Shown here piece after piece: positions 1-45,497 of a stretch of 45,497 bases of DNA. Source of the DNA: an uncultured Mediterraneibacter sp. (GTDB lineage: Bacteria; Bacillota; Clostridia; Lachnospirales; Lachnospiraceae); the NCBI GenBank assembly GCA_944376695.1, contig CALWDM010000016.1, forward strand, positions 1 through 45,497. The letters run 5' to 3'. A program made the translations under genes and the position numbers. The notes under the pieces are model-generated. The model saw only the letters and a program-made list of their open reading frames with translations. It had not been told where the DNA came from and searched no databases. Numbering within the stretch: position 1 is the stretch's first letter; each line of letters begins with the position of its first letter.

Positions 1-63
1 AAGCCCTCTTAGAAAAGTGACATTTTCTCCAAAAAATTTAAACATTAAAAAGTGACATTTTCA
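1..63. mobile_element. Probable terminal repeats of an IS21-type insertion sequence (right end only)
   Basis: The 15-bp motif AAAAGTGACATTTTC occurs twice, at 13-27 and 48-62, 35 bp apart. Read from the other strand the block begins TGAAAATGTCACTTTT at position 63. IS21-family elements have multiple terminal repeats and ends starting with TG, and this sequence type is familiar from Firmicutes members. The triplets at 1-12 would read as the last codons and stop of a gene, possibly istB, lying outside the window. The transposase itself is not visible, so the family call rests only on the repeats. Confidence 0.45.
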
Positions 64-107
64 AAAGTTATTGACACTGCTGATCGGATTTTGGTGAAAA
101 TCTTCCG

Positions 108-136
108 TTGCCTGGGAAGGTGCTTTTTGTTATAGT
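108..136 (+). promoter_or_regulatory. Candidate sigma-A promoter inside the truncated MNT gene
   Basis: TTGCCT (108-113) and TATAGT (131-136) are separated by 17 bp, and a TG lies one base upstream of the -10 hexamer. It would drive transcription of the MNT remnant, the HEPN gene and the following small gene after loss of the original promoter. It is a hexamer match only. Confidence 0.35.
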
Positions 137-331
137 ATTAAAGGGGCAAAGGGCACAGCCCTTGAGCGGAGCGATATTGATATAGCAGTCTCGGGAGTGG
201 AGGAATTCGACGCGCTCCTGGAAGAAGTTGAGGAGATCCCCACTTTGTATACAGTAGATCTTCTGGATATGGATGCATGCGGGAATGGATTATTGTTGGA
301 GGATATCAGGCAGTATGGACGAAAAATTTAG
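137..331 (+). pseudogene. MNT-type minimal nucleotidyltransferase, N-terminally truncated
   Basis: The open frame reads IKGAKGTALERSDIDIAV and continues for about 65 codons to a TAG at 329-331. The GxxxKGxxxxxSDIDxAV pattern is the nucleotidyltransferase signature, with the two metal-binding aspartates of DID. The frame upstream is closed by TGA at 95-97 and has no ATG, GTG or TTG start, and the helix that normally precedes the GS motif is missing. MNT proteins are the antitoxin or modifying partner of HEPN proteins, and a HEPN gene overlaps the 3' end. The putative IS end at 63 lies just upstream and probably caused the truncation. Remnant status is clear; the cause is inferred. Confidence 0.6.
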
Positions 332-743
332 AAGAAGATTCCGGTCATTCGAAAATTCTCTGGATTCTCTTTCGGAGGCGCGCGGCCGTGATATGGAGGA
401 TTCATTTGTCCTGAGCGGCATGAGTGCGAAATACAGTATTACATTTGACCTGTCGTGGAAATGTATGAAAGATATCCTGGTACAGTATTATTCCATCACC
501 GGATTCGTGGCGGGATCGCCGAGGGAAGTGCTGAGAGAAGCTTTTGGCGCGGGAATGATCAGCGGAGACATATGGATGGAGATGCTGAAGGTGAGAAATC
601 AGCTTGCGCATGATTACGACGGTGTCATCGTAAAAGAATACTGTCAGAGGATCATCCGGGATTATATAGAGAAACTGTATGAATTCAGGAATTGGGTGCA
701 CAGCAGGATACTAACAGAAGATCAGGAGGGAGAAGACAGATGA
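315..743 (+). CDS. HEPN-domain protein (nucleotidyltransferase substrate-binding/HI0074-like; toxin type)
   Basis: This 142-residue all-helical protein matches the HEPN proteins encoded beside MNT nucleotidyltransferases. The RxxxxH motif is present as RNQLAH (R94, H99), the residues used for RNA cleavage in HEPN ribonucleases, and is followed by the usual D-Y. The ATG at 315 is chosen because it has a GGAGG at 298-302 and gives the normal family length; it overlaps the end of the MNT frame by 17 bp. In intact modules MNT neutralises HEPN, so a complete HEPN beside a broken MNT is odd. Either the toxin is inactive or weakly expressed, or another antitoxin exists. Expression probably depends on the promoter at 108-136. 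Confidence 0.75.
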   Translation: MDEKFRRRFRSFENSLDSLSEARGRDMEDSFVLSGMSAKYSITFDLSWKCMKDILVQYYSITGFVAGSPREVLREAFGAGMISGDIWMEMLKVRNQLAHDYDGVIVKEYCQRIIRDYIEKLYEFRNWVHSRILTEDQEGEDR

Positions 744-1183
744 TCAGAGTAGGTAAAGATGCAGATATCGCGGCTCTGGAGGAATATCTGAAAGACGAGC
801 CGTACGGAAAGGCGATCGCGGCGGTATTGGATGAATTCGGGGCAGAGGCGCCCTTTGAGACTGTGTATATCGATGAGGAACCGGGCGGAGAGGAAGCGGA
901 GAAAAAAGTGCGCGGCGTATATCTCTGGCTTCACGGGACGCTGATCCTCTACTGTAAAGAGAACCAGGTGGGGATCGATTTCCTGGAGGAGATGATGGGG
1001 ATCGAGGCTCCGCGCATGGTGGCTGGGAGAAAGGACAATGTCAATATCGTCAGCTGGCTGCTCACGGATTATGATATGGAGACGGGAAAGGTCCTGCCGG
1101 AGTTTACGGATAAAGAAGGCAGTCCGGTGGAATGCCTGGGAAGGGCAGAACATGAAGGCGAGTGGGCGGTCCTGAGGAGATAG
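740..1183 (+). CDS. Small acidic hypothetical protein, possibly a truncated GNAT-like protein
   Basis: A 147-residue acidic soluble protein starts at ATG 740, overlapping the HEPN stop codon (ATGA) with AGGAGG at 724-729, so the two are translationally coupled. The sequence has no signal peptide or membrane segment. Segments such as VYLWLHGTLILYC and NIVSWLLTDY resemble the N-terminal half of some Clostridia GNAT-family acetyltransferases, but the C-terminal acetyl-CoA binding domain is absent. It may be a shortened GNAT relative or an unrelated family. The function is unknown. Confidence 0.5.
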   Translation: MIRVGKDADIAALEEYLKDEPYGKAIAAVLDEFGAEAPFETVYIDEEPGGEEAEKKVRGVYLWLHGTLILYCKENQVGIDFLEEMMGIEAPRMVAGRKDNVNIVSWLLTDYDMETGKVLPEFTDKEGSPVECLGRAEHEGEWAVLRR

Positions 1184-1212
1184 GGCACAAGGTACAGAGA
1201 GGTAAGGAACAT

Positions 1213-2268
1213 ATGAAAAAGATACTGGACAGGATATTTGTAGACGGGCTGAGCGGGATGGCGCAGGGGCTGTTCGCCACACTGATCATCGGTACGATCC
1301 TCCAGCAGATCGGGACATTCGCCGGCGGGGACATCGGCGGTCTGATCTATCTGGTCGGGAAGGTGGCGGCAGGACTGACCGGCGCCGGGATCGGCGCCGG
1401 CGTGGCGCGTAAGCTGGATGCAGGGCATCTGGTCATCGTATCCGCGGCGGTGGCGGGCATGGTCGGCGCGTTCGCGGGAGACCTGCGCGCAGGCACGCTG
1501 ATCTCGGACGGAAGCCTGGTCCTTTCAGGCCCGGGAGAGCCGCTGGGGGCATTTGTGGCAGCGTATATCGCGATCGAACTGGGCATCCTGATCTCGGGGA
1601 AGACGAGGCTGGATATCATACTGACGCCCCTGGTCTGCATCGGAGCCGGTTCGGCGGTCGGTCTGCTCGTGGGGCCTCCGATCTCCGGGTTCATGGCATG
1701 GCTCGGGTCGCTGATCAACTGGGGGACTGAGCAGCAGCCGTTCCTTATGGGGATCATAGTGTCTGTCCTCATGGGGATGATCCTGACGCTGCCGATCAGC
1801 TCTGCTGCCCTGGGCGTGATCCTGAACCTGTCCGGGCTGGCGGCAGGGGCGGCCACAGTGGGATGCTGCTGCAATATGATCGGATTTGCCGTGGCGAGCT
1901 GGCGGGAGAATAAGTTCAGCGGTTTTCTGGCCCAGGGCATTGGGACGTCTATGCTCCAGGTGCCGAATCTCGTGCGGCATCCTCTCATATGGATCCCTGC
2001 GATCCTCTCCAGCGCCATACTTGGGCCAGTGGGGACGATGCTTTTCCACATGACGAACAATGCGACCGGCTCGGGTATGGGGACAGCCGGGCTGGTGGGA
2101 CCGCTGATGACATGGCAGGTCATGACGCAGACAGAGGCAGGCACGATCGTGCTCCTTAAGATCATGCTGATCCAGTTCATCCTGCCCGCGGTGCTTACGC
2201 TTCTGATCTCTGAGTTTATGAGGAAGAAGAAATGGATCCGTCCGGGGGATATGAAGCTGGAACTGTAA
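1213..2268 (+). CDS. PTS EIIC-like integral membrane protein
   Basis: The 351-residue product is almost entirely hydrophobic, with about nine glycine-rich membrane segments (for example GMAQGLFATLIIGTILQQIG near residue 15 and LLKIMLIQFILPAVLTLLIS near the end). It resembles the PTS_EIIC_2 type of membrane protein, which stands alone without fused EIIA or EIIB. The start at 1213 follows a GGTAAGG ribosome binding site. No phosphorylatable EII partner is encoded nearby, so it may act as a sugar or metabolite permease in its own right. The substrate is unknown. It lies 29 bp after the small acidic protein gene and may be in the same transcript. Confidence 0.65.
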   Translation: MKKILDRIFVDGLSGMAQGLFATLIIGTILQQIGTFAGGDIGGLIYLVGKVAAGLTGAGIGAGVARKLDAGHLVIVSAAVAGMVGAFAGDLRAGTLISDGSLVLSGPGEPLGAFVAAYIAIELGILISGKTRLDIILTPLVCIGAGSAVGLLVGPPISGFMAWLGSLINWGTEQQPFLMGIIVSVLMGMILTLPISSAALGVILNLSGLAAGAATVGCCCNMIGFAVASWRENKFSGFLAQGIGTSMLQVPNLVRHPLIWIPAILSSAILGPVGTMLFHMTNNATGSGMGTAGLVGPLMTWQVMTQTEAGTIVLLKIMLIQFILPAVLTLLISEFMRKKKWIRPGDMKLEL

Positions 2269-2333
2269 AAAACAGCAGCTCAGCCAGACGGCTGGGATAA
2301 TGCTAAAAAGAATATAAATATAGAGTGAACTCT

Positions 2334-2362
2334 GTGACAGAAAACACAAAATATGGTAAAAT
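2334..2362 (+). promoter_or_regulatory. Candidate promoter of the alarmone synthetase gene
   Basis: GTGACA (2334-2339) lies 17 bp before TAAAAT (2357-2362), with TG one base upstream of the -10 hexamer. The predicted start lies about 30 bp before the ATG at 2401. Confidence 0.4.
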
Positions 2363-2400
2363 CTGATCTGAGATAAAACGACCAATGGGGGATATCCGCG

Positions 2401-3147
2401 ATGAAAGGTGAACAACAGGTTGAGGCTGCATTGAAGAGCTACGAGGATGTCGATAGTTGGAAAACAGTTATTTTTCTCTACAATGCGGCTCTGAAAGAAG
2501 TAGGAACAAAGCTGGAGATATTAAATGATGAATTCCAGCATGTACACCAGTACAACCCGATCGAGCACATCAAGACGAGGATCAAGACGCCGGAGAGCAT
2601 CGTGAAGAAGCTCAAACGTTACGGATACGAGACATCCATTGAAAATATGGTGAGGTATATCAATGATATCGCAGGCGTGAGGCTGATCTGTTCATTCACG
2701 TCAGATATATACCGCCTGGCGGAGATGATCGGCAATCAGAGCGACCTGAAGGTGCTCTCGATCAAAGATTACATAAGGAATCCGAAAGAGAGCGGTTATA
2801 AGAGTTATCATATGCTTGTCTCCGTGCCGATCTTCCTGTCTGACAGCGTGGTGGATACAAAGGTGGAGATCCAGATCCGCACGATCGCCATGGATTTCTG
2901 GGCGAGCCTGGAGCATAAGATCTATTATAAGTTCGAGGGAAACGCGCCGGATTATATCAGCAGGGATTTAAGAGAATGTGCGAAGATGGTATCCGAACTG
3001 GATGAAAAAATGCTCTCGTTAAATGAAGCTATCCAGGCGTGCATTGTGCAGGAAGACATTAGAGACAGTATGGATGAAGTGCTGGAAAATGTGATCGGAA
3101 ACAGAAAAGAACAAAAGCTGCCGCATCTGGAAGCGGCGGGCGAGTGA
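2401..3147 (+). CDS. Small alarmone synthetase (RelQ/RelP-like GTP pyrophosphokinase)
   Basis: This 248-residue protein consists of a single RelA/SpoT synthetase domain without the HD hydrolase or TGS/ACT regulatory domains of long Rel proteins. It should transfer pyrophosphate from ATP to GDP or GTP, making ppGpp or pppGpp in the cytoplasm. Visible synthetase motifs are KTRIKTPESIVKKL (about residue 59), NDIAGVRLICSF (about 88), the G-loop region NPKESGYKSYHMLV (about 129), VEIQIRT (about 156) and the WASLEHKIYYK segment. The C-terminal helices match the tetramer-forming tail of RelQ. It is monocistronic, with a promoter at 2334 and a terminator at 3157. Whether it is RelQ or RelP cannot be settled by eye. 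Confidence 0.88.
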   Translation: MKGEQQVEAALKSYEDVDSWKTVIFLYNAALKEVGTKLEILNDEFQHVHQYNPIEHIKTRIKTPESIVKKLKRYGYETSIENMVRYINDIAGVRLICSFTSDIYRLAEMIGNQSDLKVLSIKDYIRNPKESGYKSYHMLVSVPIFLSDSVVDTKVEIQIRTIAMDFWASLEHKIYYKFEGNAPDYISRDLRECAKMVSELDEKMLSLNEAIQACIVQEDIRDSMDEVLENVIGNRKEQKLPHLEAAGE

Positions 3148-3156
3148 ACAGCAGAA

Positions 3157-3212
3157 AACGGGGCTGCCCCACTAAAAAGTAATGAGTGGCGGCTGCCCCG
3201 TTCTTTTATTTT
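3157..3212 (+). terminator. Rho-independent terminator after the alarmone synthetase
   Basis: Left arm 3157-3172 and right arm 3184-3200 form a GC-rich stem (AACGGGGC...GCCCCGTT) with one mismatch and one bulge, followed by TTCTTTTATTTT. It lies between convergent genes and may also stop the leftward qmcA transcript. Confidence 0.75.
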
Positions 3213-3289
3213 ATCCTGCTCCGGGAGTCTGCGCCCGGAGTGTTCCGTCGTTCTGTCCGGCTCCTGCGGCTTAGTTCTGACCCTGGGGC

Positions 3290-4264
3290 TTAGTTCTGTG
3301 CCTGCGGGCCGCTGCCTGTATTTTTGTCATCCGCTGCGATCTCGGTGATCGATTTTACCAGTCCGGCGATCTCCTGGATCTGGGACGGTACGATGATCTT
3401 GGTCGCTCTGCCGTCCGCGGCTTTTTCAAATGCTTCCAGGCTCTTGAGTGTGAGCACTGCATTGTCGGCGCCTGCTTCTTTCAGGAATCTGAGACCGTCC
3501 GCGGTGGCCTGCTGTACTTTGAGGATCGCTTCCGCCTCACCTTCCGCCTCGCGGATCATTTTCTCTTTCTCAGCTTCCGCCTGGAGGATAGCCGCCTGTT
3601 TATTTGCCTCCGCTTCCAGGATGACAGACTGTTTCTGGCCTTCTGCTACAAGGACAGTGGATTTCTTCTCACCTTCGGCCCTGAGGATGGCTTCTCTTCT
3701 CTCACGCTCTGCCTTCATCTGTTTCTCCATGGCGTCGCGGATCGCGGCCGGCGGGATGATGTTCTTAAGCTCTACACGGTTTACCTTGATGCCCCACGGA
3801 TCTGTCGCGAGATCCAGCTCTGCGCGCATCTTTGTGTTGATGGTTTCGCGGGATGTAAGCGTCTGGTCCAGCTCCAGGTCGCCGATGATGTTGCGCAGTG
3901 TGGTTGCTGTCAGGTTCTCGATCGCGATGATCGGGTTTGCCACTCCATAGCAGAAAAGCTTGGGGTCTGTGATCTGGAAGAAGATGACCGTGTCGATCTG
4001 CATGGTGACGTTATCTTCCGTGATCACGGGCTGCGGCGGGAAATCTACGACCTGCTCTTTCAGATCGATACGCTTTGCCACCCGGTCAATGATAGGCAGC
4101 TTGAAATGAAGTCCTGTGTTCCATGTCGTCAGGTAAGCGCCGAGGCGCTCCACTACGACTGCCTGCGCCTGATGCACGATCTTCACACAGGAGATCAGCA
4201 CCAGCACGATCAGAACTGCGATGATAATGAAAAAAATACCTCCGATACCGATTAATCTGCTCAT
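3290..4264 (-). CDS. qmcA: SPFH/band-7 (stomatin-like, QmcA type) membrane protein
   Basis: The 324-residue protein has an N-terminal membrane anchor (residues about 5-27), a band-7 domain (about 28-190) and a long alanine/glutamate-rich coiled coil with repeated EAEK units (about 185-255). This is the layout of stomatin/QmcA proteins that oligomerise into membrane scaffolds and regulate membrane proteases. The ATG at 4264 follows the nfeD stop codon directly, with no gap, so the two form an operon. SPFH proteins paired with NfeD are a recurrent combination. The annotation as QmcA rather than another slipin is a family-level call. Confidence 0.82.
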   Translation of the reverse strand: MSRLIGIGGIFFIIIAVLIVLVLISCVKIVHQAQAVVVERLGAYLTTWNTGLHFKLPIIDRVAKRIDLKEQVVDFPPQPVITEDNVTMQIDTVIFFQITDPKLFCYGVANPIIAIENLTATTLRNIIGDLELDQTLTSRETINTKMRAELDLATDPWGIKVNRVELKNIIPPAAIRDAMEKQMKAERERREAILRAEGEKKSTVLVAEGQKQSVILEAEANKQAAILQAEAEKEKMIREAEGEAEAILKVQQATADGLRFLKEAGADNAVLTLKSLEAFEKAADGRATKIIVPSQIQEIAGLVKSITEIAADDKNTGSGPQAQN

Positions 4265-4738
4265 TTATGATTCCTCCTCATATTTTTCTACGATTAGTTT
4301 TACCCCGGATACAGCGACGACTTTCGCCAGGCTTCCCGCTTCCAGGATTTCCCTGTCGTCCCTGCTGCGCACGGTCCATTCCTGGCCGTTCACAGTGCTC
4401 TTTCCGGTCTGATCCAGGTTATTGACTGTTTCGGTGAGCCGGATGATCTTCCCGATCTCGCTTTCATAGTTTGTCTTCACGCGTTTCTGATTGAGATGCT
4501 TCACTGCCCACGGGCGTGTAAAGATCAGAAGCACACATGAAACCGCGAGAAAGAGAAGGATCTGTAACGGCGCGCCTGCCCCCAGAAGGGAAGCCAGCGC
4601 TGCGATCAGCGAGCCGCCGGCAAACCAGATCGTAGTCAGCCCCACTGTGAGGATCTCGATCACGATCAGGATGATAAAAAGTCCGAGCCATATCAGATAC
4701 TCATTTTCAGCAAAAACCTGAATGATTCCGTTTCCCAT
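4265..4738 (-). CDS. nfeD: NfeD-family membrane protein, partner of the SPFH protein
   Basis: The 157-residue short-form NfeD has two or three membrane helices (about residues 12-35, 38-52 and 55-73) followed by a small beta-barrel OB-like domain containing the motif NGQEWTVRSRDD. It lacks the ClpP-like protease domain of long NfeD proteins. It lies directly upstream of the band-7 gene in the same transcript, the standard NfeD/stomatin pairing, and probably helps organise or anchor the scaffold. The start at 4738 is preceded by AAAGGAG about 12 bp upstream. Confidence 0.82.
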   Translation of the reverse strand: MGNGIIQVFAENEYLIWLGLFIILIVIEILTVGLTTIWFAGGSLIAALASLLGAGAPLQILLFLAVSCVLLIFTRPWAVKHLNQKRVKTNYESEIGKIIRLTETVNNLDQTGKSTVNGQEWTVRSRDDREILEAGSLAKVVAVSGVKLIVEKYEEES

Positions 4739-4846
4739 TGAGTCTTTGTTCTCCTTTCGTAATATTTGCGATTTATAGTAATTCCGTTATTGTACCTGTG
4801 ATTATCAGTTGTGACATACGGTGCGCTTCATGTGCGGTCCTGGCTG

Positions 4847-5986
4847 TCAGTTCCACGGATAATCTGAAATATCGCCTTCAAAATATCCCTCGCCCGGCAC
4901 GAGTTGCACGGGATTCCCTTCCAGGGTAAGTTCTGTACCGGCGGGAATGATCACATTAACGATCCTTTCTTCGGGTTCTCCGCTGCTGTTTGACGCCCAC
5001 AGATAGTCACTGTAACCATTCGGGTAAGAGAGGTCCAGCCCAAACGATATGTATTCATCAGCTTTTTCCAGTATAATGTCATAGATCCCCCCGGGAATGT
5101 CTTCTCCTGCAGTGAAGGTCCCTTCCTCAAGGAGAAACGATTCGGTCAGTGGGTTGGCTGAAGTCTCCTGTGTAAGAGGCTGGGCGTTGTCCGTGGCAAA
5201 TAACAGAGTGCCGCCGCCTGTGATCTTGATTTCAGCCCCATTGTAAAGACGGATATCATCCGCTTCTGGAATCTCATTATATTCAGTGGCGTCCCCGAAC
5301 CATATATGATCATAGATTATATTTTCCGTATCGGAGATGTCAAGAATCCCGTTCTCCCCAGCAGGCTCCACATGATAGATCCCTTCGGGGATATGGATGC
5401 CGACCTGATAGATCCCGCTGTCCAGCGCGGCCTCAAAGGCGGTCCCGTCTTCGGGTATCTCCCGGGTCACATATTCATAGGGGTCATCGTCAGGATCCGG
5501 GGCGCTGTCATCGTCTGAAAACAGTGAATATATCCCTGCCTGCCATGAATCTGCATCAGGTGCAGACCCGGACCTGATCACAGACTTGACGGCCTGGAAT
5601 AAAACAGGCCCTGCGATGCCCAGAAGTACGACCAGTATGACGATCACTATGACTGCACGCGATCTTGATGTTCCGGAATTTTGCCTCTTCTTCCAGGAGG
5701 AGACGTCCTGTTTCTGGCGGCGGGAGGAAGTGCCTGCTCCCTTCCTCGCCGGCGGGTTTGCGGTGAATACTGTTTTCTGTGCAGTGCTGCCGGACCGGCC
5801 GGATGTGCCCGGCGATCTTTGCATCTGACGGGGCGAAGCCGTCGGTGTGTCAGCTTCTCCGGCAATCTCTGCCATGTGATAGGGATCTTGCATGTACTTC
5901 CGATCGTACATTCTGCTGTCCAGACCGCAGAATTCGCACTTTCCGTTATTCAGCCTGCTTCCGCACAGGCTGCATTTTCCTGTCAT
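4847..5986 (-). CDS. Zinc-ribbon, single-pass membrane protein with extracellular beta repeats
   Basis: This 379-residue protein begins with a CxxC-x8-CxxC zinc ribbon (C5, C8, C17, C20), then a low-complexity basic/serine linker (about 45-110), one membrane helix (111-130) and an acidic stretch. An extracellular region follows with two similar segments built around GIYxVGxHIPEGIYHVE and EDIPGGIYDIIL. Zinc-ribbon plus membrane-anchor proteins of this layout are common in Clostridia but functionally undefined. The ATG at 5986 is chosen because a GGCGG-type ribosome binding site precedes it and the ribbon starts four residues later. It has its own promoter at 6036-6064. A role in envelope sensing is possible but unproven. 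Confidence 0.65.
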   Translation of the reverse strand: MTGKCSLCGSRLNNGKCEFCGLDSRMYDRKYMQDPYHMAEIAGEADTPTASPRQMQRSPGTSGRSGSTAQKTVFTANPPARKGAGTSSRRQKQDVSSWKKRQNSGTSRSRAVIVIVILVVLLGIAGPVLFQAVKSVIRSGSAPDADSWQAGIYSLFSDDDSAPDPDDDPYEYVTREIPEDGTAFEAALDSGIYQVGIHIPEGIYHVEPAGENGILDISDTENIIYDHIWFGDATEYNEIPEADDIRLYNGAEIKITGGGTLLFATDNAQPLTQETSANPLTESFLLEEGTFTAGEDIPGGIYDIILEKADEYISFGLDLSYPNGYSDYLWASNSSGEPEERIVNVIIPAGTELTLEGNPVQLVPGEGYFEGDISDYPWN

Positions 5987-6035
5987 ATTTTCCGCCTCGC
6001 TCTCTCTGGTTGCTGTTAAAAGAAAAATCATACAT

Positions 6036-6064
6036 ATTATATCAGACAAAGTGTGTTTTGTGAA
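6036..6064 (-). promoter_or_regulatory. Promoter of the zinc-ribbon membrane protein gene
   Basis: On the minus strand TTCACA (6064-6059) and TATAAT (6041-6036) are 17 bp apart, with TG one base upstream of the -10 hexamer. It is divergent from the P-type ATPase promoter. Confidence 0.6.
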
Positions 6065-6122
6065 CTTCTACGGATAATATCGTAATTTTTTCTTAAGAAA
6101 GTAGGATAAGGGGCAAAAAATC

Positions 6123-6151
6123 TTGAAGCAGCAGGCTCTTTCCGATATACT
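6123..6151 (+). promoter_or_regulatory. Promoter of the P-type ATPase gene
   Basis: TTGAAG (6123-6128) is followed after 17 bp by TATACT (6146-6151). The leader to the ATG at 6224 is about 65 nt. No obvious metal-repressor palindrome was identified. Confidence 0.6.
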
Positions 6152-6223
6152 GTACGGAGGGACAGTTTTGACGGCTTATTGGGGAGTGGGTTATAAGTCA
6201 GAGGAAAGCTGAAGGAAAAAGGA

Positions 6224-8092
6224 ATGCCAAAAGAATCAGAGAAAAAGAGCATCGAAATCGGGGCCGGGCTGCTGCTCTATATTATTGCATGGGCAGTCGC
6301 TGATCTGATGCAGGTGACGGGAGCGCCGGAGACAGTCATGTTTCTGCTGGCGTACGCGGCGCTTTCAGTTACGATATACCGGGAACAGTTAAAAAAGATC
6401 GCAAAAAAGCAATTTCTGGATGAAAATCTGCTTATGATTATAGCGACAGCAGGGGCATTTGCGGTCGGGAGACATAAAGAAGCTGTGGCGGCGATGCTGT
6501 TTTACCAGACGGGGAGGCTGGTGGAAGAACTCTCGCTCAGCAGGGCGAAAAAGTCCATCGCCGGCTTCATCGATATCCGCCCGGAGTACGCAAACCTGAA
6601 AATCGGCGGGACGGAAAAGATCGTGCCGCCTCAGGAGCTTCTGCCGGGGCAGATCATTGTACTCAAACCGGGGGAGAAGATCCCGGTGGATGCGGTCGTT
6701 ACCTCCGGAATGGGAACCGTTGATATGAAGGCGCTCACAGGCGAGTCAGAACCCAGGGCAGTGTGGGAGGGCGACAGGCTGTACAGCGGAAGCATCAATC
6801 TGAACAGTGTGCTTGAGGCAAGGGTCGCAAAGCGGTATAATAACTGCACTGCCGCCAGGATCATGCGGCTTGTGGAAAACGCCAATGAGAAACGTTCAGA
6901 AAGCATTCATTTTGCAGATAAGTTTACGAAATACTATACACCGGTCGTGATCCTGATCGCGCTCCTCACAGGAATCCTTCCTCCTATGATGTTTACTGAA
7001 GCCAGAGGAGAGTGGATTTACCGGGGACTGATCATCCTTGTCGCCGCATGTCCGTGCGGACTGATGGTGTCCATTCCGCTTGCGTTTCTGGGTGGAATCG
7101 GCTCGGCCGCAAAGCAGGGGGTCCTTATCAAAGGCGGGATTTTACTGGAAAAACTGGTCCGGGCAGATACATTTGTATTCGATAAAACGGGCACACTGAC
7201 AGAAGGAGTGTTCCATGTCAGGGATATTGTACCCTTTAACAAGATGACGAAGGAGGAACTGCTGGAAACAGCCGCGCTTGCGGAATCCTACTCGAAACAT
7301 CCCGTGGCCGTATCGCTTCTGGAAGCATATGGCAGGGAGGTGGACAGGACACGCGTGACGGCTGTGGAAGAGCAGCCCGGATACGGAGTACATGCCGTGG
7401 TGGACGGAAGAGAAGTCTATGCGGGCAACATACGGCTTATGGATCTGGCGAAGATACGGTATCTGGCTGCTGTGGAGGCAGGCACCGCAGTTTATGTAGC
7501 GGTGGACGGAAAATATGCGGGATATATCCTGATCTCCGATGTGATCAGGAAAGATGCCGGAAAGCTGATGAGATGGATGCGGAAGCGGGATCTGTCTGCT
7601 GTGATGCTGACCGGGGATAATGAGCAGGCGGCAGAAGCTGCGGCGGGCGAGCTCGGGATTGAAAATGTGTATGCCGGGCTGATGCCCCAGGACAAAGTGG
7701 AGCTGCTGAAAGAGTTCCGCGAGAATCAGGTGGAGGGAGAACTGCTGGCGTTCGTGGGAGACGGTATCAATGACGCGCCGGTCCTTGCGCTCGCGGACAT
7801 CGGGATCGCTATGGGAGGGCTCGGCGCGGACGCTGCACTGGAAGCGGCAGACATTATTCTGATGGAGGATGAGCCCTCCCGCATCATGAATGCGGTCCGT
7901 ATCTCAAAGGCAACTTTGAGAGCAGTGAGGCAGAATATGGTATTTGCTATCGGTATGAAAGTGATCCTGATTACAATGGCATTTTTCGGAGTTGTGAATA
8001 TGCAGAATGCGATCATTGCCGATATGGCTGTCATGCTGATCAGTATATTGAATTCTTTCTGGATGCTCTGGTATCCGGAAAAGGGAGCGTAA
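6224..8092 (+). CDS. Heavy-metal P1B-type ATPase (Zn2+/Cd2+ type) without N-terminal metal-binding domain
   Basis: The 622-residue ATP-driven efflux pump has its key motifs in order: LTGES (actuator domain, about 171), CPC in the membrane metal site (276-278), the phosphorylation motif DKTGTLTEG (D320), SKHPVA (nucleotide binding), TGDN and GDGINDAPVLALADIGIAMG (hinge). The SIPLAFLGGIG stretch after CPC and the lysine and aspartate in the last membrane helices (GMKVIL, IADMAVM) fit the Zn/Cd/Pb subgroup. It lacks the N-terminal HMA domain many homologues carry. It is transcribed from the promoter at 6123, with the TPR lipoprotein gene 3 nt downstream. Confidence 0.88.
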   Translation: MPKESEKKSIEIGAGLLLYIIAWAVADLMQVTGAPETVMFLLAYAALSVTIYREQLKKIAKKQFLDENLLMIIATAGAFAVGRHKEAVAAMLFYQTGRLVEELSLSRAKKSIAGFIDIRPEYANLKIGGTEKIVPPQELLPGQIIVLKPGEKIPVDAVVTSGMGTVDMKALTGESEPRAVWEGDRLYSGSINLNSVLEARVAKRYNNCTAARIMRLVENANEKRSESIHFADKFTKYYTPVVILIALLTGILPPMMFTEARGEWIYRGLIILVAACPCGLMVSIPLAFLGGIGSAAKQGVLIKGGILLEKLVRADTFVFDKTGTLTEGVFHVRDIVPFNKMTKEELLETAALAESYSKHPVAVSLLEAYGREVDRTRVTAVEEQPGYGVHAVVDGREVYAGNIRLMDLAKIRYLAAVEAGTAVYVAVDGKYAGYILISDVIRKDAGKLMRWMRKRDLSAVMLTGDNEQAAEAAAGELGIENVYAGLMPQDKVELLKEFRENQVEGELLAFVGDGINDAPVLALADIGIAMGGLGADAALEAADIILMEDEPSRIMNAVRISKATLRAVRQNMVFAIGMKVILITMAFFGVVNMQNAIIADMAVMLISILNSFWMLWYPEKGA

Positions 8093-8095
8093 AAT

Positions 8096-8716
8096 ATGAA
8101 AATAAAAAGAAAAACAGTACCCGGAAAAATATGTTCCGGAAAAACGCCGCACAGGAGAGCAGCGGCAGCGTGCATCTTTGCCGCATTGTTATTGAGCGCA
8201 TGCGCCAATCCTCAGAAAGAGGGCACGGCAGCGCTTGAGGAAGGGAATTATGAGGAAGCGCTGACACAGTTCCAGGAGGCGGCGGAAAGCAGTGACAGGG
8301 AAGAGTCAGCGGAAGGATACCGGGGACTTGGCATGGCATACTATGAGTCCGGGGAGTATGAGAAAGCTCTGGAATCTTTTCAGAAGGCAGTCGATCTGGG
8401 AGCAAAAGAGACGGTGCAGCTTTATCATCTGATGTCCGTGTGCGGGATGCAGGCATGGACGGACGGGGAAGAGGACGAGGCGGCGTACACATCTGTCCTG
8501 GAGTACATTCAGACAGGTCTTGCGCTGGCGGATTCTGACAGCGGCGAAGATGCCCCGGACGCGGAGATGCTCCGGGAGATGAAATATAATGAGATCATAT
8601 GCTATGAGAAACTGGCAGACTGGGAGAATGCCCGTCAGAAGGCGGAAGAATATCTCAGCGAATATCCGGAGGATGAGGCGGTCCAGAAGGAAGCTGAGTT
8701 CTTAAAAACCCGGTAG
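8096..8716 (+). CDS. TPR-repeat lipoprotein
   Basis: A signal peptide with a long basic N-region and the lipobox LLSAC (lipidated C36) precedes about two and a half tetratricopeptide repeats, clearest in NYEEALTQFQEAAE and EYEKALESFQKAVD, and a further helical pair near the C-terminus. The 206-residue protein should be anchored outside the cell membrane and mediate protein contacts. It starts 3 nt after the P-type ATPase stop, so the genes are co-transcribed; a functional link to metal export is not evident. The terminator overlaps its stop codon. Confidence 0.75.
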   Translation: MKIKRKTVPGKICSGKTPHRRAAAACIFAALLLSACANPQKEGTAALEEGNYEEALTQFQEAAESSDREESAEGYRGLGMAYYESGEYEKALESFQKAVDLGAKETVQLYHLMSVCGMQAWTDGEEDEAAYTSVLEYIQTGLALADSDSGEDAPDAEMLREMKYNEIICYEKLADWENARQKAEEYLSEYPEDEAVQKEAEFLKTR

Positions 8717-8739
8717 TGCGTATGCGCTGCCGGGTTTTT
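8704..8739 (+). terminator. Terminator of the ATPase-TPR operon
   Basis: The arms 8704-8716 and 8727-8739 (AAAAACCCGG...CCGGGTTTTT) form a stem of about 13 bp with one G-U pair, ending in T5. The left arm includes the TPR gene stop codon. Confidence 0.75.
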
Positions 8740-8785
8740 GGCGGAGCCTGACGCAGTTGTTTTATTTAAGAAGGAGAAAAAACAG

Positions 8786-10021
8786 ATGTATGCTATGGAA
8801 CAGATCGAAGAGACGGTTATACTGGCTGGTATTGACACCGGGAACGGAGAGGAGACTGAGCGCTCTCTCGACGAGCTGGAAGAGCTGGCAAAAACCGCGG
8901 GGGCAAAGGTCGCAGGCAGGCTCGTACAGGCACGGGAGGCAGCGCATCCGGCGACTTATCTGGGCACGGGAAAGCTGCTGGAGCTCAAAGAGCTTATCTG
9001 GGAGACAGATGCAGACGGGATCATCTGCGACGATGAGCTGACAAGCGCGCAGCTGGGGAATCTGGAGGCAGAGCTGTCCCGCAAGGTGATCGACCGGACG
9101 CTGCTGATTCTGGATATTTTTGCGGCCAGGGCGGCATCCGGGGAAGGAAAGCTCCAGGTGGAACTGGCGCAGCTGCGATACCGGGCGTCCCGGCTGACCG
9201 GGCTCGGAAGATCCCTGTCCCGGCTCGGCGGGGGCATTGGCACCAGGGGCCCGGGCGAGAAAAAGCTGGAGATGGACCGCCGCCTTATCCGGGAGCGGAT
9301 CAGCAGGCTCAAGAGAGAGTTAAAGGAGGTGGAAAAGCACAGGGAACTCATTCGTGCCCAGAGGAAGCAGTCGGGGCTGAAGGTGGCCGCGCTGGTGGGT
9401 TATACCTCCGCGGGGAAGAGCAGCATCGAGAATGCGCTGACTGACGCGGGGATCCCTGAGGATGCCATGCTGTTTTCCACACTGGATACGACCACCCGTT
9501 CGCTGATGCTGGACCATACCCAGGAGCTCCTGATTACAGACACAGTGGGATTCATACGCAAGCTTCCCCATCATCTGGTGGAAGCATTTAAGAGTACGCT
9601 GGAAGAGGCAAGATATGCAGATATCATTATCCATGTGGTAGACGCTTCCAACCCGCAGATGGACGGGCAGATGCATGTGGTATATGAGACGCTCCGCCAG
9701 CTCGGGGCAGAGGGAAAGCCGGTCGTCACGCTTTTTAATAAGCAGGATCTTCTCTGCGCGCCGGTGAGGCAGAGGGATTTTCAGGCGGATTACTCGATCC
9801 CGGCGTCTGCGAAGACAGGGCAGGGGCTGGACGAGCTGAAGAAAGCCCTCCTGGAGATCCTCCGCAGGGATCAGATCTATATCGAACGGCTGTATGATTT
9901 TTCTGAGGCAGGGAAGATCCAGATCATCCGCAGCAGGGGACAGCTCCTCTCGGAAGAATATGTGCCCGGGGGGATCGCGGTCAAAGCTTACGTTCCGAAG
10001 GAGGTTTATGGAAGAGTGTGA
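8786..10021 (+). CDS. hflX: GTPase HflX
   Basis: This 411-residue ribosome-associated GTPase has the HflX N-terminal domain (about 1-180, with HPATYLGTGKLLELK and the glycine-rich GGGIGTRGPGEKKLE segment) followed by a G domain: G1 GYTSAGKSS, G3 DTVGF, G4 NKQD and G5-like SAKTG. HflX splits stalled or hibernating 70S ribosomes under stress. The G1 loop differs slightly from the common GYTNAGKST form but keeps GKS. The ATG at 8786 is chosen for its AAGGAG about 9 bp upstream. The gene stands alone, convergent with the SDR gene. Confidence 0.92.
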   Translation: MYAMEQIEETVILAGIDTGNGEETERSLDELEELAKTAGAKVAGRLVQAREAAHPATYLGTGKLLELKELIWETDADGIICDDELTSAQLGNLEAELSRKVIDRTLLILDIFAARAASGEGKLQVELAQLRYRASRLTGLGRSLSRLGGGIGTRGPGEKKLEMDRRLIRERISRLKRELKEVEKHRELIRAQRKQSGLKVAALVGYTSAGKSSIENALTDAGIPEDAMLFSTLDTTTRSLMLDHTQELLITDTVGFIRKLPHHLVEAFKSTLEEARYADIIIHVVDASNPQMDGQMHVVYETLRQLGAEGKPVVTLFNKQDLLCAPVRQRDFQADYSIPASAKTGQGLDELKKALLEILRRDQIYIERLYDFSEAGKIQIIRSRGQLLSEEYVPGGIAVKAYVPKEVYGRV

Positions 10022-10045
10022 CGTCTGGTTCCGGCGGACGTCTTT
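10020..10045. terminator. Weak hairpin between convergent hflX and SDR genes
   Basis: GACGTC at 10020-10025 and 10037-10042 form a short stem extended by one wobble pair and one G-C pair (8 bp), followed by TTT. It overlaps the hflX stop codon. It is a modest candidate terminator. Confidence 0.35.
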
Positions 10046-10066
10046 CCCAGAACAGAGAAAAGCGCC

Positions 10067-10861
10067 TCAGATCAGGCCGCCGTCCATGCGGATGATCTGC
10101 CCGGTGAGATATCCGGGGGCTTCAGCAAGCATGAGGACGAGCTTTGCCGCCTCTTCAGGAGAGCCGAAACGTCCGGCAGGGATTTCTTCTTTCAGGGCAT
10201 TCCGCTCTTCTTTATCCAGCCGGGCATTCATCTCTGTGTCGATCACGCCGCAGGCAATGGCGTTTACCTGGATATTGCTCGGGGCAAGCTCCTTCGCCAG
10301 CGCCTGAGTCAGTCCGTTGAGTCCTGCCTTTGACGCGGAATAAGCTGCCTCGCAGGAGGCTCCTGCAACGCCCCAGATGGAGGAGATATTGATGATCCGG
10401 CCCTGCCTTCTGGATACCATATAGGGGACAGCCTCACGGCAGCAGTAGAAAGCAGAAGACAGGTTTGCAGCCATTACGGTCTGCCATTCCTCGTCTGACA
10501 TATCGCTCAGGAGACCGAAATGGGAAATCCCGGCGTTGTTGACCAGTACGTCGAGCCCGCCTTTGGTATCGGTATCGGTACCGGGAGCGCCCGGTGCGTC
10601 CGGCGTGTCCGCGGATGGGGAAGCGCTGCTTCCTGAGATCACGCGGAAGATATTGCGCACTTCCTCCGGGCTGCCAACATCTCCGGGCACTTTGGTGCAT
10701 GTTCCGCCGAGGCCAAGAATCTCCTTTTCAAGAGAGTCCAGCCTGTCTGTGGATTTCCGGCAGTTTATGAAAACATGATATCCGGCTTCCGCGAAAGCGA
10801 GGGCGCAGGCGCGCCCGATGCCGCGGGAAGAGCCGGTCACAAGGACTTTTTTTCTGTGCAT
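10067..10861 (-). CDS. Short-chain dehydrogenase/reductase (FabG-like) with a low-complexity insert
   Basis: The 264-residue classical SDR has the NAD(P)-binding motif TGSSRGIG (about 9-16), NNAG (about 106), the catalytic serine in NISS and the YSASK pair (Tyr, Lys). It would reduce or oxidise a carbonyl/alcohol. It differs from typical FabG in a Ser/Pro/Ala/Asp/Thr-rich insert of about 25 residues near residues 77-100, just before the NNAG strand. It is the last gene of the leftward hexuronate group, 17 bp downstream of uxaA, so a role in sugar acid or keto-sugar reduction is more likely than fatty acid synthesis. This is inferred from position only. Confidence 0.75.
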   Translation of the reverse strand: MHRKKVLVTGSSRGIGRACALAFAEAGYHVFINCRKSTDRLDSLEKEILGLGGTCTKVPGDVGSPEEVRNIFRVISGSSASPSADTPDAPGAPGTDTDTKGGLDVLVNNAGISHFGLLSDMSDEEWQTVMAANLSSAFYCCREAVPYMVSRRQGRIINISSIWGVAGASCEAAYSASKAGLNGLTQALAKELAPSNIQVNAIACGVIDTEMNARLDKEERNALKEEIPAGRFGSPEEAAKLVLMLAEAPGYLTGQIIRMDGGLI

Positions 10862-10878
10862 GATGATGCCTCCGATTT

Positions 10879-12360
10879 CTATAATGTCACGCCTTGCTTG
10901 AAGATCGCCATGTCGTGGAATCCGGCTTTCTCTGATTTTACCGGCTCTCCTGAGGCAACGCGGAGGATATAGTCAAAGAAACGGTCCCTCAATTCTGTCA
11001 GCGTGCCGCCCTCCACAAGTGTGCCGCAGTTGAAGTCGATCCAGTTCTGCTTTTTCTCATACAGATGGTTGTTCGTAGAGATTTTTACGGTCGGTACAGG
11101 GGAGGCAAAGGGGGTGCCCCTTCCGGTCGTAAAGAGTACCATATGGGCTCCGGCAGCCGCGAGGGCTGTGGAAGCCACCAGATCATTGCCGGGAGCGCTT
11201 AAAAGGTTCAGCCCTTTTTCTTTTACCCGTTCCCCATAGGCGAGGACGCCGCGGACCGGCGCGGTGCCGGACTTCTGGGTGCAGCCCATGGATTTGTCCT
11301 CCAGAGTAGAGATCCCGCCTTTTTTATTGCCGGGGGAAGGGTTTTCGTAAATGGTCTGACCATGACTTGTGAAATATTCTTTGAAATTATTGATCAGGTC
11401 CACAGTCTGATGGAACAGTTCCTCGTTTTCACAGCGGTCCATCAGCTGCGTCTCAGCGCCGAACATCTCCGGGACTTCTGTAAGGATGGTAGTGCCGCCT
11501 TTAGAAATGAGCAGATCTGAGAATGCTCCGACTGTGGGGTTCGCCGTGATGCCCGAGAGGCCGTCGCTGCCGCCGCATTTCATGCCGATGACAAGTTCAG
11601 AGCAGGAGATGGGTTCTCTCAGGAACTGTCCGGCGTACGCGGCGAGCTCCTCCAGAAGCTCCATGGCGTCGCTGATCTCATCCTCAGATTCCTGGCAGAC
11701 GAGGAATTTCACCCGGTTCGGGTCATAATCCCCAATGTAATTTTTCAGCACATCGATCCCGCTGTTCTCACAGCCAAGCCCAAGGACGAGTACGCCGCCT
11801 GCATTCGGATGGCTGATCAGATCTGCGAGGATCTGGCGGGTGTGCTCCTGGTCGTCGCCCATCTGGGAGCATCCGTAAGGGTGGGGAAAGGCCGCGACAG
11901 CTTCGACTGTGCCGGTGACGAGAGGCTGTGCCTTCCGCTCAATGGCTGCGGCGATGCTGTTGACGCAGCCCGCGGCAGGGATGATCCAGAGCTCGTTTCG
12001 TACGGCAGCTCGTCCGTCGGCCCTGCGGAAGCCCTGGAAGAACCGCTCTTCCGTGGCCGCAGGCTCTGTGACCTTCCGGTTGTAGGTGTAGGTCAGCAGA
12101 TCTCCAAGCCCGGTCCGGATATTATGGATGTGTACCCACTGCCCGGGCAGGATCTCCTCTCTGGCAATTCCGATGGGACAGCCGTATTTGACGACACGTC
12201 CGCCCTCCGGGATCTGCCGCAGGGCGAACTTGTGCCCCTGGGGGATATCCTCTGAAAGGGTAAGGGAGATCCCGTCCAGTTCAACGGAAGCGCCTGCGCT
12301 CAGCGGAGCCAGGGCGACCGCTACATTGTCTTTTGGATTGATCTGTAAATATGTTCTCAT
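10879..12360 (-). CDS. uxaA: Altronate dehydratase
   Basis: The 493-residue protein follows the full-length UxaA architecture: an N-terminal SAF-like domain (about 1-95; NPKDNVAVAL, QGHKFAL) and the large dehydratase domain with PYGCSQMGDD, GLGCENSGI, KCGGSDGLSGITANP, EVPEMFGAE, NPSPGNKKGG, LEDKSMGCTQKSG and FTTGRGTPF, ending FKQGVTL. It dehydrates D-altronate to 2-keto-3-deoxygluconate. The upstream ATG at 12372 is also possible, because the ribosome binding stretch GGAGAGTAAAA is duplicated before both ATGs; 12360 matches the family start. KDG kinase and KDPG aldolase lie upstream on the same strand. No uxaB or uxaC is in the window. Confidence 0.93.
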   Translation of the reverse strand: MRTYLQINPKDNVAVALAPLSAGASVELDGISLTLSEDIPQGHKFALRQIPEGGRVVKYGCPIGIAREEILPGQWVHIHNIRTGLGDLLTYTYNRKVTEPAATEERFFQGFRRADGRAAVRNELWIIPAAGCVNSIAAAIERKAQPLVTGTVEAVAAFPHPYGCSQMGDDQEHTRQILADLISHPNAGGVLVLGLGCENSGIDVLKNYIGDYDPNRVKFLVCQESEDEISDAMELLEELAAYAGQFLREPISCSELVIGMKCGGSDGLSGITANPTVGAFSDLLISKGGTTILTEVPEMFGAETQLMDRCENEELFHQTVDLINNFKEYFTSHGQTIYENPSPGNKKGGISTLEDKSMGCTQKSGTAPVRGVLAYGERVKEKGLNLLSAPGNDLVASTALAAAGAHMVLFTTGRGTPFASPVPTVKISTNNHLYEKKQNWIDFNCGTLVEGGTLTELRDRFFDYILRVASGEPVKSEKAGFHDMAIFKQGVTL

Positions 12361-12408
12361 TTTACTCTCCATTTTTTACTCTCCGTTCTGCCGCCGTTCC
12401 ACCGGCTG

Positions 12409-12422
12409 TGTAAGTGCTTACA
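12409..12422. promoter_or_regulatory. cre-like/LacI-type operator upstream of uxaA
   Basis: TGTAAGTGCTTACA is a palindrome apart from its central TG. It matches the CcpA cre consensus except that the central CG is TG. It sits just downstream of the candidate uxaA promoter, where binding would block transcription. Confidence 0.4.
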
Positions 12423-12425
12423 TAA

Positions 12426-12454
12426 AAGGTACTTCATTTTGTTGGAGGAGTCAA
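12426..12454 (-). promoter_or_regulatory. Candidate internal promoter for uxaA-SDR
   Basis: On the minus strand TTGACT (12454-12449) and TACCTT (12431-12426) are 17 bp apart in the 166-bp gap between kdgK and uxaA. It would allow uxaA and the SDR gene to be expressed separately from eda-kdgK. Confidence 0.4.
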
Positions 12455-12526
12455 GAACAGTGGGGACTTTGTGCGGCATCCCCTTCTTCAAAATCGGGTT
12501 TATATGGAATACAGCGTCATCAAAGA

Positions 12527-13552
12527 TTATCTCTGGACACGGCCTGATCCGTCTCCGCCGGCCAGTTTGAGCACTTCGTCCACGGATACCAGGTTGAAGT
12601 CGCCCTCGATGGAATGCTTCAGGCAGGAAGCTGCAACTGCGAATTCGATCGCTGTCTGAGAATCATATCCGTTTAAGCATGCACAGATCAGCCCGCCGCC
12701 GAAACTGTCTCCGCCGCCTACACGGTCAACGATGTGCATGGTATATTTCCTGCTGAAGCAGTAGTCATTTCCGTCATAGAGCATTGCGGACCATTTGTTG
12801 TCGTTCGCGGAGAGGGACTCGCGCAGTGTGATGGCAACTTTGGAAAAACCGAAGCGGTCAGCAAGCTGTTTTGCCACGTCTTTGTATCCTTCGCGGTTTA
12901 CTTCGCCCTTTGTGACGTCTGTGCTGGCTGCTTTGATGCCGAATACATCAGATGCATCCTCTTCGTTTGCGATGCATACGTCCACATATTTGCAGAGCTC
13001 GCCCATCACCTGTCCGGCTTTTTCCCTGGACCACAGTTTGTTTCTGTAGTTCAGGTCGCAGGATACCGTAATGCCTGCTTCTTTTGCAGCCTTGCATGCC
13101 TCCAGGCAGATCGCTGCCACATCATCGTTGAGCGCCGGGGTGATGCCTGTGAAGTGGAACCAGTCCGCCTCGCCGAAGATTTCCTTCCAGTTGAAGTCAG
13201 ATGCGGATGCTGTCGCGATGGAAGATCCCGCGCGGTCATAGATGACCTTGGACGGACGCTGGGAAGCGCCTTTCTCAAGGTAGTAGATCCCTACTCTGTC
13301 GCCGCCGCGCACGATGCAGGAGGTGTCAACGCCGTATTTTCTCAGAGAGTTGACAGCAGCCTGTCCGATCTCGTGTGTCGGGAGCTTTGTGACGAACTTT
13401 GCGTCAAATCCATAGTTTGCAAGTGAGACAGCGACATTTGCCTCGCCGCCGCCGTATGTGGCGCCGAAGGTATCCGCCTGTACGAAACGGCAGTATCCTT
13501 CCGGGGCCAGTCTTAACATGATCTCCCCAAATGTGATTACTTTCTTTGCCAT
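12527..13552 (-). CDS. kdgK: 2-keto-3-deoxygluconate kinase (PfkB family)
   Basis: The 341-residue ribokinase/PfkB-family sugar kinase starts MAKKVITFGEIMLRL and carries the GGGEANVAVSLANYG substrate-binding segment, DLNYR, and the catalytic loop DRVGGGDSFGGG, which keeps the essential aspartate but has glycine where GAGD usually has alanine. It phosphorylates KDG to KDPG. The assignment to KDG rather than another sugar comes from its position between uxaA and the KDPG aldolase gene, 2 nt after the latter. Confidence 0.88.
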   Translation of the reverse strand: MAKKVITFGEIMLRLAPEGYCRFVQADTFGATYGGGEANVAVSLANYGFDAKFVTKLPTHEIGQAAVNSLRKYGVDTSCIVRGGDRVGIYYLEKGASQRPSKVIYDRAGSSIATASASDFNWKEIFGEADWFHFTGITPALNDDVAAICLEACKAAKEAGITVSCDLNYRNKLWSREKAGQVMGELCKYVDVCIANEEDASDVFGIKAASTDVTKGEVNREGYKDVAKQLADRFGFSKVAITLRESLSANDNKWSAMLYDGNDYCFSRKYTMHIVDRVGGGDSFGGGLICACLNGYDSQTAIEFAVAASCLKHSIEGDFNLVSVDEVLKLAGGDGSGRVQR

Positions 13553-13554
13553 TT

Positions 13555-14196
13555 TTATTTCCCTCTGCTTTCTTTTACGATTTCAACCGCTTCTTTTACA
13601 AGCTCTTTGATCTTATCGAATTCGCCCGCTTTTACAAGGTCGCCTTTTACCATCCAGCTTCCGCCGCATGCAAGGATCTTGTCGTATGCGAGATAATCTC
13701 TTACGTTCTTCGGATTGAGTCCTCCCGTGGGCATGAATTTCATCCCTGCGTACGGGGCTGCGATCGCTTTGATGTAAGCGAGTCCGCCTGCCTGCTCAGC
13801 CGGAAAGAATTTTACGACGTCAAGGCCGTTCTCGATCGCCTGCTCTACATCGCTCGGGTTCGCGCATCCCGGCGTGATCGTGATGCCTTTTTCCACACAG
13901 TATTTCACGACCTTCGGGTTCAGCCCCGGGCTTACGATGAATTTCGCTCCGGCCGCCACCGCGCGGTCTGCCTGCTCTGTTGTCAGGACAGTGCCTGCTC
14001 CGACGAGCATGTCCGGGAATTTCTCCGCCATGATGCGGATGGATTCTTCCGCTGCGTCTGTGCGGAATGTAACCTCAGCGCAGGGGAGTCCTCCGTCGCA
14101 GAGTGCCTGTGCCAGCGGTTCAGCGTCCCTGGCGTCATTGAGGACAACAACAGGAACGATACCAAGCTTTTCGATTTGTTTTAATACTTCGTTCAT
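13555..14196 (-). CDS. eda: KDPG/KHG aldolase
   Basis: This 213-residue class I aldolase cleaves 2-keto-3-deoxy-6-phosphogluconate to pyruvate and glyceraldehyde 3-phosphate. The Schiff-base lysine lies in GLDVVKFFPAE, the glutamate region in VGAGTVLTTEQA, and the phosphate site in PTGGLNPKNV. The start at 14196 is chosen because AAAGGAG precedes it by about 8 bp. An in-frame ATG at 14217 lies inside the operator palindrome and lacks a ribosome binding site. It is the first gene of the leftward hexuronate operon, driven by the promoter at 14260-14287. Confidence 0.92.
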   Translation of the reverse strand: MNEVLKQIEKLGIVPVVVLNDARDAEPLAQALCDGGLPCAEVTFRTDAAEESIRIMAEKFPDMLVGAGTVLTTEQADRAVAAGAKFIVSPGLNPKVVKYCVEKGITITPGCANPSDVEQAIENGLDVVKFFPAEQAGGLAYIKAIAAPYAGMKFMPTGGLNPKNVRDYLAYDKILACGGSWMVKGDLVKAGEFDKIKELVKEAVEIVKESRGK

Positions 14197-14211
14197 TTCT
14201 TCTCTCCTTTG

Positions 14212-14226
14212 TTTCATAATACGAAA
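14212..14226. promoter_or_regulatory. IclR-type operator, eda side
   Basis: TTTCATAATACGAAA is a near-perfect palindrome (TTTC-N7-GAAA). It lies in the eda leader, downstream of the leftward promoter. It is almost the reverse complement of the site at 14364-14378, with one central difference, which supports both as sites for the divergent IclR regulator. Confidence 0.65.
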
Positions 14227-14259
14227 CTAAATTATGAATTATGGGGTGTTCTGATTGAA

Positions 14260-14287
14260 AGTATAATACAGTTTTTAAAAAAGTCAA
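14260..14287 (-). promoter_or_regulatory. Promoter of the eda-kdgK(-uxaA-SDR) operon
   Basis: On the minus strand TTGACT (14287-14282) and TATACT (14265-14260) are separated by 16 bp. The predicted transcript starts near 14253, upstream of the operator at 14212-14226. Confidence 0.65.
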
Positions 14288-14331
14288 GTGAAAAAAACCG
14301 TAAATATGAGAAATTATATGAATGAAAAATG

Positions 14332-14360
14332 TTGCGGGACTGGAGAAATCATGATAGAAT
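14332..14360 (+). promoter_or_regulatory. Promoter of the iclR gene
   Basis: TTGCGG (14332-14337) lies 17 bp before TAGAAT (14355-14360). The predicted start falls within the operator palindrome at 14364-14378, which implies autorepression. Confidence 0.55.
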
Positions 14361-14363
14361 TAG

Positions 14364-14378
14364 TTTCGTAATATGAAA
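14364..14378. promoter_or_regulatory. IclR-type operator, regulator side
   Basis: TTTCGTAATATGAAA has the same TTTC-N7-GAAA palindrome as 14212-14226 and covers the predicted iclR start point. Confidence 0.65.
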
Positions 14379-14401
14379 ATAATCTCAGTCAGGAGGGGCA
14401 T

Positions 14402-15253
14402 ATGGAACAGAAAAATCCGATACAGGTGGCGGGAAGGCTTTTTGGCGTGCTGGAGTTTCTTGCAGATGCGGGTTCCGCCGGGCTTATGGAGGTGAGCGTG
14501 GCGCTGGACCTGAATAAGACGACCGCCCACAGAGTGCTGAATTCCCTTATTTACATGGGGTATGCGAGGCAGAATGCTGTGAGCGGCAGATATGAGCCTA
14601 CATTTAAAGTCGTTGACATCGCCAACCGGATCATGGGCCGGGTGGATATTGTACAGACCGTGCGCCCGTATCTCAGGAAGCTGATGGAGGCGACAGGTGA
14701 GACCGTGCATTTCGTGGAGAGGGACGGGAACGACGCTGTGTATATAGATAAGGTCGAATCCATGAGCAACGGGATTCAGATGGTATCTCGAATCGGCAGC
14801 AGGATCCCGCTGTACTGTTCCGGCGTGGGCAAGGCGATGGCGGCGGAGATGGATGACTGGGAGATCGAAGAAATCTGGAACAACAGCAAGATCCTCCGCC
14901 TGACTCCGCATACCATCACGGATCGCAATGATTTTAAGAGAGAACTGGAGGAAATCCGGAAGAGAGGGTATGCCCTGGATGATGAAGAGAATGAGAGCGG
15001 GGTGCGATGCATTGCGTGCAGCCTGAGAGAACCCCTGGGCAGCGCCCGCCATGCTTTCAGCATCTCCGCCCCGGTCAGCCGTATGGATAACGGGCGGCTC
15101 CGGGAACTGGCAGCCAGCGTACTTAAGGTGCGGGAGGAGATCACGCGGAAGCTGCGCGCGTCTGTGGCCGGTCCGGAGACGGTGCGGAAGGAGATGCGAT
15201 ATATGCATGAACAGCATGAACACCGGGAGAAATGCCGATTGGACGCGCGCTGA
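14402..15253 (+). CDS. IclR-family transcriptional regulator (KdgR-like)
   Basis: The 283-residue regulator has an N-terminal winged helix-turn-helix (about 5-65, with LMEVSVALDLNKTTAHRVLNSL) and a C-terminal IclR effector domain (about 80-255, including GETVHFVERDG and PLYCSGVGKAMAA). It starts at ATG 14402 behind AGGAGGGG. It is divergent from the hexuronate operon and flanked by paired operators, so it most likely senses KDG or a related sugar acid and controls both directions. The ligand is inferred from context. Confidence 0.85.
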   Translation: MEQKNPIQVAGRLFGVLEFLADAGSAGLMEVSVALDLNKTTAHRVLNSLIYMGYARQNAVSGRYEPTFKVVDIANRIMGRVDIVQTVRPYLRKLMEATGETVHFVERDGNDAVYIDKVESMSNGIQMVSRIGSRIPLYCSGVGKAMAAEMDDWEIEEIWNNSKILRLTPHTITDRNDFKRELEEIRKRGYALDDEENESGVRCIACSLREPLGSARHAFSISAPVSRMDNGRLRELAASVLKVREEITRKLRASVAGPETVRKEMRYMHEQHEHREKCRLDAR

Positions 15254-15273
15254 AAACAGATACGGCGAAACTC

Positions 15274-15320
15274 AATCAGGGACACAGCAAAACCGGATTT
15301 TACCACATCCCTGATTTTTA
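15274..15320 (+). terminator. Terminator after the iclR gene
   Basis: AATCAGGGA (15274-15282) pairs with TCCCTGATT (15308-15316), followed by TTTA. The loop is long (about 25 nt). Confidence 0.55.
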
Positions 15321-15439
15321 TTGTGCTTGCCGCCTCCCTGTGCTAAAATTTATATGGACAGTCCGGCAGAAGACCGAGCCGGGCAGCCGTGACATCTGAA
15401 GATCGTTTCGAGGCGGGGACAGCCGGTGGAGGACAGAAC

Positions 15440-16018
15440 ATGATCAATGACGCGATGGAGTTTGCAGCGAAGGCGCACGAGGGACAGTTTCGCAAAGGGA
15501 CGAGGCGGCCCTATATCGTCCATCCCATCGAGGTGGCGAATATCGTGTCCACCATGACAAAGGATGAGGAGGTGATCTGCGCGGCCGTGCTGCACGATAC
15601 GATCGAGGACTGCCGCGGAATCACATGGGATGTGTTAAAGCTCCGGTTCGGGAGCCGCGTGGCAGATATGGTGGCCCAGGAGAGCGAGGACAAGTCGAAG
15701 ACGTGGGAGGAGCGCAAAGGCGCGACGATCAGCCGGCTGAAAGACGCGCCTGTGGAAGTGCAGATGATCGGGCTTGCGGACAAGCTTTCCAATATGCGGG
15801 ATATCGACCGGGATTACCCGAAGGAGGGGGACGCGCTCTGGACCCGGTTCCGCATGCAGAGCAAAGCGGCTCTGGCATGGTATTATAAGGGCATACGGGA
15901 TGTGCTGGAGGAACGGTTCTCCGGGGTGCAGGCATTTGAGGAATACTGCCGGCTTGTTGAAAAGAATTTCGGGCCGGGCCCGGCACATACAGAGTGGATG
16001 AATAACGGCAGAGTGTGA
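15440..16018 (+). CDS. Single-domain HD hydrolase, MESH1/SpoT-like (ppGpp 3'-pyrophosphohydrolase type)
   Basis: This 192-residue protein is an isolated HD domain related to the hydrolase half of RelA/SpoT. AHEGQFRKGTRRPYIVHPIEVA supplies the first metal histidine, VLHDTIEDC the HD pair, and LADKLSNMRD the distal aspartate. Small alarmone hydrolases of this kind cleave (p)ppGpp. The ATG at 15440 is chosen for GGAGG at 15428-15432. The ParA-like gene follows with a gap of 20 bp. The substrate is inferred from family membership; other nucleotides are possible. Confidence 0.8.
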   Translation: MINDAMEFAAKAHEGQFRKGTRRPYIVHPIEVANIVSTMTKDEEVICAAVLHDTIEDCRGITWDVLKLRFGSRVADMVAQESEDKSKTWEERKGATISRLKDAPVEVQMIGLADKLSNMRDIDRDYPKEGDALWTRFRMQSKAALAWYYKGIRDVLEERFSGVQAFEEYCRLVEKNFGPGPAHTEWMNNGRV

Positions 16019-16038
16019 AGAAAGGAGACGGGCGGCAG

Positions 16039-16827
16039 ATGGGGACGGCCACAAGAGTAATCTGTTTTGCAAATAATAAAGGAGGGAGCGGGAAGTCAAC
16101 GACATGTTCCAATGTGGGGTACGCTCTGGCGCAGGCCGGACGCAGAGTGCTCCTGATCGACGGGGACATGCAGATGAACCTTTCCCTCTCCCTTTTTGAT
16201 GAGGATACTGTGCTGGGGTTTGCGCAGGGAGACAAAAATCTTTACGAAGGCATCCGCAGGCAGGATGACCTGGCGGAATATATCGTACACACGCCCTGCG
16301 AGGGGCTGGACCTGATCCCCTCCTCTACGCTGATGAGCTCCATAGAATATGAACTGTTCACAAAGTGGCAGAGAGAGTACATCCTGAAAAAAGGGCTTAA
16401 AAAGACCCGGGAGTCGGGAGAGTATGATTATATTCTGATCGACGCCCCGCCTACGCTGGGCGGCTGGGTGATGAATATCCTCTGCGCGTCGGATGAGATC
16501 ATCATCCCGGTGGAGGCTTCCCCCTGGGGGCTCTTTGGACTGGGGAATATGTTTGAATTTCTGGACGGCGTAAAGGAGATTGCCCCGGACCTGAAGCTGG
16601 GCGGCATTGTGATCACAAAGGCAGACACGAGGAAGAATTATTTCCGCCAGACGCTGGATACGTTAAAGGAGCTGGATGATGTGAAAGTGTTTGATACTTA
16701 TATCCGGGTGGACAGCGGGATCGAGTGGTCGCAGGACAACAACGCTCCGGTCGTAGCGTACAGGAAGGGAAGCCGGAGCGCGAAGGAATACATAGCGCTG
16801 GCGCAGGAGATCGACGCTGCCCGGTAA
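16039..16827 (+). CDS. ParA/MinD-family ATPase (orphan)
   Basis: The 262-residue ATPase has the deviant Walker A motif NKGGSGKST near the N-terminus, switch I DGDMQMNLS in place of the common DxDPQ, and a Walker B-like YILIDAPPTLGG. ParA proteins form dynamic dimers that position DNA or large complexes. No ParB or parS site is nearby, so this is an orphan; its only near neighbour is the HD hydrolase gene upstream. The start at 16039 is preceded by AGGAG; a GTG at 16015 overlapping the upstream stop is an alternative. Confidence 0.8.
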   Translation: MGTATRVICFANNKGGSGKSTTCSNVGYALAQAGRRVLLIDGDMQMNLSLSLFDEDTVLGFAQGDKNLYEGIRRQDDLAEYIVHTPCEGLDLIPSSTLMSSIEYELFTKWQREYILKKGLKKTRESGEYDYILIDAPPTLGGWVMNILCASDEIIIPVEASPWGLFGLGNMFEFLDGVKEIAPDLKLGGIVITKADTRKNYFRQTLDTLKELDDVKVFDTYIRVDSGIEWSQDNNAPVVAYRKGSRSAKEYIALAQEIDAAR

Positions 16828-16840
16828 AACCCCGGAAACT

Positions 16841-16888
16841 GCATGGTAAATAAAATGCATGGTGAATAAACCGCATGGCAAATGTCTG
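16841..16888. repeat. Three 16-bp tandem repeats upstream of the AraC gene
   Basis: GCATGG followed by an A-rich tail recurs at 16841, 16857 and 16873 with a strict 16-bp period (GCATGGTAAATAAAAT, GCATGGTGAATAAACC, then GCATGGCAAATG, degenerating after 11-12 bases). The repeats lie in the gap between the ParA and AraC genes and could be iterated regulator half-sites or a replication slippage product. Confidence 0.5.
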
Positions 16889-16944
16889 CCGGATCCCCGG
16901 CAAACAGCGCTGCGCGGCCGCATTATGGAATGAAAGGCAGCAGG

Positions 16945-17928
16945 ATGCATCAGGAATTGCTCAGGGAGCTCTCGGTCATCACGGAAGAGGAGCAGAGGAT
17001 CCTCGGCGGACGGCAGGAGATCGACCCGCAGATTTATACGGAAAAGAAAGATATGGTCATTGACAGCGGTAAGCTTCTCCAGAGGGGGAAGCTGATTCAG
17101 GTGCGTCCGCATACGAGGTTCGTTCATTTCCCGGAACACACCCATAACTATATTGAAGTGATCTATATGTGCCAGGGCAGTACGACACACATCCTGAACG
17201 GGCGCGAGGTCGTGCTGAAGGAGGGGGATCTGCTCTTCCTGAACCAGAACGCAGTCCAGGAGATCCTGCCCGCGGGGAAGGATGACATTGCGGTGAATTT
17301 TATTATCCTGCCGGAATTTCTTGATACGGCGTTTGAGATGATGGGGAAGGAGGAAAACCAGCTCTGGGATTTCCTTGTCGGCGCGCTCTGCGGGCGGGAC
17401 GGGGAGACGGGCTGGATGTATTTCCATGTGGCGGATATCCTGCCGGTGCAGAATCTCATAGAAAATATGGTGTGGACGATCTTTTATGATTCGTCCAACA
17501 AGCGGAGCTGTACGCAGATCACGATGGGGCTCCTTTTACTCCAGCTTCTTGACTGCATGGACAAGATGGAGTCCGGCGGGCGGAAGTTTGACAATGAGAT
17601 CACAGCGGCAGTGCTCAGTTATATCGGGGAGCATTATAAGAACGGGACTCTCTCCGAGCTGGCGGGACAGATGGGATACGACGTATACTGGCTGAGCCGG
17701 GAGATCCGCAGGAGGACGGGCAGGACCTATAAGGAACTGCTCCAGGAGAAGCGGATGCAGCAGGCGGTGTATCTCCTGGGGAACAGCCGGATTCCGGTGA
17801 CAGATATCATCGAGTCCGTGGGATATGACAATACGAGCTATTTTTACAGGAAGTTCCGGGAGCGGTACGGGATGAGCCCGAAAGAATACAGAGACAATTT
17901 ATACAAAATGCCGGAAAAAGATTTGTGA
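16945..17928 (+). CDS. AraC-family transcriptional regulator (probable rhamnose/fucose activator)
   Basis: The 327-residue protein has an N-terminal cupin sensor domain (about 40-130; FPEHTHNYIEVIYMCQG) and a C-terminal double helix-turn-helix (about 225-322; YIGEHYKNGTLSELAGQMGYD and the signature FYRKFRERYGMSPKEYR). It sits directly before the rhamnulokinase operon, whose promoter has a good -10 but poor -35 element, as expected for activation by an AraC protein. The ATG at 16945 follows AAAGG by 7 bp; ATG 16930 is possible. The effector is inferred from the neighbours. Confidence 0.8.
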   Translation: MHQELLRELSVITEEEQRILGGRQEIDPQIYTEKKDMVIDSGKLLQRGKLIQVRPHTRFVHFPEHTHNYIEVIYMCQGSTTHILNGREVVLKEGDLLFLNQNAVQEILPAGKDDIAVNFIILPEFLDTAFEMMGKEENQLWDFLVGALCGRDGETGWMYFHVADILPVQNLIENMVWTIFYDSSNKRSCTQITMGLLLLQLLDCMDKMESGGRKFDNEITAAVLSYIGEHYKNGTLSELAGQMGYDVYWLSREIRRRTGRTYKELLQEKRMQQAVYLLGNSRIPVTDIIESVGYDNTSYFYRKFRERYGMSPKEYRDNLYKMPEKDL

Positions 17929-17969
17929 AAAATGCAAAAAAGAACGTTAAAATGAAGATAAGCCGCAAA

Positions 17970-18006
17970 TAAGGACGCTGTTTTATATAAATAGCGTCCT
18001 TTTTTG
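17970..18006 (+). terminator. Terminator after the AraC gene
   Basis: AAGGACGCT and AGCGTCCTT form a 9-bp stem with a 12-nt AT-rich loop, followed by a T run. Confidence 0.8.
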
Positions 18007-18021
18007 TCTGTTTCTCCTAAT

Positions 18022-18027
18022 TATAAT
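18022..18027 (+). promoter_or_regulatory. -10 element of the rhaB operon
   Basis: TATAAT at 18022-18027 has no recognisable -35 hexamer at the expected distance, where the terminator T-tract lies. This is consistent with activator-dependent transcription. Confidence 0.4.
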
Positions 18028-18066
18028 AAAAGCAGATAATGATAAGCGAAGAAGGAGGCACAAGAG

Positions 18067-19461
18067 ATGGACAGATATTATTTGGCTGTTGATATCGGGG
18101 CATCCAGCGGACGCCATATGCTGGCCAGCATGAAGGACGGGAAGATGCAGCTTGAAGAGACGTACCGTTTCCCGAACGGGATGGACGATAAGAACGGCAC
18201 TCTCTGCTGGGATGTGGACCGTCTTTTCGCGGAGATCAAAAATGGGCTCAAAAAATGTAAAGAACTCGGCAAGATCCCGGTTTCTATGGCCATCGACACA
18301 TGGGGTGTTGACTATGTGCTGCTCGATAAAGACGACAGGATCCTGGGCGATACTGTGGGATACCGGGACAGCCGCACAGAGGGCATGGACGAGAAAGTAT
18401 ATGAGGTGATCCCACAGGAGGAACTGTACGCGCGGACCGGGATCCAGAAGCAGATCTTTAATACCGTTTATCAGCTCATGGCAGTAAAAGAGTCGCATCC
18501 GGAGTACCTGGAGCAGGCGGAGAGTATCCTCATGATCCCGGATTATTTCCATTTCCTGCTCACAGGCGTGAAGAAAAATGAGTACACAAACGCCACGACA
18601 GGACAGTTGGTGAGCCCGAAGACAAATGACTGGGATTATGAGTTGATCGAGATGCTCGGGTACAACCCTGAAATGTTCCGCCCGGTATCCATGCCGGGGA
18701 CCGTGGTCGGAGATTTTACAGAAGAGGTGCAGAAGGAAGTTGGATTTAACTGTACCGTCGTGCTCCCGGCGACCCACGATACGGGAAGCGCGGTGCTGGC
18801 CGTCCCGACCAATGACGACGACGCGGTGTACATCAGCTCCGGCACATGGTCGCTGATGGGGATCGAGCGCGAAGAGGCGGACTGTTCCGTGGAGAGCATG
18901 AAAGCGAACTTTACAAACGAAGGCGGATATGACCACAGATTCCGCTATCTCAAAAACATTATGGGACTCTGGATGATCCAGTCCGTGAAGAAAGAATTTA
19001 CCGAAGACCTGTCATTTGCTCAGATCTGCGAGATGGCGTCCAAAGAGACGATCCCGTCCATCGTAGACTGCAATGACGACTGCTTCCTGGCTCCGAAGAG
19101 CATGATCCAGGCAGTACAGGACTTCTGCCGCAGGACAGGGCAGCAGGTTCCGGAGACTGTGGGGGAGATCTCTTCCGTGATCTACAACAGCCTGGCAAAA
19201 TGCTACGGAGACACTGTGCAGGAGATCGAAGAGATCACCGGAAAGAAATACAGCGCCATCTACGTAGTAGGCGGCGGTTCCAATGCAGGCTACTTAAACG
19301 AACTCACCGCAAAATATACAGGAAAGAAAGTCTCCGCAGGCCCGTCCGAGGCGACCGCCATCGGAAACGTCATCGTACAGATGCTCCATGACGGCATATT
19401 CAAAGACCTGCCCGAGGCAAGGACATGCGTGAGAGAGTCCTTTGGTGTTGTAATGTACTAA
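18067..19461 (+). CDS. rhaB: Rhamnulokinase
   Basis: This 464-residue FGGY-family kinase has the N-terminal phosphate loop LAVDIGASSGRHML, the substrate segment AIDTWGVDYVLLD, ATHDTGSAVLAVP and ISSGTWSLMG, and the adenosine motif VVGGGSNAGYLNELTA, all typical of RhaB. It phosphorylates L-rhamnulose, and in some homologues L-fuculose, at C1. It starts at ATG 18067 behind AGGAGG and is followed by an isomerase gene and, further downstream, by the aldolase of the microcompartment, completing the route to DHAP and lactaldehyde. Confidence 0.92.
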   Translation: MDRYYLAVDIGASSGRHMLASMKDGKMQLEETYRFPNGMDDKNGTLCWDVDRLFAEIKNGLKKCKELGKIPVSMAIDTWGVDYVLLDKDDRILGDTVGYRDSRTEGMDEKVYEVIPQEELYARTGIQKQIFNTVYQLMAVKESHPEYLEQAESILMIPDYFHFLLTGVKKNEYTNATTGQLVSPKTNDWDYELIEMLGYNPEMFRPVSMPGTVVGDFTEEVQKEVGFNCTVVLPATHDTGSAVLAVPTNDDDAVYISSGTWSLMGIEREEADCSVESMKANFTNEGGYDHRFRYLKNIMGLWMIQSVKKEFTEDLSFAQICEMASKETIPSIVDCNDDCFLAPKSMIQAVQDFCRRTGQQVPETVGEISSVIYNSLAKCYGDTVQEIEEITGKKYSAIYVVGGGSNAGYLNELTAKYTGKKVSAGPSEATAIGNVIVQMLHDGIFKDLPEARTCVRESFGVVMY

Positions 19462-19479
19462 AGGGGTCAGACCCCTTTG
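19461..19479. repeat. Perfect palindromic hairpin GGGGTC-A-GACCCC between rhaB and the isomerase gene
   Basis: AAAGGGGTCAGACCCCTTT is a 9-bp inverted repeat with a single-base centre that begins at the rhaB stop codon. It has no strong T-tract. This looks like a dispersed intergenic palindrome and may stabilise or process the mRNA rather than terminate it. Confidence 0.5.
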
Positions 19480-19509
19480 AGGCAAAATATCCAAACAGGA
19501 GGAATTAAC

Positions 19510-20928
19510 ATGTTAGTTGAAACAAAAGCAAAAATTGGTGTATTTTCAATCGCGTTAGGTGCGTACCTTCCGCAGTTCCCGTCGCTTGTGCCGGAGTTTG
19601 AGGCGCAGTACGAGGCTTTTAAGAAGATGATCCCAGATACGGTGGAGATTATTGACGGCGGGATGGTGACGACAAAAGAGCAGTCCCAGGCAGCAGGCGA
19701 CCTGTTCCGTGCGGCGGACGTGGATCTGGTGTTCCTTCAGCTCCTTACATACGCTACGTCTTACAACATGCTCCCGGCTGTGAAGGATCTGGATGTGCCG
19801 GTTGTGCTCGTGAATATCCAGAAGCTGAAAGCTCTGGATTATGACCACACAGACATTGCAAAATGGCTTGGAGAGGGTTATGCGTGCGGCGCTGTGGGCG
19901 AGATGGTGGCTGACCTTGAGAGATTCGGTAAGAGACACGCGGTGATCACCGGCGTTGTCGAGGGCGGAGACCCGGCTGTCCAGGCAGAGATCGAAGACTG
20001 GTGCCGCGCTGCGCAGACGAGAAGGAGATTCCGCGATACGAACATCGCCCAGATCGGCAGGCCGTATCCTGGTATGATGGATCTCTATATTGACGAATCC
20101 AACCTGTACAGAAGGATGCACCTGTATACGAAGCAGTTTGACTGGGAGAAAATGTGGGCGATCGCCGACGATATCACAGACGAGGATGCGATCCGCGCGA
20201 AAGCACAGGATATCCTTGATACATTTGACATAGAGGGCGGCGGGAGCATCGAAGAAGTCTGGGAAATGGCAAAATATGTCGTTGCGTTTGAAAAATGGGT
20301 GAAAGACGAGAAGCTGGGTCTGATCGCTTCCCACTACGACGGGTTCGCTCAGGGCAAGGCCGGCGTCCTTGACAGCATGCTCATCCCGGCGTTCTCCATG
20401 CTGATCAGGCAGGGAACTGCATGCGCGGTAGAAGGCGACATAAAGGTTGCAATGGCAATGAGCATCTTAAAGACAATCTCAGGCACAGGCCAGCTTGCGG
20501 AGATGTATTCCATTGACTTTAACGATGATATTGCAATCATCGGTCACAGCGGTTCGGGAGATGCAGACATCTCTGATAAGAAACCGACCATGAAGATCGT
20601 GAAGGTGTTCCACGGAAAGACAGGCGGCGGCTACCTGACACAGTTCTATCCGTACACAGGTCCGGTGACTTACCTGGCGATCACACAGGACGGCGACGGA
20701 CACTTCAAGTTCATCGTAGCGGAAGGCGTCAACGAGGAAGGCCCGATCCTCTCCTTCGGCGATACAAATATGAGAACACGCTTTACATGCGGCGCGAGAG
20801 AGTTCGTGACCCGCTGGAGCGAATGCGGTCCGACACACCACTTTGCCGCTGCCACAGGAAGGCATATCGATACGATCCTGAAAGTGGCGAAGATCTTTCA
20901 TGTACCGGTAGACATTGTCACAAGGTAG
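19510..20928 (+). CDS. L-fucose/L-arabinose isomerase-family protein (probable deoxyhexose isomerase)
   Basis: The 472-residue protein belongs to the AraA/FucI-type isomerase fold rather than the RhaA TIM barrel. N-terminal Rossmann-like segments (residues 1-200) precede a central domain with the glutamate-containing segment EVWEMAKYVVAFEKWV and a C-terminal beta domain ending in HHFAAATGRHIDTILKVAKIF, which supplies conserved histidines. It would convert an aldose (L-rhamnose or L-fucose) to its ketose, feeding RhaB. The ATG at 19510 follows GGAGGA by about 7 bp. Substrate specificity cannot be read from sequence; position favours a 6-deoxyhexose. Confidence 0.75.
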   Translation: MLVETKAKIGVFSIALGAYLPQFPSLVPEFEAQYEAFKKMIPDTVEIIDGGMVTTKEQSQAAGDLFRAADVDLVFLQLLTYATSYNMLPAVKDLDVPVVLVNIQKLKALDYDHTDIAKWLGEGYACGAVGEMVADLERFGKRHAVITGVVEGGDPAVQAEIEDWCRAAQTRRRFRDTNIAQIGRPYPGMMDLYIDESNLYRRMHLYTKQFDWEKMWAIADDITDEDAIRAKAQDILDTFDIEGGGSIEEVWEMAKYVVAFEKWVKDEKLGLIASHYDGFAQGKAGVLDSMLIPAFSMLIRQGTACAVEGDIKVAMAMSILKTISGTGQLAEMYSIDFNDDIAIIGHSGSGDADISDKKPTMKIVKVFHGKTGGGYLTQFYPYTGPVTYLAITQDGDGHFKFIVAEGVNEEGPILSFGDTNMRTRFTCGAREFVTRWSECGPTHHFAAATGRHIDTILKVAKIFHVPVDIVTR

Positions 20929-21003
20929 GATCAGACAAGAAAACGTCAGACAGGAAAGCATCAGACGGGAAGACATCAGGCAGGAAGACATCAGGCGGGA
21001 AGA
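20929..21003. repeat. Five tandem 15-bp repeats
   Basis: Units of the type CATCAGACGGGAAGA occur at 20929, 20944, 20959, 20974 and 20989 with an exact 15-bp period and one to four differences, starting immediately after the isomerase stop codon. There are no spacers, so this is a minisatellite and not a CRISPR. Confidence 0.8.
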
Positions 21004-21020
21004 TGGGGCGGGCGGAAAAG

Positions 21021-21536
21021 TCACGGTTCGGCGAACAGCCCGATATCCGGCGGGGCAAAGGTAAAGAGGAAAAATGCAAGGACCATCACAGCGCTGAAAA
21101 ACAGGATGACCGGGCAGCCTTTTTCGGCGCGCTCCGAATCCCGCAGTTTCCAGGCAGTCCAAAAGGCTGCAAGGACAGCGATGTAGAAGATTCCGATGTC
21201 GATCAAAGCGAGATTTCTCCCCAGGATCCCGGAATACGTGTAAAACAGCACCGGTACAAGCCATGTCCCGAGCAGCCCTCCGATGAGGAGGGCGCACCGC
21301 ATGGCAGGGAAGTTCTTCCGGAGCCTGGAGGGGAGAAAGAGGCTCCAGATCAGGATCGGGAAGAAGACCAGCTTCATGTGCTCCCATGTGGATTCATTGA
21401 CCGGGGAAAACAGGGCTGCCACAGGGTTCTGCCCGGACCATTCGTAGAAAAAGTGCGACAGAGTCCCTAAAACCGCGCTGAAGATCATGCCTGCCGCAAA
21501 ATAGATTTTTAGAGATTTTATATTTTCACTATCCAT
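21021..21536 (-). CDS. DUF6512-type membrane protein
   Basis: The 171-residue hydrophobic protein has five or so membrane helices and the conserved segment HFFYEWSGQNP...SPVNESTWEHMKLVFFP near residues 30-65, which matches the DUF6512 family from Firmicutes. Its function is unknown. It is the only leftward gene in this region. The start at 21536 has a G5 stretch 7 bp upstream that lies within the arm of a large inverted repeat (21540-21597), so translation may be hairpin-controlled. An ATG at 21551 within the stem is less likely. Confidence 0.6.
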   Translation of the reverse strand: MDSENIKSLKIYFAAGMIFSAVLGTLSHFFYEWSGQNPVAALFSPVNESTWEHMKLVFFPILIWSLFLPSRLRKNFPAMRCALLIGGLLGTWLVPVLFYTYSGILGRNLALIDIGIFYIAVLAAFWTAWKLRDSERAEKGCPVILFFSAVMVLAFFLFTFAPPDIGLFAEP

Positions 21537-21539
21537 AAA

Positions 21540-21597
21540 ATACCCCCGCACACTGTATTAGCAGAAAGAAACCATGTAATACAGTATGCGGGGGTAT
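21540..21597. repeat. 58-bp inverted repeat covering the ribosome binding site of the DUF6512 gene
   Basis: The arms 21540-21560 and 21577-21597 match at 20 of 21 positions, around a 16-nt loop. On the minus strand the 3' arm contains the GC-rich ribosome binding site and is followed by TTTT and then the ATG. It could be an attenuator-like or translation-blocking hairpin, or the trace of a small mobile repeat. Confidence 0.7.
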
Positions 21598-21993
21598 CCT
21601 GGTTTTATTCATTTTATCCGCCCTGCGGAAAACTTCATTGCAATATCCGTGATCGTCACTGCGGCGCCCTGCCGGTGGGGAGCGGTGGATCGCACGCAGA
21701 TTCCCTGCGCTGTTTTCAATATGCAGCATTTCTGTGATAACGTCCATGAAAAAACAGGCAAAACAAATAGAAAACAACAGGATAAATATTGGGATGTATT
21801 GGGAATGGATAGAAAAAATCGTATTTTTTCTATGCGAAACAGGACAGACATGGTATAATACATAAAAGCAGCTCCTGAGGGCGGGAGCAGATGCGCGGGG
21901 AAGGCGTACTCCGGGTTCTGGAGGGAAGGGATATACCGGCCCGTGAACAAGGGTTCAGCGATGAATCTCACTAAAAACCAACATCAAAATCAG
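21598..21993. other. Gene-free region with a possible structured leader RNA
   Basis: No convincing coding frame was found here on either strand. An extended -10 element, TGGTATAAT, lies at 21851-21859. The GC-rich stretch 21868-21960 can fold into GCTCC...GGAGC (about 21870-21888), CTCC...GGAG (about 21910-21925) and an enclosing CGCGGG...CCCGTG stem. I could not match it to a riboswitch class I know, and there is no clear terminator. Confidence 0.35.
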
Positions 21994-22022
21994 TTGACTA
22001 TTGTGGGATTGTGTGGTAATAT
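21994..22022 (+). promoter_or_regulatory. Promoter of the microcompartment operon
   Basis: TTGACT (21994-21999), a 17-bp spacer and TAATAT (22017-22022) with TG one base upstream of the -10 hexamer. The predicted start, near 22029, lies 48 bp before the aldolase ATG. Confidence 0.65.
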
Positions 22023-22037
22023 TCTGGCAGAAACAAC

Positions 22038-22055
22038 ACAAAACAACTGTTTTGT
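22038..22055. promoter_or_regulatory. Palindromic operator candidate in the aldolase leader
   Basis: ACAAAACA-AC-TGTTTTGT has perfect 8-bp arms just downstream of the predicted transcription start. It is a plausible site for the DeoR-type regulator encoded at the far end of the locus. No second copy was confirmed. Confidence 0.45.
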
Positions 22056-22076
22056 AGAATCCAAGGAGGAGAAAAG

Positions 22077-22892
22077 ATGCAAAACGAATACGAAATCAAA
22101 AAAGAAATGTGTGAGATCGGTAAGCGCGTTTACAACCGCGGAATGGTTGCCGCAAACGACGGCAACTTTTCTGTAAAGCTTAACGACCATGAGTTCTTAT
22201 GTACACCGACAGGCGTCAGCAAAGGCTTTATGACACCCGAGTACATCTGTAAGGTGGATGAGAACGGAGACGTTCTTCAGGCGAACAAAGGATTCAGGCC
22301 GTCTTCTGAGATCAAGATGCATATGCGCGTATATCAGAAGAGACCGGATGTAAACGCAGTTGTACATGCTCATCCGCTGTATGCTACAACATTCGCTATT
22401 GCAGGCATCCCGCTGACACAGCCGATCATGCCGGAAGCGGTTATCGCGCTTGGATGTGTGCCTATCGCTCCGTACGGGACGCCGTCCACAATGGAGATTC
22501 CGGATGCAGTTGAACCGCTCCTGCAGCATTTCGATGCAGTTCTCCTTGAGAACCACGGCGCGCTGACGTTTTCCGACAGCCTTCTCGCCGCATATATGAA
22601 GATGGAGTCTGTAGAGTTCTACGCTCAGCTGTTATGGCAGACAATGCAGATCGGCGGGCCGCAGGAATTTAACAAAGAGCAGGTAGACAAGCTGTATGAG
22701 ATCAGAAGACAGATGGGGCTCCCGGGCAAACATCCGGCAAACCTCTGTCCGAACGCAAAGGCAGGCAAGCCGAGCTGCCACACATGCGGCGGAAGCTGCA
22801 GCAGCGAGACGTCAGGCACAGCGGCAGAGAGCGCAGATGCGGATCTGATCGCATCCATCACAAAGAAAGTAATGGAACAGCTGGGAATGTAA
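22077..22892 (+). CDS. Class II aldolase (L-fuculose/L-rhamnulose 1-phosphate type) with C-terminal encapsulation peptide
   Basis: The 271-residue zinc aldolase of the AraD/FucA family carries the metal histidines in VVHAHPLYATTF and LLENHGALTF and the acidic residue in PSSEIKMHM. It cleaves a deoxyketose 1-phosphate to DHAP and L-lactaldehyde. After the aldolase domain (about 1-220) comes a Cys-rich linker (CPNAKAGKPSCHTCGGSC), then an amphipathic helix ADADLIASITKKVMEQLGM, a typical shell-targeting peptide. It is the first enzyme of the microcompartment operon, starts behind AAGGAGGA and receives substrate from RhaB. Fuculose versus rhamnulose specificity is unresolved; homologues often take both. 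Confidence 0.88.
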   Translation: MQNEYEIKKEMCEIGKRVYNRGMVAANDGNFSVKLNDHEFLCTPTGVSKGFMTPEYICKVDENGDVLQANKGFRPSSEIKMHMRVYQKRPDVNAVVHAHPLYATTFAIAGIPLTQPIMPEAVIALGCVPIAPYGTPSTMEIPDAVEPLLQHFDAVLLENHGALTFSDSLLAAYMKMESVEFYAQLLWQTMQIGGPQEFNKEQVDKLYEIRRQMGLPGKHPANLCPNAKAGKPSCHTCGGSCSSETSGTAAESADADLIASITKKVMEQLGM

Positions 22893-22915
22893 GAAAAACG
22901 AAGTGAGGCGGAGCT

Positions 22916-23437
22916 ATGAACGAACAGGACATCACCAATGCAGTGAGAGCTGTGCTCGACCAGATGAAAGATACAGCTCCCGCTCAGGAGAAAAAGCATG
23001 TCTGTAAATGCAAAAAGCATGTGATGACTCTGGCGCTTGCCAATGCCCTGATCGAGAGAGTTATGGCAAGGGCAGCCGGGATGGGCGTCAATGTCGTGGC
23101 CGCTGTCTCGGACAAGGCAGGCAGGCCCGTATCTGTCCAGTGCATGGACGATGCGTACATAGCAAGCTTTGACATTGCAATCAACAAGACCTATACTTCC
23201 GCGAGCCTTAAGATGTCCACCGCGCAGCTTGCGGAGCTGAGTCAGCCGGGACAGGATCTCTACGGGATCCAGTTTACGAATAACGGAAAGATCGTGGTCT
23301 TCGGCGGCGGCGAGGTGCTGGAAGCAGACGGCCAGATCGTCGGGGCGCTCGGAGTGAGCGGCGGATCGGCGGCGGAGGACACCGCCATCGCAGCTTATGG
23401 GAAGTCGGTCTTTAAGGAGGTATTAGAGTGTCTGTAA
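22916..23437 (+). CDS. PduO C-terminal/HbpS-like (GlcG-type) protein with N-terminal encapsulation peptide
   Basis: The 173-residue protein has an N-terminal helix NEQDITNAVRAVLDQM, a short Cys/Lys linker (KKHVCKCKKH), then a heme-degradation/HbpS-like domain (LALANALIERVMARAAGMGVNVVAAVSDKAGRPV; GGGEVLEADGQIVGALGVSGGSAAEDTAIA). The same domain forms the C-terminus of PduO and is frequent in microcompartment loci, where it may bind heme or a flavin- or cobalamin-related cofactor. The cobalamin adenosyltransferase half of PduO is absent. The CxC pair in the linker could bind metal. Its function in the compartment is not established. Confidence 0.75.
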   Translation: MNEQDITNAVRAVLDQMKDTAPAQEKKHVCKCKKHVMTLALANALIERVMARAAGMGVNVVAAVSDKAGRPVSVQCMDDAYIASFDIAINKTYTSASLKMSTAQLAELSQPGQDLYGIQFTNNGKIVVFGGGEVLEADGQIVGALGVSGGSAAEDTAIAAYGKSVFKEVLECL

Positions 23438-24816
23438 ATGAACAGATGGTTCAGGACATCGTGCAGGAGGTCGTGGCAAAGATGCAGATCGCCGCAGATG
23501 TATCCGGAAGCAGAGGCGTGTTCCCGGATATGAATGAAGCGATCGAGGCGGCAAAGAGGTCGCAGAAGATTGTCGCTGGAATGTCTCTGGACCACAGGGA
23601 AAAGGTTATCTCCAATATCCGCAAAAAGATTCTGGAGAATGCAGAGATCCTCGCGCGCATGGGTGTGCAGGAGACTGGCATGGGGAATGTCGGACACAAG
23701 ATTCTGAAGCACCAGCTCGTCGCAGAGAAGACTCCGGGAACAGAGGATATCACAACGACAGCGTGGTCAGGGGACAGGGGGCTTACCCTCATAGAGATGG
23801 GACCTTTCGGGGTCATCGGAGCGATCACACCGTGTACGAATCCGAGCGAAACGGTCCTGTGCAATACGATCGGAATGTTTGCGGGAGGGAACACGGTTGT
23901 GTTCAATCCCCATCCGGCGGCGATCAAGACTTCGATCTACGCGGTGAATCTGTTGAATGAGGCGTCCACAGAGGCGGGAGGGCCAGACAACATCGCATGC
24001 ACGGTAGAGCATCCGACGCTTGAGACGGGCGATATCATGATGAAACATAAAGCGATCCAGCTCATCGCGGCGACCGGCGGACCGGGAGTTGTGACGGCGG
24101 TCCTTTCTTCGGGGCGCAGAGGGATCGGAGCAGGCGCGGGCAACCCGCCGGTGCTGGTAGACGAGACAGCGGATCTGAGAAAAGCGGCAGAAGACATCAT
24201 AAACGGATGCACCTTTGATAACAACCTTCCGTGCATCGCAGAGAAAGAGGTTGTTGCAGTGGATTCCGTAGTTGACGAACTGATGAATTATATGATCAGC
24301 GAGCAGGGCTGCTACCTTGCGTCAAAGGAAGAGCTGGACGCTCTCACGGCAGTCGTCCTCAAAGACGGAAAGCTGAACAGAAAATGTGTGGGACGCGATG
24401 CCAGGACCCTTCTGGGAATGATCAGTGTGACAGTGCCGGACAATATCAGATGTATTATATTTGAAGGTCCGAAGGAGCATCCGCTGATTGCGGAAGAACT
24501 GATGATGCCGATCCTCGGCGTTGTGCGGGCGAAGGATTTTGACGATGCGGTAGAGCAGGCCGTATGGCTGGAGCACGGCAACCGCCATTCCGCGCACATC
24601 CATTCCAAGAATGTAGACAATATCACAAAATATGCGAAAGCGATCGACACAGCGATCCTCGTAAAGAACGGTCCGTCCTACGCGGCGCTCGGATTCGGGG
24701 GAGAAGGCTTCTGTACATTTACGATCGCCAGCAGAACAGGCGAGGGTCTTACAAGCGCAAGCACCTTCACAAAAAGAAGACGCTGCGTCATGACCGACAG
24801 TTTGTGCATACGATAA
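23428..24816 (+). CDS. pduP: CoA-acylating aldehyde dehydrogenase (PduP-like) with N-terminal encapsulation peptide
   Basis: This 462-residue enzyme oxidises an aldehyde (here probably lactaldehyde or propionaldehyde) to its acyl-CoA with NAD+. The catalytic cysteine lies in FDNNLPCIAEKE (near residue 269). The N-terminal helix SVNEQMVQDIVQEVVAKM is the canonical PduP-type targeting peptide, separated from the body by a linker. It starts with GTG at 23428, overlapping the preceding gene by 10 bp, with AAGGAGG 7 bp upstream. PduL downstream would convert the acyl-CoA to acyl-phosphate and recycle CoA inside the shell. Confidence 0.9.
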   Translation: MSVNEQMVQDIVQEVVAKMQIAADVSGSRGVFPDMNEAIEAAKRSQKIVAGMSLDHREKVISNIRKKILENAEILARMGVQETGMGNVGHKILKHQLVAEKTPGTEDITTTAWSGDRGLTLIEMGPFGVIGAITPCTNPSETVLCNTIGMFAGGNTVVFNPHPAAIKTSIYAVNLLNEASTEAGGPDNIACTVEHPTLETGDIMMKHKAIQLIAATGGPGVVTAVLSSGRRGIGAGAGNPPVLVDETADLRKAAEDIINGCTFDNNLPCIAEKEVVAVDSVVDELMNYMISEQGCYLASKEELDALTAVVLKDGKLNRKCVGRDARTLLGMISVTVPDNIRCIIFEGPKEHPLIAEELMMPILGVVRAKDFDDAVEQAVWLEHGNRHSAHIHSKNVDNITKYAKAIDTAILVKNGPSYAALGFGGEGFCTFTIASRTGEGLTSASTFTKRRRCVMTDSLCIR

Positions 24817-24828
24817 GCCGTGCGCTTA

Positions 24829-24881
24829 CGTCGTGAAAATATGTACGCAGGCTCGCCTGCAGGTACATATTTCTCACGGCG
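24829..24881. repeat. Long hairpin in the pduP-ADH gap
   Basis: Arms 24829-24846 and 24863-24881 pair nearly perfectly (GTCGTGA/TCACGGC, AAATATGTAC/GTACATATTT), enclosing a second stem GCAGG-CTCG-CCTGC. There is no T-tract, so it is not a standard terminator. It may be an mRNA-stabilising or processing structure inside the operon. Confidence 0.8.
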
Positions 24882-25020
24882 GAAGCATATGGCGTACGCC
24901 ATCAGCGAGATGGAGCAGAGCGGAATCGAGCTGGCACGGCGAAAACCGCCGAAATGCGAAGAAGCATATGGCGCACGCCATCAGCGAGATGAAGCGGAGC
25001 GGAATCGAGCTGGCACGGCG
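24882..25020. repeat. Two 60-bp direct repeats inside the BMC operon
   Basis: Copies at 24882-24941 and 24961-25020 differ at 3 of 60 positions and are separated by 19 bp. Each contains a 14-bp ATGGCG...CGCCAT palindrome, perfect in the first copy. Open frames across them encode only the repeat peptide AISEM(E/K)xSGIELARRK and look non-genic. With the hairpin just upstream this fills the only large gap between enzyme genes of the locus. Confidence 0.85.
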
Positions 25021-25055
25021 TAAAGCAGGAACAACAGAAACAGGAGGTAGATAAC

Positions 25056-26267
25056 ATGGAAATGAATTCCGCTAATGTGGAAGCCGTCGTTAAACAGGTG
25101 CTGGAAAGCATGCTGGACAGGAAGATCCCTTCACCGTCCGCGCAGCCGGCCGCAGGCCAGGCGGTCCCGAAGACAGCGCATGTTGCGATGCTGACATCAC
25201 TTGAGCATTATGACATCAGGGAATTCCCGATCCCGGAACTGGGAGATGGAGACATCCTCGTAAAAGTAGAAGGATGCGGTATCTGCGGGACAGACGCTCA
25301 TGAGTTCAAGAAAGACCCGTTCGGGCTGATCCCGGTTGCGCTCGGACACGAGGGAACCGGCGAGATCGTCAGGATGGGAAAAAACGTAAAGACAGACAGC
25401 GCAGGCAAACCTCTGAAGGTAGGCGACAAAGTCGTCACATGTATGATCTTTAAGGACGACCCGGATATCGAGATGTTTGACCTGAACAAGAAAAACATCG
25501 GCGGGGCTGACGTATACGGACTTCTTCCGGACGATGATATTCATCTGAACGGATGGTTTTCCGATTACATCCTGGTCCGCGAAGGCTCCTCCATCTTCAA
25601 CGTAAGCGATCTGGATCTTGATTCCAGGATCCTCATCGAGCCATGTGCGGTCCTCGTACATGCAGTTGAGAGAGCGAAGACGACAGGCATCTTAAGATTC
25701 AACAGCAGAGTAGCCGTACAGGGCTGCGGACCGATCGGCCTGATCTGCATCGCAGTTCTCCGCACAATGGGTATCGAGAACATCGTCGCGGTGGACGGCA
25801 ACCAGCAGAGACTCGACTTCGCGAAGAAGATGGGCGCTGACAGGTCTGTAAACTTTATGGAGTACAAAGGGATCGACGCTCTTTCAGGAGCAGTGAAGGA
25901 AGCCTTCGGCGGACACCTTGCAGATTTCGCGTTCCAGTGCACAGGATCACCGGCAGCGCACTCGAATATCTACAAGTTCATCCGAAACGGCGGCGGCTTA
26001 TGCGAACTCGGATTCTTCATCAACGGCGGAGACGCCACGATCAATCCGCACTTTGACCTCTGCTCCAAAGAGATCACACTGGTCGGCTCCTGGGTATACA
26101 CACTGAGAGATTACGCGACTACCTTTGATTTCCTGAAGAGGGCGCAGGCCATCGGACTTCCGATGAAAGAGCTGATCACGCACAAGTTCCCGCTGGAGGA
26201 GATCAATGAGGCCCATCAGACAAATCTTGCGCAGAAAGGCCTGAAGATCGCGATCGTGAATAAATAG
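25056..26267 (+). CDS. Zinc-type medium-chain alcohol dehydrogenase with N-terminal encapsulation peptide
   Basis: The 403-residue MDR-family dehydrogenase has catalytic zinc ligands in GCGICGTDAHEF and LGHEGTGEI, a Rossmann motif VQGCGPIGLICIAVLRTMG, and a region of about 40 residues before the catalytic domain. That region begins with the amphipathic helix SANVEAVVKQVLESMLDRK followed by a Pro/Ala linker, a clear encapsulation-type peptide. The four-cysteine structural zinc lobe of classical ADHs is missing; only one Cys is in that region. It probably reduces lactaldehyde to 1,2-propanediol (or the reverse), regenerating NAD+ for the aldehyde dehydrogenase. It starts behind AGGAGG after the repeat island. 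Confidence 0.82.
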   Translation: MEMNSANVEAVVKQVLESMLDRKIPSPSAQPAAGQAVPKTAHVAMLTSLEHYDIREFPIPELGDGDILVKVEGCGICGTDAHEFKKDPFGLIPVALGHEGTGEIVRMGKNVKTDSAGKPLKVGDKVVTCMIFKDDPDIEMFDLNKKNIGGADVYGLLPDDDIHLNGWFSDYILVREGSSIFNVSDLDLDSRILIEPCAVLVHAVERAKTTGILRFNSRVAVQGCGPIGLICIAVLRTMGIENIVAVDGNQQRLDFAKKMGADRSVNFMEYKGIDALSGAVKEAFGGHLADFAFQCTGSPAAHSNIYKFIRNGGGLCELGFFINGGDATINPHFDLCSKEITLVGSWVYTLRDYATTFDFLKRAQAIGLPMKELITHKFPLEEINEAHQTNLAQKGLKIAIVNK

Positions 26268-26277
26268 GTGAATCATT

Positions 26278-26631
26278 ATGGGAGATGCAGTAGGAATGTT
26301 GGAGGTTTTCGGGCTTGCCACAGCGTTTGCGGCGGCGGACGCCGGATGCAAGGCAGGCAATGTATGGCTCGAAAAGTTCGACAAAAACAAACCGGCGAAT
26401 GCAGATGAACTGCCCGTACCACTGATTGTTATGGTTAAATTCCGCGGAAGCGTATCCGATGTCACGGCGGCGCTTGAGGCGGCAAAGGCAAGGGCCGAAG
26501 AGCTTGCGGGTGTTGTGAACGAATATGAGATCGCAAGACCGACAGAGGATACGGAAAAGATGCTGAAAATTACCGGACTTGACAAAGGTGAACCACATAT
26601 CATCAACGAAAAAGATATCGAAGAGATTTAG
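26278..26631 (+). CDS. BMC-H shell protein, divergent form with loop insertion
   Basis: The 117-residue BMC domain starts DAVGMLEVFGLATAFAAADAGCKAGNVW. A charged insertion (about residues 34-46, KFDKNKPANADEL) sits between the first strands, and the pore-loop position reads KFRGSVSD instead of the usual RGDVGAV. It has an acidic C-terminal extension. The atypical pore and insertion suggest a specialised minor shell tile. It follows the ADH gene by 10 bp with a weak AGGTG ribosome binding site, so it may be made at lower levels than the next shell protein. Confidence 0.82.
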   Translation: MGDAVGMLEVFGLATAFAAADAGCKAGNVWLEKFDKNKPANADELPVPLIVMVKFRGSVSDVTAALEAAKARAEELAGVVNEYEIARPTEDTEKMLKITGLDKGEPHIINEKDIEEI

Positions 26632-26644
26632 GAGGAAATGAACA

Positions 26645-26926
26645 ATGGCAATGGCACAGCAGGCATTAGGAATGGTTGAAACAAGAGGACTTACAGCAGC
26701 GATCGAGGCTGCGGACGCAATGACAAAGGCAGCTGAGGTAACACTGGTAGGAACAGAGAAGATCGGAAGCGGACTTGTAACAGTTATGGTGCGCGGAGAT
26801 GTAGGCGCTGTCAAGGCGGCGGTAGAGACAGGCGCGGACGCAGCGGGAAGACTGGGCGAGCTTGTAGCTACACATGTGATTCCGAGACCGCACAACGACG
26901 TGGAGAAGATCCTTCCGTCTGTCTAA
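26645..26926 (+). CDS. BMC-H shell protein (PduA/EutM-like)
   Basis: A 93-residue canonical hexameric shell protein: [26 protein letters not shown], the [21 protein letters not shown] core with its pore loop, and the C-terminal [16 protein letters not shown]. It forms the main facets of the polyhedral shell. It has a strong AGGAGG site. Most of its residues are identical to the C-terminal part of the gene at 27274, showing recent tandem duplication or gene conversion. Confidence 0.93.
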
Positions 26927-26975
26927 GCCGGAGTGAATGAGGAAAGTCTTCAGATCACAGTAAAGGAGCAGTCTC

Positions 26976-27272
26976 ATGGGTAAAGCGTATGGATTCTTTG
27001 AGATCCCGGGTGTAACGGCAGCGGTAGTTGCCATTGATATCATGTGCAAGACCGCCGAAGTCGAGCTTGTCACATGGGAGAAAAAACTGGGCGGACGACT
27101 GGTCACGATCATCATCCGCGGCGACGTATCCGCTGTCAAGCAGGCCATTGAAACTGCCGCAGCGAACGGAATCAAAGATCCTGTCTGCAAGGTTGTGATC
27201 CCGAGCCCTCATGAAGAGATACTCAGGATCGTCAACGACAGTGCAAACAGGGTAAGTCAGGAGGCAGTCTGA
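26976..27272 (+). CDS. BMC-H shell protein, second divergent paralogue
   Basis: This 98-residue BMC domain ([29 protein letters not shown]) has the core [17 protein letters not shown] and a C-terminus [16 protein letters not shown] in place of the RPHND form. It belongs to a different BMC-H subgroup from its neighbours and presumably provides a different pore. It starts behind a GGAG site at 26965 and ends 1 nt before the next start codon. Confidence 0.9.
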
Positions 27273-27273
27273 G

Positions 27274-27681
27274 ATGGCAGAGGAAAAGAAAACAACAACA
27301 GCCAAGGCGCCGGCAAAAACGGTACGGAGAGTGAGAAAGACGGCGCAGAAGGCGGAAACAACGGTGCAGGAACAACCAACGATTCAGAAGGAGGAAAGAA
27401 GAATGTCACAGGAAGCATTAGGAATGGTGGAAACAAGAGGTCTCGTAGCGTCAATTGAGGCGGCGGATACAATGTTAAAGGCCGCGAACGTAGTTCTCGT
27501 AGGGACAGAGAAGATCGGAAGCGGACTTGTAACAGTAATGGTACGCGGCGACGTAGGCGCTGTAAAATCTGCAGTTGAGTCCGGAGCAGAGGCAGCGGGA
27601 AGACTGGGCGAGCTTGTAGCTACACATGTGATCCCGAGACCGCACAATGATGTGGAGAAGATCCTTCCGGTTCTGAAATAG
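27274..27681 (+). CDS. BMC-H shell protein with basic N-terminal extension and a probable second internal start
   Basis: The full 135-residue product has a 43-residue Lys/Thr/Ala/Glu-rich extension ([19 protein letters not shown]...) before a canonical BMC-H domain nearly identical to the protein at 26645. The extension looks disordered. The upstream ATG has AGGAGG at 27259-27264. A second ATG at 27403, opening the BMC domain ([13 protein letters not shown]), has its own AAGGAGG at 27388-27394 exactly 8 bp upstream. Both a long and a short shell protein may therefore be produced from one gene, as in PduB/PduB'. The extension might bind cargo or the lumen face. Confidence 0.9.
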
Positions 27682-27704
27682 TCCGGTAATTATTGACAGA
27701 CCCC

Positions 27705-27739
27705 GCAGGAAACAGCCGTTGAAACAGGCTGTTTCCTGC
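27705..27739. repeat. 13-bp hairpin downstream of the shell protein cluster
   Basis: GCAGGAAACAGCC (27705-27717) and GGCTGTTTCCTGC (27727-27739) are perfect complements with a 9-nt loop. No T-run follows. It is likely to protect the 3' end of the upstream mRNA segment. Confidence 0.7.
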
Positions 27740-27746
27740 ATATAAG

Positions 27747-27773
27747 AAAAACGGATAATACAGATCCGTTTTT
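27747..27773 (+). terminator. Terminator-like hairpin before pduL
   Basis: AAAAACGGAT (27747-27756) and ATCCGTTTTT (27764-27773) form a 10-bp stem ending in T5, directly followed by the pduL ribosome binding site GGAGGAG. It probably causes partial termination that lowers expression downstream of the abundant shell proteins. Confidence 0.6.
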
Positions 27774-27789
27774 GGAGGAGAATTGAGAT

Positions 27790-28440
27790 ATGGATAACAG
27801 TAATGTAGCATTCATTACAAAACTGGTCCTGGAAGCAGTTGAAAAGCAGAAATCCTCTGAGGGGGCAGGATACATGGTGCCGGTCGGAGTGTCCGCGAGA
27901 CATATCCACCTTACTCAGGAACATGTGGAAGCGCTGTTTGGCGAAGGACACCATCTGACACAAAAAAAAGAACTTATGGGCGGGCAGTTTGCAGCCAATG
28001 AGACAGTTACCGTCGTGGGGCTTAAGCTCCGCGCGATCGAGAATGTGAGAGTTCTGGGGCCGGTTAGAAAACAGACCCAGGTGGAAATTTCGGCTACAGA
28101 CGCGGTCCGTCTCGGGGTAAGCGCTCCCGTCAGGGAGTCCGGAAAAGTGGACGGCAGTGCTCCGATTGCGGTGGTAGGCCCAAAGGGAGCGATCTATCTT
28201 GAAGAAGGATGTATCATCGCAATGCGTCACATACATATGTCTCCGAGAGATGCCGCGGCAGCCGGAGTACACGACGGCGATATTGTTTCGGTGAAAGCGG
28301 ACAACGAAAGAGGAACAATATTCAATCATGTTAAGATCCGCGTGGATGACAGCTTTACCCTTGAGATGCATATTGATACAGACGAGGCGAATGCTGCAAA
28401 GATTGCGACCGGCGACACAGTGAGGATAATATCATGCTGA
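27790..28440 (+). CDS. pduL: Phosphate propanoyltransferase PduL with N-terminal encapsulation peptide
   Basis: The 216-residue microcompartment phosphotransacylase converts acyl-CoA and phosphate to acyl-phosphate and CoA. Zinc-binding histidines are visible in SARHIHLT (near residue 40) and MRHIHMSP (near 149), one in each duplicated beta-barrel. The N-terminal helix NSNVAFITKLVLEAVEKQ is an encapsulation peptide. Its job is to recycle CoA inside the shell and send acyl-phosphate out for ATP synthesis by an acetate/propionate-type kinase, which is not encoded in this window. Confidence 0.94.
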   Translation: MDNSNVAFITKLVLEAVEKQKSSEGAGYMVPVGVSARHIHLTQEHVEALFGEGHHLTQKKELMGGQFAANETVTVVGLKLRAIENVRVLGPVRKQTQVEISATDAVRLGVSAPVRESGKVDGSAPIAVVGPKGAIYLEEGCIIAMRHIHMSPRDAAAAGVHDGDIVSVKADNERGTIFNHVKIRVDDSFTLEMHIDTDEANAAKIATGDTVRIISC

Positions 28441-28700
28441 TAGGAAAAGTTGTTGGAAGCGTTGTTTCGACACGCAAATGTGAAAATTTGACTGGCAATA
28501 AATTCATGATCGTGGAAGTTCTGGAGCACATGCATTCCGGTGCAAAGCAGCTCATCGCCATCGATAAGATCGGCGCGGGCATCGGCGAATACGTGCTTGT
28601 GGCGCAGGGCAGTGCGGCGAGGATCGGCAGCGGAATGCCTGACTCGCCTGTTGATGCGGCGATCGTAGGAATTATTGACGACGGATCAGGACTGGAGTAG
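28434..28700 (+). CDS. BMC-P pentameric vertex protein (EutN/CcmL family)
   Basis: The 88-residue protein matches the vertex-capping family: MLIGKVVGSVVSTRKCENLTG, the middle segment KQLIAIDKIGAGIGEYVLVAQGSAAR and the C-terminal VDAAIVGIID. It closes the twelve vertices of the shell. Its ATG overlaps the pduL stop by 7 bp, indicating coupled translation. It is the only BMC-P in the locus. Confidence 0.93.
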   Translation: MLIGKVVGSVVSTRKCENLTGNKFMIVEVLEHMHSGAKQLIAIDKIGAGIGEYVLVAQGSAARIGSGMPDSPVDAAIVGIIDDGSGLE

Positions 28701-28707
28701 TGGAATT

Positions 28708-30054
28708 ATGGATATGAAAGAATTGAGCAGCATATTGCAGCAAAACGGTATCGTCGGCGCAGGCGGCGCCGGATTTCCGACGTATGCGAAGCTGGATGAG
28801 CGCGCAGAAACGATCATCCTGAACTGTGCAGAGTGTGAACCGCTCTTGAGACTGCACAGACAGCTGCTTGAAAAATATGCGAAAGAGATCGTAGATACAT
28901 TCCATATGATCGGTGAGGCAGTTGGTGCAAAAGAAGTTATTATCGGCATCAAGAAAGCCTACAAAAAAACCATCGAAGCGGTAGATGCCGTAATCGGGAA
29001 ATATCCGGAAGTAAGACTGGGACTGCTGGACGAAGTGTATCCGGCAGGTGATGAAGTTGTTCTTATCTACGAAGTGACGGGCAAGGTAGTGCGCCCCGGC
29101 GGGCTGCCTATTGAAAGCGGAGTTGCGGTATTTAATGTAGAGACTGTATACAATGTGTACAGAGCGCTGAATGAGAAAACGCCTGTTGAGGATAAACTGG
29201 TATCTGTTGTTGCGGAGGTCGAACATCCCGTGACAGTACGTGTTCCCATTGGGACGTCTCTTGACGAGGTGGTCGCTCAGGCGGGGCGTGTGACAACACC
29301 GAACCCGGTATACTTTGTGGGCGGACCGATGATGGGAAGTATCGGCACGGGCGCGGAGCCTGTTACAAAGACGACAAACGCGATTCTCGTACTGCCGGAG
29401 GATCATTATATTATACAGAAAAAACTGAAGAAAAACTCCATCGACATGAAACGGGCGGCAGCATGCTGCTGCCAGTGTACGATGTGTACAGATCTCTGTC
29501 CGAGATATCTGCTCGGTCATCCGATCGAGCCTCATAAGTTTATGCTTGCAGCAACATGCAAGGATATTCAGGAACCCAATATTTTCGTCAATACTTTATT
29601 CTGCTGCTCTTGCGGCGTCTGTGAGCTGTATTCCTGCTTCCAGGGGCTCTCGCCGCGAAGCCTGATGGCGGAGTATAAGGCGGGGCTGAAAGCGAATGGC
29701 GTCCGTCCTCCGCAGGTGGAGGCGGCTCCGGCGGGGCCTGAGAGAGAGTACAGGAAAGTCCCAATGGAGCGTCTGATGGCAAGGCTTGACCTGACCAGAT
29801 ATAACAGGGAAGCGCCGCTGGATGAGTCAGAGATCGCAGTCAGACGTGTGCGCATCCTGCTGAGCCAGCATATCGGGGCGCCGGCAGCAGCTATTGTAAA
29901 AGCAGGCGACAGGGTGACAAAGGGGCAGATGATTGCGGAACCCGGAAAAGGGCTGAGCGTGGGGATTCATGCATCAGTTACAGGTACAGTGACCGAAGTA
30001 AATGAGAAATATGTGATCATAGAAACTCAGGAAGGACGTGCAGGCAATGAGTAA
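28708..30054 (+). CDS. pduS: PduS-type iron-sulfur flavoprotein (RnfC-like)
   Basis: The 448-residue protein resembles Rnf/Nqr NADH-binding subunits: an N-terminal glycine-rich segment NGIVGAGGAGFPTYAKL, the SLBB-like middle domain, then two ferredoxin-type clusters CCCQCTMCTDLCP and CCSCGVCELYSC, and a C-terminal barrel domain (about 370-448). PduS is thought to pass electrons across the shell together with PduT and to reduce cobalamin in diol-using systems. Here, without a B12 enzyme in the window, a redox or NAD+ regeneration role is more likely. The start at 28708 is chosen over 28714 because of GGAG 10 bp upstream. Confidence 0.9.
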   Translation: MDMKELSSILQQNGIVGAGGAGFPTYAKLDERAETIILNCAECEPLLRLHRQLLEKYAKEIVDTFHMIGEAVGAKEVIIGIKKAYKKTIEAVDAVIGKYPEVRLGLLDEVYPAGDEVVLIYEVTGKVVRPGGLPIESGVAVFNVETVYNVYRALNEKTPVEDKLVSVVAEVEHPVTVRVPIGTSLDEVVAQAGRVTTPNPVYFVGGPMMGSIGTGAEPVTKTTNAILVLPEDHYIIQKKLKKNSIDMKRAAACCCQCTMCTDLCPRYLLGHPIEPHKFMLAATCKDIQEPNIFVNTLFCCSCGVCELYSCFQGLSPRSLMAEYKAGLKANGVRPPQVEAAPAGPEREYRKVPMERLMARLDLTRYNREAPLDESEIAVRRVRILLSQHIGAPAAAIVKAGDRVTKGQMIAEPGKGLSVGIHASVTGTVTEVNEKYVIIETQEGRAGNE

Positions 30055-30595
30055 GGCAATTGGAATGGTAGAATATAAGACTGTTTCAGCGGGCATCACC
30101 GCGGCAGACGCCATGGTGAAGACCTCTGAAGTCAGCATAATCGAAGCTCAGACAGTATGTCCGGGCAAATATATTGCGATCATTACAGGTGACTTGAGCG
30201 CCGTAAAAGCAGCAGTGGACAATGCCAGAGAACTGCACGGCTTTCATCTGATCGGCAGTTTTGTGCTTGGGAACCCGCATGAATCTATTTTCCCTGCGAT
30301 TTATGGCGCGGCACAGATCGAGGATGTATCCGCTTTGGGTATTTTTGAGACATACGATGCGTCTTCCATTATTGTTGCGGCTGATGAAGCGGCAAAGACA
30401 GCGATCGTAGACCTGATTGAGCTGCGTATCGCAAGAGGTATGTGCGGAAAATCATACATGATCCTGACGGGGGAAGTGGCTGCTGTGGAAGCGGCGATTG
30501 AGCGGGCAAAGGAAGCGGTGAAGGACAGGGGAATGTTCCTCGATTCTTCCGTTATCGCTCACCCGGACGCGCGGATCCGCGATGCGATTTTATAA
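30047..30595 (+). CDS. pduT: PduT-type tandem BMC-T shell protein with Fe-S pore cysteine
   Basis: The 182-residue protein contains two BMC domains in tandem (about 1-90 and 95-182), forming trimers that tile like hexamers. Cys38 in the segment AQTVCPGKY corresponds to the cysteine that in PduT holds a [4Fe-4S] cluster at the three-fold pore. It overlaps pduS by 8 bp, a coupling that fits a joint electron conduit. It is the only BMC-T protein seen in the locus; no PduB-type trimer is present. Confidence 0.92.
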   Translation: MSKAIGMVEYKTVSAGITAADAMVKTSEVSIIEAQTVCPGKYIAIITGDLSAVKAAVDNARELHGFHLIGSFVLGNPHESIFPAIYGAAQIEDVSALGIFETYDASSIIVAADEAAKTAIVDLIELRIARGMCGKSYMILTGEVAAVEAAIERAKEAVKDRGMFLDSSVIAHPDARIRDAIL

Positions 30596-30717
30596 TATGC
30601 TATAAGACAGACAGGCTCTCCCCTGCTTATCCCTGCGTCACAGCGGCATGACGAAACTGCCGGAAACTGAGCAGAGCGGCCGGAGGGCCTGTTTTGGCAT
30701 AAACAGGAGGCAGTGAT

Positions 30718-31488
30718 ATGCTTGCGATAGAGAGACGAAATGAAATCCTGGAAAAACTGCAGACAGACAGAAGAGTTGTAGTAAGCGAACTGAGCCAGAT
30801 CTATGACGTTTCTGAGGAGACGATCCGAAGGGATCTGGAAAAACTGGTAAATGACGGTTATGCCATCAAGAGCTACGGCGGCGCCGTTATCAATGAAAAT
30901 ATCAATATTGAGCTTCCGTTTAATATTCGCAAAAATCGCAATATCGTGGGGAAACAGATCATTGCTGACCTGATAAGCAGAGTCGTACAGGACGGGGACA
31001 GCATTATGCTGGATGCCAGCTCCACTGCAGTATATATTGCGAAGACACTGCAGGAGAAAGGAAAAAAGAATCTGACGGTAATCACAAACTCCATGGAGAT
31101 CATCATAGAATTATTTGATGTCCAGGACTGGCATATATTGTCCACCGGGGGAACTTCAAGAGTCGGTTCGTTTGCTTTGGTGGGTCCTCAGACGGACAAG
31201 GTGCTCAGAACATATCATGTGGATAAAGCGATTATATCCTGCAAGGGACTGGATATCTCAGCAGGCTTTACAGATTCTGATGAGCTTCATGCAAATAATA
31301 AAGCGACTATGCTGGCGGCGGCTAAGGAAAAGATACTTGCCATTGACAGCAGTAAATTTGATAAGATAGCATTTACGGAGATTGGTTCTCTGGAGGACCT
31401 TACCATGGTGGTCACGGATGAGAAACCAGAGGAACGGTGGCTCCGGATATTGAAAGATTCAGGCGTGGAGTGTATTTATCCTGAATAA
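30718..31488 (+). CDS. DeoR-family transcriptional regulator
   Basis: The 256-residue regulator has an N-terminal winged helix (about 1-60; RRNEILEKLQTDRRVVVSELSQ, VSEETIRRDLEKL) and a C-terminal DeoR sensor domain (about 75-235) with the phosphosugar-binding segments DASSTAVYIAKTL, VITNSMEI and STGGTSR. Such regulators respond to sugar phosphates. Its place between the shell genes and the iron alcohol dehydrogenase suggests that it controls the microcompartment operon, perhaps through the palindrome at 22038-22055. The ATG at 30718 follows AGGAGG. Confidence 0.85.
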   Translation: MLAIERRNEILEKLQTDRRVVVSELSQIYDVSEETIRRDLEKLVNDGYAIKSYGGAVINENINIELPFNIRKNRNIVGKQIIADLISRVVQDGDSIMLDASSTAVYIAKTLQEKGKKNLTVITNSMEIIIELFDVQDWHILSTGGTSRVGSFALVGPQTDKVLRTYHVDKAIISCKGLDISAGFTDSDELHANNKATMLAAAKEKILAIDSSKFDKIAFTEIGSLEDLTMVVTDEKPEERWLRILKDSGVECIYPE

Positions 31489-31500
31489 AGAGAGGATACT

Positions 31501-32646
31501 ATGAAGAGTTTTGATATTAAAACAAGAATTTATTTTGGAGATCAGGCGCTTGACCGACTGACGGAGATACCTTATCAGAGGGTATTGGTTGTGACAGATC
31601 CGTTTATTGCGCAGGGGAGCATGATCGACCTTGTGACAGAACCGTTAAGCAGAGGAAATAAAGAGTTTGAGATATTCAAGGATGTTGTGCCGGATCCTCC
31701 CATCGAAAAGATCAGTGAGGGTGTAAAGAAAATGCTTGAATATAAGCCGGATGTAATTGTTGCAGTCGGTGGAGGCTCCGCCATTGATTCATCAAAATCA
31801 ATCCGTGAATTTGCACTGCGTGTTGATCACTACGCTGAGGTAGGACTGATCGCGATACCGACCACAAGCGGAACCGGATCGGAAGTGACATCTTTTGCAG
31901 TTGTGACTGATCCGAAAGAGCAGGTGAAGTACCCGCTGGTATCCAGAACCATGATGCCGGATGAGGCAATCCTTGATGCGGAGCTGGTAAAGAGTGTTCC
32001 GCCTGCCGTTACAGCAGATACGGGAATGGATGTGTTTACCCATGCTCTTGAGGCGTGTGTCAGCATAAACCGTAACGATTTCTCTACGGCGCTGGCAGAG
32101 AAAGCCATTGAAATATGCGGAGTATTCCTTCTGAGAGCATATTTGGACGGGAGCGACACTCACGCGCGCCAGAAGATGCATTCCGCATCCTGCCTGGCGG
32201 GACTGGCATTTAACTGCGCATCACTGGGACTGAATCATGGAATGGCTCATCAGCTTGGCGCTACGTTCCATATTCCTCACGGAAGAGCGAACGCTATGCT
32301 TTTGCCGCATATCATTGAATTTAACAGTGATATTAACAAACACAGCAAGAGCCGTACAGAATACTTTCCGGCTGTGAAGCGGTATTCTACAGTGGCGCAG
32401 ATCCTCGGGCTGAGCAGTTATAATAAGATTATGACAGTAAGATCTCTGGTAAACTGGGTACAGTTTATGTTAAAAGAGATGGATATTCCGCTGTCTATTT
32501 CTCAGATGGGTACGATATCCGAAGATGAGTACTTTAAAGCAATTGACCACATGGCTGATGCTGCGCTTGAGGATGCGTGTACTGCGACCAATCCGAGAGT
32601 GCCGAGCAAGGCGGATGTAGTCCGGATATATAAAGAACTATGGTAA
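31501..32646 (+). CDS. Iron-containing alcohol dehydrogenase (PduQ/FucO-like)
   Basis: The 381-residue group III alcohol dehydrogenase has the NAD-binding GGGSAIDSSKS (about residue 91), TTSGTGSEVT and metal ligands in the segments DVFTHALEA, LNHGMAHQLG and IPHGRANAM. It would interconvert lactaldehyde and 1,2-propanediol or propanal and propanol with NADH. Unlike the zinc ADH it has no encapsulation-type helix, so it may act outside the shell or enter bound to the aldehyde dehydrogenase, as reported for PduQ. It lies 12 bp after the DeoR gene and ends at a strong terminator. Confidence 0.88.
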   Translation: MKSFDIKTRIYFGDQALDRLTEIPYQRVLVVTDPFIAQGSMIDLVTEPLSRGNKEFEIFKDVVPDPPIEKISEGVKKMLEYKPDVIVAVGGGSAIDSSKSIREFALRVDHYAEVGLIAIPTTSGTGSEVTSFAVVTDPKEQVKYPLVSRTMMPDEAILDAELVKSVPPAVTADTGMDVFTHALEACVSINRNDFSTALAEKAIEICGVFLLRAYLDGSDTHARQKMHSASCLAGLAFNCASLGLNHGMAHQLGATFHIPHGRANAMLLPHIIEFNSDINKHSKSRTEYFPAVKRYSTVAQILGLSSYNKIMTVRSLVNWVQFMLKEMDIPLSISQMGTISEDEYFKAIDHMADAALEDACTATNPRVPSKADVVRIYKELW

Positions 32647-32664
32647 ATAAAAGTTTTTGCATGG

Positions 32665-32699
32665 GCCGTATTCTGTTTCAGGCAGGATACGGCTTTATT
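32665..32699 (+). terminator. Terminator of the microcompartment locus
   Basis: GCCGTATTCTG (32665-32675) pairs with CAGGATACGGC (32683-32693) with one G-U pair and a 7-nt loop, followed by TTTATT. Confidence 0.8.
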
Positions 32700-32711
32700 C
32701 ATTGAAGAGAG

Positions 32712-32721
32712 CAAACGTTTG
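32712..32721. promoter_or_regulatory. LacI-type operator candidate upstream of the ECF gene
   Basis: CAAACGTTTG is a perfect palindrome with the central CG typical of LacI-family sites. The core AAACGTTTG recurs at 35657-35665, in front of the operon divergent from lacI. Confidence 0.5.
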
Positions 32722-32764
32722 AGGAAAAATCAGGGCAAGATTATGGGCAGAATATGGACATTTG

Positions 32765-32773
32765 TGTTATAAT
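32765..32773 (+). promoter_or_regulatory. Extended -10 promoter of the ECF/kinase genes
   Basis: TGTTATAAT at 32765-32773 is a TGnTATAAT element without a clear -35 hexamer. The LacI-like palindrome lies about 45 bp upstream. Confidence 0.45.
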
Positions 32774-32834
32774 CATGGCATCAGAGTTGCGCGTAAAACT
32801 TTGAAAAATAACGAATAAGAGAGGGAAAAGAAAT

Positions 32835-33401
32835 ATGAGAACACGAGTAAAAGAAACAGTACAGAGTGTTACAGCACAAAAAATGATCATATGGGTATTT
32901 TTTATAGCAGCGGGAGTATTGGTCCCCATGGGCTTCCACCGCTTAGGGCTTGGAATTGCGTTTCTGCCCATGCACATCCCTGTGTTTATCGGAGCATTTC
33001 TGTGCGGGCCCTATCTGGGAATGGCGGGGGCTGTGCTTACCGTGCTGTTATCTTCAGTGCTTACCGGGATGCCGCCTATCTTTCCAGTGGGGATCTGCAT
33101 GATGGCTGAGATGGCTGCCTATGCAGGCGTATGCGCGGGAATCATGAGGAAAAAGAGATACAGTATATTATCTCTGTACGCGGCGCTTGTTGCAGCGATT
33201 GCTGCCGGAAGGGTTATAAACGGAATTGTCAATGCAGTTGTTGCAGCACTGTTAGGCGGAAGCTATGGGATGTCTGCATTTGTTGAGGGAACGCTTGTTT
33301 CTACGCTTCCCGGGACGGTTCTGCTTCTGTGCGTGGTGCCGGGGCTTGTGATGATATTAGAGAATATTCTCCGATTCAATAAGCGCGGTGAGAAAGAGTA
33401 A
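32835..33401 (+). CDS. ECF transporter S component (substrate unknown)
   Basis: The 188-residue protein has about six membrane helices and the typical S-component opening IAAGVLVPMGFHRLGLGIAFLP, followed by MHIPVFIGAFLCGPYLG and SVLTGMPPIFPVG. It would bind a small molecule and work with a shared energising module (EcfT, EcfA, EcfA'), none of which is in this window. The next gene encodes a P-loop kinase, so the imported compound is probably phosphorylated on entry. Vitamin, nucleoside or sugar-like substrates are all possible. Confidence 0.78.
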   Translation: MRTRVKETVQSVTAQKMIIWVFFIAAGVLVPMGFHRLGLGIAFLPMHIPVFIGAFLCGPYLGMAGAVLTVLLSSVLTGMPPIFPVGICMMAEMAAYAGVCAGIMRKKRYSILSLYAALVAAIAAGRVINGIVNAVVAALLGGSYGMSAFVEGTLVSTLPGTVLLLCVVPGLVMILENILRFNKRGEKE

Positions 33402-33435
33402 GGAATATATCAGGTAATGGGTGAGATGACACAGG

Positions 33436-34524
33436 ATGAGAGAATATATTTTGGAACACTTGGAACGATATCCTATGATGGAGATTCCCGATGTGGTAAA
33501 GCTGCTGTACCAAAGTGAATTTGGGGGCGGGCACATAATAAAGGATCCTGAATCCAGTCTGAAAAGACTGGAGCGGGAGTGCCGGGAGTATGCCGGTGAA
33601 AGGAATCCTCTTAAATGGGAGAGAATCGGCAATTATATGGGACGGCTTTTTCTGGGAGGAGTCACGGATCATCTCAGCCTTGAGACGGTGAATCGTCTTT
33701 TTGTAAACACAGCCCAGAAGGTGAATTCCAGCCCGGAGGCTCTTGAAAAAAAGCTGGCGCAGCTTATGCAGATGTCTGAACAGGAAAGCATTCCTTTCGG
33801 ATATGAGGAGCTGAAAACATGGCTTGACGGCTACCGTGCCAAAGGGTATCCGCTGATTCATCATTCGGATGTCTACAGAAAGCTCTACCATCCGTCTTAC
33901 AGAGTCATCAGTGAGGATTACCTCTTATACCTGAGTCTGTTTGAGGCGGTTGACCGGGGACTGAAAAAAAAGAGCCCTCTCGTCATTGCAGTCGATGGCC
34001 GCTGCGGAAGCGGGAAGAGCTGGATCGCAAGACTTCTGTCTGGAGTTTATCCAAGCTCTGTCATTCACATGGATCACTTCTTTTTGAGACCGGTCCAGAG
34101 AACCGAGGACAGGCTGAAAGAACCCGGGGGAAACATTGATTATGAGCGCTTTATGGATGAGGTCATAAAGCCGCTGAAAGCAGGAAAGAGTGTGTTTGAT
34201 TATCAGCGCTATGATTGTGCGACCGGCGGCTTTTCTGGCCGGATCCGCGTCCGAAAGCGGGATCTGGTCATAGTCGAAGGCACGTATAGCTGTCACCCTC
34301 TTTTTTGCAGCTGCTATGATATGAAGGTGTTTTCGGATATTGGGCCGAAAAGACAGAAAGAACGCATATTAAAGCGAAATGGAGCTCACATGCTACGCCG
34401 ATTTATTGATGAGTGGATTCCGAAAGAGGAGATTTATTTCGACACATTTCGGATAAAAGAAATATGTGACCTTGTTTTAGAAGAAAACAAACAGAGCCTC
34501 GTGCAGCCGGGAACTACGGAGTGA
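33436..34524 (+). CDS. Two-domain protein: unknown N-terminal domain plus uridine-kinase-like P-loop kinase
   Basis: The 362-residue protein has an N-terminal helical domain (about 1-175, with DVVKLLYQSEFGGGHII) that I cannot assign. The C-terminal kinase has Walker A GRCGSGKSW (about residue 191), the DHFFLRP segment with the acceptor-binding aspartate, GGNIDYERF and a Walker B-like VIVEGTYS. It belongs to the uridine kinase/phosphoribulokinase superfamily, but the substrate is unknown. It follows the ECF S component by 34 bp, suggesting coupled import and phosphorylation. Its 3' end overlaps the convergent lacI gene by 11 bp. Confidence 0.75.
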   Translation: MREYILEHLERYPMMEIPDVVKLLYQSEFGGGHIIKDPESSLKRLERECREYAGERNPLKWERIGNYMGRLFLGGVTDHLSLETVNRLFVNTAQKVNSSPEALEKKLAQLMQMSEQESIPFGYEELKTWLDGYRAKGYPLIHHSDVYRKLYHPSYRVISEDYLLYLSLFEAVDRGLKKKSPLVIAVDGRCGSGKSWIARLLSGVYPSSVIHMDHFFLRPVQRTEDRLKEPGGNIDYERFMDEVIKPLKAGKSVFDYQRYDCATGGFSGRIRVRKRDLVIVEGTYSCHPLFCSCYDMKVFSDIGPKRQKERILKRNGAHMLRRFIDEWIPKEEIYFDTFRIKEICDLVLEENKQSLVQPGTTE

Positions 34525-35542
34525 GACGGGGCTCTGCGCATGTCTCGCGCCACACAATGGAAAATGGCAGATTGATCTTCATATGCAGGCGGTGTCCGCC
34601 CTCGATTCTGTCAATCAGAATTTTGGCCGCGGTTTTTCCCATTTCTTCGATCGGAATATGTACGGTCGTAAGCAGAGGGGTGATGTACTGGACGACATCA
34701 ATATCATCAATGCCGATCACGGACACATCTTTTGGGATGCGCACCTTGTTTTCCTGAAGTGCGCGTATGGTACCTATGGCTGTAGTGTCATTGGAGCAGA
34801 AGATGGCGGTGAAGTCCCGGCTCTTCTTGAGCAGCCGGAGCGTGCCCTGGTATCCGCCCTCTGTAGTCATGGGAGAGTTTACGACAAACTCACGTCTTAA
34901 GGGCAGTCTTTTAGCGGAAAGAGCAGCGCAGTATCCCTCATATCTGTTTTCGTCCCGTGTTTCTCCAATGTACGCAATTCGCGTGTGCCCGATCTCAAAC
35001 AGTTTTTCCATAATAGAGACGGCTGCCTGATACCCGTCGCAGATGACCTGATCATATTTTGCATTCAGCGTGTTTAGTCCGCTGTACACTACATAATTAA
35101 AATGTTTTTTCAGGAAGCTGAGCATCTGCCGGTTACACCGGCCGAGAACCGCGACTCCGTCCACCTGATTTTCCGTGATAAGACGAAATACAGCAGGGTT
35201 GTCTATGTCGAGGAAGGTGATCAGGTGTTTCACTATATAATTGTGATGAAACGCCTCTTCTTCGATCCCCCTTGCCAGAGTAGAGAAGAAGATATCTTTC
35301 ATCGGATCTTCTGAGCGTGCAAAGATACAGGCGATGGAGCGGGTCGGCTTTTTTGAAGACCTGCTGTTTCCTGTTTTCAGATCCCGGGCGGCCGCGTTTG
35401 GGGAATATCCGGTTCTGCGGACGATCTCCCATATTTTATCCTGAACTTCTTTGCTGGCTGCGGAAGCGCCTTTCTGATTAATCACTCTTGATACGGTGGA
35501 GATAGATACACCGGCTTCTTTTGCAATATCTTTTAAAGTCAT
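34514..35542 (-). CDS. LacI-family transcriptional regulator
   Basis: The 342-residue repressor has an N-terminal helix-turn-helix MTLKDIAKEAGVSISTVSRVIN with hinge helix (about 1-60) and a periplasmic-binding-like effector domain (about 75-335; CSNDTTAIGTIRAL, VIGIDDIDVVQYITP). It is divergent from the pfk-to-nagA operon and most likely controls it through the AAACGTTTG site at 35657. The ATG at 35542 is preferred over 35569 because AGAGG lies 6 bp before it and it matches the family start. The inducer is unknown. Confidence 0.87.
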   Translation of the reverse strand: MTLKDIAKEAGVSISTVSRVINQKGASAASKEVQDKIWEIVRRTGYSPNAAARDLKTGNSRSSKKPTRSIACIFARSEDPMKDIFFSTLARGIEEEAFHHNYIVKHLITFLDIDNPAVFRLITENQVDGVAVLGRCNRQMLSFLKKHFNYVVYSGLNTLNAKYDQVICDGYQAAVSIMEKLFEIGHTRIAYIGETRDENRYEGYCAALSAKRLPLRREFVVNSPMTTEGGYQGTLRLLKKSRDFTAIFCSNDTTAIGTIRALQENKVRIPKDVSVIGIDDIDVVQYITPLLTTVHIPIEEMGKTAAKILIDRIEGGHRLHMKINLPFSIVWRETCAEPRLTP

Positions 35543-35597
35543 ATTATCCTCTTTCGTGATACATTTCATGTTTTGTTAAAAATTAGACATAAAAAGA

Positions 35598-35634
35598 GAT
35601 TAGATATATTTTATATTATAAAATATATCTAATC
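35598..35634. repeat. 37-bp perfect AT-rich palindrome
   Basis: Arms of 18 bp (35598-35615 and 35617-35634) are exact reverse complements around a single central T, beginning GATTAGATATATTTTA. It lies between lacI and the divergent operon and could be an operator, a cruciform or a structured 5' leader of lacI. Confidence 0.85.
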
Positions 35635-35656
35635 AAAAAACCAGAAATATCGGTGA

Positions 35657-35665
35657 AAACGTTTG
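35657..35665. promoter_or_regulatory. LacI-type operator candidate of the divergent operon
   Basis: AAACGTTTG within GTGAAAACGTTTGGG, with the same core as 32712-32721. It lies about 40 bp upstream of the extended -10 at 35697-35705. Confidence 0.5.
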
Positions 35666-35696
35666 GGTAAATAATAAACTGCATAAATTTTCTTTG

Positions 35697-35705
35697 TGTT
35701 ATTAT
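35697..35705 (+). promoter_or_regulatory. Extended -10 of the pfk-nagA operon
   Basis: TGTTATTAT at 35697-35705 fits TGnTAtnaT without a clear -35 hexamer. The leader to the GTG start is about 30 nt. Confidence 0.4.
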
Positions 35706-35742
35706 AGAGAAAAGATAAGAAACATACAAAGGAGGGGCGTGT

Positions 35743-36927
35743 GTGAAAGATAATGTACTCGTCATTCATGGGGGAGGCCCCACACCGGTGATTAACTCAT
35801 CCCTATATGGCGTGATAAAACAGGCGGAGGAGAGCGGCCGGATAGGAAAGGTGTACGGTGCGCTCGGCGGAACTGCGGGAGTGTTGAAAGAAGATTTTCT
35901 CGATCTGCTGCAGATTCCGGAAAAGGAGCGAAAGCTTCTGCTGAGGACGCCGGCTTCGGTAATTGGATCTTCCCGGTTTGCTCTGGAGGAGGAAGATTAC
36001 TCCATAATGCCCCATATATTTAGAAAATATGGGATACGATACGTGCTTCTTAACGGCGGGAACGGTACGATGGATACCTGTGGAAGGATCAGCCGTGCAT
36101 GCGGTGGAGATATTAAGGTAGTAGGAATTCCCAAAACGATTGACAATGATATTGCAGTGACAGACCACACTCCGGGATACGGCAGCGCAGCTCGATATCT
36201 GGCGGGAACGGTCCATGAAGTGGGAGAGGATGTCAGATCCCTGCCTATCCATGTATGCATCGTCGAAGCAATGGGGCGAAATGCCGGATGGCTGACAGCT
36301 TCAGCAGCCCTTGCAAGGAAGAAAAAAGGGGATGCTCCTCATTTGATTTATCTGCCGGAAAGACCGTTTAATGAAGAAGGATTTTTAAAAGACGTAAAAG
36401 AACTGTATGATAAGCAGGGACAGGCTGTGGTCGTAGTAAGCGAAGGGCTGAAAAATGAAAAAGGAAGTCCTGTGGCAGAGCCGATCTACAAAACAGAACG
36501 GGCAGTCTATTATGGAGATGTAGGAGCATACCTTGCGAATCTGGTTGTGCGCAGACTTGGCATCAAAGCCCGGAGCGAAAAGCCTGGAATCTGTGGAAGG
36601 GCATCTGTGCCGTGGCAGTCAAAGACAGACTGTGATGAGGCTGTCCTTGCAGGCCGGGAGGCGCTGCGCGCCGCTATGGAAGGGGAGAGCGGCATTATGA
36701 TTGGACTCAGAAGAAAAGAAAATACTGACGGAACATATCAAGCAGAGACGTTCCGCATTCCTATAGAAGAAGTCATGATGCATGAAAAAACCTTGCCGGA
36801 TGAATATATCAATGCGAAAGGCAACGATATCACTGAGGCATTTGTCCGCTGGTGCCGTCCGCTGACCGGAGAAGGAGTTCCTGAGTTTCTGAGCCTGGAC
36901 AAATATGAAAAGGAGAAGAAAAGATGA
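35743..36927 (+). CDS. 6-phosphofructokinase-family kinase, divergent
   Basis: The 394-residue PfkA-superfamily protein has VIHGGGPTPVINSSLYG (glycine-rich donor loop), GGNGTMDT (near residue 107), the catalytic PKTIDND (near 131) and EAMGRNAGW (near 171). The lysine in PKTIDND is typical of PPi-dependent or group III enzymes, whereas the glycine in GGNG resembles ATP-type enzymes, so donor use is unclear. It begins with GTG at 35743 behind AAAGGAGGGG. As first gene of an operon with NagB-, aldolase- and TIM-like genes, it should phosphorylate C1 of a ketohexose 6-phosphate or an analogue. Confidence 0.82.
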   Translation: MKDNVLVIHGGGPTPVINSSLYGVIKQAEESGRIGKVYGALGGTAGVLKEDFLDLLQIPEKERKLLLRTPASVIGSSRFALEEEDYSIMPHIFRKYGIRYVLLNGGNGTMDTCGRISRACGGDIKVVGIPKTIDNDIAVTDHTPGYGSAARYLAGTVHEVGEDVRSLPIHVCIVEAMGRNAGWLTASAALARKKKGDAPHLIYLPERPFNEEGFLKDVKELYDKQGQAVVVVSEGLKNEKGSPVAEPIYKTERAVYYGDVGAYLANLVVRRLGIKARSEKPGICGRASVPWQSKTDCDEAVLAGREALRAAMEGESGIMIGLRRKENTDGTYQAETFRIPIEEVMMHEKTLPDEYINAKGNDITEAFVRWCRPLTGEGVPEFLSLDKYEKEKKR

Positions 36928-37778
36928 AGCATATATGTCTGAATTTAAAGAGGTTCGATGTTCCGGGAAGATTTGGAGGAGTCAACGGCATTGCCCCTGT
37001 AGCTGAATGGGGAGCATATATCGTGCATCAGACGGAAAAGATCCTGCGGTCTTACGACAGTGGAAAGGCTAAGTTTACTATGTATTTTCCCGAAGCCCAT
37101 ATACTGGGAGCGTCGGCAGCGTTAAGCGCTGACAGCCCTATCCGTATCGGATGTCAGGGCGTGTATCGTGAGAATACAGCTGCAGGCGGAAATTTCGGAG
37201 CATTTACCACCAACCGGCCAGCCAGCGCCGCCAAAGCGCTTGGCTGCAGCAGTGTCATCATCGGACATTGTGAGGAGCGCAGGGATAAGGCCGGCATTAT
37301 GGAAATGGGAGGGGCAGCCAAATCTGAAGCTCTCAACCGTATATTAAACAGAGAGATCCGAGCTGCTGTATCGGAAGGGCTGGACGTACTTTACTGCATC
37401 GGAGAGACAGAGGCAGAACAGCCCTGTTGGAAAGAAGTGCTGGAAGAGCAGCTCCTGATCGGACTTGAAGGGGTGGATAAAGACCGGATTGTGATTGCAT
37501 ATGAGCCTGTGTGGGCCATCGGCCCGGGGAAGACGCCTCCCGGGCGTGACTATATTGTGAAAATTGCTGAATATGTAAAAACTATAACAGGGGGAATGGA
37601 TGTTATATATGGGGGAGGACTAAAGCAGGACAATGCGGGAATGCTGGCAACAATTCCCGAGATTGACGGAGGGCTGATCGCCCTGACCAGATTTGATGGA
37701 GAGATTGGCTTCTACCCAGATGAATATCTGGATATCATCCGGATCTATTTGGAAAACTGTGGTGGACATCTATCATAG
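36924..37778 (+). CDS. Triosephosphate isomerase-like protein, divergent
   Basis: The 284-residue TIM-family protein is longer than the usual 250. Catalytic positions appear retained: Asn/Lys in CLNLKRFD, His in IIGHCEERR and Glu in AYEPVWAIGPGKTP. The phosphate-gripping loops differ: GGG instead of GGS in YGGGLKQDNA, and GGLIALTRFDG where TIM has GALVGGASL. The last change recalls tetrulose-phosphate isomerases of the EryH type. It may isomerise a triose or tetrose other than GAP. It overlaps the PFK-like gene by 4 bp (ATGA). Confidence 0.75.
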   Translation: MKHICLNLKRFDVPGRFGGVNGIAPVAEWGAYIVHQTEKILRSYDSGKAKFTMYFPEAHILGASAALSADSPIRIGCQGVYRENTAAGGNFGAFTTNRPASAAKALGCSSVIIGHCEERRDKAGIMEMGGAAKSEALNRILNREIRAAVSEGLDVLYCIGETEAEQPCWKEVLEEQLLIGLEGVDKDRIVIAYEPVWAIGPGKTPPGRDYIVKIAEYVKTITGGMDVIYGGGLKQDNAGMLATIPEIDGGLIALTRFDGEIGFYPDEYLDIIRIYLENCGGHLS

Positions 37779-37811
37779 GGGCGACAGAAAAACCGGAGAG
37801 GAAGGTAAAAT

Positions 37812-39299
37812 ATGAGATTAGATTTTGAATATGGACATGGAACAGTAAGTGCAGAGCTTCCGGACAATACGGATGTCTTTATTCCGGGTGTGACAGTGCC
37901 GGATCCGCCTTATATTCCTGAAGAAGAGCTGGAGGAAAAGACGCTGGAATCCATTCGCAATCCCATAGGGATGGAGCCGCTGTCGGCTCTGGCCAAAAAA
38001 GGATCGAAGGTGACGATCGTATTTCCGGACCGTGTAAAAGGAGGAGAGCAGCCTACGTCACACAGAAAAGTGTCTATCAGGCTGATCCTGCAAGAATTAT
38101 ATGCCGCCGGAGTAGAAAAAAAGGATATCCTGCTGATCTGCTCTAACGGGCTGCACAGGAAAAATACGGAAAAAGAAATATACAATATTCTCGGGAAAGA
38201 GCTGTTTCATGAGTTCTGGTATACTCACCAGATCATCAATCACGACAGTGAAGATTATGAACACCTTGTAGACCTGGGGACAACAGACAGAGGGGATCCG
38301 GTGATCATGAACAAATACGTTTATGACAGTGACGTAGCGGTTCTCATAGGACATACTCAGGGGAATCCATATGGCGGATATTCGGGCGGCTACAAGCACT
38401 GTGCAACAGGGATCACCCACTGGAGGTCGATCGCGTCCCACCATGTGCCGGAGGTCATGCACCGGAAAGATTTCACCCCGGTCAGCGGCAAATCTCTGAT
38501 GCGCACAAAGTTTGATGAGATCGGCATGCACATGGAAAAGTGTATGGGCAAAAAGTTTTTCTGCTGTGATGCAGTGCTGGATACAAAATCCCGTCAGATT
38601 GAGATTAACAGCGGCTATGCTGCAGAGATGCAGCCCCGCTCATGGAAAATGGCGGATAAGAGGACTTATGTACCGTGGGCGAAGCAGAAATATGATGTTA
38701 TGGTATTCGGAATGCCCCAGTTTTTCCACTATGGAGACGGAATGGGAACGAATCCGATCATGCTGATGCAGGCCATATCTGCCCAGGTTATCCGACACAA
38801 AAGAATCATGAAAGATAACTGTGTTATCATCTGTACATCTGCCTGTAACGGATATTTTCATGATGAATTGTGGCCTTATCTGAGGGAATGCTACGAGATG
38901 TTCCAAAAAGATGGGATGAATGTACTGACAGATATGAACCGGTACGGAGAATATTTTGCCACAAATGAGGAGTATATACGCAAATATCGGTTCTGCAATG
39001 CCTTTCATCCTTTCCACGGATTTTCCATGATGAGCTGTGGACAGATCGCGGAAATGAACACGGCGGCAATCTATCTGTGCGGTGCGGAGCAGCCCGGATA
39101 TGCACGTGGAATGGGGCTTAAAACACGGGCAACGATAGAGGAGGCTCTGGAGGATGCGAAGAAGAAATATGTGGGAGAGAGTCCTTCCATACTCGCTCTT
39201 CCCCAGACCTTTAAGCTGAGCGCGGTGCATCTGATGCTGGAAAACGAGACTTATGGAAGAGAGGAAGATTACATGCATATGGTGCATCATCATATGTAA
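37812..39299 (+). CDS. LarA-family (nickel-pincer racemase/epimerase-like) protein
   Basis: The 495-residue protein is a lactate-racemase superfamily member, longer than LarA (about 424). Recognisable landmarks are the segment SNGLHRKNTEKE (His matching LarA His108), GGYSGGYKHCATG (Lys matching the cofactor-binding Lys184) and SIASHH (His matching His200). The second catalytic base, His174 in PHFFAGFSGG of LarA, aligns with Asn in GNPYGGYSGG. Family members racemise or epimerise 2-hydroxy acids using a nickel-pincer nucleotide made by LarB, LarC and LarE, none of which is encoded here. The substrate is unknown; the changed residue suggests altered chemistry. The His-rich C-terminus HMVHHHM may bind metal. 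Confidence 0.75.
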   Translation: MRLDFEYGHGTVSAELPDNTDVFIPGVTVPDPPYIPEEELEEKTLESIRNPIGMEPLSALAKKGSKVTIVFPDRVKGGEQPTSHRKVSIRLILQELYAAGVEKKDILLICSNGLHRKNTEKEIYNILGKELFHEFWYTHQIINHDSEDYEHLVDLGTTDRGDPVIMNKYVYDSDVAVLIGHTQGNPYGGYSGGYKHCATGITHWRSIASHHVPEVMHRKDFTPVSGKSLMRTKFDEIGMHMEKCMGKKFFCCDAVLDTKSRQIEINSGYAAEMQPRSWKMADKRTYVPWAKQKYDVMVFGMPQFFHYGDGMGTNPIMLMQAISAQVIRHKRIMKDNCVIICTSACNGYFHDELWPYLRECYEMFQKDGMNVLTDMNRYGEYFATNEEYIRKYRFCNAFHPFHGFSMMSCGQIAEMNTAAIYLCGAEQPGYARGMGLKTRATIEEALEDAKKKYVGESPSILALPQTFKLSAVHLMLENETYGREEDYMHMVHHHM

Positions 39300-39357
39300 T
39301 ACATGCGGTAATTATGGCGCAGTTGGATCATACAGGAGAAAGGGAGGAGGCATAAGT

Positions 39358-40158
39358 GTGAAAAAGAACAAAGGATTAAAAGAAAAAAGAGACATTATAG
39401 GGAAAATACCAAACTGGGGATGGCTGCTGTTATCCCTCTTAGCTGCAATTGTGCTGTGGTATTTCCTATCTATAAATCCGTCAACAGCCCGCAGCTTTCC
39501 GTTTATAGCATCGATCGTGGAAGCGTGCAGAACGATGGTGGAAAGAGGAGTTCTGTGGCAGGATTTTTCGAGCAGCATGATTTCTGTGGTTCTGGGGTTT
39601 GTTCTCGGATTTGTGACTGCGGTGCCGGTAGCGTTTCTGATGGCGTGGTACCGGCCGGTCAGATACATTGTTGAACCGTGGATCCAGTTTATCCGTAATA
39701 TTCCGCCACTGGCGTATGTCCCCCTTGTTGTTATTTCCGCGGGAGTAGGCAGGAGACCTCAGGTGATCGTCATCTGGCTCGCCACATTCCTTATCATGAG
39801 CGTGACGATCTATCAGGGCGTGCGCAACGTTGACGAGACGCTGATAAAAGCGGCGAGGGTGCTGGGAGCCCAGGACAGGGACATCCTGGTGAAGGTGATA
39901 TTCCCGGCTACGACTCCGTTTATCATAACAGCCGTAAGGCTTGGCGTCAGCGTTGCCCTGACCACACTGATTGCAGCCGAGTCAACCGGGGCCGTGGCTG
40001 GACTGGGAATGAGGATCCGATCTTTGAATAACAGTTTTGAAGTTGCGCCTATGCTGCTTTACATAATACTGATAGGAATTATTGGTATGACTTGCGAAAA
40101 AGTAATTAAGATTCTTGAAAGGAAGCTGACGGGATGGCAGGAGAAGAGAGAAGTATAA
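39358..40158 (+). CDS. ABC transporter permease, nitrate/taurine (SsuC/TauC) type
   Basis: The 266-residue permease has about six membrane helices and the EAA-like coupling loop AARVLGAQDRDILVKVIFPATTPFI, typical of BPD_transp_1 permeases of the SsuC/TauC family. It starts with GTG at 39358 behind GGGAGGAGG; an upstream in-frame ATG would add an unlikely Cys-rich segment. It overlaps the ATPase gene by 25 bp. Family substrates include sulfonates, nitrate, bicarbonate and thiamine precursors. Confidence 0.88.
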   Translation: MKKNKGLKEKRDIIGKIPNWGWLLLSLLAAIVLWYFLSINPSTARSFPFIASIVEACRTMVERGVLWQDFSSSMISVVLGFVLGFVTAVPVAFLMAWYRPVRYIVEPWIQFIRNIPPLAYVPLVVISAGVGRRPQVIVIWLATFLIMSVTIYQGVRNVDETLIKAARVLGAQDRDILVKVIFPATTPFIITAVRLGVSVALTTLIAAESTGAVAGLGMRIRSLNNSFEVAPMLLYIILIGIIGMTCEKVIKILERKLTGWQEKREV

Positions 40159-40925
40159 AAGTAAAAATAGACCATGTGGAAAAAATCTTCGAAACCAAGA
40201 AGGGATCCGTGGTAGCTTTAAATGGAGTAGATCTGGATATAAAGGAAAATGAATTTATATGTGTAGTGGGACCGTCAGGGTGCGGGAAATCAACGCTTCT
40301 CAACATAATAGCCGGTCTGCTGCCCGCAACAGGCGGATCCGTGTATGTGGATGGGAATAAAGTAGAAGGAACAGGCACAGAACGGGGAGTTGTATTTCAG
40401 CAGTATGCTCTCTTCCCCTGGCTGACTGTTATAAAAAATGTTATGTTCGGGCTGAAGCTAAAGGGCATGAATAAGGCAGATGCCCAGGAGACCGCTATGA
40501 AATATCTGAAAAAGGTGGGACTGGAAGAATTCGCAGACAGTTATCCGAAGGAATTGTCGGGAGGAATGAAGCAGCGTGTGGCAATCGCGCGTGCGTATGC
40601 GGTCCAGCCGGAAGTGCTTCTGATGGATGAGCCGTTCGGCGCTCTGGATGCCCAGACGAGGACACAGCTTCAGTCAGAACTGCTCCAGACATGGGAAAAT
40701 GAGAGGAAGACATGCTTCTTTATAACCCATGACGTAGAAGAAGCCATCATCCTTGCGACGAGGGTGGTGATTATGAGCGCAAGGCCGGGACGGATCCGGG
40801 ATATTGTAGAGATTGACATTCCCTATCCGAGAGATCAGGAAACAAAGATGAGCCCCCGGTTCATGGAGCTAAAAAATTACATATGGAAACAGGTATATCA
40901 GGAATATCTGGAAGTGCGTAAGTAA
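40134..40925 (+). CDS. ABC transporter ATPase, nitrate/taurine (SsuB/TauB) type
   Basis: The 263-residue ATPase carries Walker A GPSGCGKST (about residue 46), the Q-loop VVFQQYALFPWL, the signature LSGGMKQRV, Walker B VLLMDEPFGALDA and the switch histidine FFITHDVEEAI. The sequence around the Q-loop and the C-terminal SARPGRIRDIVEIDIPYPRD are characteristic of NitT/TauT-family ATPases. It energises import by the adjacent permease and binding protein. Confidence 0.92.
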   Translation: MAGEERSIKVKIDHVEKIFETKKGSVVALNGVDLDIKENEFICVVGPSGCGKSTLLNIIAGLLPATGGSVYVDGNKVEGTGTERGVVFQQYALFPWLTVIKNVMFGLKLKGMNKADAQETAMKYLKKVGLEEFADSYPKELSGGMKQRVAIARAYAVQPEVLLMDEPFGALDAQTRTQLQSELLQTWENERKTCFFITHDVEEAIILATRVVIMSARPGRIRDIVEIDIPYPRDQETKMSPRFMELKNYIWKQVYQEYLEVRK

Positions 40926-40972
40926 TGGCAGAAAAAGCCATTCAAATATTAATATTCAAAGGAGGAAAAATT

Positions 40973-41995
40973 ATGATCAAAAAGTTTTTGGCAGCAGGAC
41001 TTGCAGCAGCAATGATGGTATCATTGGCTGCATGCGGAGGTTCAGGTGACTCAAAGGGGAACGCAGCGGACAGTACAGATAAGGGTACAGAGGAAAAAAT
41101 CACTCTCAATGTTGCATATATGCCGAACTATGGCAGCCTCTGGTCAGTAATGACGGCGATGGAGAAGGGGTATTTTGAGGAAGAAGGCATTGAGGTAAAG
41201 CTCACAGAATTCCAAGACGGACCTATGATTATTTCCGCAATGGAATCCGGTACCATCGATATCGGTTACATCGGGCAGGGAGCACATAAGCTCTGCCTTG
41301 AGGGTAATGCAACGATCTTTGCACTCTCCCATATCTCCAACGGAGACGCTGTGATCGGAGGACCGGGAATTGAATCCATTGAAGATCTGGCAGGAAAGAC
41401 AGTCGCATATTCATCAGGTACATCCAGTCAGGATATACTTGAAAATGCACTTGCAAGCGCCGGAATGACAATGGATGATATCCAGGCAACAGACATGGCT
41501 GCTGAGAATATCCCGACAGCAATGATATCCGGAAGCGTTGACGCGGCAGCTACATGGTCTCCGGGGACTCTTACAATACTAGATGAGGCAGACGGAACAA
41601 CGAAACTCTGTGACAACATGACGTTCAAAGATACAACGATCTCACTGGCAAGCTGGATTTGTACGCCTTCCTACGCAGAGGAGAACAGGGATCTCTTAGT
41701 GAAGTTCACAAGAGCGCTGTTTAAAGGAATGGACTATGCGGCAGATGATAACTATGACGAAGTGGCCCAGTGGGTTGCTGACCAGACAGCTACAGATTAT
41801 GATACTGTATACAGCCAGAGAGGTGATGCAGACTGGCTGACAGGCAAGGAGGTTTCCGAAGGGGCTGCGGATGGTACAGTAGAGGGCTACTATACAACAC
41901 AAAAGAAAAATCTGATCGACCAGGGAGCGGTTACAGGAGATCCGGCGGTTACAGATTATGTGATGCTTGACATTATGACAGAAGCAGGAAAATAA
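40973..41995 (+). CDS. ABC transporter substrate-binding lipoprotein, SsuA/TauA type
   Basis: The 340-residue lipoprotein has a signal peptide MIKKFLAAGLAAAMMVSLAAC with its lipobox cysteine, then a short Gly/Ser/Asp linker and a NitT/TauT-type binding fold: VAYMPNYGSLWSVMTAMEKGYFEEEGIEVKL, SGTIDIGYIGQGAH and GKTVAYSSGTSSQDIL. It is probably specific for a small anionic or polar ligand. The ATG at 40973 follows AAGGAGG. A strong hairpin after the gene (42009-42036) may stabilise its mRNA, as is common for binding-protein genes. Confidence 0.9.
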   Translation: MIKKFLAAGLAAAMMVSLAACGGSGDSKGNAADSTDKGTEEKITLNVAYMPNYGSLWSVMTAMEKGYFEEEGIEVKLTEFQDGPMIISAMESGTIDIGYIGQGAHKLCLEGNATIFALSHISNGDAVIGGPGIESIEDLAGKTVAYSSGTSSQDILENALASAGMTMDDIQATDMAAENIPTAMISGSVDAAATWSPGTLTILDEADGTTKLCDNMTFKDTTISLASWICTPSYAEENRDLLVKFTRALFKGMDYAADDNYDEVAQWVADQTATDYDTVYSQRGDADWLTGKEVSEGAADGTVEGYYTTQKKNLIDQGAVTGDPAVTDYVMLDIMTEAGK

Positions 41996-42008
41996 AGTTT
42001 TTATGTGC

Positions 42009-42036
42009 AGCTCAGGATGCTCTGGCATCCTGAGCT
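42009..42036. repeat. 12-bp perfect hairpin after the binding-protein gene
   Basis: AGCTCAGGATGC and GCATCCTGAGCT enclose the tetraloop TCTG. The sequence after it is ATTTAAAC, not a full T-tract, so partial termination or mRNA stabilisation within the operon is likely. Confidence 0.75.
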
Positions 42037-42066
42037 ATTTAAACAAAGGGCAGGAGGCATAGTTTG

Positions 42067-42888
42067 ATGAAAGAATATTACTCATATGACAGAGAACAGC
42101 TTTTGAACAATGGACCGAAGCTGCCGCTTTTCTGTGAGAAGGACAATGAAACCGTATTCCGGAACATGGCGCGGCAGATGGTGGATGAGATCTGCGCAAA
42201 CAACAAAAAAGGGCAGAAAACAGTAATGATCTGCCCGGTGGGCCCGGTTGGACAGTATCCTTACTTTGTGGAGATGGTAAATGAGCAGAAGATCAGTCTG
42301 AAAAATGTATGGTTTATCAATATGGATGAATATCTGGATGATGACAGAAAATGGGTTCCTAAAGAACATCCGCTTAGTTTCAGGGGATTTATGGACCGCA
42401 GCGTTTATACAAAGATCAGCCCGGAGCTTGTAATGCCGGAAGAGCAGAGAGTCTTTCCCGATCCGGATGATCTGGAACGCATTCCCCGGCTGATCGAAGA
42501 ACTGGGAGGCGTGGACATTGCTTTCGGAGGGATTGGCATCAATGGTCATGTGGCGTTTAATGAAGCAGATCCTTCCCTGACGCCGGAGGAGTTTTGTGCA
42601 CAAAAGACGCGGGTGCTTGCGATCACGCCTGAAACGAGAACGGCCAACGCAATCGGAGATTTAAGCGGGGCGCTTGAAGATATGCCCCGGTACTGCGTTA
42701 CGATCGGGATATATGAAATATTCCGGGCAAGAAAGATCCGGCTTGGATGCTTCCGGAACTGGCACAGAGCAGTTGTGAGGCGGGCCGCCTATGGAGAGGA
42801 ATGTGCGGATTTTCCGGTTACACTTTTGCGGAAGCACCACGATATTACACTGTCATTTACGGAATATGTTGCCAGAACACAAGATTAG
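42067..42888 (+). CDS. NagB-family (glucosamine-6-phosphate deaminase/isomerase-like) protein
   Basis: The 273-residue protein has the NagB fold: the phosphate loop region CPVGPVGQYPYF, the catalytic NMDEYLDDD, GGIGINGHVAFNEADPS (ring-opening histidine and glutamate) and the C-terminal TIGIYEIFRARKIRL. NagB enzymes deaminate and isomerise a 2-amino-2-deoxyhexose 6-phosphate to a ketose 6-phosphate and ammonia. The usual GTG-type phosphate loop (CGGTP/GSTP) is replaced by PVGPVGQ, hinting at a different substrate group. A TTG at 42064 directly before the ATG is an alternative start. Confidence 0.8.
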   Translation: MKEYYSYDREQLLNNGPKLPLFCEKDNETVFRNMARQMVDEICANNKKGQKTVMICPVGPVGQYPYFVEMVNEQKISLKNVWFINMDEYLDDDRKWVPKEHPLSFRGFMDRSVYTKISPELVMPEEQRVFPDPDDLERIPRLIEELGGVDIAFGGIGINGHVAFNEADPSLTPEEFCAQKTRVLAITPETRTANAIGDLSGALEDMPRYCVTIGIYEIFRARKIRLGCFRNWHRAVVRRAAYGEECADFPVTLLRKHHDITLSFTEYVARTQD

Positions 42889-42903
42889 AAAGGGGATAGA
42901 CAA

Positions 42904-44058
42904 ATGCCTTTAGTACCATTAAGACCAGTCCTTGAATCGGCCGCAAAGAACGGCTTTGCACAGGGTGCATTCAATGTCAATGCAGTTGCCCAGGCAAAGG
43001 CGGTCATTGAGATCCACGAGACCTTCCGCTCCGCCGCAATCCTTCAGGGAGCAGACCTTGCCAACGGGTTCATGGGCGGGAGAATTGACTTTATGAATGC
43101 TTCTTTGGAGGATAAAATCGCAGGGGCGAAAAACATTGCCGATGCGGTAAAGAAATACGGAGAATCTTCCGAAATACCTATTGTACTGCACCTTGACCAT
43201 GGGAAGGATTTGGATTCCTGTAAAGCTGCCATCCAGGGGGGATACACCTCGGTCATGATCGACGGGTCGGCGCTGCCCTTTGAAGAAAATATGGAACTGA
43301 CAAGAGAGGTTGTCAAATACGCCCATGAAAGAGGCGTCAGCGTGGAAGGGGAACTGGGCGTTCTTGCCGGAGTGGAGGATCATGTGTTTTCCCAGGCTTC
43401 TACTTATACGAATCCTCTAAGCGCTGTGGAATTTATTAAAAAAACAGGGGTGGACGCTCTTGCAATCTCTTATGGGACAATGCATGGGGCATCCAAAGGA
43501 AAAGACGTAAGGCTCAGAAAAGAAATTCCAACAGCCATCAGTGAGTGTCTGGCATATGAGGGCATCTTCTGCGCTCTTGTGTCCCATGGCTCCTCCACAG
43601 TGCCCAGATACATCGTAGATGAGATAAACGCGTTGGGCGGGCAGCTTTCAGATACGGCGGGCATCTCCGCGGATGAGCTGAGGGCCGCCATTCCGTGTGG
43701 GATACGGAAGATCAACGTGGACACGGACATCCGGCTGGCAGTGACAAGGAACATGAAAGAGTTCTTCAATAAGTACCCGGAAAAGAGGACCAGCGGGACC
43801 ATCAGAGAGATATACGGACTGCTGGAGGCAAAGAAAGAACAGTTTGACCCGAGAGCATTTCTTGCGCCCATCATGCCGGCTGTCATGTACGGCGAAACAG
43901 ATGATGAGGATATAAAAGCCATTCTCAAGTGCGTTGAAAAAGGCGTGAAAGAGGCGGTGGGAACTCTGATCGTACAGTTCGGCTCCTACGGAAAAGCGCC
44001 GCTCTGCGAACAGATCAGTCTGGATGAAATGGCGCAGCGCTACAGAGAGATGGACTGA
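42904..44058 (+). CDS. Class II fructose-bisphosphate aldolase-family protein
   Basis: The 384-residue zinc aldolase is longer than GatY/KbaY (about 285). Metal and catalytic positions are visible: LHLDHGKD (aspartate and histidine), MIDGSALPFEENMELTREVV, EGELGVLAG, ISYGTMHGASKGKD, LVSHGSST and KINVDTDIRLA. It would cleave a ketose 1,6-bisphosphate or an analogue to DHAP and an aldehyde. It follows the NagB-like gene by 15 bp and precedes the NagA-like gene, so its substrate is presumably the product of the PFK-like kinase. Confidence 0.87.
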   Translation: MPLVPLRPVLESAAKNGFAQGAFNVNAVAQAKAVIEIHETFRSAAILQGADLANGFMGGRIDFMNASLEDKIAGAKNIADAVKKYGESSEIPIVLHLDHGKDLDSCKAAIQGGYTSVMIDGSALPFEENMELTREVVKYAHERGVSVEGELGVLAGVEDHVFSQASTYTNPLSAVEFIKKTGVDALAISYGTMHGASKGKDVRLRKEIPTAISECLAYEGIFCALVSHGSSTVPRYIVDEINALGGQLSDTAGISADELRAAIPCGIRKINVDTDIRLAVTRNMKEFFNKYPEKRTSGTIREIYGLLEAKKEQFDPRAFLAPIMPAVMYGETDDEDIKAILKCVEKGVKEAVGTLIVQFGSYGKAPLCEQISLDEMAQRYREMD

Positions 44059-44111
44059 TAAGACGAAATGAGAAACGGCATATCAGACAGATGTGACAGG
44101 AGGTGTGAAAC

Positions 44112-45257
44112 ATGCTGCTATTAAAAAACGCACAGACTTACCAGGAACACAGATTTTCCAAAAAGGACATCCTGATAAAGGATGGAAAGATCGAAGCAGT
44201 GACCGCGTGCGGGGTGCAGGACACTCAGGGCTGCAATGAGGTCATAGACTGCGAGGGAAAAAAGGCGGTCCCCGGCTTTATTGATATCCATACCCACGGA
44301 GGCGCGGGCGTAGATGTAAACGGAGCTACGGCCGAGGGGTATGAGAATATCAGCCGCTTCTTTGCATCCCAGGGAACCACTTCCTTTCTCATATCCATCC
44401 TGACAGATACACCGGAGCAGACTCTGTGGTGCATCCGGGAGTATAAGAAGTGGAAAAAGATGGAGCATAAAGGAGCGAAGATCGCGGGCATCCATCTGGA
44501 GGGCCCTTTCCTGGCATCCGCGTACAAGGGCGCCATGCCGGAACATCTGCTGAAAAAATCACCGGACATCGAGCTGCTCAGGAGCTATCAGGAGGCGGCT
44601 GGAGGAGAGATACGGTATATAACGGTTGCTCCGGAGCTGGCAGGGATGCCGGAGTTTATCCCGGAGCTAAAAAGGCTTGGGATGCAGGTGGCGATCGGAC
44701 ATTCCGGCGCGGACTATGAGACAGCGGTGCGGGCCATCGAAAACGGAGCCCACGCGGGTACCCATGTGGGAAATGCCATGAAACTGATGCATCAGCATTT
44801 TCCCGCCATATTCGGAGCCCTCCTGGAGTCAGACAAGGCATACTGCGAGGTGATATGCGACGGACGGCACCTTCATCCGGGAACGGTCCGCATCATCCTG
44901 AAAGCCAAGGGGACAGAGCGGGTCGTTGCGGTCACAGATTCCATCATGGCGGCAGGGCTGCCCGACGGAGAGTATAAGCTGGGGGTAAATGATGTGGTCG
45001 TTGAGGACGGCGATGCCAAACTGAAAAGCGATGGGACCCGGGCGGGGAGCACGCTCACGACTATCCAGGCCTACCGGAACCTGCTCAGGTTCACAGGCAG
45101 AACCGAGGAAGAGATCCTGCCCCTCCTCACAGAAAACCCGGCTGCGCTTATTGGTCTGGATGATGAGATCGGCAGCATCGAGAAGGGGAAATCAGCAGAT
45201 ATCCTTCTTCTGGATGAGCAGAACAATATCGACAGAGTGATCATAGCGGGAAAGTGA
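44112..45257 (+). CDS. nagA: N-acetylglucosamine-6-phosphate deacetylase-family amidohydrolase (NagA)
   Basis: The 381-residue amidohydrolase has PGFIDIHTHGGAG (metal motif), AGIHLEGPFLASAYKGAMP (metal glutamate), VAIGHSGAD, HAGTHVGNAMKLM (metal histidines), CDGRHLHPGT, the catalytic aspartate in AVTDSIMAAGLPDG and RAGSTLT. NagA removes acetate from N-acetyl amino sugar 6-phosphates. It is the last gene of the operon, behind AGGAGGTG. Together with the NagB-like enzyme it suggests that the substrate of the operon is an N-acetylated amino sugar or analogue, although no PTS or sugar kinase accompanies it. Confidence 0.9.
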   Translation: MLLLKNAQTYQEHRFSKKDILIKDGKIEAVTACGVQDTQGCNEVIDCEGKKAVPGFIDIHTHGGAGVDVNGATAEGYENISRFFASQGTTSFLISILTDTPEQTLWCIREYKKWKKMEHKGAKIAGIHLEGPFLASAYKGAMPEHLLKKSPDIELLRSYQEAAGGEIRYITVAPELAGMPEFIPELKRLGMQVAIGHSGADYETAVRAIENGAHAGTHVGNAMKLMHQHFPAIFGALLESDKAYCEVICDGRHLHPGTVRIILKAKGTERVVAVTDSIMAAGLPDGEYKLGVNDVVVEDGDAKLKSDGTRAGSTLTTIQAYRNLLRFTGRTEEEILPLLTENPAALIGLDDEIGSIEKGKSADILLLDEQNNIDRVIIAGK

Positions 45258-45497
45258 AATCTGAGGAAATTTTCGTTGTAAATTAGATCATAATATGATA
45301 CGATTCTAGTGTGGTTAGAGTTTCTTGGAAATGGGTGCTTATTCGTACATGGACAGGAAACTCTTTTTGTTTTAGCCAAAAGGCCTACGGATGCTTCCGG
45401 AAACACCGGCATCTGCCTTGTATTAGGCCACTTATAAATGATTTTCTACGCAAAATGGCAAAATTTCGATATCAGTAAATCAAGATGTAAGTGCAGG
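45258..45497. other. 3' flank of the nagA operon, no gene seen
   Basis: No supported coding frame. A terminator candidate (45317-45374) lies in the middle. Further right, AAGGC...GCCTT (45379 to about 45421) encloses GATGC...GCATC with an inner CCGG pair, so a second structured element may exist. The window ends without a further gene start. Confidence 0.4.
45317..45374 (+). terminator. Candidate terminator of the pfk-nagA operon
   Basis: AGAGTTTC (45317-45324) pairs with GAAACTCT (45357-45364), followed by TTTTGTTTT. The loop is long (32 nt). Confidence 0.5.

Follow-up and report, generated by a model that had tools for sequence, protein, structure and literature searches.

A LarA-containing operon in Mediterraneibacter predicted to run a glycolysis-like pathway on an N-acetylhexosamine with a non-phosphate C6 group

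The stretch of DNA analyzed here (hereafter the window; 45,497 nt) belongs to contig CALWDM010000016.1 of an uncultured Mediterraneibacter sp. (GCA_944376695.1) and carries nine genes in one direction, pfk-tim-larA-tauCBA-nagB-fba-nagA, with lacI divergent from them (Table 1). All ten ORFs were found in place and their family names held, in agreement with the initial annotation, which had described a nine-gene, LacI-controlled operon. Taking the longest ORFs, the gaps in gene order are -4, +33, -47, -25, -1, +68, +15, and +53. For tauC, the more probable start is the GTG at 39358, preceded by a Shine-Dalgarno-like AGGAGG, and not 39253; the larA-tauC gap then becomes +58. The nagB gene begins at either TTG 42064 or ATG 42067. 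Judged by eye, the start of the lipoprotein gene probably lies near 40973. Between lacI and pfk, visual inspection revealed a 37-base palindrome (35598-35634) and a TGAAAACGTTTG motif (35654-35665), the latter of which we take to be LacI-type.

Table 1. Features of the larA operon and its divergent regulator, in window coordinates
Feature	Coordinates	Strand	Remarks
LacI-family regulator	34514..35569	-	divergent
lacI-pfk intergenic region	35598..35665		candidate operator; by eye from sequence
PPi-type phosphofructokinase paralogue	35743..36927	+	PF00365; proposed ketose C1 kinase
TIM-like protein	36924..37778	+	Lys/His/Glu triad intact; GGG and ALTRF in place of phosphate loops 7 and 8
LarA homologue	37812..39299	+	single-histidine subfamily (His115/Asn185)
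TauC/SsuC-type permease	39358..40158	+	longest ORF from 39253
TauB/SsuB-type ATPase	40134..40925	+	
SsuA/TauA-type substrate-binding lipoprotein	40925..41995	+	NMT1
NagB-like isomerase-deaminase	42064..42888	+	phosphate loop and R172 equivalent replaced
Class II aldolase paralogue	42904..44058	+	PF01116; long form
NagA-like deacetylase	44112..45257	+	H(Q/M)HxPA in place of HREPG-type motif

Profile matches place several of these proteins in familiar families. NCBIfam models identify the PFK as a PPi-fructose-6-phosphate enzyme (409 bits; cut-off 273) and the NagA-like protein as a GlcNAc-6-phosphate deacetylase (294 bits; cut-off 225.65). The NagB-like protein has no Pfam match at E<=0.001 and was named from alignment together with an NCBIfam match of 97 bits, which falls under the model cut-off of 236.9. 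An ordinary TIM (327 bits) is encoded elsewhere in the source genome, and the TIM of the operon is therefore a paralogue.

The gene set recurs around related larA genes. We compared 80 larA loci with 40 control stretches of 20 kb; for the former, the best 80 out of 269 were taken, many of them close kin, so counts over them are not independent. Near larA, we found tim in 74/80 loci (1/40 controls), pfk in 63/80 (0/40), fba in 56/80 (0/40), nagA in 42/80 (0/40), nagB in 41/80 (1/40), and a lacI-type match in 55/80 (3/40). We discarded a KbaY-like count (54/80) on account of its overlap with the fba family, and kept loose counts of substrate-binding proteins and PTS genes out of the evidence for the pathway. 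Conservation thus extends far beyond controls, and the lack of it that the initial annotation had named as grounds for abandoning its proposal was not what we observed; the idea of a co-directional unit that reads as a complete N-acetyl amino sugar route stands.

Entry into the pathway appears to vary among relatives. A PGI-like gene is present at 19/80 larA loci and 0/40 controls; SIS/AgaS-like (6/80 vs 1/40) and PMI-like (3/80 vs 0/40) genes are too few to indicate enrichment. All three would serve as alternative entry enzymes that also yield a ketohexose-6-X, where X denotes the C6 group, and in 16/58 long larA loci none of four entry isomerases was found. A ketohexokinase-family gene (PF25270) occurs in 6/80 loci, standing beside larA in Lacrimispora-type loci where no pfk was seen, and we infer that its product is again a C1 kinase.

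Four unrelated folds encoded at these loci, the NagB-, NagA-, TIM-, and PGI-like proteins, keep their catalytic motifs in alignments and lose their phosphate ligands; for NagA and NagB, the catalytic and phosphate-binding roles of the aligned residues are those we presume from the ordinary enzymes. The NagB-like protein retains MDEY and GHVAFNE, and has VG--P where the ordinary enzyme has its TGGT loop (40/40 sequences), Ile at the place of R172 (38/40), and Arg, a cation, at the place of K208 (39/40). The NagA-like protein retains HLEGPF, GHS, TH..NAM, and TDSI, with His replacing the Arg of HREPG in 41/41. In the TIM-like protein, Gly stands at the place of S211 and ALTRF replaces the loop-8 GG, invariantly in the 21/21 sequences aligned, and in the PGI-like protein (16 sequences) A-K-n-F-e-T replaces the usual S-K-T-F-T-T loop. 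By comparison, the usual loops are intact in a single ordinary TIM and a single ordinary NagB taken from related genomes.

These parallel losses in four folds argue against a GlcNAc-6-P/GlcN-6-P pathway that is ordinary, or modified only a little, with enzymes that simply bind phosphate differently. Such a pathway would explain why the NagA-like protein and PFK score above the curated cut-offs of phosphate enzymes, and a PTS gene does lie near larA in some relatives (cluster c22, 6 loci). Moreover, the NagB-like protein, PFK, and aldolase may still bind a C6-phosphate, given the Arg at the K208 place in the first and the several Arg kept in the other two. Nevertheless, profile matches for the ten window proteins revealed neither a PTS component nor a C6 kinase, the importer is of a sulfonate-binding type, and the source genome has its ordinary TIM elsewhere, and we regard a phosphate pathway as distinctly unlikely. 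With the NagA/NagB GlcNAc-6-phosphate pathway the operon has in common its folds, its catalytic motifs, and the succession of chemical steps; it differs in its replaced phosphate ligands, its lack of a phosphorylating importer, and its inclusion of a dedicated PFK, aldolase, and TIM.

Transport genes offer a further indication of the substrate. The closest solved relatives of the lipoprotein include TauA and SsuA, and TauE/SafE exporters occur at 20/80 larA loci and 0/40 controls (Fisher p 1.6e-4, kinship ignored). No TauE was found at the other 60/80 loci or in the window operon, and the source genome has one strong match on another contig. Together, the lost phosphate ligands, the presence of TauE near many relatives, and the sulfonate-binding type of the importer point to a C6 group other than phosphate. 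We therefore favor, with somewhat better than even confidence, an EMP-type operon dedicated to the catabolism of an N-acetylhexosamine that carries a sulfur oxyanion at C6 instead of phosphate, most likely GlcNAc-6-O-sulfate from mucin or glycosaminoglycans. We infer each of the reactions, the identity of X, and the source of the sugar. The sugar would be imported by the TauABC-type transporter, deacetylated by the NagA-like protein, and deaminated and isomerized by the NagB-like protein to fructose-6-X, which the PPi-type PFK would phosphorylate at C1. Aldolase cleavage would then give DHAP and a C3 X-triose, either glyceraldehyde-3-sulfate or, if X is a sulfonate, sulfolactaldehyde. The X-triose would be processed by the TIM-like protein and LarA, and the sulfur product would be exported, in some relatives probably via TauE/SafE.

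The proposed route would function like sulfo-EMP2, although it may be a different pathway. The operon encodes a PFK and an aldolase of the two families that sulfo-EMP2 uses (SqiK, PF00365; SqiA, PF01116; PMC9594981). In both routes, a PfkA-family enzyme would phosphorylate at C1 a ketose whose C6 group is not phosphate, a class II aldolase would follow, and DHAP and a sulfo-triose would be the predicted products. A related sulfoglycolytic cluster also contains TauE and ABC importers, as far as its available description goes (PMC8873060). Unlike sulfo-EMP2, the window operon has a NagA/NagB entry, a TIM-like and LarA-like tail, and a PPi-type PFK, and its ten proteins include no sulfoquinovosidase, SqvD, SqvB/YihR, or sulfolactaldehyde redox enzyme. 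In loci beyond the window's, the matter of an SQ-type entry is less clear, because an aldose-1-epimerase lies near larA in 15/80 and a FucI-family gene in 7/80.

These similarities raise the question of whether X is instead a sulfonate, with a sulfoquinovosamine-type sugar following the same pathway and the aldolase yielding sulfolactaldehyde as in sulfoglycolysis. The shared PFK and aldolase families (PMC9594981), the SsuA/TauA type of the importer, and the TauE permeases proposed as sulfolactate exporters in the available description of sulfoglycolytic clusters (PMC8873060) are consistent with this possibility, which we nonetheless consider unlikely. No sulfolactaldehyde dehydrogenase or reductase is found among the ten window proteins. 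In 19/41 larA genomes the SQ marker SqvB (PF16161) gave no match, and the three genomes that allowed a distance to be measured place it 0.24 to 1.6 Mb away from larA; on these grounds we rejected sulfoquinovose itself as the substrate. We know of no abundant 6-sulfo-hexosamine sulfonate in the gut. Genes for sulfatase and anSME-like proteins adjoin larA in Lacrimispora-type loci and point to sulfate esters; this adjacency is suggestive, whereas general enrichment of sulfatases as proof of an O-sulfate was not borne out (12/80 larA loci vs 3/40 controls, p 0.38). The anionic C6 group envisaged in the initial annotation is supported as a non-phosphate group, and an O-sulfate fits at least as well as the sulfonate that it gave as an example. 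No gene settles X as sulfate or sulfonate.

In the accessible text of two reports, 6-sulfo-GlcNAcases free GlcNAc-6-sulfate in the gut (PMC11659886; PMC11186840), and Bifidobacterium bifidum releases it from sulfated mucin O-glycans without assimilating it (PMC11186840), which suggests that GlcNAc-6-sulfate is on offer there. Our literature search, mostly of titles and abstract openings, returned no pathway that degrades GlcNAc-6-sulfate with the sulfate retained, and titles and abstract openings likewise held nothing on deamination of GlcN-6-sulfate or on LarA with methylglyoxal.

LarA had been given no role in the initial annotation, and a role on the C3 product is now suggested. The window protein is an ortholog of LarA_Bw (9q2u, 894 bits) and LarA_Sp (9q3j, 854 bits), members of a published single-histidine subfamily marked by retention of the catalytic His115, replacement of the second His by Asn185, Lys195, and the Ni ligand His211. 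Residues D73, K76, H115, N185, K195, H211, and H306 are present in 80/80 LarA rows (the window and 79 of the 80 loci), and the single-histidine pattern also appears in 5/5 distant LarA sequences checked (7 fetched). The accessible text of PMC12611868 gives solved structures for this subfamily with no substrate or pathway, proposes a function in carbohydrate metabolism, and describes glycolysis-like neighbors, among them TIM, aldolase, and glucosamine-6-phosphate isomerase in B. wexlerae. Its main text, supplement apart, mentions neither TauE nor sulfonate, and the accessible portion makes no mention of phosphate-ligand loss or LarBCE-less hosts.

In the same report, LarA_Sp was loaded with the nickel-pincer cofactor (NPN) and LarA_Bw was apo on co-expression (PMC12611868, accessible text). 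NPN-binding residues are present and invariant in the window LarA and its relatives, making it a putative NPN binder, and selection on larA is strongly purifying. LarB, LarC, and LarE gave no match over cut-off in 15/26 larA genomes tested, including the source genome, and the source bacterium appears unable to make the nickel cofactor of its own LarA. The remaining 11/26 have LarB and LarE, and 10 of these have LarC too. This absence is unlikely to be an artefact of metagenome-assembled genomes (MAGs), because records whose titles do not say MAG (L017, L058, L063, and L079) show it too and, when mapped on the LarA tree, the absence of LarC requires 7 changes, of which well-supported branches force 6.

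LarA is unlikely to be an ordinary alpha-hydroxy acid racemase given Asn185 in place of the second catalytic His, and unlikely to be an upstream sugar epimerase because larA pairs with tim whatever the entry isomerase; this steady pairing suggests the C3 product as the substrate of LarA and the TIM-like protein alike. The missing racemase histidine also counts against a different anionic or polar C6 group, such as that of hexosaminuronates or a 6-phosphonate. In favor of such a group, a carboxylate at C6 would turn C5-C6 into an alpha-hydroxy acid, and LarA is known to act on compounds of this class (PMC7583248); such groups would leave the TauE exporters and sulfonate-type importers with no obvious role, and we judge them very unlikely. 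For the favored sulfur oxyanion, one speculative mechanism, to which we give little credence at present, is that the TIM-like protein enolizes the sulfo-triose, eliminating sulfate or sulfite to leave methylglyoxal, and that LarA converts methylglyoxal hydrate to D-lactate, with LarBCE-less lineages scavenging the cofactor from neighbors or replacing it. LarA would then be an NPN-dependent glyoxalase in which one His acts as base and then as acid, hydride would be transferred via the nickel-pincer cofactor, and the intermediate would be pyruvate with reduced cofactor. Among the genes around larA, we saw no conspicuously conserved redox enzyme for an aldehyde, which counts against the favored route; the speculative mechanism would account for that absence as well as for the tim-larA pairing and the lost histidine.

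If the proposed pathway is true, a glycolysis running on a sulfated sugar could tell us who consumes free GlcNAc-6-sulfate. It would also provide a pathway context, and hence testable substrates, for a LarA subfamily with solved structures. Finally, a LarA so strongly conserved in genomes that repeatedly show no LarBCE prompts a testable question, namely whether these bacteria share cofactors or use an NPN-free LarA.

Read from sequence, the operon would encode a glycolysis-like route for a sugar that carries at C6 a group X in place of phosphate. NagA, NagB, PFK and the aldolase would act in turn to give DHAP and an X-bearing triose, and the TIM-like protein and LarA are placed on this C3 product because tim-larA is the most constant part of the larA loci. 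All ten ORFs were confirmed at their positions in the sequence of the window, and the set of nine genes in one direction with short gaps, as described in the initial annotation, is borne out by those positions, by the families assigned (see table) and by a spacing of -47 to +68 bases between longest ORFs. The operon NagA and PFK pass curated thresholds of phosphate enzymes, and an ordinary TIM on another contig of the same genome scores 327 bits versus 113.5 for the operon copy. By eye, a 37-base AT-rich palindrome lies between lacI and pfk. Upstream of the operon is a microcompartment-type deoxysugar locus.

Features of the window and of larA loci fetched from relatives (L numbers), with coordinates where available
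Feature	Coordinates	Description	Basis
Deoxysugar locus	window 18067-32646	rhamnulokinase, class II aldolase, acylating aldehyde dehydrogenase, RnfC/PduS-like, lactaldehyde-reductase-like alcohol dehydrogenase	
BMC shell-like ORF	window 30038-30595		by eye only
Operon with lacI	window 34514-45257		
LacI		regulator	family search
PFK		PPi-type, PF00365	family search
TIM		PF00121	family search
LarA		N-terminal domain PF09861; top NCBIfam model LarAH14/15/16, score far under cut-off	family search
ABC importer		TauC-, TauB- and SsuA/TauA-type proteins	family search
NagB-like		NCBIfam 97 bits, under cut-off; Pfam: no match at 0.001	family search
Aldolase		class II, PF01116	family search
NagA		294 bits, over cut-off	family search
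Palindrome	window 35598-35634		by eye
tim-larA with DHDPS-family aldolases	L109:8061-13223		
DUF3842 protein	L079:7113-7577	example of seven loci	
Second LarA-like protein	L112:490-1767		
Chemoreceptor fusion	L045:19881-21488		
Chemoreceptor	L044:11613-13730		

The gene set that the initial annotation proposed to belong together recurs in other genomes. A LarA protein scan of the genome collection gave 269 relatives, of which the best 80 were analysed with flanking DNA of 10 kb at most to either side of larA (58 of these loci are at least 20 kb long). Family profiles, whose sequences were drawn from these very loci, matched pfk in 63 of these 80, tim in 74, fba in 56, nagA in 42, nagB in 41, tauC in 34, tauA in 33, tauB in 45 and lacI-type genes in 55; close kinship among many of the loci means that these counts are not independent. 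The corresponding numbers in a small control sample, 40 stretches of 20 kb at hand-picked sites in eight genomes, were 0, 1, 0, 0, 1, 0, 0, 12 and 3; six of those genomes carry larA (30 stretches), and G409 and G415, of the window's genus, do not (10 stretches). A 398-genome scan of the phylum with eight matches, our own included, added seven distant loci (LarA 48-68% identical), and pfk, tim and fba were each matched in five of them.

Entry into the pathway is more variable. A PGI-like isomerase occurs at 19 of the 80 loci and in none of the 40 controls; SIS/AgaS-like (6/80 versus 1/40) and PMI-like isomerases (3/80 and 2/7 distant loci versus 0/40, seeds included) are not enriched in number, and Pfam support for the PMI-like type is marginal in L007 and absent in L108. 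Each entry isomerase would be expected to yield a ketohexose, and none of the NagB, PGI, SIS/AgaS or PMI types was found in 16 of the 58 long loci. The predicted C1 kinase is PFK or, in 6 of 80 loci, a ketohexokinase. At one locus, L109, tim-larA adjoins two DHDPS-family aldolases with no pfk or fba match, a layout that suggests an Entner-Doudoroff-like entry into the same C3 tail. Near larA, seven loci also encode a DUF3842 protein, some 140-150 residues long.

Residue changes recur where phosphate would ordinarily be held. In all 40 NagB-like sequences (window included), TGGT, which we take to be the phosphate loop, is replaced by VG-deletion-P, with Ile at the E. coli Arg172 equivalent in 38 and Arg at the Lys208 equivalent in 39, while MDEY and GHVAFNE are kept. 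All 41 NagA-like sequences have His in place of the Arg of HREPG; the preceding residue is Gln in 32 of them and Met in the other 9, and the metal and catalytic motifs are kept. TIM-like proteins retain Lys9, His115 and Glu194 (21/21), with GGG versus GGS in loop 7 and ALTRF versus VGGAS in loop 8; the standard loops are intact in an ordinary TIM and an ordinary NagB that lay within control stretches. In 16 PGI-like proteins encoded at larA loci, AKnFeTLEP aligns where an ordinary PGI has its SKTFTT loop. Roles at aligned positions in all four families, including those of Arg172 and Lys208, are our assumption. PFK and aldolase are altered around the sugar pocket, in changes that may or may not bear on C6.

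These altered loops support a non-phosphate group at C6, as the initial annotation had proposed for an anionic group; its example, a sulfonate, is the less likely form. X is most likely an O-sulfate, because GlcNAc-6-sulfate occurs in mucin, 6-sulfo-GlcNAcases have been described (PMC11659886) and the free sugar is released but not used by B. bifidum (PMC11186840). X may instead be a sulfonate. Gene content favours a sulfur group of some kind: the top PDB matches of the substrate-binding protein, by sequence and fold, are taurine- and alkanesulfonate-binding proteins, followed by binders of thiamine precursors, nitrate and bicarbonate. TauE/SafE exporter genes occur at 20 of the best 80 of 269 larA loci, at four of the seven distant ones (two of these four served as search seeds) and in 0 of 40 controls (Fisher p 1.6e-4, kinship ignored); sulfatases are not enriched (12/80 versus 3/40, p 0.38). 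Lacrimispora-type loci do have sulfatases, with no visible signal peptide, by fba-tim-larA; several of these loci add an anSME-like radical SAM protein, LarC, a ketohexokinase and TauE. The nearest described pathway, sulfo-EMP2, resembles the operon in logic and two enzyme families (PMC9594981); none of the ten proteins of the window was identified as its isomerase, its mutarotase or a sulfolactaldehyde enzyme. Sulfoquinovose was rejected as substrate: its marker SqvB occurs in 22 of 41 larA genomes (marginally in our own, 29.8 bits versus 28.7) but is remote from the fetched larA locus in the three genomes with matchable coordinates (about 468 kb in G468, 239 kb in G502, 1.58 Mb in G494). Separately, in L045 a chemoreceptor signalling domain and an NMT1-type binding domain form one fusion protein adjoining the operon, and L044 has another chemoreceptor within the locus.

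The window LarA is an ortholog of the solved proteins 9q2u and 9q3j, members of a subfamily described in PMC12611868, which proposes carbohydrate metabolism from gene context and reports that lactate racemisation by LarA_Sp (9q3j) was not detected. Asp73, Lys76, His115, Asn185, Lys195 and His211 are identical in 80 of 80 aligned rows (the window and 79 of the 80 loci; 14 rows from LarC-less hosts) and in all five sequences examined of the seven distant ones. When the window is compared with L002, no gene of nine has a lower dN/dS than larA (0.017); with L003, larA (0.027) is the second lowest of eight, after tauB (0.024); with L005, the dS of larA is saturated and gives no ratio, but no gene of the nine has a lower dN. 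L112 encodes a second, distant LarA-like protein in which His occupies the position of Asn185 and the nickel ligand His211 aligns with Ser, in a stretch where the alignment is unsure.

LarB, LarC and LarE make the NPN nickel-pincer cofactor. Our own genome has no LarC match. It is one of six carriers of this larA among 58 genomes of the genus, none of which has a LarC match, although two of the six are only 83% and 89% complete; LarC is matched in 36 of the 52 others. Of 55 further larA genomes, 41 have LarC and 14 do not. In a 26-genome set (the six, 10 of those 14 and 10 with LarC; G455-G458 lie outside it and may overlap the genus set), LarE and LarB both exceed their cut-offs in 11 genomes, and G308 among these lacks LarC. 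In 15 (our own and 14 more) none of the three does so, weak sub-threshold matches to related families apart. LarC absence maps onto a tree of 48 LarA proteins with seven changes, at least six of them forced by well-supported branches. Cofactor use is supported in Lacrimispora-type lineages because LarC lies near larA there. larA is strongly conserved in genomes showing no LarB, LarC or LarE over cut-off; in such hosts either the cofactor comes from outside or LarA works without it.
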